Of a stretch of 40,749 bases of DNA, positions 1 to 40,749 are shown one piece after another. The position numbers and the translations under genes are program-made. Origin of the DNA: Halorientalis regularis (lineage in GTDB: Archaea; Halobacteriota; Halobacteria; Halobacteriales; Haloarculaceae). The DNA lies in assembly GCF_023698535.1 (NCBI RefSeq), contig NZ_JALJCL010000021.1, forward strand, positions 1 through 40,749. The letters are read 5' to 3'. How positions within the stretch are numbered: the first letter of the stretch is position 1; the number at the start of each line of letters is the position of its first letter. Below the pieces are notes generated by a model. The model did not search any database, had not been told where the DNA came from, and saw only the letters and a program-made list of their open reading frames with translations.

Positions 1-74
1 GGTGTCGCCTCGCGTTCAACAAACTCTAAGTCGATCTGGTCGATACTACCGCCGAGGCGTGTGTTTTCGGGCAC
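1..74 (-). CDS. Partial CDS, N-terminus of an unknown protein
   Basis: A GTG at 74-72 opens a minus-strand frame that runs off the window edge. The 24 visible residues begin MPENTRLGGSID and include acidic residues typical of haloarchaeal proteins. The frame is divergent from ppcA. Too little is visible to name a family. The GTG start is inferred; an upstream start cannot be excluded. Confidence 0.4.
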   Translation of the reverse strand, partial: MPENTRLGGSIDQIDLEFVEREAT

Positions 75-145
75 AGATCACTCAGAAAACACACCGCCTC
101 ACTCTTCATCCTTATCTGAACACCGCCCTCCCGTTTGGCTCGGGG

Positions 146-150
146 TTTTA
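146..150 (+). promoter_or_regulatory. TATA-like element of ppcA
   Basis: TTTTA lies 25-29 bases before the ATG at 175, the usual distance for a leaderless haloarchaeal promoter. It supports 175 rather than the in-frame GTG at 61 as the start. Confidence 0.5.
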
Positions 151-174
151 GTTCCTCGACGCCGATATGAGTCT

Positions 175-1653
175 ATGACCGACATCCCGCGGGTGCTGAG
201 CACACAACACCCGGACAACGCGACGCTCCCATTCTTCACCGCTGGGGACGTCATCGAGGGCGAAGACGAGATTCAGGAGGGGTACTACGTCGCCTCCCAT
301 CTCGGCTGTGACGAACAGATGTGGGACTTCGAGGGCAAGGAGGGCGACGAGTACGCGGTCAAGAAGCTCCTCTCGCGGTACGACGATTTCTTCACGGACA
401 CGCGACTCGGCGAGGACTTCCGGCTGACCATCCGGGGGCCGAACCCCGATCTTGAGGTCTCAGAGGCGAAGATACTGCTCGAAATCTTGGAGAGCATCCC
501 GCGGTCGTTCGACGCCGCGAAGCTGTTCGCCGAGGACCGCGACATCGAGACGGTCCCACCCATCTTCGAGGTCATCATCCCGATGGTCACCGACGCCGAC
601 CAGCTCAATGCCGTCCACGAGTACTACCGGTCGTTCGTCGCCGGCAAGGGCGCGGAGACGGTCTGGGGCGATCGAACCGTCGAGGACTGGGTCGGCGAGT
701 TCCGGCCGGCGACCATCGGCGTCATCCCGCTGATCGAACAGCGCGACGCGTTGCTCCAGGCCGACGACATCGTCGGCGACTACGCGACCGCGCAGGGACT
801 CACCGACGTGCGCGTCTTCCTCGCCCGGTCGGACCCCGCGTTGAACTACGGCTCGCTCGCTGCCGACCTCATCAACAAAGTGAGCCTCCAACGGCTCTAC
901 CGGATGGCCGACGACCGCGACATCGACATCCACCCGATGCTCGGTGCCGGGTCCGCACCGTTCAGGGGCAACCTGACGCCCGAACGGGCCATGGCGGTCA
1001 CCGAAGCCTATCCCGAGGTCGAGACGTTTACCGTCCAGTCGGCGTTCAAGTACGACTACCCCATCGAGACCGTCCGCGAGGGCATCGAAACGCTCAAACA
1101 GGCCGAACTGGGAGCGGCCCCGCCGGCGTTCGACGAGGAACGGGCACTCGACATCGTCGACCGGACGGCAACCGCCTACGCCGACCAGGTGGACGCGATC
1201 GCCTCGACGGTCAACCGGCTGTCGAGTGCGGTGCCTGACCGGCGGGCGCGCAAGCTCCACATCGGCCTGTTCGGCTACTCCCGCGAGGTCGGCGAGAACG
1301 CTCTCCCGCGGGCCATCGGCTACACTGCAGCGCTGTACAGCGTCGGCTGCCCGCCGACGCTCCTCGGATGCCACGCGCTCACCGACGAGGACCGTGCGTT
1401 CGTCCGCGACGTGTTCCCCGCGTTCTTCCAGAACCTCCGTGACGCCGCCCAATACTACAACCCGCGGTGTACCGACGTGCTCGACCTGTCCCAGGACGCG
1501 CTCGAGACGGCCGCCAATATGGTCGACGTCGACCCGGAGGAGACACACCGGGCGGCGACCGACACGGCCATCGACGCCTTCCAACAGGACGACGACGACG
1601 CGCTCAGGACGGCTATCCGCCGGGGTGCCCGCCAGCGACAGTTCCTCGGCTGA
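175..1653 (+). CDS. ppcA: Archaeal-type phosphoenolpyruvate carboxylase
   Basis: Predicted to carboxylate phosphoenolpyruvate with bicarbonate to oxaloacetate, an anaplerotic cytoplasmic step. The 492-residue product starts MTDIPRVLSTQHPDN, the signature N-terminus of the short archaeal PEPC family (about 500 residues, unrelated in length to the roughly 900-residue bacterial enzyme). Further family blocks are visible: the SHLGCDEQMWDFEGKE stretch near residue 45, a conserved TIRGPNPD segment near residue 90, and a GSAPFRG glycine-rich loop near residue 270. The frame is open upstream to a GTG at 61, but the TATA-like element at 146-150 and family alignment favour ATG 175. It is convergent with the EamA transporter and probably monocistronic. 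Assignment is confident; no key segment looks missing. Confidence 0.95.
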   Translation: MTDIPRVLSTQHPDNATLPFFTAGDVIEGEDEIQEGYYVASHLGCDEQMWDFEGKEGDEYAVKKLLSRYDDFFTDTRLGEDFRLTIRGPNPDLEVSEAKILLEILESIPRSFDAAKLFAEDRDIETVPPIFEVIIPMVTDADQLNAVHEYYRSFVAGKGAETVWGDRTVEDWVGEFRPATIGVIPLIEQRDALLQADDIVGDYATAQGLTDVRVFLARSDPALNYGSLAADLINKVSLQRLYRMADDRDIDIHPMLGAGSAPFRGNLTPERAMAVTEAYPEVETFTVQSAFKYDYPIETVREGIETLKQAELGAAPPAFDEERALDIVDRTATAYADQVDAIASTVNRLSSAVPDRRARKLHIGLFGYSREVGENALPRAIGYTAALYSVGCPPTLLGCHALTDEDRAFVRDVFPAFFQNLRDAAQYYNPRCTDVLDLSQDALETAANMVDVDPEETHRAATDTAIDAFQQDDDDALRTAIRRGARQRQFLG

Positions 1654-1885
1654 CCGCGTGCCGCGGCTCGCCGGGATACCACGTCACGTCCCCAGCGGAC
1701 GGCTGGCCGACACCCTCGCGTTCGTTTGCCAACCCGAGAACCGCCACCAGTCTAAAAAAGCTCACGTCGGCCGTGCGAACAGTATCGGTCGCAACCGTAC
1801 TGACGACCCGTGACACGAACGACTCCGGTCTGTCATCGTCTCGCAGGTGCGCCCGCCCCGTCCAGAGTGTCCGTGCGCTGCCGTC

Positions 1886-2899
1886 TCAGTCGTCACGCGA
1901 GGGCGGACTCGACGGCAGGTTATCGTCCCTAAGACGCCGCCTGAACCGGACGACTTCCGCCCGGAGGGTCGCTCGCTCGACCAGTGCGAAGCCGGTGACG
2001 ACCACGAGGAAGCCGACGACCGTCCAGACCGTGACCCCCGACGCCAGCAGGAGCCAGCCGAACAGGGCCGCGACGACGGGGACCACGTACGCCACGAGGT
2101 TCGTCCGGACCGGCCCGACCCGACCGATGAGGCCAAAGTAGATGGGGTATGCCACGGCGGTCGACGGGATGGCGACGACCAGCAGGCTGAGGACCGTCGC
2201 CGTCCCCATCCGCGATACGCTGCCGACCGGCTCGCCGGCTGCGAGACTGAGGCCGTGGAGCAGGACGGCACCCAGCCCCATCGCCCACGCGGTCAACGGA
2301 AGGCTGTCCATCCGGGGACCGACCCGCTGGAGGAGGACGGAGCCAAGCGCCACCGCGCTGGCGGCACCGAGAACGAGCAACTGCCCGATAGTGTTCGCGC
2401 TCGTGAGCGTCGACGGCGAGGGTTGGATCATGACGACGACACCGGCCAGCGCGACGCCGATGCCGAGTGCGCCCACCCAGGAGAGGCGGTCACCGAGCAG
2501 CCACCACGCGAACACGGGCGCGAGCACGGGGTTCAGCCCGTACATCACCGACGCCATCGCCGGCGTGGTCGGCCCCTGGCCCAGGAACAGCAGGCCGTTG
2601 TTCAGCGTGACCAGGAACAGTCCGGCGACGCCGATACCCAGGAAGTCGCCGCGGGTGCGGGGAAGCCACGACGACCGTGGCCGTGTCAGCGCGGCGTAGC
2701 CGACCAATAGGACGGCCGCGATATCGAACCGAAGGCCCGCAAAGAGCACTGGCGGCAGCTCCCGGAGCCCGGTCTTGATCGCGATGAACGACCCGCCGAA
2801 CAGGACTGCCAGCAGGACGAACAAGCCGGCGTCGCGGTATCGGGCGTCGAGGACCGGCGGTGACCACGCGCGGAGACTCGACAGGCTCAGCGCCACCAC
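1886..2899 (-). CDS. EamA/DMT-family membrane transporter
   Basis: A 337-residue integral membrane protein with about ten hydrophobic segments arranged as two tandem EamA repeats, roughly residues 22-155 and 170-305. The first repeat contains the typical FGGSFIAIKTGL helix and the second a PVVAALFGWLLL helix near the end. The family exports metabolites or amino acids across the cytoplasmic membrane; the substrate cannot be read from sequence. The charged C-terminal tail is cytoplasmic-like. The start is GTG at 2899 followed by a second GTG; a TATA-like CATAGAGTAA about 27 bases upstream supports it. A T6 tract on the minus strand at 1754-1759 could help termination. It is convergent with ppcA. 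Confidence 0.85.
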   Translation of the reverse strand: MVALSLSSLRAWSPPVLDARYRDAGLFVLLAVLFGGSFIAIKTGLRELPPVLFAGLRFDIAAVLLVGYAALTRPRSSWLPRTRGDFLGIGVAGLFLVTLNNGLLFLGQGPTTPAMASVMYGLNPVLAPVFAWWLLGDRLSWVGALGIGVALAGVVVMIQPSPSTLTSANTIGQLLVLGAASAVALGSVLLQRVGPRMDSLPLTAWAMGLGAVLLHGLSLAAGEPVGSVSRMGTATVLSLLVVAIPSTAVAYPIYFGLIGRVGPVRTNLVAYVVPVVAALFGWLLLASGVTVWTVVGFLVVVTGFALVERATLRAEVVRFRRRLRDDNLPSSPPSRDD

Positions 2900-3003
2900 C
2901 CGCTCGTCGATGTCTCAGTCATTACTCTATGAAAGGGCTGAATCATCAAGAGGGCTGTGCGGGAAGAGCTGACACGGGCCAGTTGGCTGTGTTTGACGGT
3001 CCT

Positions 3004-3440
3004 ATGGGGCTCGATGACGCCCTGACCGACGCCGGCGAGGAGGTCGGCTTCGGGGTCGACATCGTCGCCCCCGCCCAGTGGCACTACGGGTCAGCAGCGG
3101 GCGTCTACAAGAATCGCAGTCCTGCGACGATGCGCCCGGCTATCGAAGTCCGTGACCGGCACAACAGTGCCGACCTCGCACGGACGCTGGCCGACAAAGT
3201 CGCCCAAGCGACTCCCCACTTCGAGCCAAACGAGGATGCGGCGGAAGCCGAAATCGAAGCCGTCGCTCCGTCGTTACTGGCGGTCTGTCGGCGTCTGGAC
3301 AGACCCGGCCACTGGCACCGAGTCGATGGCGCACCACGAACGGGAAACTGCCCGGGCAGAGGGCCCCGTCTCCTCTACATCGGGGTGTCTCTATCACGCT
3401 GTCGCCCGCATCCGCGGGGACCCTCATCTATCGTCCGTCA
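3004..3440 (+). pseudogene. Unidentified frameshifted gene
   Basis: From ATG 3004 the frame shows strong haloarchaeal codon bias and an acidic product (MGLDDALTDAGEEVGF..., then QWHYGSAAGVYKNR) up to about 3290. After that the bias moves by one base to the next frame, which reads TDPATGTESMAHHERE and then a Cys/His-containing tail to about 3430. This looks like one gene split by a single-base indel near 3285-3300, or a decaying remnant. I do not recognise the family. It ends next to the convergent HAD gene. A sequencing error is possible. Confidence 0.4.
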
Positions 3441-3442
3441 CC

Positions 3443-4108
3443 TCAGTCCGCCTCGCAGAGTCGTTCGACGACTGTGTGGAGACTCGCTACGTCGTATGTC
3501 GGTTCGACGGCCAGCGAACGGTCCGCGTTGTGTTGGCGCCGCAGGAACGCCACGTCCACACCGGCTCGGCGAGCCGCTTCGACGTCGCTCTCGCTGTCAC
3601 CGACGTACAGCGGCCGGTCGATTCCGAGGTCGGTCATCGCGGCCGTGAGGTAGTCCGGTTCGGGCTTCTTGCGGTCGAGGCTCGCGAGCGTCGGGTCGCG
3701 TGCCCGTACCGTCCCGACCAGGGCCGCGAGTCCGTGGTAGGTAAGTACGTCATCGACGATCCGGGTCTGATTGTTGCTGACGACCCCGAGCGGCAGGTCG
3801 ACTCCGGCGAGCGCGTCCACGTCCTCGTACGGCTGTTTTCGCCCATCACGGGTCGCCGCCCGGAGCAGCGTCTCGATCCGGTCGTCCCGGTGGCGCCACA
3901 GCGTCGCCGGGTCGACGTCGTGGGTCCGGCCCAACTGGCGCACGTCAGCAGGGTCGACGCCGATGCTGATGGCGTCCACGTCCGCCGGGTCGGGGTCGTC
4001 GATCCCCGCGGCCTCCAATGCGGCGCCGGCCGCGCGGTCGATCGCAGCCCGGTCGGCCAGCGTCACGATGACCCCGTCGTGGTCGAGCAGGAGTCCGTCG
4101 TAGCCCAT
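3443..4108 (-). CDS. HAD-superfamily hydrolase (phosphatase-like)
   Basis: A 221-residue haloacid-dehalogenase-fold hydrolase, probably a cytoplasmic small-molecule phosphatase of the phosphoglycolate phosphatase/beta-phosphoglucomutase type. Motif I is LLLDHDGV with Asp9 as nucleophile and Asp11 as acid/base. Motif II is the serine of VVSNNQ, motif III the lysine of DRKKPEPDY, and motif IV the acidic pair in YVGDSESD. A helical cap of about 70 residues sits between motifs I and II (subfamily I). The start is ATG 4108, since family members begin just before motif I; an in-frame ATG at 4141 would add an atypical basic extension. The substrate is unknown and there is no operon partner. Confidence 0.88.
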   Translation of the reverse strand: MGYDGLLLDHDGVIVTLADRAAIDRAAGAALEAAGIDDPDPADVDAISIGVDPADVRQLGRTHDVDPATLWRHRDDRIETLLRAATRDGRKQPYEDVDALAGVDLPLGVVSNNQTRIVDDVLTYHGLAALVGTVRARDPTLASLDRKKPEPDYLTAAMTDLGIDRPLYVGDSESDVEAARRAGVDVAFLRRQHNADRSLAVEPTYDVASLHTVVERLCEAD

Positions 4109-4684
4109 CGTCCGACACTTCGGCGCTAGCCACCTGAACACACCGATTCACTCCCGTTTTCGGGACAATCGCTCCGCAGTCTCGGTCGGCGAGACGAGGC
4201 GTGCCCCGCAGCCGTCTCTGACGGGGCTGTGATGCGCCGGGACAGGGTCCGGGTCTGGGTCCGGTCGTCGAGTTACTCAGGAGAGCCTGTCATACAATAG
4301 TCCTCAACGCATATAATTCATGGAATCATTCCTGAATAGAAGTTGTGAATAGCAAATTCACGGGCTTCAACGCGAATTGAGGGCTGTACAATCGCCAGGT
4401 AGAGGGTGTGATACGTATTTTATGACACGCTGCAGGAAGCTACTGTGACAGGGGCCACGCCACAGAGGCGGTCTGCGAGAAGCTACTGGCCGAGAGAGAC
4501 GGCGCCCGGCCACAGTTCCGCTACCCGTGCCGCGGTTCGGTACGGTGCCGGCAGGCCGTGTGTCGAGACGCCGTCCAACGCGACACGGAAGCCGACCACC
4601 CGAGCAGCGCATACCACGCCCTGGCCGGGAGTGACTCTCGGTACGCCGACCGAGCGCGGGTCACTGCCCGTCGAACGGGCCCGT
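4109..4684. other. Intergenic stretch without convincing genes
   Basis: Open frames here have poor codon bias. The part at 4290-4435 is AT-richer than its surroundings and contains TATA-like words (CATATAATT near 4310 and ATTTTATG near 4418), but no start codon with a plausible product follows at promoter distance. Confidence 0.4.
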
Positions 4685-4930
4685 CTAGTCTCCTGACCGG
4701 TCGCCGTCCAGGGTCGCCGCTCGCCCGGCCGCGGTCAGTCGCCAACGGCGTACGCCGCGGTGGGTGTTGAACCCTACCAGTCCCTGGCAGGCTAGCTGCT
4801 GAAGATGTGTGGTGAGGTACGGTTTCGGCGCGTCGAGGTCGGTGGCGAGGGCCACCGTCGGGACCGCACGGCGCTCACACCGTGCTAGCGCTGCGAGCAC
4901 CGCGTCGCCGGTTAGCGCGTCGATTGTCAT
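4685..4930 (-). CDS. Small winged-helix DNA-binding protein
   Basis: An 81-residue protein starting MTIDALTGDAVL at ATG 4930. The layout is that of a single winged helix-turn-helix domain: helix 1 (DAVLAALARC), helix 2 (TVALATDL), recognition helix (KPYLTTHLQQLACQGL), and a two-strand wing (VGFNTHRGVRRWRLT). Haloarchaea encode many such stand-alone wHTH proteins, usually local transcription regulators. The frame is open further upstream, but that part is basic and lacks coding bias. Its target is unknown. It lies just downstream of a frameshifted gene on the same strand, so both could once have been cotranscribed. Confidence 0.7.
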   Translation of the reverse strand: MTIDALTGDAVLAALARCERRAVPTVALATDLDAPKPYLTTHLQQLACQGLVGFNTHRGVRRWRLTAAGRAATLDGDRSGD

Positions 4931-5016
4931 ACGCGGTATAGGTGGGCCACTGACACAAAGCTGACGGGACCGACTGCGCCCGGATTCACGTCCGTCCGTG
5001 ACGGAACCGAGGGACG

Positions 5017-5239
5017 TCACTTCTCGTCGGCTACGACGGGTCGGTCCCCGCACGCCTCGCGGTCGAGTACGCGCGACATCGACCGGCCGCCGATAATCGT
5101 CACAGTGTCGAGGAGTCCAGCCGGGGTGGCAGGCCCCTTTCTCGTGAACGACGACGACCAGTCCGGCCTCGGCGCCGTTGACGAGCCATTCGGCGCTGTG
5201 GAAGCCAGTCGTCGTTTTGTACCCTCTGTCCCCGAACAT
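5017..5239 (-). pseudogene. Unidentified small gene with a frameshift
   Basis: From ATG 5239 the frame has haloarchaeal codon bias and reads MFGDRGYKTTTGFHSAEW and then a hydrophobic stretch ending VVVVHEKGACHP. At the CACCCCGG run near 5118-5125 the bias switches by one base to a frame reading GLLDTVTIIGGRSMSRV and ending DRPVVADEK before a TGA at 5019-5017. The joined product would be about 73 residues. I do not recognise it. The C-run makes either a sequencing error or a true indel plausible. Confidence 0.35.
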
Positions 5240-5512
5240 GAGTATGGGGACTGGATGTCCGCAACCGGATGCTCAAACCACTGAAGCAGGCACGAGGCTT
5301 CCCGGCAGAGGACACAATCTGTGGCTCGCTCCCATTGTTGTGGGTTCGTGGGATTATCAGTCGCCCCCAAACGTGGGTCAAGTAAAAAGCGCAGAAGCGA
5401 ACCGGTCAGCTACAGGCCATCCGGCTCTGTTGGAGTCCGCAGCAACTGACACAGGCGCTGTGCTGCGTACAGAGCGCTCCAGCAGCGTGGTACAGCGGTG
5501 ACGAGGCGAAAG

Positions 5513-5532
5513 CCCACGGCCTCAGCCGTGGG
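5513..5532 (+). repeat. Orphan hairpin like the right end of IS200/IS605 TnpB elements
   Basis: CCCACGGC, loop CTCA, then GCCGTGGG form a perfect 8-base stem. The context (GAGGCGAAAG before the stem, GGAGG after) matches the hairpin that in haloarchaeal IS1341-type elements ends the tnpB gene and the guide (omega/re) RNA scaffold. No tnpB frame remains upstream. Frames from about 5350 to 5500 show at most a vague resemblance to a TnpB C-terminal tail, so this is probably a solo end or remnant. Confidence 0.55.
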
Positions 5533-5592
5533 AGGCGGTCAAAACTACAACAGTCTTAATCCCTCTCATGCCCTCTATTGAACCGAGAACGC

Positions 5593-5715
5593 ATGGAAGT
5601 CACCTGTGCTGACTGTGACGCCGAGTCGATACGGAGTACAGAATCGGTATTTAACGTCGTCTACGTCTGCCCGGACTGTGGACAGCAACTCGGCTGCGAC
5701 CCGGCCAAGGAGTAG
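5593..5715 (+). CDS. Tiny zinc-ribbon protein (40 aa)
   Basis: ATG 5593 opens a 40-residue frame ending at TAG 5713-5715. The product begins MEVTCADCDAES and ends CPDCGQQLGCDPAKE. Two CxxC knuckles (Cys5/Cys8 and Cys26/Cys29) with a hydrophobic VFNVVYV strand between them make a classic one-domain zinc ribbon. Haloarchaea have many such micro-proteins, several with regulatory roles in other species. The role here is unknown. It lies just downstream of the orphan TnpB-type hairpin. Codon bias is good, but it is shorter than most automatic annotation cutoffs. Confidence 0.7.
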   Translation: MEVTCADCDAESIRSTESVFNVVYVCPDCGQQLGCDPAKE

Positions 5716-5921
5716 AATCTCGTGGCACATCGAGCGGCCTGTACACCCGGATCGCGAAGGCGAGTTCGGAGCAAGCGAACTGCCGAGCCTACGGTGAGTT
5801 TGCCGGGTGATGTCGACGCGGGAGCTGTCGGCGTCCATACCGCTGCTCGTTAGGACCGCGCGCTCCTCCGGTTTTGGATGGAGTATCGGAAATAATACGA
5901 GGCACTACTTGCTGCTCTTGT

Positions 5922-6233
5922 TCAGGAAAGTGCCGTACTCGTGACTCCGTACACGGAATCTCCTGCGTGATGGTTCATCTGTCGCTCGATCCACGGTCGA
6001 AAGTCCGCGACAGCATCCGTATCGATTGCTTCGGCAGTCAACGTCACCGTTGCTCGTGTTGGCACTGTCTCGGTGTACTCGTTCAGCATATCCTCTTTTT
6101 CGGCGGAAAGCGACTGGTACTGCAGGTCCGCTTCGACCATTGCATTCCTGAATGCGCTCGCGATGATGCTCTGCGGTTGGCTCGTTTTCGTCCCGTCGAA
6201 CTCGACGGTGCAGAACAACGAGACGGAGATCAT
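5922..6233 (-). CDS. Hypothetical protein (103 aa)
   Basis: Starts at ATG 6233 (MISVSLFCTVEFDGTK); an in-frame GTG at 6275 would add 14 residues. The product has an N-terminal beta-like stretch, a central helix rich in Ala, Glu and Asp (AFRNAMVEADLQYQSLSAEK), a Thr-rich strand (RATVTLTAEAI) and a C-terminal segment DFRPWIERQMNHH. No motif, signal peptide or membrane segment is visible and I do not recognise a family. Codon use is somewhat less GC-biased than its neighbours, which may mean horizontal acquisition. It sits downstream of CobO on the same strand, about 150 bases away. Confidence 0.5.
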   Translation of the reverse strand: MISVSLFCTVEFDGTKTSQPQSIIASAFRNAMVEADLQYQSLSAEKEDMLNEYTETVPTRATVTLTAEAIDTDAVADFRPWIERQMNHHAGDSVYGVTSTALS

Positions 6234-6381
6234 TACCGGTGCTGTGTGGCTGTTGGGTAACAGTGTATCGCTCACCGACGGTTCTCAGGTTACACACTGA
6301 TCAGGCCGCGTGCATCGGGGCTCGGCCCCGTGGCGGTTCACGGGTTACGCGTCCCACGTGTCCGGAAACTGAGGCTGTCGG

Positions 6382-6924
6382 TCAGTACTCGATACCGACC
6401 CGAGCGCTGATTCCACGTTGAAATGGATGTTTCACCGACCCGATGTAGCTCACGTAGTCGGCCATATCTATTACCCCTGTCGGCGCCTCGCGGCCCGTGA
6501 TGACCAGTTCAACCGAGTCGGCCTTGCTCTGGAGCACCGCGAGGAGTCGCTGTTCGTCGATGACCCCGATTGAGTGCAACGTCAGTATTTCATCGAGGAC
6601 GACCAGATCACTCTGTCCGTCACCGAGCGTTTCGGTGGCGATATCCAGCGCAGAGTTCAACTCCTCCTGTTCCGCGTCGGAGAGGGCGTCCGCCGACTGA
6701 GCGTGCCCCGTCGGAAACTGTTTGACGACAGCGTCGTCGAGCGACATGAGCAACTGCACCTCTCCGTACTGGTTGACCTCGTTGCCGGTGCCCTTCATAA
6801 ACTGGAGGAGGGTGACCGTCTGTCCGTGACCCAGCGCACGAACACACAGGCCGACCGCTGCCGTTGTTTTTCCTTTTCCAGGCCCGTGGTATAGGTGTAT
6901 GAGTCCGTTCGTTTCGTCTTCCAT
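6382..6924 (-). CDS. cobO: Corrinoid adenosyltransferase, CobO/BtuR type
   Basis: Transfers the adenosyl group of ATP to cob(I)alamin or cob(I)inamide, completing or salvaging coenzyme B12 in the cytoplasm. The 180-residue product shows the diagnostic P-loop HGPGKGKTTAA (residues 13-23; the family binds ATP in reverse orientation here), a VVLDEI acidic motif near residue 113, and the family C-terminus HPFQRGISARVGIEY. The start is ATG 6924; an ATG five codons upstream (6939) is inconsistent with the TATA box at 6950-6955. No other cobalamin gene is nearby, which suggests a salvage role, although haloarchaeal cob genes often lie elsewhere. Confidence 0.92.
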   Translation of the reverse strand: MEDETNGLIHLYHGPGKGKTTAAVGLCVRALGHGQTVTLLQFMKGTGNEVNQYGEVQLLMSLDDAVVKQFPTGHAQSADALSDAEQEELNSALDIATETLGDGQSDLVVLDEILTLHSIGVIDEQRLLAVLQSKADSVELVITGREAPTGVIDMADYVSYIGSVKHPFQRGISARVGIEY

Positions 6925-6949
6925 GGCTATTGCAAACACACCCCATATC

Positions 6950-6955
6950 TATAAA
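6950..6955 (-). promoter_or_regulatory. TATA box of cobO
   Basis: TTTATA on the minus strand lies 26-31 bases before ATG 6924, inside an AT-rich patch. This is a strong leaderless promoter and fixes the cobO start. Confidence 0.7.
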
Positions 6956-7124
6956 TCTTCGAGTCCGTTGAACCGCCGGTCACGCCTCAGGGGTTTGTAT
7001 AGCGGTGAACGTCGGCTGATTTGACTCAGGCGGCGCTTGAAGAGACGGCTGGCACACCTGCGTCGGTCTGGAAAATGTCAAAACCAGTATTATCGAAAGA
7101 CGGTCGAAGCGGACAGAGAGCGTG

Positions 7125-7390
7125 TAGAACCACTTTCCAATAGGGTTCCAATCGGTCGGTATAGTTGAGCCGACAGTTCGGCCCTACTCAGGTAATGGCG
7201 GTCCGGTAGCCGAGTTGACCGGCGAGGAACACCGCGTTCGAGAGATCGTGTCACTCACAGAATCCGCGCAGAAACGCAGCGGCCGGGTCGGCGCTATGGT
7301 GTCCGAACAGGTGGACATCGGGAGTCGAGTTCGTGTCGTGGTTGACTCCAGCATCCAGTCACTCGTCGCTGGCGGCCACCTCGTTGAGTA
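7125..7390 (+). pseudogene. Possible chemoreceptor-like gene remnant
   Basis: The stretch 6956-7358 has no intact gene. On the plus strand a frame open from about 7125 to the TAG at 7388-7390 has good codon bias between 7205 and 7370 and reads ...EEHRVREIVSLTESAQ and ...MVSEQVDIGSRVRVVVD. The heptad-like pattern recalls the signalling or methylated helices of haloarchaeal transducers, but there is no start codon and no conserved hairpin tip. It overlaps the 3' end of the convergent CBS gene by about 30 bases. Regard it as a decayed 3' fragment at best. Confidence 0.22.
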
Positions 7391-7778
7391 GCCCCGTCGT
7401 CGTCGAGCCGAGTTGATTCAGGATATCGGTCGTCGTAACTACCCCCTCGATTCCCTGGTCGACGACCACCAGATGCTTGATTTTGCGCTCATCGAGTCTG
7501 CGGGCAGCGGTGGACAGTGGTTGGTCCGGATGGATCGTCACCACGGGCGTCGAGGCCACGGCTGAAACAGGTTGCTCGGCTGGGGCGTCATACGTCGAGT
7601 GTCCCGCCAGGAGGTCCGTTTTGGTGACGATACCGTCTGGTGTCTCCGTGGCGAGTACGACCGAACCGACACCCTCCTCGAGTAGCTGTTCGGTTACCGC
7701 GGTGAGCGTCCGGGCAGGAGGAGCCGTTATGACGGGGGTCGACATTACTTCAGAGACCGTGCCGATAATATGACCCAT
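7359..7778 (-). CDS. Two-CBS-domain protein
   Basis: A 139-residue protein made of a tandem CBS pair (Bateman module): CBS1 at about residues 10-65 (VMSTPVITAPPARTL ... GIVTKTDLL) and CBS2 at about 70-130 (AVASTPVVTIHPDQPL ... GVVTTTDILNQL). Each repeat ends in the usual (I/V)(V/T)TxxDxL pattern. Such stand-alone pairs bind adenine nucleotides or related ligands and act as cytoplasmic energy or stress sensors. There is no enzymatic domain. The start ATG 7778 is supported by a TATA-like GTTTATGTAC at 7801-7810. No clear operon partner. Confidence 0.88.
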   Translation of the reverse strand: MGHIIGTVSEVMSTPVITAPPARTLTAVTEQLLEEGVGSVVLATETPDGIVTKTDLLAGHSTYDAPAEQPVSAVASTPVVTIHPDQPLSTAARRLDERKIKHLVVVDQGIEGVVTTTDILNQLGSTTTGLLNEVAASDE

Positions 7779-8280
7779 GATTAATTGTTATATTTACGAC
7801 GTACATAAACGCTGCCCAGCGGTGGTCCAGAATTTTGTCAGGGGCCATTGAGTGCGAAGGACTCCAGAATGTGTCGATGCGGAGAGCTCGTCGACGACTG
7901 CAGCGCGTCCCGAGAGATGTACCGCGGACGGCATACGTGCGTCCGAGGACGCCTCACCACCCACAGCGTCGGTTACCGACACGAATCGGTTCCCGACGGC
8001 ACTGCAACCGAACAGCGGTCGCACACCGTGTTCTAGACGTGGGACGTCTAACGAGTCTGCGATTTACCTGCTGCGTTCGTCGTTTCCACTGAAACAGCGG
8101 GATTGCAGCCCTCGAAATGCAACCGTTCGGCTCCGAAAACTTCAAATTGGTTGACAGAAGTCGCATGCCAAACGGAGAGAGTCGGTGCAGCAGCGAACGC
8201 AGACGGCCACGCTTATACTGGCTGGTCAGTTCTCGATACCGGGACTACCTGTCCTGGCCGAGTCCTGGGCAACGTATCGC
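7779..8280. other. Promoter region of the CBS gene, then a stretch without genes
   Basis: 7789-7810 is AT-rich and carries the CBS gene promoter (GTTTATGTAC on the minus strand, 23-32 bases before its start). Between 7811 and 8280 no frame in either direction keeps haloarchaeal codon bias. I see no repeat or RNA gene there. Confidence 0.45.
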
Positions 8281-8694
8281 CTACGACTCCACTGTGTCAG
8301 GAACGATTGTCACTGGGACTGCTGCCTCTTGGGCGACGACGAAGCCAGTGTGTCCTTCACGAACTGTGCTCAACCGGCTTTTCGACCGGTGCCCAATTAC
8401 GATATGTTCGATGCTCGTATCCTCTGCAATTTCGAGAAGCTGCTTGCCGACGGCTGTTCCCGGGCGGAGTCCACCACGACTCAGATGCTCGAGGTCGACT
8501 TCGACTGGGACGTCGACATCCGACAGCGACTCCCGAACGTTATCGCGGAACGCCTGCTCGTCGCCAGATGCAGTCTCAGTCGCCGTTATGTGGGTTACGT
8601 ACAGCTCTTGACCCAACCCAACGGCCAGTTGTACTCCCACGGTTAGAACGGTCTCAAACTGAGTATCGTCGCTGACTGCGATCAGCACACCCAT
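8281..8694 (-). CDS. Universal stress protein, UspA family
   Basis: A 137-residue single Usp domain (Rossmann-like alpha/beta, cytoplasmic, often dimeric). It begins MGVLIAVSDDTQ with the typical first strand, has a middle EVDLEHL strand before a GTAVGKQLLEIAED helix, and then the HIVIGHRSKS nucleotide-loop region. Many haloarchaeal Usp paralogs bind ATP, but the glycine spacing of the usual G-2x-G-9x-G(S/T) motif is only partly kept, so ATP binding is doubtful. Start ATG 8694 is supported by a TATA-like CTATTATTGG 21-30 bases upstream. A longer frame to 8772 lacks coding bias. Confidence 0.87.
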   Translation of the reverse strand: MGVLIAVSDDTQFETVLTVGVQLAVGLGQELYVTHITATETASGDEQAFRDNVRESLSDVDVPVEVDLEHLSRGGLRPGTAVGKQLLEIAEDTSIEHIVIGHRSKSRLSTVREGHTGFVVAQEAAVPVTIVPDTVES

Positions 8695-9008
8695 AGTATT
8701 GTAATGTCTTACAGCCAATAATAGTTGGCGCCGCGCTGAACCAGTTCGCGAACTGCTCAAGGCGACTGACAAGCGTGTAGAACTCGGTCGTGAGACGAGC
8801 CGGTTCGCTCGGAAACGGACCGTCGACTGCCTATCTGTGGGCCCTCCATCTATACCGTCGGTTTCTGGAGGCGGTCACGGACGGTGTCGGGTTCGGGCAT
8901 CATCACACGAGCGGACGGACCCACGCTGTCGGTCGTATAGGGCGGTCGCTCAGACTGGACACCGTCGGCACGCTGTGAGTGGACGCCGACACCCGTCGGC
9001 GCATTCTC
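8695..9008. other. Intergenic; Usp promoter and a hairpin after the GlpA-like gene
   Basis: 8715-8724 holds the Usp TATA-like element. At 8984-9001 CGCCGAC, loop ACCC, GTCGGCG form a 7-base stem 7 bases downstream of the GlpA-like stop codon. It has no following T tract, so a terminator role is only possible. No gene is seen. Confidence 0.4.
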
Positions 9009-10226
9009 TCAGCTCACGATGTCGGCGTCCGTCGGGCCCCGGCTGTCGAACCGGGCGACGTATTCGTCCAGTCGGGCCGGGTCGTCGTGGCCGGGGAGTG
9101 GCCGGTCGGCGGTCACGCAGTCTGCGGCGACGCCGAGTCGGTCACAGACGAGGTCGGCGGTCGCCGCCGCCATCCGGCGATAGGTGGTCAGTTTCCCGCC
9201 GACGATGCTGGCCACGTTCTCGACGTCGTCCATGGCGTGGTCGAGCAGACTGTAGCCCCGCGAGATGCCGCGCCGGTCCTGCCCCGCTTCGTCCGGCGCG
9301 TAGAGCGGGCGCACACCCCACCACGTCCGCGTGATCTCGGCGTCGGCGACCGGGGGTAGCATGGCCGCGCACTCCTCGATGCAGGTCTCGACCTCCCAGT
9401 CGGCACGTTCGCAGTCGTCCGGGTCCGACGCCGGCACGCTCGTCGTCCCGAGGACGACCTCGCCGTCGTGTGGGACGACGATATCGCCATCGTCGGGGAC
9501 ACGACACCTGTTCAACACCGGCTCACACTGGTCGTACGCGACGGAAATCATCACACCGCGTGACGGTGCCATCGTGACCTCGAGTCCGGCCATGGCGGCT
9601 ACCTGGCCGGCCCACGCGCCGGCCGCGTTCACGACGTAGTCCGGCTCGATTGTCTCGTCTGCGGTCCCGCCCAGCTGTGCCGACACGACCTGCTCGTTCC
9701 GGACACGAAGCGATTCTAACGGCGAGTGCGGGAGGATGCGCGCACCGTGGGCCGCCGCGTCGGCCGCGTTCGTCGCGACGAGTCGGGACGGGAAGACGAC
9801 CGCGTCCGGGACCCACAACGCGCGCTCGACGGTCGCACTGAGTTCGGGGACGGTCTCACGGACCGCATCGGCATCGAGCAGTTCCGTCTCGATGGCGGCG
9901 TCCGCACAGGCCTCGCGCTTCCGCTCGAAGTACGCCGGGTCGTCGGCGGCGAGTTGGACGAAGAGGCCGCCGGTGTCTCGAATACAGGCACCCGCAGTCG
10001 ATTTGAGGATGCGATTCTCCTGGATGCACTCCTCGGCACCGCGCAGGTCCGACTCCGCGTAACGGGCCCCGCTGTGGAGGAGACCGTGTGACCGACTCGA
10101 CGTGCCGCTCGACAGACCGTCCCGTTCCGCCAGGACCACATCGACGCCGCGAAGCGAGAGATCGCGCGCGACGCCGGCACCCGTCACACCACCGCCGACC
10201 ACGAGGACCGTGTCTGAGTTCGCCAT
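9009..10226 (-). CDS. GlpA-like FAD-dependent glycerol-3-phosphate dehydrogenase, short form
   Basis: Oxidises sn-glycerol 3-phosphate to dihydroxyacetone phosphate at the membrane in glycerol catabolism, if active. The N-terminus has the FAD-binding VVGGGVTGAGVARDL loop (residues 8-22). This is followed by the DAO-family RSHGLLHSGARY block, the VVNAAGAW second FAD contact near residue 200, and the C-terminal TWWGVRPLYAPD and IVGGKLTTYR blocks that are diagnostic for GlpA/GlpD. Unlike GlpA proteins of about 550-580 residues, it stops at 405 residues and lacks the BFD-like [2Fe-2S] C-terminal domain. No glpB, glpC or glycerol kinase is adjacent. It is probably a stand-alone paralog or C-terminally shortened enzyme. 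The start is ATG 10226. Confidence 0.82.
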   Translation of the reverse strand: MANSDTVLVVGGGVTGAGVARDLSLRGVDVVLAERDGLSSGTSSRSHGLLHSGARYAESDLRGAEECIQENRILKSTAGACIRDTGGLFVQLAADDPAYFERKREACADAAIETELLDADAVRETVPELSATVERALWVPDAVVFPSRLVATNAADAAAHGARILPHSPLESLRVRNEQVVSAQLGGTADETIEPDYVVNAAGAWAGQVAAMAGLEVTMAPSRGVMISVAYDQCEPVLNRCRVPDDGDIVVPHDGEVVLGTTSVPASDPDDCERADWEVETCIEECAAMLPPVADAEITRTWWGVRPLYAPDEAGQDRRGISRGYSLLDHAMDDVENVASIVGGKLTTYRRMAAATADLVCDRLGVAADCVTADRPLPGHDDPARLDEYVARFDSRGPTDADIVS

Positions 10227-10393
10227 GCGTGTAAATTAGCCTCCGCAGGTATCAGTCCGTGGCCGGTCAGCCCGGGTCGTCTCGCGCCCGCCCGGCGTGG
10301 ACCGAGCTGGCAGGCCGGGGCGTGTCCGCGGCCCGGAGAGTCACATCATTTAGGAGTCTCTGTCCAGTACATACAGTTACCGAAATCGTTCTC

Positions 10394-10819
10394 ATGGATA
10401 CGTACCAGCAGCGGTCGGACGACCTGTCGGCGGAACCGCCCATCCAGTGTGAGGCGTGCCGGACCGCACTGTTTGTCGGCGGGCAGACCCGGGACGCGCT
10501 CTCGTTTCTCCTCGTCGACGAACTCACGGTCCCGCTCGTCGGCTGTGACGAGCACGTCGAACAGTTCGCTGCAACCTGTGGCCTCACGACTCGGGGGTCG
10601 GCCGACCTCCTCCAGCATAGGCCGGCTGGCGGCATCCAGTGTCCCAGCTGTCGGCTCGCAGTCCGGAATCCGACGCAACCGATGATTCCGGTCGCGGACG
10701 GCGCGGTTGTCGTCCCGGCGTGCCCGGAGCACCAGGCAGACACGGTCGACCGGTTCCAGATTGGGCTCCAAACGCGACACCAACTCACGACGACGCTCAA
10801 CGCGTCCCGGCCGGGATGA
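10394..10819 (+). CDS. Tandem zinc-site protein (141 aa)
   Basis: The product contains two similar metal sites: Cys19-x2-Cys22 with Cys51-x2-His54, and Cys83-x2-Cys86 with Cys110-x2-His113. Each begins with an (I)QC-x2-C knuckle and closes with a C-x-EH turn, so an internal duplication is likely. No membrane segment or enzyme motif is visible. The family is not recognised; such proteins are usually listed as haloarchaeal hypotheticals. The start ATG 10394 gives an acidic N-terminus, while the upstream in-frame part (from 10259) is basic and unlike coding sequence. It is divergent from the GlpA-like gene with about 170 bases between them. Confidence 0.7.
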   Translation: MDTYQQRSDDLSAEPPIQCEACRTALFVGGQTRDALSFLLVDELTVPLVGCDEHVEQFAATCGLTTRGSADLLQHRPAGGIQCPSCRLAVRNPTQPMIPVADGAVVVPACPEHQADTVDRFQIGLQTRHQLTTTLNASRPG

Positions 10820-10901
10820 GCTAAACGCAGTGTGACCGCACCCACGGGCCGTCGGAGGAGGCGGCACGACGCGGAGGTTGTACTCGCGCAGGAGTTTGAC
10901 A

Positions 10902-10907
10902 AAAAAT
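10902..10907 (-). terminator. T-rich terminator
   Basis: TTTTTT on the minus strand, about 57 bases after the stop of the small acidic gene at 10965. Archaeal transcription ends at such oligo-T runs. No hairpin is needed or seen. Confidence 0.4.
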
Positions 10908-10964
10908 ACGATTAGTGGTGCGTGTCCCGTTCGTCGGAGCGACGCCTGAGCGACGGACCGGACG

Positions 10965-11156
10965 TCAGCGCGAGAGCGCCGCCCTGACACGGCGGAAGGC
11001 TCGCAGCGGAGCGGCGAGCGTGGACGTCGTCGGCCGCGGCACCTCCCCGCGGTCGCGTTCGGGTGACTCGTCCGTCTCAATCTCGTCGGTCGTGTCGGTG
11101 ACTGCGGTCGGTTCGTCCTCGGTCGTTCGTGTCTGGAATCGATCGCCGTGACACAT
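10965..11156 (-). CDS. Small acidic/basic hypothetical protein (63 aa)
   Basis: ATG 11156 begins MCHGDRFQTRTTEDE, followed by a Thr/Asp/Glu-rich segment and a basic amphipathic C-terminus (PLRAFRRVRAALSR). The highly charged composition fits haloarchaeal coding sequence. No motif identifies a function. The C-terminal helix could contact membrane or nucleic acid, which is inference only. An AT-rich region (TTTTATTATG at 11190-11199) lies 34-43 bases upstream and an oligo-T run follows the gene. Confidence 0.4.
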   Translation of the reverse strand: MCHGDRFQTRTTEDEPTAVTDTTDEIETDESPERDRGEVPRPTTSTLAAPLRAFRRVRAALSR

Positions 11157-11431
11157 AACAACGCATCGTATGGACTCGTGTGTATTGAATTTTATTATGG
11201 TCTATCATTACATTCATCGACACGGGTCAGGAAGGCGTCCGCGGCCACGGTACACCTGCCGGCCGTTCTCGGTTGTCTGATGGGGTATGCTGCGGTCTGG
11301 TCGATTCCCCACGCACAGACAGGTTCGAGGTCGCTGACGACCGTGCCCAGGTAGTAGCCGTGGTCGCGATGGTCCCGCCGGTCGCCGAGCAGAACCGGTA
11401 CGGGTCGTCGAACTCGGCATAACCATAACGA

Positions 11432-11439
11432 TTAATAAT
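11432..11439 (+). promoter_or_regulatory. TATA box of the 43-aa zinc-ribbon gene
   Basis: TTAATAAT lies 24-31 bases before ATG 11463 in an AT-rich patch, at the distance of a leaderless promoter. The remaining sequence from 11157 to 11430 has no convincing gene. Confidence 0.6.
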
Positions 11440-11462
11440 GTGGGTACAGTGTAGAAGAGTGT

Positions 11463-11594
11463 ATGATCCGGTGTACCTGCTGTGGCGAGGACATGAACTA
11501 CAACGACGAGACGACGAGGATCACCGAGTACGCCTGTCGGCAGTGTCACAACGTCGAGATTGTCAGGAAAAAGTCAGGCCGCAGTGCTGCATAA
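11463..11594 (+). CDS. Tiny zinc-ribbon protein (43 aa)
   Basis: ATG 11463 to TAA 11592-11594 encodes MIRCTCCGEDMNYNDE..., with Cys4-x2-Cys7 and Cys25-x2-Cys28 forming a single zinc ribbon, then a basic tail (VRKKSGRSAA). It has a good TATA box at the expected distance. It resembles the many haloarchaeal CPxCG-type micro-proteins, for which roles in stress or protein-protein contact are reported; the role here is unknown. The downstream region is a decayed gene on the other strand. Confidence 0.75.
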   Translation: MIRCTCCGEDMNYNDETTRITEYACRQCHNVEIVRKKSGRSAA

Positions 11595-11679
11595 ATGCCC
11601 CGACCCGACACGAGGACTGACCGACGGCAGACACGACGCCACACGCAGGCACACGTACGGTTTCGTTGAGTCGCTTCAG

Positions 11680-12199
11680 TCATACTTTCGGTGTCACGAG
11701 CGGCAGCGTCGCGGTGAACACGGGCATAGATCCATTGGTGCCCTCGAAATTCGACGAGGCTACGTCGGGAGAGAAATACTGAGCACTCCACAGAGCCAGC
11801 GCCTGCGAGCGCGTCGTCTGGCCTCCCGAGCGCCTCGGTGTTCTCGGTGGAGTCGACAGTGGTGTAGTGGTCGTCCTCGTCGAGCGGCGAATTGGTTGTA
11901 ACGGGCAGCCGTGAGTTCCACCGAACGACCCACGACGGGCTTCCGAGTGATGCGCTGTCCAGCGGTGCGCCGCCACAGTCGGACACGTTGCGGACGGTTC
12001 GACCAACTCGTATTCGGGCCGCCGAGTGCCGCCTCAGTCGAACTCGATGTCCTGTCCCGACGAGCGCTCCATCGGTAGGCCGGCAGCGGCTGGGTCGACA
12101 ACGACCAACAACGGCAGCACCACCACCGTCAGCGGGAGCGCTCTCCGCGGATTCGTTACTAGCAGCGTCCGTAGGCTTCGTCTTTTGAAAACTGTTCAC
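11680..12199 (-). pseudogene. Decayed unidentified gene, several frames
   Basis: Coding-like stretches alternate between frames on the minus strand. The first begins with a GTG at 12199 (MNSFQKTKPTDAASNE). A second frame then gives a hydrophobic helix (ALPLTVVVLPLLVVVD) and a tail ending GQDIEFD before an in-frame TGA at 12036-12034. A third acidic stretch (SPLDEDDHYTTVDSTEN) returns to the first frame around 11860, and a final piece reads SAQYFSPDVASSNFEG and ends near 11680. A single continuous gene would need at least two indels. A membrane-anchored precursor is possible, but I cannot name a family. Confidence 0.3.
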
Positions 12200-12327
12200 C
12201 TCACTACGAATTATTACCGATACTTATCCGTGCTGTATGTTTTTTGTGTGGTATGCTTATGCCGTCACGACCAACTCCGGACGCGGAGTCCGTGCGGGTT
12301 CTGTGCCCACCGTGGGCCGAACGGTCG

Positions 12328-12577
12328 TCAGTCGAGTCCGTACTCGTCGAGAAACGCCTCGCCGTTGAGGTGCTCTCTGTTGTCGAAATCCTCCCACTTC
12401 AGCTCGATGGCAGCGTCGAAGTCGAGTTCGTACGCCTCTTCGAGCACTGTCTCGGTGACGGCGACAGGTCTGAGGCCTGCGCGAGTCCGCGTCGCGGTCG
12501 AGCGTGTCGAGTGTCAGTGTCGCGATCGGCTGCAGGGGTGCCCGAGAGGTGTGTTCGGACCGACTACCGAGAGTCAC
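12328..12577 (-). pseudogene. Frameshifted small gene, acidic C-terminus
   Basis: The last 49 codons before the TGA at 12330-12328 are clearly coding (VTETVLEEAYELDFDAAIEL ... EAFLDEYGLD), but this frame has a stop upstream and no start. The preceding coding-like stretch from GTG 12577 (LGSRSEHTSRAPLQPIATL ... LDTLDRDADS) is one base out of phase, with the switch near 12485. A one-base indel in a gene of about 80 codons explains this. Two TATA-like AT-rich patches lie near 12580-12605. Family not recognised. Confidence 0.4.
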
Positions 12578-13206
12578 CGAAATAATAACACCGTTAGTAA
12601 TGTTATCTCTGCGCCCCGATAATACGCGAGACTGGTCGTCTCACGCCCGTTGTCGGCTCCACACGCCGCGGTAGACAGCCTCAACGGACACCGTTCGACC
12701 GAACGAGCAGGGCATCGGTGCATCGGTAGGGGAAGTTCCCGTGGCCGTCGGAGGCAGAATATGGTAGGTCGTCGGCAGACGCTACCCGGCGACCAGCGTC
12801 GGAGCCGCTGCGGCGGATCGAGTGCCAGCGAGGTCGTCGTCGGAGTGCAGAGATAGAGTCCAGTCGGGAAACGGGCTTCGGAACTACGGTTCAGTGTGCC
12901 CGCGTGAATGCGGCCGACCGGTCCGCGTTACCCGTCAAGAGGGTTCATCGTCGCCAGTTACGGGTCGTTGACACGTGAAAACTGGGTGGCGAATTTGCGA
13001 CGGGTCGAACCGCTCTGCTCGCGCGAGTTTACGAATCGAAAATCGTGTCCGTCGGTCGCAGTCGGTGGAGGTGAGAAGCCGGCCACAGTCGTCTCAACGT
13101 AACAGTAATTCGTTTGTTGTTCTCGATGGGTGAGACGGGACAGTGGTCGGACTCTCCGGACCGACGAGACATCCCCCGGTTTTAGGATTCGACTGGGTGT
13201 AGCTCC
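12578..13206. other. Long stretch without a supported gene
   Basis: No frame of useful length keeps haloarchaeal codon bias in either direction. The stretch lies between a broken gene and a dead IS6-type element, so it may be decayed accessory DNA. I see no long repeat or RNA gene in it. Confidence 0.4.
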
Positions 13207-13212
13207 ATCGTG

Positions 13213-13907
13213 TTAACTTTGGCATTGATTCCACCGGACGGCGAAGGCCTGGAGCCACGATTCTGCTGTCGGTGGCTCTACGTTACCGGACGTATTTGAA
13301 AACGAAGAGGTTCGGCGTTTTACCTCGCGGAACACACGTTCGATGGCATTCCGATTTCCGTGATGTGTTGTCTGAAATCGGAGTCCGGGTGCTCCAGCGC
13401 GGCTTTGAGGTTGTGCGCTTTATCGACGAGGAAGGTTGCCTGCTCGACCTGCTGTTTCTTGCGGATTTCACGGAGAGACAGCACAGTGAGTTGCGTGGTT
13501 CTGGTCTGAAACAGCCGCGCGTGGAGGAATTTATTGGTCTCAGGATCGACGGCGTTCACGAGAGCGAAGCTCTCGTGCAGCCCAACAGAACGCCTATGCC
13601 GTTCTGAGGACGGCGTACAGCCAGTGTCGTTCGTCGTTGATTTGAATCACAGTCTCGTCGACCGCGATCTGATTCGGAGCTCCGTCACTGGTTGGCTGTA
13701 AATCGGCCTTCTGCACCCAGTTATGGATGGCAGTCCGACTCCGTTCGACACCAAACCTCTCAAGATACTGTTTGGTATTCGAGAGTGATAGCCCAGCAAG
13801 ATGGAGCTGAATACCCACTTCAGCGATCTGCTCGGGTGTCCGCTCTCGCTGCATAAACTCCAACTCGACCCACTCGGTAGACTTGCTGAGGCGGTCTAAT
13901 TCGGTCA
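13213..13907 (-). pseudogene. IS6-family transposase, interrupted
   Basis: Read in pieces, the protein starts MTELDRLSKSTEWVELEF at ATG 13907, contains the TPEQIAEVGIQLHLAGLS and RTAIHNWVQKAD helix-turn-helix region, and then the first catalytic Asp in IAVDETVIQIND. The reading frame is broken after RHWLYAV by the insertion at 13548-13615 and resumes with VDPETNKFLHARLF and ATFLVDKAHNLKAALE (second catalytic Asp in LVDKA). A further one-base shift near 13385-13400 leads to HHGNRNAIERVFREVKRRTSSFS, which holds the catalytic Glu, and the stop TAA at 13215-13213. All three DDE residues survive, but not in one frame. Confidence 0.8.
13548..13615. repeat. 61-base double-hairpin insertion with 7-base direct repeats
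   Basis: GACGGCG occurs at 13548-13554 and 13609-13615. Between them lie two hairpins: CACGAGAGC/GCTCTCGTG with a GAA loop (13557-13577) and CAGAACG/CGTTCTG with a 7-base loop (13586-13606). Removing 61 bases (the segment plus one direct repeat) rejoins the IS6 transposase frame as WLYAVDPETN. This indicates a small mobile or transposed module that duplicated its target. Confidence 0.65.
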
Positions 13908-14260
13908 TAACCATCCGAATCAACGACCGCCTCACTCCTAACTTAACACAATCGACACGACGAGTACCAGGCTTTTTCAGGACGGCAAGAGTGTGCTCTC
14001 GAAGCCGGCACTGCTGCGGACGCTCAAAGTGCAGCACCACCTGTCGACACACGACGACCTCCGTGTGACCAGGATCGACAGCGCGGCGGGGGCGGGTGAC
14101 GGCTCGCGGGGCCGTCCTCGAGAGTGGTCGAACGAGTCAAAATGCAGTCGATCACATCGACAGCCGCGTAATCGTGTCTGATGGCGGTGAATCAGATCGA
14201 ACTGGTCGTGGAGCGTCTTCGAAGCGCTGGTGAGCGTAATCTTCGGGATGGACTGTCGCT

Positions 14261-14283
14261 GTCGGCGGCGGACTGCCGCCGAC
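14261..14283. repeat. GC-rich hairpin after the ISH3 transposase gene
   Basis: GTCGGCGGC, loop GGACT, GCCGCCGAC form a perfect 9-base stem 46-68 bases after the transposase stop codon and inside the element. It could block read-through transcription or contribute to 3' end formation. There is no T tract. Confidence 0.45.
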
Positions 14284-14328
14284 GCGACAGCGTTGCCACT
14301 CACGACCGCTGTCCGGATCGGTGGACAG

Positions 14329-15474
14329 CTACCGAAAGAACCGGTCGTTGAGTGGCTGGTTCGCTGGAACAGCACTGCGCACACCGAGTGCTGTCCAGGC
14401 GGCCCGCAGCACCATCTCACAGAACTCCGTGAACGACCACTGCCAGAGGCGGCGCCCCCCGCGGCGGGGCGCCGCCACGTACTTCCAGTGAAGATACCGC
14501 CAGCTGTTCTGGAGCAGCAGGCTCACGACAAACATCACCAGCCGTAGTCCAGCATCCTGAGAACTGGTGAACGCGAGGCTCTGCTTGGCTAATCGGTAGC
14601 TCGACTCGATGCCGAAGCGTTTGCTGTAGTGCTCTCGGGCATCCCGTGGCGTGTCGATGAACGGCGCGTCAGCGGCGTAGCCGTGACGCGCCACCCCGTG
14701 TTCGTCGTATCGTCCCTGCTGGTAGACACAGTCGATGAACACGGGGAAGGTCACCTCGCCGGCGAGATCGTGTTCGATCTCGCGGCTCCAGCCTCTGCTG
14801 AGTTCGTCTTGAATCGTCTCGCCCCACTTGACGATCGGCATCACGTAGGCGTAGTTGTGCGCGGACAGCAGTCCGAGACAGGTGCTGTTGTAGAATCCGC
14901 GATCGAGGTAGACGGCCTTGACGCCGAGGTCAAGGCCGTCGAGGAGTTCGAGGAACTCAGCGAGGACATCGCTGGTGGTGTCGCCAGCGACAAGCTGGCG
15001 CACCGCCAGCGTATACCGCTTGTTGCGTACCCGCGCGTACAGCGTCGCATACGCGTGAAACGTCGTTGTTCCGCGTTTCGCCTCCGATGAGTACAGCGCT
15101 TCTGTCTCGTCTTCGTCGCCGTAGTAGGGATCGAGGTGGAGGTCGGCGACGACCTCCACCGGTCGATCCAGGAGTGTCTCAAGCGCATCTCGTTGAAGCA
15201 GCGTGTCTCCAACCGCCTCAACAGTGTCAAGGTCGAACTGGTCGGTGAGATGTCCCCGGACGGTGTTGGCGTGCGGTGAGTCGTCTGTCGTTTCGCAGAC
15301 GTGGTTGATCGAGGTCCCGCCGGCGCTGGCGCCGGCGAGGACCTCGTATAAGGTCTCTGTCGTGACCTCAACGTCCTCACCAAGGTCTATCGCAAGCTCC
15401 TCGTCAAGACTGTTGACGACAAAATTAAGCAGGTGCTCTTCCTCTATCTCGCTGTCTGCTTGGGTGGCTTCCAC
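14329..15474 (-). CDS. ISH3-family transposase
   Basis: The 381-residue DDE transposase of the surrounding element. It cuts and joins the terminal repeats. An acidic N-terminal helical region (residues 1-100) is followed by the first catalytic Asp in EVVADLHLDPYYGD near residue 110, the second in KAVYLDRGFYN near residue 197, and the Glu in RFGIESSYR near residue 290. The last is part of the YREK-like signature of IS4-type enzymes. The C-terminus is basic (NQPLNDRFFR). Full length with no internal stop. Start ATG 15474 leaves 30 bases to the right terminal repeat, which would hold its promoter. Confidence 0.9.
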   Translation of the reverse strand: MEATQADSEIEEEHLLNFVVNSLDEELAIDLGEDVEVTTETLYEVLAGASAGGTSINHVCETTDDSPHANTVRGHLTDQFDLDTVEAVGDTLLQRDALETLLDRPVEVVADLHLDPYYGDEDETEALYSSEAKRGTTTFHAYATLYARVRNKRYTLAVRQLVAGDTTSDVLAEFLELLDGLDLGVKAVYLDRGFYNSTCLGLLSAHNYAYVMPIVKWGETIQDELSRGWSREIEHDLAGEVTFPVFIDCVYQQGRYDEHGVARHGYAADAPFIDTPRDAREHYSKRFGIESSYRLAKQSLAFTSSQDAGLRLVMFVVSLLLQNSWRYLHWKYVAAPRRGGRRLWQWSFTEFCEMVLRAAWTALGVRSAVPANQPLNDRFFR

Positions 15475-15569
15475 ACTCCTCCCAAGCAGACGCTTCCTCT
15501 AACCCGATGTGATCGACTGAAAATGTGGTCGGAAGGCGTGTACTCTCGACGAACTGTGTGGACCATCTT

Positions 15570-15636
15570 GGGGTCAAGTGGTTCGAGAATCGAAGATTCT
15601 CGCCATCACGGAAATCTTTGATTTCCGTCCGACCCC
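15570..15636. repeat. Second double-hairpin module
   Basis: CGAGAATC-GAA-GATTCTCG (15584-15602) and ACGGAAATC-TTT-GATTTCCGT (15608-15628) are two perfect hairpins five bases apart. They are enclosed by GGGGTC (15570-15575) and GACCCC (15631-15636), which can pair to close a three-way junction. The order (CGAGA-type stem with GAA loop, short spacer, second stem) matches the module at 13548-13615. Confidence 0.6.
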
Positions 15637-15842
15637 GAGGCGCTCGGCCTGCTCCGCCTGTAGAAGACGGTGGACGGCCGCGGGCGCATTCGGCCACCCA
15701 CACTCGGGTCGCGAACGGCTGTTCCCGCAACAGACCTGGAACCCCGCGTTGTCGCCTGTGTGAGAGACACACGAACGACCGCGTCGAGAAGTCGGCGGCA
15801 CGAGTGGAAGGCGGGCGTCCGGTGTGGATGGTCGTCGGGAGT

Positions 15843-16176
15843 TCACGCCGTGGGGTCCCGCGCAGTCAGGAGCCTCTGCGACATGAGTCTTCGGGCGACC
15901 ACGACCAGACCGTTCCCGAATCCCTCGCCGAAAATCGCCTGTCCGCCCTTCGTTTGCGGCATAATAGAGCTTACGAGGAGTGTCGAGCGGTCGACCCCCA
16001 ACAGTCGCTCGATCGTCGTGTCGTCTTCGGTGGTGTCGCCACCGTGTAACCACCCCAGGCCAGAGATAGACGTCGGTCAACGGCGGGAGCGAACTGGGTT
16101 GCCGACCATCTACGGCACTGACAGCACGGACGATGGCCGTGCTCACCGATTCACTACTCCCGGTTTCGTATTCCAT
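15843..16176 (-). pseudogene. Frameshifted gene with HalOD1-like N-terminus
   Basis: ATG 16176 opens MEYETGSSESVSTAIVRAVSAVDG..., very like the start of HalOD1 output-domain proteins (helix, then an SLPPL turn). Near 16062 the coding bias shifts one base into a frame reading LHGGDTTEDDTTIERL ... FGEGFGNGLVVVARRLMSQ and ending at the TGA at 15845-15843. The second part does not resemble the usual HalOD1 strands, so this may be a frameshifted, chimeric or decayed gene. It lies beside the double-hairpin module and the ISH3 element. Confidence 0.4.
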
Positions 16177-16372
16177 ACGTTCTGTACCGGACCACAGAGC
16201 CTGTATCGGTTTCGACCCGGACTCTCAAAGCGGTGTTTCACCCCGTCGGTCACGGCGGGAAACACGGCATCGCCAGCACCGACGTGACGGTCGTACTCTC
16301 AGAGAAGGCCGCTTTGCTCTCCCGGTCCGACACACCGGATACGATACCGCCGTTTGCGGGCGGAGGAGGCTG

Positions 16373-16657
16373 TCAACGGTCGTCGGTCACGCGCTCCTCG
16401 AACGACGCGGGCGCGAGTCGGGCCATCACCTGCTCGAGTTCCGCGAGCGACGTCGTCTGAACGTACTCCCTGCTGGTCTGCAACTCGCTTTCGTACTGGA
16501 CCTGAAACCCCCAGGTCTCCTCGTCGACGTATGCCGTCCGGTTGACCTGGAAAATCGCCTGGTCGGCGTGGAGTTCCGAGAGTGTCGCAAACGTCTGCCG
16601 TGCCGACTCCGGCGCGTCGGCAGCAGGGACGGTGAGCTTGACGCGCAGCGTTCGCAT
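16373..16657 (-). CDS. Hypothetical protein (94 aa)
   Basis: Start ATG 16657 (MRTLRVKLTVPAADAPESAR). The predicted pattern is strand, helix (ARQTFATLSELHAD), two strands (AIFQVNRTAYV and TWGFQVQYESE), and a helix (SLAELEQVMARL), reminiscent of a small ferredoxin-like or ACT-like sensor fold, which is inference only. It is acidic and well codon-biased, so probably real and cytoplasmic. It lies downstream of a frameshifted cysteine-rich gene on the same strand, with a GAGG just before the ATG. Confidence 0.65.
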   Translation of the reverse strand: MRTLRVKLTVPAADAPESARQTFATLSELHADQAIFQVNRTAYVDEETWGFQVQYESELQTSREYVQTTSLAELEQVMARLAPASFEERVTDDR

Positions 16658-16720
16658 CCTCAGACAGCGGCGCCGATTCGGCGATTCCAGTCCGGTCCGG
16701 TTGTCGGTTCCACGGTCCGG

Positions 16721-16902
16721 TCACTCGATTCGGGCGCCCCTGCAGTCGTTCCGTGACCCCCACCTGATGCTCTTGCGGTCACACTCGGGACGGCACAGCC
16801 AGGCGTCTGTGGTGTGCCCCCGTCGAGCACTGGGAGTCGTGGAGGGTCACAGACTGCAGTGCAGTCGTGCGGGGTCTCGTCACGGGGCCGCTCCAGCGAC
16901 AT
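16721..16902 (-). pseudogene. Small cysteine-rich protein with an apparent frameshift
   Basis: ATG 16902 (MSLERPRDETPHDCTAVC) has a TATA-like AGGCTTATTA about 30 bases upstream. At or before the five-base C-run at 16817-16821 the GC-rich third-position signal leaves this frame and continues in one reading HTTDAWLCRPECDR ... WGSRNDCRGARIE to the TGA at 16723-16721. The corrected product of about 60 residues would have a Cys-x3-Cys pair on each side, a plausible zinc finger. The original frame instead continues to a TGA at 16662-16660 next to the next gene, but that part has poor codon bias. The exact join is uncertain. Confidence 0.4.
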
Positions 16903-17103
16903 TGTCGTAGTTATGTTCGGGTAGCAGCGGTAATAAGCCTTACACACGGCCGATTCGGGGTCAGTCCCGGGTCACGAGACCACACACCTGTCCTGCCCGC
17001 GAGCGACCATCACCGAGCCCAATCAGTGTCCGGTTTCCCACTCGGATGCCGGTCAGCAGTGTGAGGCCGGGGTGGGTCGGCGGCGCAGACGGTATCTCAC
17101 CGT

Positions 17104-19770
17104 TTACTCCGTCGGCTCTGACGTCGACTCGTCGTCGCTGCTGCCCGCCTCGCTGTCCAGCGCCGCAATCACGTCGTCGATGATGAGCTGGCCCGTCGCG
17201 CGGTCCAGCGGGTCGTTCTGGTTGCCACAGTCCTCGGACATGATGCACATCGGGCAGCCGCGACGTTGCCCGCAGTCACACCCTGCGATGTGTTCGCGGG
17301 TCCGTCGAAGGATCGTCTCGAAGTTGTCAAAGATTGACCGCGTGAATCCGATGCCGCCGTCGATGCCGTCGTGTACGAACCAGACCGGCCCGGGGATGGC
17401 TTCGTCGGGATGCTCCGGCATCGACAACCCGCCGATGTCGTTGTTATCGATCAGCAACTCAAGCGGCGCCAGCTGGATCACGCCGTGCTCGGCTGCGTGA
17501 ATCCCGCCGCCGTACGTGTACCGTTTTTCACCCTCTGGAACCAGCGGGTCCCGACCCGCGCGGTCGGTCGGCTCCAGCAACGGCTCGTCCAGCCGGTCGA
17601 GTGTCGTGTCGATGTGATCCGCAGGCAGCGACACCCACAGTAGGTCCGTGTGTAGCGTCAGCGGCGGCGACCCGGTTGGCAGTGGCCCTTCGACGAGCTC
17701 GCCGGTACTGACCGTCCGCACCACGTACTCGTTGTACGTGACGTCGACCGTGCCCTGCCCGAAGTAGAGGTCGATCCCGCCGTCGAGCGAGCGGTGGTCG
17801 CGGGGCTGCAGGTTGCTGATCGATTTCTGTGAGAGCGTCTGTGTGTACAGCCCGGTGTCGGCCGTTTCGACGTGGATCCGCGGGATCCGGGCGTCCCGGT
17901 GGATGTCGACGACTTCGTACTGCTGGCCGGCGTGTAAGAACAGTGCGCCCTCGTGATAGTCGCGATGTGCGCTCTCAGGCGCCACCGGGTCGTGGTCGAT
18001 GTCCCCGTCCCGACAAACCACTACGTACTCCATGTCCCGGGTCCCGTACATCGAGATACGGCTCTGCGGGCGCGGGTCGCCGGTGTACACCACGCCACCC
18101 AGTGAGTCCAGGCTGCTCGTGGACTCCAGTACGCCGGCGTCCTGCCACATCTCTACCATTCCTTCGAGACGGTCGTGGCCGCCGAGGAATGACGCGTCGT
18201 CGTCGGTCAACGGGAAGTCGGCTGCCGCCGCCAACACGTGGTCGGCGTACACATTGGCGTTGTCGATGGACACCACAGCGTTCTCGACCGACCCCGAAAA
18301 CAGGTACTCCGGGTTATCCAGAATGTAGGCGTCCATCGCGTCGGTACTCCCGACCAGCACGGAGAGCGCGTCGGACTCACCGCGGCCGGCGCGCCCGACT
18401 TGCTGCCAGAAACTCTGTCTGGTCCCCGGGTACCCGCTGGTAACGGTGGCGCCCACGCTCCCGATGTCGATGCCGAGTTCCAAGGCGTTCGTCGACGCGA
18501 CGGCATCTACCTGCCCCGCTTTCAGCTGGTTCTCGACACCGCGGCGAGTGCGTTTGCCCAGGCCGGCATGGTAGGCCTCCGCATCCACGCGTCCCGAGCG
18601 GCTGTGCGAGTCCGCTGCGTCGACGATTTGTCTGGCGGCAATCTCCGTGCCCTGCCGGGCCGAGCAGAACTGCAACGTCTGTGTGTCGTTCATTCCGAGG
18701 TGTGCGGTGACTTTCGCGGCTTCGGACCCAGTCGAGCGGCGGGCGTCCTCGAAGTCGGAGAGCTGGTCGGCGTCCCCGTTCGGGGCGGCCTGCCCGTCCG
18801 TGTCGTCGTCGGCCACCTGGTCCCAGTCGACGGGCGGCTCCCAGAGGACGATGTCGCGCCGGCCGCGTGGGCTGCCGTCGTCCTCGACTACTCCGAACTC
18901 CAGCCCGGTGAGCCGGCGTGCGTGCGCCGCTGGATTCCCGATCGTCGCTGTCGTCATCGAAAACTGGGGGCGGGAGTCGTAGTGGGCGGCCACCCGGCGG
19001 AGGCGGCGCAGAATCCACGCGACGTGGGTGCCGGTGATGCCAGTGTACTCGTGGGCTTCGTCTACCACCACCAGGTCGAGATGTTTGTAGAACCGCGCCC
19101 ACCCGCCATCCCGCGCGTGCCGCGGCAGATACGCGTTCAGCCCGGCGGGGTTGGTGATGATAAGGTTGCAGTCGTTACGGATGCGGCGCTTCCGGTCGCT
19201 CGGCGTGTCGCCGTCGTACACACCGACACTGAGGTCAAGTCCCCAGTCGTCGCGCAGTTTCGTATTCAGCTCCTGCTCCTGGTCGCGACTCAAGGCTTTC
19301 ATTGGGTAGAGACAGAGCGCGGTGGCCTGGTCGTCCTGCAGGTGGTTGCGGGCGGCCTGCAGCGCGTAAATCCAGGTTTTCCCGCTGGACGTCGAGGTAG
19401 TGGTGACGACGTTGTCGCCTGTCTCGAGCTTCCGGAGGGCTTCGGCCTGGTGGGTGAACAGGTCGTACGCCATCTGTGCAGCTAGTTCCGGGCGGAGCAC
19501 GTCGTCGGCAGGAACGGTGTCTGCGGGCTCGGGCGGGAGCCGCCGGCTCTCGACGATCTGTCCCTGGTAGTCGGGGAACGACCGCTGGAGGGCGTCGTCG
19601 GACAGGACGTCCTGTCGGGCGCCGGCAGGTACGGCCGTCGTGTCGGTGTCGGCGCCGGTGTTCTGGCCACCGTCGGCCAGCAGTTCGGGCGGTCGAGACG
19701 ACCGCGTGTGCGTGTCCGGCGGACTGCCGGGCTGTGTGTCGTCGGTCGGATAGATGGTGTCGTCGGACAT
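17104..19770 (-). CDS. DEAH-box helicase, YprA/MrfA-like
   Basis: An 888-residue superfamily 2 helicase. Motif I is STSSGKT (126-132), motif II DEAH (237-240), motif III TTATIGN, and motif VI QQVGRAGRG in the second RecA domain. The C-terminus carries a cysteine cluster (Cys831, 833, 839, 842, 848), as in the DUF1998/MZB domain of B. subtilis MrfA (YprA) and Hrq1-type 3'-5' helicases. MrfA works with the exonuclease MrfB in excision of mitomycin C damage in B. subtilis; a similar role here is inference from the pairing. The first 60 residues are an acidic, low-complexity extension. ATG 19770 lies two bases after the stop of the exonuclease gene, so they are cotranscribed and probably coupled. 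Confidence 0.9.
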   Translation of the reverse strand: MSDDTIYPTDDTQPGSPPDTHTRSSRPPELLADGGQNTGADTDTTAVPAGARQDVLSDDALQRSFPDYQGQIVESRRLPPEPADTVPADDVLRPELAAQMAYDLFTHQAEALRKLETGDNVVTTTSTSSGKTWIYALQAARNHLQDDQATALCLYPMKALSRDQEQELNTKLRDDWGLDLSVGVYDGDTPSDRKRRIRNDCNLIITNPAGLNAYLPRHARDGGWARFYKHLDLVVVDEAHEYTGITGTHVAWILRRLRRVAAHYDSRPQFSMTTATIGNPAAHARRLTGLEFGVVEDDGSPRGRRDIVLWEPPVDWDQVADDDTDGQAAPNGDADQLSDFEDARRSTGSEAAKVTAHLGMNDTQTLQFCSARQGTEIAARQIVDAADSHSRSGRVDAEAYHAGLGKRTRRGVENQLKAGQVDAVASTNALELGIDIGSVGATVTSGYPGTRQSFWQQVGRAGRGESDALSVLVGSTDAMDAYILDNPEYLFSGSVENAVVSIDNANVYADHVLAAAADFPLTDDDASFLGGHDRLEGMVEMWQDAGVLESTSSLDSLGGVVYTGDPRPQSRISMYGTRDMEYVVVCRDGDIDHDPVAPESAHRDYHEGALFLHAGQQYEVVDIHRDARIPRIHVETADTGLYTQTLSQKSISNLQPRDHRSLDGGIDLYFGQGTVDVTYNEYVVRTVSTGELVEGPLPTGSPPLTLHTDLLWVSLPADHIDTTLDRLDEPLLEPTDRAGRDPLVPEGEKRYTYGGGIHAAEHGVIQLAPLELLIDNNDIGGLSMPEHPDEAIPGPVWFVHDGIDGGIGFTRSIFDNFETILRRTREHIAGCDCGQRRGCPMCIMSEDCGNQNDPLDRATGQLIIDDVIAALDSEAGSSDDESTSEPTE

Positions 19771-19772
19771 TG

Positions 19773-21371
19773 TCAGCTGAAATCCGAAAGTGAACCCTGA
19801 CGGCCAGTGGACACGTCGTCCTCGCCGCCTGCTGTGCGAAGGGGGGCGTCCCCGATTGCCTCGTAGATCGTCGCGAGCGCGCGGACGTCGTCTTCGCAGT
19901 ACGCTTCCAACCGGCCCCAGTCGGGTTCGGGGATGTCTTCGCCGGGGTCGGCAGTGGTGGCGGCGTCGCGCCACCGGGTGTAGATTGTCGCGGCGGTTTC
20001 GCCGTCGACCCCGCTGGTCTGTGGCTCCCACCCGATGGCCTCGGCGACGGCTTCGAGCCTGTTCGACCGGCCCGGCAGCACGGCGTTGTCGCTGTTGCGC
20101 GCCCAGTACAGCGGGTCGAAGGTGCGGCGGGACTCCCACTCCTCGAGTCGGTCCGGGCAGTGCTCGCGGAACTGCTCGGTGAGGATGTCGAAGTCGAACC
20201 CGTAGCCGTTCCACGCGACCAGCGGGCGTGACCGTGAGATGCCCTGTAGCCAGGTGGCGAACCCTTCGAGGTGGGCAGTCGGGTCACCCGGAGTCTGCTG
20301 GCGGAACGGATAGTAGGCGTCGCTGTCGGAGCCGCCGTCGAGCACCCCGACCAGCCACGCGACGGACGCGCCCAGCCCGTCCGTCTCGATGTCGATAAAC
20401 ACCGGGTCGTCCGGGAGCGAGGCTGCGGACGTCCGGACGATGGTACCGGTGGTGAGCGCCTCCGCAGACGTCGTGACGGTGCGGGCGGTGGCCTGGCCGG
20501 TGTCGAGTGTGTTTGCGACGGCGTCGACACTCATGTCGCGGAGTTGAGTTACAGTCCTGACACCGTGGGAGCGGAGTGTGTCTGCACGGGCATCGCCGAC
20601 CTGTTCGACGGCGTGCAGGCCGAAACTCCCGGGGTCCAGCGGCGTCGTGGTGACGTGACCGCTGGCGTACAGCGTGGTGTGGAGGAGGTCGTGAGAGGTG
20701 GTGTCGGCGGCCGCACCCATGTTCGACGCTTGGCCGACGCCGAGTACGTCGACGCTCACCTCGGCGGCACTGCCGGGCGGGTCGGCCGTCCTGCTGCCGG
20801 TACCGGACTGGCGACCAGCGGCGGCTGCAGGGAGTTGCTGTGTGGTCGTGTGTCCGGCTTCGACCATGGTGGAGGCGTGGACGACAGCAGGCGTCTCCGC
20901 ACTGTCGTCGGGTGAGGGCTGCCAAGCGTCCGGTATCTCCGCGAGATAGGCGGCCAACCCGTCGAGCACGGTCTCTCGGTTTCGTGGGACGACACGCATC
21001 TCGAAGGCGTTCGAAACGACGACGACACGGCGCGGTGTGGTCTCGGCCGGTCCGAGATCGGCCGGCGTCTCCGGCAGTGTGTCGGGGGCGGGGGCCGGGG
21101 CCACGACGACGACGAGTTCGCCGTCTGGTGTGGCGACTGTACTCGGTCGCATCCCCCGGTCTGCACGAAGAACTGGTTGCTCGACGGCGTGAAGGAGGCG
21201 CTGCGCGACGACGTTCTCGTGTGGCGGGACCGGAAGCACCGCATCGGCATCGGTGGCGGAAACCGCGTCGGCGACCGTCGGGTCGGCGTCGTACTCACGG
21301 ACGGCCGCGCCGGGCACGACGAGAAGTTCGAGCGACGGGGTGTCGGACGAGGGCAGGTGCTCAGGTAGCAT
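19773..21371 (-). CDS. DEDDy exonuclease, YprB/MrfB-like
   Basis: A 532-residue protein with a C-terminal RNase H-like exonuclease domain (about 320-510). Motif Exo I is FIDIETDG (Asp327, Glu329), Exo II is NGYGFDFD near 388-395, and Exo III is YCEDD (Tyr491-x3-Asp495), a DEDDy arrangement as in YprB/MrfB. The segment 253-310 (VEQVGDARADTLRSHGV...) looks like helix-hairpin-helix units for DNA binding. The first 250 residues are haloarchaeal and include a low-complexity Ala/Thr/Pro linker. The partner helicase follows after two bases. In B. subtilis the order is helicase then exonuclease; here it is reversed. The start ATG 21371 is the first in frame. Likely substrate: DNA opened by the helicase. 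Confidence 0.85.
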   Translation of the reverse strand: MLPEHLPSSDTPSLELLVVPGAAVREYDADPTVADAVSATDADAVLPVPPHENVVAQRLLHAVEQPVLRADRGMRPSTVATPDGELVVVVAPAPAPDTLPETPADLGPAETTPRRVVVVSNAFEMRVVPRNRETVLDGLAAYLAEIPDAWQPSPDDSAETPAVVHASTMVEAGHTTTQQLPAAAAGRQSGTGSRTADPPGSAAEVSVDVLGVGQASNMGAAADTTSHDLLHTTLYASGHVTTTPLDPGSFGLHAVEQVGDARADTLRSHGVRTVTQLRDMSVDAVANTLDTGQATARTVTTSAEALTTGTIVRTSAASLPDDPVFIDIETDGLGASVAWLVGVLDGGSDSDAYYPFRQQTPGDPTAHLEGFATWLQGISRSRPLVAWNGYGFDFDILTEQFREHCPDRLEEWESRRTFDPLYWARNSDNAVLPGRSNRLEAVAEAIGWEPQTSGVDGETAATIYTRWRDAATTADPGEDIPEPDWGRLEAYCEDDVRALATIYEAIGDAPLRTAGGEDDVSTGRQGSLSDFS

Positions 21372-21652
21372 ACACGGAGAGACCCCGAGCGTTTGTGTCG
21401 TTCATACTGCTGTAGTCCTGCTTAGGCTGAGTGGATTGAAAATGCTTGGAACTGGCGAGGGTCGCACCGCGGAGCACTCCCGGCCCTGACTGAGTCGTGG
21501 GCCGGCCGACGACCACGGCCTGGGATACCGACGGGCCTCGGCTCCGGGTGGGACCACACGCCGGCGACCCGACGATGGACCGCCGGTCGTCGCCTCGGCG
21601 GCGTTCGGCGGCAGTCGCTGTGCGGTGGACCGTTCGGTCCGCACGGAATCGC

Positions 21653-22621
21653 TCAGAAGTCTCCGAGAGATAGCTGGTTCTGCCGGAGCGAAGTGGCGTC
21701 GTATCCGGCACTGGTCAGGTGGTCGGCCAGCGTGGCCGCCGAGCCGTGCTGGGTGTACACCGTTTCGGGACCGACGGTGTCGGCTACGTCGAGCAGTTCC
21801 GCGAAATCACAGTGGTCCGAGAGCGGGAACGTGACGTCGTAGTCACCCTGGAATTTGAACGACTGGTCTACCGCCCACCCCGAGAAGCCCGCTTTCACGG
21901 CACCGGCCTCCGTCGCCAGCCTGTCGACCCAGTCGATGCGGCCACTCGTCATCGGAAGCACCAGTGCGTCGCCCTCCCGCAACGAGGTGTCCTCGCCGTA
22001 GTGGTCCACGTCGAAGGTGACGTCACGGTGAGTCTCGATAACCTCGTTGACTCGTTCGACAGCCGGGGTCGTGAACACGCGCTCGCGGTCGGCCTCGGCG
22101 GCGAGTAACTGGAGTTTCTGCGCGCGGCCGAGTGCGTATCCGAGGAGGATGACCGGTTCCGGGGTCTCCCGGAGCCACGTGTGGATGTCGTCGGCAATGT
22201 CGTCGTGCGACGGGAAGGTGTACTCCGGTTCCCCATACGTCGCTTCGATGACGAGGACGTCCGCAGACGGTGGCTGGAATCCATCGAGGTAGAACCGTGA
22301 TCGGGTGCAGATGTCACCGGTGTAGAGGTATCGAGTCCCGTCTGGATCTGTCACGAGGGCGGCCTGGGACCCGGCGACGTGGCCGGCTGACAGGAGGGTA
22401 ACCCGAGGGTCGGTCGTCCGGTGGAGTGGCACGTCACGCCGGGCGGTCGCCAGCGCGGCTGTCAGTTCCGAGCAGACCGCCGTCGCCTCGCCCTCCGGGT
22501 AGTGGTCGCCGTGTGCGTGAGTTACCACGTTCACGTCGCCGTCGAGGTCGTCGGCGTCACAGACGACGCGTGTCCCGTCCGAGAGCGTCAGTTCGATGCC
22601 GTCTCTGTACCTGACAGTCAC
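21653..22621 (-). CDS. Metallo-beta-lactamase-fold exonuclease, ligase-associated
   Basis: A 322-residue MBL-fold nuclease related to archaeal mRNA 3'-end processing factors and to bacterial ligase-associated DNA exonucleases. Zinc motif HAHGDH at residues 35-40, LLSAGHVAGSQ with a metal-binding His, YLYTGDI with the bridging Asp, and late FPLSDHCDF and YTQHGS histidines are all present. It lies 61 bases after the DNA ligase stop on the same strand, so an operon is likely. The pairing mirrors the bacterial LigB/MBL exonuclease gene sets and suggests DNA rather than RNA end processing, which is inference. The start is GTG 22621 (VTVRYRDGIEL); the longer open frame upstream is basic and overlaps the ligase gene. 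Confidence 0.82.
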   Translation of the reverse strand: MTVRYRDGIELTLSDGTRVVCDADDLDGDVNVVTHAHGDHYPEGEATAVCSELTAALATARRDVPLHRTTDPRVTLLSAGHVAGSQAALVTDPDGTRYLYTGDICTRSRFYLDGFQPPSADVLVIEATYGEPEYTFPSHDDIADDIHTWLRETPEPVILLGYALGRAQKLQLLAAEADRERVFTTPAVERVNEVIETHRDVTFDVDHYGEDTSLREGDALVLPMTSGRIDWVDRLATEAGAVKAGFSGWAVDQSFKFQGDYDVTFPLSDHCDFAELLDVADTVGPETVYTQHGSAATLADHLTSAGYDATSLRQNQLSLGDF

Positions 22622-22682
22622 GTTCGTCGCTACGTGCCGATGTCGAATGGTACTTGCGCCCGTGCCTATGCCAACCGCCACC

Positions 22683-24401
22683 TCACTGGCCGTCGTAGAG
22701 CGCGGTGACGCGGTCCAGGGTGTCGGCGTCCGCCGGAGCGAGGTCGTCCCGGAAGCCGAGGAACCGCGGGAATCGAAGCGCGTAACCCGAACCGTACTCC
22801 GTCGAGGCCTGAATCTCCTCGTACTCAACTTCGAACACCAGTTCGTACTCTAGCTCGACGTCTCGTCCCTCGCGGGCCGTGACGAGCGGTTCGAGGCGGT
22901 CTGTCAGCGTCCGGAGTTCCTCGTCGGTGTAGCCGGTCGAGAGTCGACCGACCTCGCGGAACGTGTCGTGTTCGGGGTCGTAACAGGCGAGGTAGAGCCG
23001 GCCGAGCTGCTCGGAGCGGCGCCCCTCGCTGTACTTCGCGCGCGAAACGACGAGGTCCAGCGGTTCCATCGTCGGCTTGAGTTTCAGGAGCCGTCCGACG
23101 CGGCGACCCGGCTGATAGGCGGCATCCGGGTTCTTGATCACTATCCCTTCGTGGCCGGCATCCAGCGCCTCGCGGTACAGCGCCTCTGCGGATTCCAGAT
23201 CGTCGGTCGATGTCCACCGCCACCGGGTCCGCTCCAAGCCGGCCCGCGGTTCGTCCGGTGCCGGTGTGACCGTCTCGAACGCCGATTCGAGTGCATCCAG
23301 ACGGGTTACGAGCGGTTCGTCGAGCAGGGTTCGGTCGAGTGCCAGACAGTCGAAGAGGTGAACGACGGCGGGTATATTCCGTGCCAGTGTCTCGACGTCC
23401 GACTCGCGTTTGATTCGGCGGGAGAACTCCTGGAAAACGGTCGGGGTTCGCTGGTCGGACGAAACCGTCTCCGGGGTGTACCCAACGAGTTCACCGTCGA
23501 GGACGACCCGCTCGACGGTGACACCAGCACGAAGCGCCCGGACCACGTCGGGGAACTGCTCGGTGACGTCTTCGAGTCGACGGGTGAACAGCCGGACATC
23601 GTCCCCGTCGACGTGGATCTGGATCCGGATGCCGTCGTATTTGTACTCACAGAGCGCCCGACCGTCGCTCTGTGCGTCGCGCACCCCGTCTTCGAGTGCG
23701 TCCGCCTTCTCCGCGAGCATCGCCTTGACCGGCCGGAACAACTGGACGTCGAGCGCGTCGAGACCGGCACGCCCCTCGTCCCGTGCGGTCTCGGCGACGA
23801 CGCGGTAATCGGTGGTCACCTGGAAGGCACGCTCGACGGCGGTGATGGACGCCGAGGACCCATCGAGGAACGCGACCGCGATAGCGTCCCGAATGGTGCC
23901 TTCACCGATACCGACGCGCATGTGACCCAGCGCGGTCCGGACGACGTAGCGGGCTCCGTCCGGATCCGCGTCTGCGAGGAGTCCAGCGAGCCTGTCGACT
24001 TTCCGGTCCTGACTGCCCGTTCCCTCGTACGTCGCGAGTTCTCGCAGTTCGTCGTGGACGCGTTCGACGGTCAGCGGTTCCGAGAACAGCGTCTGCTGAC
24101 CGCCGTTGGCGACCGCCCAGGCGGCCGCGTCACCGAGGTCACCGGTTTCCTTCCAGCGCTCTCTGACGTCCGACTCCGCGGCACCGGTCGCCCGGAGAAT
24201 CGCCGAGAGAGTAAGGCTCGACGAGACGCCCAGTTCCGTCCGGTCGTACGCCGGCGACAATCGCCCCCTGACGAGCGTGACCAACCGCGAGAGCATGTCC
24301 CCGGCATCCGCGAAGACCTCGGCGAGCGCGTCCCGTTTCTCGTTGTTCGAGTCAGTTGCCGCGAGGCGGTCGTACACGTCGACGAGGGCCTCGTACTCCA
24401 T
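22683..24401 (-). CDS. ligA: ATP-dependent DNA ligase
   Basis: Seals nicks in duplex DNA during replication and repair. The 572-residue product has the archaeal three-domain layout: helical DNA-binding domain (about 1-215), adenylation domain with the nucleotidyl lysine Lys254 in EYKYDGIR, motif III-like LFDCLAL, motif IV EGIVIKNP, motif V LLKLKP, and a C-terminal OB-fold (from about 430) ending FLGFRDDL. Length is normal for the family. Start ATG 24401; an AGGCTTTTGC element lies about 28 bases upstream. The MBL-fold nuclease follows in the same direction. The photolyase gene is divergent. The gene symbol follows haloarchaeal usage for the ATP ligase. Confidence 0.95.
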   Translation of the reverse strand: MEYEALVDVYDRLAATDSNNEKRDALAEVFADAGDMLSRLVTLVRGRLSPAYDRTELGVSSSLTLSAILRATGAAESDVRERWKETGDLGDAAAWAVANGGQQTLFSEPLTVERVHDELRELATYEGTGSQDRKVDRLAGLLADADPDGARYVVRTALGHMRVGIGEGTIRDAIAVAFLDGSSASITAVERAFQVTTDYRVVAETARDEGRAGLDALDVQLFRPVKAMLAEKADALEDGVRDAQSDGRALCEYKYDGIRIQIHVDGDDVRLFTRRLEDVTEQFPDVVRALRAGVTVERVVLDGELVGYTPETVSSDQRTPTVFQEFSRRIKRESDVETLARNIPAVVHLFDCLALDRTLLDEPLVTRLDALESAFETVTPAPDEPRAGLERTRWRWTSTDDLESAEALYREALDAGHEGIVIKNPDAAYQPGRRVGRLLKLKPTMEPLDLVVSRAKYSEGRRSEQLGRLYLACYDPEHDTFREVGRLSTGYTDEELRTLTDRLEPLVTAREGRDVELEYELVFEVEYEEIQASTEYGSGYALRFPRFLGFRDDLAPADADTLDRVTALYDGQ

Positions 24402-24819
24402 CAGCGGTGGCTACGGGACCAACAGCAAAAGCCTCTGGGCCGTCACGGCTCGGGTCCGGACGACAGCTCCGGGCAGGCCGACTGGAATCCACGGGAGGGA
24501 TGTCGGATTGGCGGTCAATCTCCGGAGGACACAGTCGACCGACGCCAGTTACAGGCCGAAGTTCGAGCGTGTATCGAGTCCGTCGCTGGCCGGATCGGGG
24601 GACGCCCCCGCCGTCGGCCTGCGAACTGCGTCGTCGGCCGGTGTCGAGAGCGAGCGTTTCGCCGACGGGGCGAACCCGGCTCCCGTCGCTGTGTACACGT
24701 CCTGCGTGGCGGACGCGACCCGGCCACGTCTCTACGCGCAGGCCGACTGCCCCCGAGGGTGCCCCTGGAGCGGTTCACGACGGAACTAAACGACTCAAGG
24801 ACGTAGTAGCGGTGTATCG

Positions 24820-26865
24820 ATGTCGGACGAGAGCGACCGTGAAATCGAGGACGCAACCGTCGGTACCGTCGCCGATGTCCTCGGCGACACGACACGGCCA
24901 CACTCGTCCGGCATCCCGGCACCGGCGGACCTCGACGGTGTCGAGTCGGGAACCGGATACGTGGTCTGGCATCGAAAGCACCTCCGACTCGCCGACCACC
25001 GAGCGCTGTCGCGAGCGGTCGCCGAGGGCGACGCCGTCTGTCCGCTGTTCGTGTTCGACCCCGCGTTCTACAGCAGCGACGGACTGGCGTGTGACGCTCG
25101 TATCCGGTTTCTCCACGAGGCAGTCGCGAGTCTGAACCGACTGTATGCGGCCGCGCCGAAGCGATCGGTTCTCCGCACGACGACACAGTCCGCCGCCGGT
25201 CTCGCCGAGCCGACACCAGCGGAATCAGGCCCGTCGGCCGGTAAAACCGATGCTGGCAGACGCGAGGCGAGCCTCGGACGGGCTGACGTATCGGGTCTGA
25301 CCGTCGGTTTCGGTGACCCCGTCGACATCCTCTCGCGGTTCGTCGACCGCGGTTGGTCGGTCCTGACGATGGCGACGCCGACGAGTCGCTACGGCCAGCG
25401 CCGAGACGAACGCGTCCGGGCGGCCTGTGGCAACGCTGTCACCTTCGTCTCCGGTGACGGTCTGGTTCGCGACCGGGAGTGGCCGCGGGCCGACTGGCAG
25501 TCTCACGTCGAAGACTGGCTCACAGCGTCACAGCACACACCGGCGTGGGACGACCACGACACCGCTCAACTCAGTATCGAAACCGGCGTTACGCCGGCAG
25601 CAGTCGACGAGAAGTTCGACATCACGCCGGTGAAAACTCGGGTTCCGTCTGGGACACATCGCGCAGCGACCAAACGCCTGCGCGAGTTCGTCGATCAAGT
25701 ACCCGCGTACCCGACGAACATCTCCGCGCCACAGGACGCCCGAGAAGGCACGAGCGGGCTCTCACCGTACCTCAACTTCGGCCTCCTTTCGGTTCGACAG
25801 GTGTACCAACACGTGCTCGACAACGCACCGTCCTGTCGCGGTCGCAGCATGTTCACCGACCGGCTGGTCTGGAACATGCATTACAACCAGAAGTTGTCGG
25901 ACTGGCCGGGGTGGACGGAGCGGGCGGTCAATCCCGTTTTCGAGGGGCGCAACGAGGACCGTCACGACCCGGAACTGGTCGCCGCCTGGAAAAACGGCGG
26001 GACGGGATTCCCGATGGTCGACGCCGCGATGCGGTGTCTCCGGCGAACCGGGTGGCTGAACTTCCGGATGCGGGCGATGTGTGCGTCGTTTTTTACACAT
26101 ATTCTCCACCAGCCGTGGTGGATCGGGGCCGACTGGTACCACCATCACCTGATCGATAGCGACGTGGGTATCAACTACACACAGTGGCAGAGCCAGGCCG
26201 GCCTCATCGGGAAGCCGTCACAGCGGGTGTACAACCCGCGGAAGCAGGTCCGCGACCACGACGCCGACGGCGTATGGATCACGCGCTGGGTTCCCGAACT
26301 CCAGCCGCTGCCGAGCCAGTTCCTCGCCCGGCCAGAGCGGACACCACTGGCCATCCAACAGGAGTGTGGTGTGACGATCGGTGCGGACTACCCGAGCCCC
26401 GTCGTCGATTTCGAGACGCGTCGCCAAGCGTTCTGGACCCGGCACGAACGGCGCCGTTCCGACGCCGCACGCGAGCTCCGGCGTCCGGAGATTGCCAAAC
26501 GGGCGTCGTTCTCCGGCGGATACGAGGCCGCACAGGCCATCGCCGACGAGTACGGTCGGGACGGGACCGAAGACGGAACGCAGCTCTCGCTCGGCGAAAT
26601 CGACGACGGCGGAGACGAGGACACCGGCGGGGACCGTTCGGTGACGGGACAGGGTGACGCGGACGCGGCCGACGCCGAGGGCCCATCGACCAGCGACGAT
26701 ACACAGTCACCGATGCCGACCGGCGTCGGAGCGAGCGCCGGAGAACCCGCACCGGACGACGAGACCGCGGTCCCCGACGACCATGCAGGCGACGGCAGCG
26801 GGACCGACCACGACGGCGACGACGACGCGTCAGACGCACAGACGAGCATCCAGCGGTTCGAGTGA
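24820..26865 (+). CDS. Deoxyribodipyrimidine photolyase/cryptochrome family protein
   Basis: Light-driven repair of pyrimidine dimers, or a related cryptochrome sensor. The 681-residue product has an N-terminal alpha/beta photolyase domain (about 45-200, VVWHRKHLRLADH ... PLFVFDPAF) and a C-terminal FAD-binding helical domain (about 270-530). The latter has GLSPYLNFGLLS, the MHYNQKLSDWPGW block, GFPMVDAAMRCL, TGWLNFRMR and the INYTQWQSQAG flavin region. An N-terminal extension of about 45 residues and an acidic, low-complexity C-terminal tail of about 100 residues are unusual. The tail ends QTSIQRF, which resembles a PCNA-binding PIP-box-like end (Q-x2-I-x2-F), an inference. ATG 24820 has a TATA-like ACTAAACG at -35 to -28. 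Likely role: DNA repair. Confidence 0.88.
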   Translation: MSDESDREIEDATVGTVADVLGDTTRPHSSGIPAPADLDGVESGTGYVVWHRKHLRLADHRALSRAVAEGDAVCPLFVFDPAFYSSDGLACDARIRFLHEAVASLNRLYAAAPKRSVLRTTTQSAAGLAEPTPAESGPSAGKTDAGRREASLGRADVSGLTVGFGDPVDILSRFVDRGWSVLTMATPTSRYGQRRDERVRAACGNAVTFVSGDGLVRDREWPRADWQSHVEDWLTASQHTPAWDDHDTAQLSIETGVTPAAVDEKFDITPVKTRVPSGTHRAATKRLREFVDQVPAYPTNISAPQDAREGTSGLSPYLNFGLLSVRQVYQHVLDNAPSCRGRSMFTDRLVWNMHYNQKLSDWPGWTERAVNPVFEGRNEDRHDPELVAAWKNGGTGFPMVDAAMRCLRRTGWLNFRMRAMCASFFTHILHQPWWIGADWYHHHLIDSDVGINYTQWQSQAGLIGKPSQRVYNPRKQVRDHDADGVWITRWVPELQPLPSQFLARPERTPLAIQQECGVTIGADYPSPVVDFETRRQAFWTRHERRRSDAARELRRPEIAKRASFSGGYEAAQAIADEYGRDGTEDGTQLSLGEIDDGGDEDTGGDRSVTGQGDADAADAEGPSTSDDTQSPMPTGVGASAGEPAPDDETAVPDDHAGDGSGTDHDGDDDASDAQTSIQRFE

Positions 26866-26935
26866 GCTGCAACCGAAAACACACGTACACGTCGGGGATG
26901 CTGTCGGCGCGGGCTGGCGCGAGAGAAGACGGTCG

Positions 26936-27388
26936 TTACACCCCGTCTGCCGTCCCCTCGCCCGCGTCGGAGTCGAGCAGCTCTTCGAGTGCAGCGACGG
27001 CGTCGTGGGTGCTGTGAGTGTCCGCCAGCACGGTTCCGAGCGCGCCGGCCATCTTCAGTACGGACTGCTCGTCGACCTGGACTTCTACGAGGCCGCGGTC
27101 GCCGCGTAGTCTGAGGGTCTTGATCGTCGGCGCGTCGTGGATGACGGACGTCTCCCGCAGAAACCCGGCTTCCGCAGGGTACTCGCGGTCGAGTTCGTCA
27201 CGCCCGTCCGAGGTTATCGCGAAGAGACCGCGATCCACCTCGGTCACCAGTCCCGCGTCGGTCAGAGTCGCCAGGATATCGGTGGCGTCCGCCTCCGCGA
27301 GCGCACTCTGTTGACGGATGTGGTGGCGGTTCGAGCGCCCGTGAGCGATGACCTGCAGCACGCGTCGCGCGTCGTCGTTCAGGTCCAT
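26936..27388 (-). CDS. Winged-helix transcription regulator-like protein
   Basis: A 150-residue protein with an N-terminal wHTH (residues 1-75: DDARRVLQVIAHGRSN ... DILATLTDAGLVTEVDRGLFAITSDGRDEL), typical of haloarchaeal MarR/PhiH1-like regulators. The C-terminal half has strand-rich sequence (TIKTLRLRGDRGLVEVQVDE) and an acidic helix. The start ATG 27388 has a TATA-like GGTTTATTCC 20-29 bases upstream, which rules out the basic upstream extension. It is convergent with the photolyase and has no obvious operon partner. Target genes are unknown. Confidence 0.78.
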   Translation of the reverse strand: MDLNDDARRVLQVIAHGRSNRHHIRQQSALAEADATDILATLTDAGLVTEVDRGLFAITSDGRDELDREYPAEAGFLRETSVIHDAPTIKTLRLRGDRGLVEVQVDEQSVLKMAGALGTVLADTHSTHDAVAALEELLDSDAGEGTADGV

Positions 27389-27407
27389 ACCTACACAACG
27401 ACTCGTC

Positions 27408-27417
27408 GGAATAAACC
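27408..27417 (-). promoter_or_regulatory. TATA box of the wHTH gene
   Basis: GGTTTATTCC on the minus strand, 20-29 bases before ATG 27388. It fixes the start of the regulator and indicates a leaderless transcript. Confidence 0.55.
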
Positions 27418-27658
27418 GTCGCGGTTTCCGGTCGGCGCACGTCCAGAGCCGGAGCACAGGCCGTCGAGAGCGTTGCCGGTCGGACGACACCGGGTCGAAT
27501 CTCGGGTCGAAGACCCCTCGTCTCGGTGTGGCGTGTCGGCACCTCGCTCGGGAGTGGTCGACACGAACGCCGCCGGGGGTTTCGAAACCCTCACACGTCC
27601 GGGTTCGGACACACGTCGCAGTGGCTCAGTGACACCCCAACCGCGACCACGGGACCGG

Positions 27659-29176
27659 TCACGGTGACCGACTCGACGAAACGACGCTCCCGAGGGCGGC
27701 GGTGATGACTGCCTTGTCGGCGTCGCTCAGGATGGTGACCCAGATCACCCAGAGGTACCCGATCACGACGGCACCGGTGACGACGAGTCCGGGGAGCGTG
27801 GCGAGACGGGTGGTCGCCACGGCGGCGACGGCGAGGCCAGTGAGCCCGACTCCGACCGAGAGGAGTTCCGTGCGGGTAAATGGGACGAATCCTTCACGGA
27901 CGTACAGCAGACAACACTCCGTCGCGTTGTTGAACAGGACGGCGACGAGATACGAGACACCGAGACCGACGACTCCGAAGCGAACGGTGAGGAGGAGTAT
28001 GGTCGGGAGCGCGACGGCGGCGTTGAGCACCTGGAGGGCGAGACTCGCCCGTTCGTTGTCGGTCATCAGCAACACGAGTCCGACGCTCCCGAAGGTCGTA
28101 GCGAGGTACTGTCCGATCACGACGAGCAACAGAACGACCGCCGCGTCGGCGTAGGCCGGTGAGAACAGTGTCAGTAGCTCGCGATGGTACGGGACGAGTA
28201 GCAAGACCACAGGGGTCGCGGCGACGGTCGCGAGTCTGGCTGTCCGCTGATACAGCCCCTCGAGGCTCGATGCTCGCCCAGCGTCGTACAGCCGCGCCGC
28301 GATTGGCGGGAGGATGGTGTTGACGCCGCTCAGCGGCCAGCGGACGAGCTGGCCGAACACGACAGAGAGGCTGAACAGCCCCGCTTCGACGGGGCCGAGT
28401 ACGACCGCCATGACGACGAACACGGCCCGACGCTGGACGAGTTCGAGTATCGCGACACCGCTCGCGGTAACGACGTACCTGAAGAATGCACCGAGCAAAG
28501 CACGGTGACGAGCCAGCTTGACTCCGGTTCGGCGGACGACCAGCACCGTGGCGACCGTCCCACCAACGAAAGTCGCTCCGACGACACTCGTCCAGAGCGT
28601 CGCCACCGCGTCGTCGGCAGCGAGAACGAGAGTGCCGACGAGCGCCCCCAGCAGGAGGGCCGCTGGTCGGAACACGTGTGAGACGAGCATCGCAGTTCGA
28701 ATCGCTCGAACCGCCCGAAACACGTCCCGAGCGTTCCGTAACAGCACGAACGGGAGCAGTCCGAGCGCATAGAGGAGCAGCGTCGACCGATGGCGCGGTT
28801 CCAGGAGCGTCAGCTGTATCAAAGGGTCGCGAAACCAGACGATGGCCCCGGCGAGCACCGCCCACGTCACAAAAATACCGACGAGTCCGGCCGTCACGAC
28901 GGATTTCCGAGCCGACGGGTCGGCCCGCGCCATCGTCCGTGAATACCCGTCACCGATCCCTGCAACGAGGTTCTTCACAATCGTCTCGCCCCGGACGAAC
29001 ACCGAGAGGTAGCCGTACACGACGGCCCCGGACAGCGCCGTCACGACGAACGAGAACGCGACGATCAGCGCCCGTTCGACACCGAAGGCCACGACGCCGA
29101 CGCTGGCTTTCTCTACGACCTCGACCAGCAGGTCGTCTTCGCTGTCGCGTGTGTCCTCACGTGTGGTGCCTGACAT
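27659..29176 (-). CDS. Polysaccharide/oligosaccharide flippase (Wzx-like, MOP superfamily)
   Basis: A 505-residue membrane protein with about 14 hydrophobic segments, as in lipid-linked oligosaccharide flippases. Distinctive parts are the N-terminal GVVAFGVERALIVAFSF helix, the repeated basic ARADPSARKS and LLRNARDVFRAVRAIR loops, the LVRWPLSGVNTILPPIAARLYD block in the middle, and a late FNNATECCLLYVREG loop. The acidic N-terminus (SGTTREDTRDSEDD) is cytoplasmic. It would flip glycan-charged dolichol lipids across the membrane for S-layer glycosylation or exopolysaccharide. No glycosyltransferase genes are adjacent, so the pathway is unknown. The start ATG 29176 precedes the conserved acidic N-terminus. 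Confidence 0.85.
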   Translation of the reverse strand: MSGTTREDTRDSEDDLLVEVVEKASVGVVAFGVERALIVAFSFVVTALSGAVVYGYLSVFVRGETIVKNLVAGIGDGYSRTMARADPSARKSVVTAGLVGIFVTWAVLAGAIVWFRDPLIQLTLLEPRHRSTLLLYALGLLPFVLLRNARDVFRAVRAIRTAMLVSHVFRPAALLLGALVGTLVLAADDAVATLWTSVVGATFVGGTVATVLVVRRTGVKLARHRALLGAFFRYVVTASGVAILELVQRRAVFVVMAVVLGPVEAGLFSLSVVFGQLVRWPLSGVNTILPPIAARLYDAGRASSLEGLYQRTARLATVAATPVVLLLVPYHRELLTLFSPAYADAAVVLLLVVIGQYLATTFGSVGLVLLMTDNERASLALQVLNAAVALPTILLLTVRFGVVGLGVSYLVAVLFNNATECCLLYVREGFVPFTRTELLSVGVGLTGLAVAAVATTRLATLPGLVVTGAVVIGYLWVIWVTILSDADKAVITAALGSVVSSSRSP

Positions 29177-29513
29177 GGTTCTCTCGCTCCGCCGACGCAC
29201 GCCTCGTGCCGGTCGTCGCTCCCCACCGAGACCGAACGCGGGCCAGGTCGGACCGACGACGGCACTGCACCGATGTCGGCATCGTACCTCATCTTCGGGA
29301 CCCGCACGTATTCGACTTCTTCAGAAGGTGCGGGCGCCGCAGCGACCGGACTCCGGTGGCGCCCGGTCGGAACCAGCGACTCGGCTGCGACCGACATGCT
29401 CGAACCCCTATGGACAGTCGGGACGGAGTGAGTCCCGCGGCCAGGGGGACGCTGGCGGAACGTTGCCGAAAGAGACAGGACCACAGGGCGTCTATGTTCG
29501 GATAGCTTTCGAC
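29177..29513. other. Divergent intergenic region, flippase to HflX-like gene
   Basis: Both flanking genes read outward from here, so both promoters must lie inside. I see no canonical TATA box at 25-30 bases from either start. Frames inside lack coding bias. No repeat or RNA gene is evident. Confidence 0.4.
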
Positions 29514-30614
29514 ATGTCGTCTCCGGCAATCGTGGTGAGCCAGTCGGGCCAGCCCACACACGGCTTGGTGGACATCATTGGGGCGCAGGTCGGCAGGCCA
29601 GTCTCGACGCACGTGACTGACCGGCCGGAAGACGCCGAGTACTACCTCTCGCCGGCGACCGTCACGGAACTCGCGAACCGGTACCTCGGCGGAGACGACG
29701 GGCCGACTCTGGTCGTGGACGGACTGCTCCACCCGGGCCAGGCCGTCGACCTCGGTTCACGGCTGGAATCGACGAGGATACTGGACAGGCGGGGGGCAGT
29801 GTGGGAGTGGCTGGGCGAGGCGAACCCGGTCGCGGCGGCACGGGCGTCGCTCCGGCAGTCCCGCATCGCGCGACGGGACGCAGCCACAGCACAGCGAACC
29901 GAGAGTACGAGCGGTCCGACGGGAGAGGACGGCCGACACGCCGAGTTGGAGCGACAGTGTCAGTCGCTCCATGCGGAACTCGACCGCCGAGGGGCGGCCG
30001 CCCGGGACCGGGTTCGGACGCAGTACGGCCAGGTCGACGGAAACGTGGTGCTGGTCGGGCGCGTGGCCGCGGAGCGCTCGCAACTGTGGGGCGAACTGAC
30101 CGGCGAGGCGGTCAGCCAGGAGCCGGGTCGCCCGGCACAACCGGCGACAGCGGCGGCGACGGTCGGACCACACGAACTCGCGGTGACCGACACCCCCGGC
30201 GTACCGGGGACGGACGGGTTGCCGGAGTGGCTGACCGAGGTGGTCCCCGGCCTCCTCGCGGCACTGGCCGAGGCCGACTGCGTGCTCGTCGTCGGCCCGC
30301 ACCGTGGACCGCTGCGCGACGCGATCACAGACCGATTCGACGCCGACTGTCGCGCGGTCGGTACCGCGACGGCCGATGCCGCTCGGGCCGCCCTCGGTGC
30401 GGTGTTCGAGACGGTGGAACTCGCACTGGAACTGCCGTACACGGACGCGGCCCACGCCCTCGTCTCGGCACTCCACGACGAGGGAGTCGTCCACGAGGTG
30501 GCGTACGAACAAGCGATTTACGTCCGTGTCGAGGTCAGTCGGTCGGCGGTCGAGGAGTTCGAGCGTCGCGTCTCCGACGCGGACGGGCGGCTCACCACGG
30601 TCGAGGCGGGGTGA
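29514..30614 (+). CDS. HflX-like protein with degenerate GTPase domain
   Basis: HflX is a ribosome-associated GTPase. This 366-residue protein has the HflX N-domain pattern: YYLSPATVTELANRY (43-57), LVVDGLLHPGQAVDL (66-80), LDRRGAVWEWLGEA (90-103), then a charged coiled region (about 105-175). At the expected P-loop it has VLVGRVAAERSQLW (179-192) instead of GxxxxGKS/T, so the GKS core is lost. DTPG (226-229) of the G3 motif remains, while the usual NKxD guanine motif is not found. The C-terminus (LPYTDAAHALVSALHDEG...) matches the HflX tail. It is predicted to be a non-hydrolysing pseudoGTPase, perhaps still ribosome-binding. ATG 29514 is the natural start; the longer frame upstream is basic. 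Confidence 0.7.
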   Translation: MSSPAIVVSQSGQPTHGLVDIIGAQVGRPVSTHVTDRPEDAEYYLSPATVTELANRYLGGDDGPTLVVDGLLHPGQAVDLGSRLESTRILDRRGAVWEWLGEANPVAAARASLRQSRIARRDAATAQRTESTSGPTGEDGRHAELERQCQSLHAELDRRGAAARDRVRTQYGQVDGNVVLVGRVAAERSQLWGELTGEAVSQEPGRPAQPATAAATVGPHELAVTDTPGVPGTDGLPEWLTEVVPGLLAALAEADCVLVVGPHRGPLRDAITDRFDADCRAVGTATADAARAALGAVFETVELALELPYTDAAHALVSALHDEGVVHEVAYEQAIYVRVEVSRSAVEEFERRVSDADGRLTTVEAG

Positions 30615-30633
30615 GGCCCGGGGACACGGGACA

Positions 30634-31188
30634 TTAGCTGGGTACGACGGCGAGGTGGGGCTCTAACACTTTCGCCTCGTCCGGGTGCGCCGCGCTGTAG
30701 GCGGCCCACTCCTCGGCGTCGAACTGGAACACGATTTCACAGGGCCAGTCGATGTCTCCGCCGGCCGACTCGAGTTTCGACTGAATCGTCGCGGCCTCGT
30801 CGGCGTCGACGAGTGCGTCGCTGGTCGCGGCCAAGAACTCCCTGAGTGCCTGGTAGGACGCGATGTCGAGGTCTGCCCGGTACGTGTCGTGGCCGTCGCC
30901 GTCCGTGGTCACGTTCTCCTCGCCCTGGTCGGACAGCGGCGAGCGTGAGGCTTCGGGGCGTGTCCCCTGCCCGAAGTAGAACACGAACCGCTCACCGACG
31001 AACTGGAACGGCCCGTGGGGACACTCGGGCTCGGCTGGGAAACACCGCCAGGCGAACGTCGCCCCGCAGTCGAGACAGCGAAACCGGGCGACGGTGTTCG
31101 TCCCGACGGGGTCGTTCCTGTCGAACCCGCCGGCGGGTTCGATGACCGCACACTCCGGGCAGTGTGCCTGACCGCGGCTGTTACTCAC
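30634..31188 (-). CDS. Zinc-ribbon hypothetical protein (184 aa)
   Basis: An N-terminal zinc ribbon (Cys10-x2-Cys13 and Cys38-x2-Cys41, with further Cys49 and Cys56) is followed by a hydrophobic FVGERFVFYFGQG strand, an acidic linker, and a C-terminal helical part (SYQALREFLAATSDALVDADE; EWAAYSAAHPDE). The start is GTG 31188 with a TATA-like GAATAGG about 25-31 bases upstream. It is convergent with the HflX-like gene (19 bases between the stops) and divides it from the vWA/MoxR operon. No family recognised; it could bind nucleic acid or protein. Confidence 0.7.
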   Translation of the reverse strand: MSNSRGQAHCPECAVIEPAGGFDRNDPVGTNTVARFRCLDCGATFAWRCFPAEPECPHGPFQFVGERFVFYFGQGTRPEASRSPLSDQGEENVTTDGDGHDTYRADLDIASYQALREFLAATSDALVDADEAATIQSKLESAGGDIDWPCEIVFQFDAEEWAAYSAAHPDEAKVLEPHLAVVPS

Positions 31189-31245
31189 GTTAGTGCTGGG
31201 GTCTGGAAGTCCTATTCAACTTTCGTTCCGGGACCGGCGGCGGCC

Positions 31246-33504
31246 TCAAAACAGCACGCGCCCGGCCAGTCCCTGGAGTCGCTGGTCGATAGTTCCCCAG
31301 TCTTCGACGACGGCCAGCTGGTGGAAGTACGACCGGTCCGCCTCGGCCGACCGGCCGTCCGGCCGGTCGGGGTCTCTGAGGTACACCCCGAGCACGGGGA
31401 AGGTGCTGGCGTCGAGTTGTGTGGTGTAGGCGGCCTCGTCGTCCGGTAGGCCGTCGGTCACGACGAGGACGAACGGGTTCTCCGCGTCCTCGAACCGGGT
31501 CCGGGCGAGCGACAGCGCCTGCGCGAGCGGCGTTCCCCCGCCCGCGTTCCCCGTTAGCACGCGGCGCCGCGCCTCGCGGGTCGCTTCTGCGGCCGTCTTC
31601 ACGAGTCGCACCGTCGAGTCATGGAGGTCGAGCATTGTCACGTCGACGCCAACCGCTTCGAGCGCGACAGCAGCCGACGTCGCGCCCCGCTCGGCAGCGG
31701 TGACGGCTCCGTCGTTCATCGACCCCGACCGGTCCAGCACGACGACGCAGGTGTACGCTCTGTCCTCGCTCTTCTCGGTCTGTGTGAACACGTCCGGCCG
31801 GCCGCGAGACGCGGCGATCAGCCGCGAGCGGTCGAGCGACCCCCGCCGTCGTCGCGACCGCTCTGCGTCGCGCCGCTGTTCCCGCAGTCGACTGCGAAAC
31901 CGTTCGGCGAGGAGTTTGGCGTCACGACGGACGGCCGACCAACGGTCCGCGGTGGCGGTCCCACCGTCTGTGGCTTCAGTTACGACCTGCAGGGCCGCGT
32001 CCTCACCCATCGCGTCGAGTGCGTGGACGTACGACTCGAGTTCGTCGAGCCGTGCCTCGGCACTGTCGAGTTCGCTCGTCTCCGCCGCCAGTTCGGACGT
32101 GTACCGCCGACGCCACGCTGCTGCGGTCGCGTCACCCTCGGCTCCGGTGGTGTCGGTCCCACTCGGACCCGACGACGCCGCCCGTTCCTCCGGGGCGGGT
32201 GGTTCGGACTCGGACCCGACTTCCCCGGCGGCGGTCGCCTCCTCGCCTCGTCGTTCACCGGGTAGCTGGCCGGCACCGGGGTGTGACTGGGCGTCGAGCA
32301 ACCCGTCGGTCGCCGGCCCGTCGTGGTCTGTGCGGTCGACCCCGGCCTCACTGGCTCCGGAAGAGGTGTCGTCTGTACTCGCCCCCGGCTGCGACGTGTC
32401 GGACGCTCCGGTTTCGTCGCCGGTTTCGGCCGTCTCGCGTGTGGTTGGGTCGTGCCCGTCGCTTCCGAGCACGCTTTCGAGTTGTCGGTCGACCTCCTCG
32501 GCGACGGTGTCGCGGGCGAGGTCACGCGCCGTTCGGGTATCCGGGCCGAATTCGCCGCCCGTGTCGTCGGGCTTGCCGGGGAGTGGCGCGCCGGCCCCGG
32601 TCTCGGGGAGGACGGTCGCGTCGGTCGTCCGTCTGGTCACTCGCGGATCGCCCTGGTCGGTTCGGACGGTGCCGTCGGCGTCAAGCAGTCTCGCCAGTTC
32701 GCTCGCTTCGGCACCGGGCACGGTCGAGGTTTCCAGCACGTCGACGAGTGCCTGCCAGAACGACCAGATGTGCTCGTTACGGGCGGCCGGATCCGGCTCG
32801 GTCAGGACCGTCTCGACCGTCTCGCGCATCGTCGGGCGGAACTCCCCGAGGACTCGCTGGTCCCGGAGCGACGCCATCCGGAGCGTGGCGTCGTCCGCAC
32901 GGAGCCGTCGGAATCGGCCGCTGTCGTAGATCGCCATGTCGGCCAGGCCGGTGATGACAGCCTGGAACAGACTGAAGCGCCGTTCATCGGCCGCAGGGGA
33001 CTCGCGAGCGAGCGAGCCCGCCTGGAACAAGTTGGCGTTCAGCACCTCCAGTTCGGGTGCCACCGCGTACCGGTGACGGAGCTGTCGCTCGATGGCTCCG
33101 TCTTCGAGTGTGTTCCAGAGTCGAGAGAACAGCCGGCGGCGCTCCGGGTCGGCTCGGGCGAGCAACGTGCGGAAGCCGTCGTTGTCGGTGTAGTGGAGGT
33201 GGCCGACCTCGTGGACGACCAGCGCCTCCTGGACGACGAGGTCGAACACCCGCCGACGGAAGTCGGTCACGGGCTGGTCGAACGCCCTGGTTGTCACCGT
33301 AATTTCGGGGTCCGAGCCGTCGTAGTCGGTCGTCGCTGTCCGCAGGTCGTCGGCGAACCTGACCGACGGCCGCGTCGACGACAGGAGCCGCGCGAACGTC
33401 TGCAGGTAGCGCCGCCGTTTCTCGGACTCACGGAGCGTCTCGGCGTCACCGGCACCGAGCCGCTCGCGAACCGACTGGAGCGATGTCGATGGGGTTAGTC
33501 GCAT
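31246..33504 (-). CDS. vWA-domain protein with N-terminal HEVGH motif
   Basis: A 752-residue partner of the MoxR ATPase. The N-terminal region (about 1-290) contains VVHEVGHLHYTDND (HEVGH at 98-102), a zincin-like HExxH. The middle (about 290-490) is an acidic, low-complexity linker. The C-terminus (about 580-752) is a von Willebrand A domain with the complete MIDAS: DRSGS at 591-595, Thr in GGGTPLAQ, and Asp in VTDGLPDD. CobT/ChlD-like and MoxR-associated vWA proteins share this layout. It probably binds Mg2+ and acts as a substrate adaptor or chaperone for the ATPase. ATG 33504 overlaps the MoxR stop codon (TGATG), so translation is coupled. A long frame continuing upstream is an antisense or out-of-frame artefact over the MoxR gene. 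Confidence 0.85.
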   Translation of the reverse strand: MRLTPSTSLQSVRERLGAGDAETLRESEKRRRYLQTFARLLSSTRPSVRFADDLRTATTDYDGSDPEITVTTRAFDQPVTDFRRRVFDLVVQEALVVHEVGHLHYTDNDGFRTLLARADPERRRLFSRLWNTLEDGAIERQLRHRYAVAPELEVLNANLFQAGSLARESPAADERRFSLFQAVITGLADMAIYDSGRFRRLRADDATLRMASLRDQRVLGEFRPTMRETVETVLTEPDPAARNEHIWSFWQALVDVLETSTVPGAEASELARLLDADGTVRTDQGDPRVTRRTTDATVLPETGAGAPLPGKPDDTGGEFGPDTRTARDLARDTVAEEVDRQLESVLGSDGHDPTTRETAETGDETGASDTSQPGASTDDTSSGASEAGVDRTDHDGPATDGLLDAQSHPGAGQLPGERRGEEATAAGEVGSESEPPAPEERAASSGPSGTDTTGAEGDATAAAWRRRYTSELAAETSELDSAEARLDELESYVHALDAMGEDAALQVVTEATDGGTATADRWSAVRRDAKLLAERFRSRLREQRRDAERSRRRRGSLDRSRLIAASRGRPDVFTQTEKSEDRAYTCVVVLDRSGSMNDGAVTAAERGATSAAVALEAVGVDVTMLDLHDSTVRLVKTAAEATREARRRVLTGNAGGGTPLAQALSLARTRFEDAENPFVLVVTDGLPDDEAAYTTQLDASTFPVLGVYLRDPDRPDGRSAEADRSYFHQLAVVEDWGTIDQRLQGLAGRVLF

Positions 33505-34559
33505 CACTCCCACCGCGTGGACTCGATCGCTTTCGAGACGGCATTGCGGTCCTCGGCGGTCGCTCGCGCCTCGAACACCTGTTTCGCGGCCGCTATCGGC
33601 GCCATGTCGAACTCCGAGACGAGTCGTCCGATCTTGATGACCGTCCGGTGGGACGTCGGCGTAGCCAGGTCCCGGTCCCGATAACTCGCACGGAGACTCG
33701 CGGCCAGTTCGGTCAGTCGCTCGGCGACTCGTTCGTCGTGCTCGACCCCACGTTGTAGTGCGGTCGTCTCGTACAGTAGGCGGCGCTCGGCCGTCGGCGA
33801 GAGGTAGTCGAGTTCGAGTTCCCAGAACCGCGACCGGAAGGCGTCGTTCAACGGGCTCGTGCCGGCGTACCGCGGCGGGTTCATCGTCGCGACGAAGCGG
33901 AATTCGGGGTGTGGCTGGAGTACCTCCGAGGTCGAGGTAACCGCCAGCTGCCCGTTGCGCTCGGTCAGTCCGTGAAGCGGCATCGTCGCGGCCGGCCCGG
34001 CTGCGTTCAGCTCGTCGGCCACGAACGTCCAGCCCTGCTCGACGGCGCGATACAGAATCCCGGGTGTGAACTCGAAGGCGTGTTCGGCCCCGACGAGTTC
34101 GGCGGCCTCGCCGAGCCCGATGTCGTGTTCGTCGGCCAGCCGTCTGACCCGGGCGATTCGGTCCTCGTCGGCGCCGCTGTTCGGTGCGAACTCGCCCACG
34201 AGGTCGGCGTATGTCGTGCCCGACCCGAAGTTGACCCGGACGAGCGGACGGTTCGTTCGGGCAGAGAGGTGTGCGAGCAGTCGGTCTTTTCCGACGCCCG
34301 TCTCCCCGGTCAGCAACAGCGCGTAGTCCTCGTCGGCGAGGAACCGCGCGGCGAGTTCGACGTCCGTCCAGCCGTTCCGTACCTCCCGCTCGATGTACGC
34401 GTGGTCGGGGTCGGGGACGAGCGGGTGGTCGGGGTCGTCGAGCACCGAGAGCTCGTGGAACGTCTCGCCGGAGTGTCCACCCGCCGGCCGTCTCAGGTCG
34501 GCCACAGCGATATCGCCGGCCCGTTCGTCCGCCACCGATGTGGTCCCGGAATCGGTCAT
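33504..34559 (-). CDS. MoxR-type AAA ATPase
   Basis: A 351-residue AAA+ ATPase of the MoxR (AAA_5) group, which act as chaperones with vWA partners in metal insertion, complex maturation or stress response. Walker A is GETGVGKD (85-92), Walker B is the unusual TFVADELN (178-185), and sensor 1 is VATMNPPR (223-230). FRSRFWELEL supplies the arginine-finger region. The last Walker A residue is Asp in place of Ser/Thr, noteworthy but seen in some MoxR proteins. A basic stretch upstream of ATG 34559 is not part of the protein. A TATA-like ACATATACT lies at 23-31 bases upstream. The gene is followed by its vWA partner with a four-base overlap. Confidence 0.87.
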   Translation of the reverse strand: MTDSGTTSVADERAGDIAVADLRRPAGGHSGETFHELSVLDDPDHPLVPDPDHAYIEREVRNGWTDVELAARFLADEDYALLLTGETGVGKDRLLAHLSARTNRPLVRVNFGSGTTYADLVGEFAPNSGADEDRIARVRRLADEHDIGLGEAAELVGAEHAFEFTPGILYRAVEQGWTFVADELNAAGPAATMPLHGLTERNGQLAVTSTSEVLQPHPEFRFVATMNPPRYAGTSPLNDAFRSRFWELELDYLSPTAERRLLYETTALQRGVEHDERVAERLTELAASLRASYRDRDLATPTSHRTVIKIGRLVSEFDMAPIAAAKQVFEARATAEDRNAVSKAIESTRWE

Positions 34560-34581
34560 CGACACGGATAGCCGGTCCGCG

Positions 34582-34590
34582 AGTATATGT
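34582..34590 (-). promoter_or_regulatory. TATA box of the MoxR-vWA operon
   Basis: ACATATACT on the minus strand, 23-31 bases before the MoxR ATG at 34559. It defines the start of the two-gene operon. Confidence 0.6.
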
Positions 34591-34752
34591 TCCGCGGAAC
34601 CGGCGAGCGAGTCCAGCCACAGCGACCGGGCCGGTTCGAGCGAGCGTGACCGGCCGCCCGTCGACCCTGTCTGTCGCTCAACGTCCCGGCCCTCGTCGTC
34701 GGGTCGGGACACCGGGGCCGACCGGGCGCACGGTTCCGGCGTCCGCAGGAGA

Positions 34753-34758
34753 TATAAT
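34753..34758 (+). promoter_or_regulatory. TATA box of the tRNA-Lys gene
   Basis: TATAAT lies 24-29 bases before the first base of the tRNA, as expected for an archaeal tRNA promoter. Confidence 0.6.
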
Positions 34759-34781
34759 CGTCCAGCCACTGCTATGTGTGC

Positions 34782-34855
34782 GGGCTCGGGGCCTATGCGG
34801 CACAGGCGTGGGACTTTTAATCCCGAGATAGAGGGTTCGAATCCCTCCGAGCCCA
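34782..34855 (+). tRNA. tRNA-Lys (anticodon UUU)
   Basis: Decodes AAA/AAG lysine codons. The 74-base cloverleaf folds with no gaps: acceptor GGGCTCG/CGAGCCC, D stem GCCT/AGGC, anticodon stem TGGGA/TCCCG with loop CTTTTAA (anticodon TTT), a five-base variable loop, T stem GAGGG/CCCTC with TTCGAAT loop, and discriminator A. No intron, and CCA is not encoded. A TATA box precedes it. The small HELGH membrane gene starts 21 bases downstream. Confidence 0.95.
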
Positions 34856-34876
34856 CTGGCCCGCTCCATCCACATA

Positions 34877-35341
34877 ATGCGCTCGCGACTTCTGAAACTC
34901 GTCGTCGCGCCGTTTGTCCTGCCACACGAACTCGGGCACGCAGTTCCCGCCGTGCTCACGGGTCTCCCGGCGAACATCACGCTGCTCCCGGATTGGGAAG
35001 GGAGTCAGCAACCACTGGGTCAGTTCAACGCCGACCTCGATCCGTCGACACCGCTCTGGGTCATCAGAGCGACCGCCCTCGCGCCGATACCGCTGTTCGT
35101 CGGCCTCGCAGCGCTGCTCCGACTGACCGTCCCGCCTACGGGCCCGGTGGCTATCAGTGCGGTTTTTCTGTGCTCGTGCTGGGCCGCGCCTTCGGGGGGC
35201 GACCTCGCCATCGCTCGCAAACCGACGCAGGCGCGTACCGCAGGCGAGTTCCTCGCCGCGACCACGACACGTGAGGTGCTCATCTCCGACATCGCCACGG
35301 TCGCTATCTGTATTCTCGTCGCCGTCGTGGTCCTGGCCTGA
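34877..35341 (+). CDS. Small membrane protein with HELGH motif (metalloprotease-like)
   Basis: A 154-residue protein with four likely membrane segments. Helix 1 contains VLPHELGHAVPAVLTG (HELGH at about residues 17-21), the HExxH zinc signature of M50-like and DUF3267-type membrane metalloproteases. A second conserved-looking motif, an Asp/Asn, normally completes the zinc site; a candidate is NADLDP after the first helix. The small size suggests a minimal member or a non-enzymatic relative. It begins at ATG 34877, 21 bases after the tRNA-Lys gene, so processing of a shared transcript is possible. Confidence 0.65.
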   Translation: MRSRLLKLVVAPFVLPHELGHAVPAVLTGLPANITLLPDWEGSQQPLGQFNADLDPSTPLWVIRATALAPIPLFVGLAALLRLTVPPTGPVAISAVFLCSCWAAPSGGDLAIARKPTQARTAGEFLAATTTREVLISDIATVAICILVAVVVLA

Positions 35342-35501
35342 GACCGTCCATCCGGGTCCGGTCACAGTGTCGCGAGTGTCACTGTCTCGGGCTCGGATTC
35401 GGGTTCGGGCTCGGTTCCCCCTCTGGTGCGCTGGCGTGAGACAGCGTCCGGTGTGTTCCGCGGGTTCAGACGTCGTCAGACAGTGACACAGTGGTTTCGC
35501 T

Positions 35502-35518
35502 CAATTCTCAAAGAATTG
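35502..35518. repeat. Small perfect hairpin
   Basis: CAATTCT, loop CAA, AGAATTG form a 7-base stem in the 243-base gap before the next gene. It may end the transcript of the HELGH gene or act as an operator. AT-rich compared with its surroundings. Confidence 0.3.
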
Positions 35519-35585
35519 GATGTCTCGCTCAGTCTCCGGAGAGTGGGCCGTTCTTGCTAAGTTCGTGGGGAACCAACGAAATAAT

Positions 35586-35975
35586 ATGTCGGTCGTCGAG
35601 CGGGTTCGGGCGCGACTGACGCGTGAGCAAACCCGTTACGAGCGAGCGTGGCTGACGAGTATCAACACAGTCGGATTCCTCGTTGTGGTCGGTATCCTCC
35701 TCGACAGCAAACTACTGCTGGGGGCCGGGCAGACAGGCATTTTTCAGCGGGCGCTCTACCCGTTCGTCCCGCCGGCGGTCTCTCTCGGCGTGGCGATTGC
35801 CGATGGGAACGACCGTGGAACGCTGCTGTCCGCCGTCGCTCTCGTCGGGTACACGCTCGTGCTGGGCGTCGTCGGAACACTCGGCACCGCAGTCGCGACC
35901 GCTCCGGTCTACCCCGTCGCCGGCTTGGTCGGTGTTGGCACACTGGTCGTCGTGGCCACACTGGTGGCGCGCTGA
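35586..35975 (+). CDS. Small integral membrane protein (129 aa)
   Basis: MSVVERVRARLTREQTRYERAW is a basic amphipathic N-terminus, followed by four hydrophobic segments (about 28-45, 55-70, 80-100, 105-128). No catalytic or transport motif is visible and I do not recognise the family. The start ATG 35586 is favoured over an upstream in-frame ATG at 35520 because codon bias begins there and the preceding bases are AT-rich. It is upstream of the Get3 homolog on the same strand, about 80 bases away; an operon is possible but not shown. Confidence 0.55.
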   Translation: MSVVERVRARLTREQTRYERAWLTSINTVGFLVVVGILLDSKLLLGAGQTGIFQRALYPFVPPAVSLGVAIADGNDRGTLLSAVALVGYTLVLGVVGTLGTAVATAPVYPVAGLVGVGTLVVVATLVAR

Positions 35976-36057
35976 CGGGCCCGTCGACTCGAACGAGGGG
36001 TTCTGCCCGTTGCCGCCCCGGGCGGAATGAGGTTCGGCGAGGCCTCGAATAGCGCGT

Positions 36058-37005
36058 GTGACTGAGTTCGTTCTCTTCGGCGGGAAAGGTGGCGTGGGCA
36101 AAACGACCGTAGCAGCGGCGTCCGGGCTGTCGCCCGCCCGTAGCGGTCACGAAGCCCTCGTCGTCTCGACGGACCCGGCGCACTCGCTGTCGGACTCCAT
36201 CAGGGCCGAGATCGGAGGCGAACCGACCGAGATCAGGGAGCGACTGTTCGGCGTCGAGGTCGACCCGAACGACGGGCTGGACCGGTACCAGGAGATGTTC
36301 GAGACGATGGAGGACGTTCTCGAGGAAGCCGGTGTCGACGTCGAGAGCCAGGCGGACGGCATCGGCAACGCCGCCGACCTGTTCAGTTCCGGCGTCGTGC
36401 CCGGCAGTGACGAACTCGCCGGACTCAGCGGACTGGCGAGGTACGTCGACACCGACGATTACGACTACGTCGTCTTCGACACCGCGCCGACCGGGCACAC
36501 ACTCCGGTTGCTCGATTTGCCCGGCATCATGGCCGACGCGCTTTCGACAGCAGCGGAGGTCCACGAACAGGTCCAGCAGAAGGCCAACGTCCAAAAAACA
36601 CTGATGTTGGGCCTGCTTGCGATTCGTCACACCGACGACCCGACCGCCATCGTCGAGATGCGCGAGCGCATGGACCGCGTCGAGAGTGTCCTCCGTGACC
36701 CTGAAATGACGACCTTTCACGTCGTCACCATCCCGGAGACGATGGCCGTCGAAGAGTCCGTCCGTCTCGCCGAACAGTTACCCGGATTCGAGGTTCCCGT
36801 CGGCGAGCTCGTCGTGAACAAGTTCATCGAGGACCCCGGCGACTGCGAGCGCTGCCGAGCGGACTGGGCCGTCCAGGAGGACGCCATCGACGGCTTTCGC
36901 GACCGGCTCCCGGGTCTCGACGTCCAGCGGGTCGCCGACCGACCGGGCGAGGTCACGGAGCTGGAGACACTGGACCGGGTCGCCGAGGACCTCACAGTGA
37001 GCTGA
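36058..37005 (+). CDS. Get3/ArsA-type ATPase
   Basis: A cytoplasmic P-loop ATPase of 315 residues. GKGGVGKT (9-16) is the deviant Walker A of the ArsA/Get3/MinD class, DPAH at 39-42 is the switch I-like motif, and DTAPTGHT (141-148) is the A-loop signature of the family. CERC (263-266) is the CxxC that coordinates zinc across the Get3 dimer, which points to a Get3-like tail-anchored-protein chaperone rather than ArsA (ArsA is usually a tandem duplicate). Haloarchaea have several paralogs. The start is GTG 36058. No arsenic genes are adjacent, so arsenite efflux is unlikely. Confidence 0.88.
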   Translation: MTEFVLFGGKGGVGKTTVAAASGLSPARSGHEALVVSTDPAHSLSDSIRAEIGGEPTEIRERLFGVEVDPNDGLDRYQEMFETMEDVLEEAGVDVESQADGIGNAADLFSSGVVPGSDELAGLSGLARYVDTDDYDYVVFDTAPTGHTLRLLDLPGIMADALSTAAEVHEQVQQKANVQKTLMLGLLAIRHTDDPTAIVEMRERMDRVESVLRDPEMTTFHVVTIPETMAVEESVRLAEQLPGFEVPVGELVVNKFIEDPGDCERCRADWAVQEDAIDGFRDRLPGLDVQRVADRPGEVTELETLDRVAEDLTVS

Positions 37006-37135
37006 GTCACGAGGCCGTCCGCCGCGGCGCACCGTCACAGGCCACGCCGGCCTTGCTGTCGCCGTACTGTTCGTACTCTCGAACAACCTGTCCCGTCGGC
37101 TCCGGTGAACGACCCCACCCTACTCGCTCACGACT

Positions 37136-37161
37136 CCCACCGTTCGCTCCTTGCGGGTGGG
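37136..37161 (-). repeat. Second orphan hairpin, TnpB-element-like
   Basis: CCCACC at 37136-37141 pairs with GGTGGG at 37156-37161. Read on the minus strand the context (AAAGTCCCACCCGCAAGGAG ... GGTGGGAGTCGTGAG) resembles the right-end/guide-RNA hairpin region of haloarchaeal IS1341-type elements. No tnpB gene remains. It lies in the 210-base gap between Get3 and SDR. Confidence 0.4.
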
Positions 37162-37216
37162 ACTTTCTGTTTCTACGACGCGCTGTACATCCACAACATC
37201 GGAAGCACTCGACGGT

Positions 37217-37960
37217 TTAAAACCGCTCGTGAATGTCCCGTCGGTAGAGGTCGAGTTCTGCCACTGCCGTCGCCCCCTCCTGGTCGGCCGCGTAGACGAT
37301 TCCGTCTGCCACGTCCGCAGCGCTAACTGTCGCCTCGGGGTCGAGGTTCTGGGCGTTCGTCGTCTCCCGGAACGCCGATCCGAATTCGGTCGGGACGCCG
37401 GTGGGATTGACGACGGTGACTGCGACCCCGTCCGGACCGGCGCGGCCGGCTACGCTCGCTGCGAAGCCGCGAACCCACCACTTCGAGGCCGCGTACACCG
37501 GTGTCGACGTACTCGGGTACTTGCCCTTGGAGCTGCCGACGAACACGATGGCTCCGTCACGCTCGCGAAGGTGTGGTAGCGCCGCCCGCGCCGTGTAAAA
37601 TGCGCCGTGGACGTTCGTCTCGGTGACGGCCTCGAACTGCTCGCGGGGCAATTCCGACAGCGGTACGTCCCGGACCTCGCCGATGCCAGCGTTGACCACG
37701 GCCACGTCCAGCCGCCCGAAACGCTCGACCGCGGCCTCAACGAGCGCCGCGACAGCGTCGGGGTCGGTCACGTCCGTTTGGACGGCGGCCGCCGCAACGC
37801 CGCAGTCGCGGCACTCCTCAGCGGTCGCTTCGAGCGCATCCACGCTCCGGGCACCGAGTACCACAGCGGTCCCGTTCTCGGCGAATCGTTTCGCTGTCTC
37901 CGCTCCGATACCTGAACTCGCGCCGGTGATCAGCGCGACTCGAGCCTGCGTCTCCGTCAC
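37217..37960 (-). CDS. Short-chain dehydrogenase/reductase (SDR)
   Basis: A 247-residue classical SDR, NAD(P)-dependent. VTGASSGIG-type cofactor loop (ITGASSGIG at about 11-19), NAG motif (VVNAGIG) near residue 90, and the catalytic set VFVGSSKG (Ser) with YAASK (Tyr, Lys) near 140-160. The arginine in the cofactor pocket (VLGARS) suggests NADP preference, which is inference. Substrate unknown. The start is GTG 37960, giving the usual seven-residue lead before the first strand; a longer frame from 37999 is less likely. No operon partner. Confidence 0.85.
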   Translation of the reverse strand: MTETQARVALITGASSGIGAETAKRFAENGTAVVLGARSVDALEATAEECRDCGVAAAAVQTDVTDPDAVAALVEAAVERFGRLDVAVVNAGIGEVRDVPLSELPREQFEAVTETNVHGAFYTARAALPHLRERDGAIVFVGSSKGKYPSTSTPVYAASKWWVRGFAASVAGRAGPDGVAVTVVNPTGVPTEFGSAFRETTNAQNLDPEATVSAADVADGIVYAADQEGATAVAELDLYRRDIHERF

Positions 37961-38526
37961 GTCCGGACACCTCCCGCGGCAGTCATCGCGAACCCACACC
38001 AGAACGCGGTCTGTTCGTTGCTGGGCTGGTCTCCCTCGTGGCCTCGCGGAACGGTGTCGTCACCGTGCGTGACCGTTCGGTACTAGCACCGCTCGTAGAA
38101 GCGACCTCGGTCGTCGACTGTCCAAGCAGGTGCGTCCTGCCGGCGACGGGGTACGTTTCTGCCTCCATGGAGTCGACACAACGGACCACGGCGGCAAGTA
38201 CACTCGGGTCCTGTGTCGCAGGCCGTCTGTGACACCACCTGCTCGTCCCTGGTGTCCCAACACCTATGTCCCAGAGGGGGCTGTCCGGTTCGGGACTGCC
38301 AGTTTCTTTCAGCGTGCGGGGTGGAGCTCGACGTTCGGAGTGGAACTACTCGTTCGATGGACGAAGTGGCGGTCGTCTTTTATAGACGCGGTGGAGTTCG
38401 GATGAGTCCTGCCGCCGAGTTCTCGCGGCGAGAAGGTTCCTGCGGGCGACAGGCCGGTCTCGGCGGGAACGACGCTATCGGCGTGGGATGGCGGCACTCA
38501 CACGACGGCGATGACGGGCTCGGCTC
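37961..38526. other. Intergenic stretch with no supported gene
   Basis: A TATA-like TTTTATAG at 38377-38384 lies about 20 bases before an ATG at 38403. The frame from that ATG is low in coding bias and runs antisense into the isomerase-like gene, so I do not call a gene. Nothing else stands out. Confidence 0.4.
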
Positions 38527-39288
38527 TCACGGGTACTCGTCCTCCGGCGACACGCCGTCGAGGGCCGCGGTAAATCGCTCCGCCGACGAGGTCAGATATC
38601 CCGGGTCGTCGGTGAACACCTCGACGGTCGCAGTCGTCGGTGCCGCGTCGGCGAGCGCCGGCCCGAGCGTCGCGTAGTCGACGTCGCCGCTGCCGACCGG
38701 GATGTGTGTGTCGCGGCGGTGTCGCGCGCCGTGGACGTGGAGGTGGTCCACGATGTCACCGTACGAGTCGAGGAACGCAGTCGTGCCCTCTGTCCCCGCC
38801 TCCAGGTACGCGTACCCGACATCGAGACACACCGCTGCGCCTGCTTCAGCGGCGAGTTCGCCGACCTGTTCCAGCGCGACCCCACCCGCATGGCCGACAG
38901 TCTCGAAACAGACAGTCACGCCGTGCTCTTCGGCGCGGTCGACCACCGAACCCATCCTGTCGGCGAGGTGGTCTCGCCCGGAGCCCCGGGAGCGCGGGTG
39001 GGCGACCGCAGTGTCAGCGCCCATGGCCGCGGCCGCGGCGAGCAACGTATCGAAGTACTCGAGCGTCGCGGAGTCGATCCGCTCGACCGTCGTCGCGAGC
39101 GGCTGTCGGTACGGGAGGTGGACCGTGGCACCGAAGCCTCGTGTCGTTAGTCGCTCCGAGAGCGCAGCGGGGTCGAGCGCGCTCACTGGCCGCTCTCCCT
39201 CCCCAATCGCGACCTCGACGAAGCTGAACGACCCTGGCAGTTCATCAATCCTGTCGACGTACGGCCCGACGGAAACACCGATGTCCAT
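38527..39288 (-). CDS. Xylose-isomerase-like TIM-barrel protein
   Basis: A 253-residue (alpha/beta)8 protein of the sugar-phosphate isomerase/epimerase and AP endonuclease 2 fold. Metal-ligand positions visible are VTVCFETVGH (Glu) near 125-135, VCLDVGYAYL (Asp) near 153-162, HLHVHGARHRRDTH (His cluster) near 182-197, VGSGDVDY, and TVEVFTDD (Glu) near 220. It begins MDIGVSVGPYVDRI at ATG 39288. Divalent-metal isomerase, epimerase or nuclease activities are all possible for the family; no neighbour gives the pathway. Confidence 0.8.
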   Translation of the reverse strand: MDIGVSVGPYVDRIDELPGSFSFVEVAIGEGERPVSALDPAALSERLTTRGFGATVHLPYRQPLATTVERIDSATLEYFDTLLAAAAAMGADTAVAHPRSRGSGRDHLADRMGSVVDRAEEHGVTVCFETVGHAGGVALEQVGELAAEAGAAVCLDVGYAYLEAGTEGTTAFLDSYGDIVDHLHVHGARHRRDTHIPVGSGDVDYATLGPALADAAPTTATVEVFTDDPGYLTSSAERFTAALDGVSPEDEYP

Positions 39289-39401
39289 GTCCGTACTATT
39301 GGACTGACAGTGATGGGACTTGTTCCACGAGTTCCCGCGACCGGACTCGGCTGGACCGTTCGTCGTGGCCGCATCGGCAACGACCGGAACGCATAGACCT
39401 A

Positions 39402-39478
39402 GCAGGCTCTCGTGTCGTCTGCTCCCGGCAGGCTCTCGTGTCGTCTGCTCCCGGCAGGCTCTCGTGTCGTGTGTTCGG
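39402..39478. repeat. 26-base tandem repeat, nearly three copies
   Basis: Copies begin at 39402, 39428 and 39454. The first two are identical and start GCAGGCTCTCGTGTCGT; the third diverges at its end. The array lies about 110 bases upstream of the isomerase-like gene start and 70 bases before the small gene at 39544. Confidence 0.85.
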
Positions 39479-39543
39479 CCGCCAGTTTTCGGTCACTCGA
39501 CCGACCGACGGAGTGTTACTCCTTCAGTTCCTAATCGGAGATA

Positions 39544-39723
39544 GTGCCACAGTACACAGTGACGTTCGCCGAACCCCACAGCCTCACAGACGGCGACGAC
39601 GAGACTATGCAAGTGACCGGATACGAGGACGTCGGCAGCATGTACATCCTCGAGTTATTGAACGGCGAAACGCGGTCGGTCGGGAAACAGCTCGTCGACG
39701 ACATCACAGAAACCGACGACTGA
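39544..39723 (+). CDS. Small acidic protein (59 aa)
   Basis: GTG 39544 to TGA 39721-39723. The product begins MPQYTVTFAEPHSL, continues with TDGDDETMQVTGYEDVGSMY and ends SVGKQLVDDITETDD. Strong codon bias and the acidic composition make it a real haloarchaeal gene despite its size. The alternating pattern of the first strand and the middle YILELLNGE segment suggest a small beta-rich fold. No family recognised. The 26-base tandem repeat is just upstream; an AT-richer TGTTACT lies about 30 bases before the start. Confidence 0.65.
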   Translation: MPQYTVTFAEPHSLTDGDDETMQVTGYEDVGSMYILELLNGETRSVGKQLVDDITETDD

Positions 39724-39939
39724 CTGGTTGTTTCAATATTCGTGACGAGTCTGCCTCCGTGGCGAGTCTGTCGACTTGTGTCGTGCTCTGTTTTAGCCGT
39801 ATACAGGCGCTAAGTCCGCATCCTCAGGGAGCTACGGCAAACTGGGGAGTCGGAGTGAGTCGTTCACGGTGAACCCACCCTCCCTGCCTCAGCGGCGCCA
39901 CGTTGTGTATTTTTCTGTACCCTCCGGACGGGGGGCGGT

Positions 39940-39983
39940 TCTTAACCAACACGGTTCGAATGCCGGACAGTTGTTGGTTAAGA
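39940..39983. repeat. Inverted repeat, 11 bases with 22-base spacer
   Basis: TCTTAACCAAC at 39940-39950 and GTTGGTTAAGA at 39973-39983 are perfect inverses. A long spacer argues for a protein-binding dyad or an origin element rather than a terminator. Confidence 0.75.
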
Positions 39984-40032
39984 TTCGACTGTAAGACGGT
40001 GTCTGTGTGGTCGGGTCGGAGGCTCCAGAGAC

Positions 40033-40055
40033 ACACACCGGGTTTCCGGTGAAAT
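40033..40055. repeat. ORB-like motif, copy 1
   Basis: ACACCGGGTTTCCGGTGAAAT with a CACCGG/CCGGTG dyad. The GTTTCCGGTGAAA core resembles the haloarchaeal origin recognition box (GTTTCCAGTGGAAAC). Confidence 0.5.
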
Positions 40056-40073
40056 CGGGAGGCCGAAGAAGAG

Positions 40074-40094
40074 ACACCGGGTTTCCGGTGAAAT
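40074..40094. repeat. ORB-like motif, copy 2
   Basis: Identical over 21 bases to copy 1, same orientation. Confidence 0.5.
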
Positions 40095-40215
40095 TGTAGG
40101 CTGGCGTGTCTCGGACCCGTTGGTTGGGCTTCACTCGGGATCGTCTTGCACATATCAGAATGGTAGCACAACCACAGACGGTCGGAAGGTCACACGGTGC
40201 AGAGACATCGAGATC

Positions 40216-40289
40216 GGCCGAGACAGCGACGAAATGATGAGGCGGTTAGGCCGGCCGAGACGACAACGAGTTGGAGGGTTGGCCGAGAC
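40216..40289. repeat. GGCCGAGAC triple repeat
   Basis: GGCCGAGAC at 40216-40224, 40253-40261 and 40281-40289, all on the plus strand and spaced 37 and 28 bases apart. Part of the gene-free region before the window edge. Confidence 0.5.
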
Positions 40290-40340
40290 GGTCTGCTACC
40301 TAACCACGGGAGACAGCGGTTCCACAGGGAGAGGAGGGTG

Positions 40341-40369
40341 ACCCCACTGCACCCCACTGCACCCCACAG
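40341..40369. repeat. 10-base tandem repeat
   Basis: ACCCCACTGC occurs twice in a row, followed by a related ACCCCACAG. This is a short purine-poor tract in the gene-free region. Confidence 0.6.
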
Positions 40370-40518
40370 GTCCCGAGAGAGTTCTCCCGAGTTCAGAACC
40401 GGCCGTTCAACTGGAGATTAGAGGATGAGCTCGATCGGTGTGGCCGTCTTCAGACAAGAGGGGACCTCAGAGGATGGGGAGACGGGAGACGCAACATCTT
40501 CCAGAGGGAACACACACA

Positions 40519-40538
40519 CACCACGTTTCCGGTGAAAT
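40519..40538. repeat. ORB-like motif, copy 3
   Basis: ACACCACGTTTCCGGTGAAAT shares the GTTTCCGGTGAAAT core and orientation with copies 1 and 2, but with AC for GG in its left half. It is about 140 bases before the last gene. Confidence 0.45.
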
Positions 40539-40678
40539 ACCTAGAAGAGTGTGTGCCGTCCGTGTCGACTCCAGTGTAGAGCGAATCATTACCTGACAAG
40601 ATGCATATGGATGTCTGACGTAGGCACTGTCTAGTTGAGTGAGTTTGAGAAGCGAGGAGGCTGTAGCGAGAAGTGCCT

Positions 40679-40749
40679 ATGCAACTCGCAGACCTCCTCA
40701 GCGAGACGTTGGAAGAGGACAGTCAAGACGTTTGGGAGAACGAGCGCAC
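40679..40749 (+). CDS. Truncated CDS at the window edge
   Basis: ATG 40679 opens a frame to the end of the window with 23 visible codons, reading MQLADLLSETLEEDSQDVWE and then more charged residues. The acidic, well-biased start is haloarchaeal. Its place after ORB-like repeats would fit an Orc1/Cdc6 initiator or another origin-linked protein, but the visible part contains no diagnostic motif. Confidence 0.45.
   Translation, partial: MQLADLLSETLEEDSQDVWENER

Follow-up and report, generated by a model that had tools for sequence, protein, structure and literature searches.

The window, a stretch of 40,749 nt, is contig C13 of a 45-contig, 4.03-Mb draft genome of a haloarchaeon (genome code G000). 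Five repair-like genes had been placed at positions 17104-26865 by the first-pass annotation, and this was borne out: all five are intact and carry their domains at these coordinates. The gaps given for the two tight pairs, 2 nt between YprB and YprA and 61 nt between the ligase and the MBL nuclease, were exact, the latter presuming that the MBL gene starts at GTG 22621. The spacing between the MBL and YprB genes is 281 nt. The features of the region are as follows.

17104-19770, minus strand: YprA/MrfA-like SF2 helicase, 888 aa, start at 19770 (Pfam DEAD, Helicase_C, MZB)
19773-21371, minus strand: YprB/MrfB-like DEDDy exonuclease, predicted 3'-5', 532 aa (RNase_H_2, invariant catalytic residues)
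19779-19799, minus strand: C-terminal PIP-box-like motif QGSLSDF of YprB, residues 525-531 of 532 (21/21 homologues)
21653-22621, minus strand: MBL/beta-CASP nuclease, TIGR04122-like, 322 aa (NCBIfam, 136 bits; likely start GTG 22621)
21656-21676, minus strand: C-terminal PIP-box-like motif QLSLGDF at the extreme end of the MBL protein (23/23 haloarchaeal homologues)
22683-24401, minus strand: accessory ATP-dependent DNA ligase of a LigA sister clade (Pfam ligase N/M/C; tree)
24084-24098, minus strand: QQTLF in the N-terminal domain of the ligase, candidate internal PIP-like motif (Q102 conserved)
24402-24819, no strand: divergent intergenic region of 418 nt between the ligase and photolyase genes (coordinates)
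24820-26865, plus strand: photolyase/cryptochrome homologue with a long acidic C-terminal extension, 681 aa (FAD_binding_7, DNA_photolyase)
26581-26601, plus strand: internal QLSLGEI of the photolyase homologue, residues 588-594 (aligns with the terminal motif of shorter relatives)
26839-26859, plus strand: terminal PIP-box-like motif QTSIQRF of the photolyase homologue, residues 674-680 of 681 (sequence)

Transposase-like ORFs lie near the region, at 13594-15474. Further downstream in the window, a long ORF with an uncertain start codon (31246-34620) resembles in its C-terminal half a von Willebrand A (CobT-like) protein.

Distribution of the gene pairs and of the five-gene neighbourhood

Gene order was surveyed in 96 genomes of the family, and the loci were then read individually. 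YprB and the photolyase family of the window were each found in 34 genomes, and MBL orthologues in 22. YprA adjoined YprB in all 23 loci read. The accessory ligase was present in 15 of the 96 genomes and lay directly upstream of MBL in 13 of these; in one genome (G018) both genes were present and unlinked. Eight genomes carried MBL without the accessory ligase, and 9/22 carried it without a linked ligase. The two pairs, which had been taken for coupled operons, are thus conserved modules.

Several single loci are worth recording. In one genome without detected MBL the accessory ligase matched in two separate segments (G002:C4:323064-324881), possibly reflecting decay. A solitary MBL gene (L021:9397-10392) lies ~5 kb from a PolY gene (15688-17067) with the same terminal motif. 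In two further genomes solitary MBL genes (L023:9441-10457 and L028:9532-10521) are located between translation and transcription genes, which we take from sequence reading to be RpoF-like, KsgA and HemK-like.

Among the 96 genomes, all five genes occur together only in G000 and G082, and the whole region is ~98% identical between them. MBL and YprB are linked in just these two of the 11 genomes having both. Because this linkage is restricted to G000 and G082 and the modules are conserved elsewhere, the five-gene island is a lineage-specific assembly of conserved modules. An empty site of the island could not be read, as the flanking gene 27662-29200 occurs within the genus only in this genome and in G082. 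A partly similar neighbourhood was found in genus g20 (G035, G047 and G059; loci L058, L059 and L047, respectively), where a photolyase gene of the window family lies after YprB-YprA and converges with it, in an arrangement different from that of the window.

One shared pathway had been proposed for the five genes, to be given up if they were adjacent in this genome only and shared no damage response. Gene order gives no support to such a pathway. The adjacency is indeed confined to one lineage, the second case being the near-identical G082, although that of YprAB and the photolyase homologue recurs in another genus. Joint action of the ligase-MBL and YprB-YprA operons is therefore weakly supported. 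To the restricted linkage and the transposase-like ORFs nearby one may add that a rough model with about nine lineages gives one linkage by chance in ~4% of cases. All this would fit a single chance encounter of a photolyase homologue with two separate repair operons in a fluid accessory region, with no joint function and with PIP tails that are ordinary for archaeal repair enzymes. We give this explanation not quite an even chance. The YprAB-photolyase adjacency in G035, G047 and G059 speaks against it, since the same rough model gives p ~8e-4 for two such events in about nine lineages.

An antiviral defence island of the kind that contains YprA helicases (DISARM, ARMADA, BRIGADE) appears very improbable. 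The helicase of the window has a YprB partner, reading of the neighbouring ORFs revealed neither the methylase nor the second helicase of those systems, and published work on YprA helicases places those associated with MrfB/YprB in a repair branch.

Domains and active sites of the encoded proteins

YprA combines DEAD and Helicase_C domains with the MrfA Zn-binding domain (MZB, 60.9 bits), including its conserved Cys cluster. In YprB the nuclease domain matched RNase_H_2 with 93 bits, and D327, E329, D393 and Y491-x3-D495 are invariant, which confirms the earlier assignment as a DEDDy exonuclease. The protein consists of a beta-rich N-terminal part, an HhH domain matching that of RadA/Rad51, the DnaQ-fold nuclease and a disordered tail. 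Foldseek searches with the YprB model gave weak matches to a TREX1 homologue and ExoI (best E 1e-3), which were used only to support the DnaQ fold; for the N-terminal part the search yielded no identity.

The best-matching named family for the MBL protein is TIGR04122, the ligase-associated exonuclease, reached with 136 bits and under the curated cut-off of 325. The HxHxDH motif, H81, D103, H270 and H292 are invariant. In fold searches the model matched CPSF73/Ysh1, archaeal CPSF and SNM1A; by sequence and fold together the nearest solved relatives are CPSF73/Ysh1 and archaeal CPSF, and SNM1A is nearly as near by fold. The invariant H292 is the motif C His, as in RNA-cleaving beta-CASP enzymes, and homologues in Halorussus, Haladaptatus and Halocatena often carry the annotation mRNA 3'-end processing factor. 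These features would suit an RNA-processing nuclease (aCPSF/RNase J-like) whose pairing with a ligase reflects repair of RNA-DNA hybrids or RNA. We regard such a role as unlikely, given that the almost equally close SNM1A is a PIP-bearing DNA crosslink nuclease (PMC7607226), that TIGR04122 is the best named family, and that the partner is a DNA ligase and the clamp-type tail is present in 23/23 homologues.

The ligase contains all three ATP-ligase domains. A canonical LigA was considered and rejected: the score against LigA_Halo (NF041331) was 501 bits where 830 are required, contig C11 encodes the canonical copy, and the protein falls into a separate clade. In the maximum-likelihood tree the MBL-associated ligases (17 rows) and canonical LigA (13 rows) formed two clades, each with support of 100/99, and bacterial LigB was distant; long bacterial branches make the exact rooting unsure, the accessory and LigA clades each being well supported. 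LigN was present in 93/96 genomes. LigA was found in 2/15 genomes with the accessory ligase and in 47/81 without it (Fisher p 0.002, phylogeny ignored), the window genome being one of the two with both. A second ligase-MBL pair, 59%/54% identical to that of the window, is located in the same genome on contig C15 (31817-34558; L009:11818-14562), a plasmid-like contig on which the pair lies next to what we take from sequence reading to be ParA- and Cdc6-like genes. Homologues were also located on haloarchaeal megaplasmids. In the N-terminal domain, accessory ligases mostly contain QQ[ST]LF or QRTLF, with Q102 conserved; known archaeal ligase PIPs probably lie at a place similar to that of QQTLF.

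The photolyase homologue matched FAD_binding_7 with 214 bits and also DNA_photolyase, and it retains the N5-proximal Asn and two electron-transfer Trp. At the positions of E283, N349 and M353 of the A. nidulans enzyme (PDB 1owl) the family alignment shows invariant R348, F415 and A419, so that the Glu/Asn/Met set of class I CPD photolyases is absent. In class I enzymes, these three residues contact the CPD. The gene thus belongs to the photolyase family, as had been noted, but the photoreversal ascribed to it is doubtful because the CPD-contacting residues are replaced throughout the family. The function of this haloarchaeal family should not be presumed to be CPD repair. There is a precedent in Phr1 of Halobacterium, a photolyase homologue that was not found to act in photorepair (PMC10052015). 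A further member of the family is encoded elsewhere in the window genome (C9:56927-58240; L069), and some members have acidic tails.

C-terminal PIP-box-like motifs

Archaeal enzymes hold on to PCNA, a sliding clamp and recruitment platform for repair enzymes, by a short terminal tag. A motif of this type, defined for MBL and YprB as Q-x-x-[ILM]-x-x-[F/W/Y] ending no more than two residues from the stop, was found in all homologues of both proteins (23/23 and 21/21, respectively). As read from the loci, Q-x-x-[hydrophobic]-x-x-[F/Y] is present near the C-terminus in 22/23 members of the photolyase family. In the alignments the Q and L/F of the motifs occupy invariant or nearly invariant columns, and the preceding linkers vary in length and sequence. 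Thus, Q525 and L528 of YprB are invariant despite the variable linker, as are Q588 and L591 within the internal QLSLGEI of the photolyase homologue. In AF2 models the motifs are predicted to lie in disordered, low-confidence tails with an incipient helix (pLDDT < 50 for YprB 515-532, with a short helix at 528-531, and for MBL 316-322).

In control sets the terminal motif was rare. The fetched loci contain 540 other genes, of which only one, a PolY gene, encodes it, and in 400 kb of the window genome a slightly wider pattern picked 2/351 genes, PolY (..QTSLGEFE) and FEN1 (..QTGLDRWT). FEN1 is a PCNA client. Three of five cluster proteins against a background of 3/891 corresponds to a hypergeometric p ~2e-6. 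Two photolyases of other families in the same genome have no PIP-like tail, and the YprA helicase has no terminal clamp motif; its internal QSRISMY (569) was dismissed, not being terminal. Among MBL relatives the motif occurs in haloarchaea, nanohaloarchaea, Methanomassiliicoccales and a few other archaea, and it was found in none of the bacterial relatives across phyla.

Compared with the PIP-box consensus QxxI/L/MxxFF/Y at the extreme terminus on a flexible tail, the cluster motifs agree in everything save the second aromatic residue, having one where the consensus has two. The second aromatic varies likewise in the candidate C-terminal PIP boxes of PolB, PolD2 and PolY of H. volcanii (PMC2737543). 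In the open-access literature we found no report that the photolyase, MBL or YprB proteins of haloarchaea carry PIP boxes.

The terminal motifs of MBL, YprB and the photolyase homologue suggest recruitment by PCNA. As the link between motif and PCNA is drawn from sequence, the peptide may instead bind another partner; this seems improbable, the sole other carriers in the 400-kb sample being the PCNA clients PolY and FEN1. A tail of the clamp-binding type, shared by YprB, MBL and the photolyase homologue, speaks more strongly for a common theme than does the adjacency of the five genes. Terminal QxxLxxF may also serve as a simple rule, which in the genome sample picked only known clamp clients and the enzymes described here.

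Proposed mechanism and comparison with known systems

Altogether, we favour, with some reserve, a patchy accessory repair cluster composed of two conserved operons and a divergent photolyase homologue, in which PCNA-tethered enzymes would act as follows. PCNA would bring MBL, YprB and the photolyase homologue to DNA through the PIP box at the end of each flexible tail. Damaged DNA would be unwound by the YprA helicase and degraded in the 3'-5' direction by clamp-tethered YprB, in an MrfAB-like excision. Like SNM1A, the clamp-tethered MBL nuclease would trim ends; gap filling dependent on PCNA would follow, and the partner ligase would then seal the product. Polarity, substrates and the hand-off between the enzymes are part of this model, not of the observations. 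A wider and more tentative proposal, which we hold to be possible at best, is a haloarchaeal, UvrABC-independent excision organised by PCNA, in which the clamp serves for the exchange of an MrfAB-type pair, an SNM1A-like MBL with a ligase dedicated to it, and a photolyase homologue put to a new use; in this proposal the ligase-MBL module arose independently of the LigB cluster. If the tails bind PCNA, archaea would have joined bacterial-type modules (MrfAB, ligase-MBL) to a eukaryote-type clamp. Under the same assumption the system would parallel human SNM1A and offer a handle on archaeal repair of bulky or crosslink-like damage.

Like MrfAB of Bacillus subtilis, the YprA-YprB pair consists of an adjacent MZB-type SF2 helicase and a DnaQ-superfamily exonuclease, here with four acidic residues and a gap of 2 nt. 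MrfB of B. subtilis has a DEDDh site (His258) and a TPR domain at its C-terminus (PMC11194089), whereas YprB of the window is of the DEDDy type, with invariant Tyr491, and has no TPR. It has in addition an HhH-bearing N-terminal extension and a terminal PIP-like motif on a disordered linker. The earlier description as an MrfAB-like pair thus holds for the MZB helicase beside a nuclease with four acidic residues, but not for the DEDDh site and the TPR domain.

Human SNM1A (DCLRE1A) shares with the haloarchaeal MBL protein the MBL/beta-CASP fold and a PIP box, which is PIP-like here and in the DNA crosslink nuclease SNM1A is experimentally verified and needed for foci (PMC7607226). In sequence SNM1A is distant; it also contains a UBZ and has no counterpart of the ligase pairing. 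With class I CPD photolyases (A. nidulans, 1owl) and haloarchaeal Phr2 the photolyase homologue has in common the FAD-binding domain, the N5-proximal Asn and the two Trp, and it differs from class I enzymes in the R/F/A replacements and the PIP-like tail.

Haloarchaeal LigA is the sister clade of the accessory ligase, which in contrast is patchy (15/96) and seldom found with LigA. The bacterial LigB / Lhr-Core / MPE / MBL-Exo cluster (TIGR04120-04122, PdeM) likewise combines an ATP ligase with a TIGR04122-like MBL. In Comamonas (L153), the one annotated locus, MBL and ligase are followed by Lhr-Core and PdeM/MPE, and the order MBL then ligase was also seen in other bacterial loci; in the window the order is reversed, ligase then MBL, and neither Lhr-Core nor MPE was found beside the ligase among the window ORFs and domain matches. 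The bacterial ligase is of the LigB type, whereas the ligase described here groups with archaeal LigA, and bacterial MBLs have no PIP-like tail, unlike the haloarchaeal one. A bacterial-style combination of ATP ligase and MBL exonuclease, as previously proposed, is therefore apt for the adjacent pair itself (61 nt, 13/15 genomes), but the TIGR04122 cut-off is missed and the ligase is not LigB. Transfer of a bacterial LigB operon was rejected as the source of the module, since neither the ligase tree nor the gene order agrees with it. Because of the LigA-sister ligase, the reversed order and the absence of Lhr-Core and MPE, the simplest reading is that the pairing of ligase and MBL arose here separately from the bacterial LigB cluster, in what appears to be a case of convergence.
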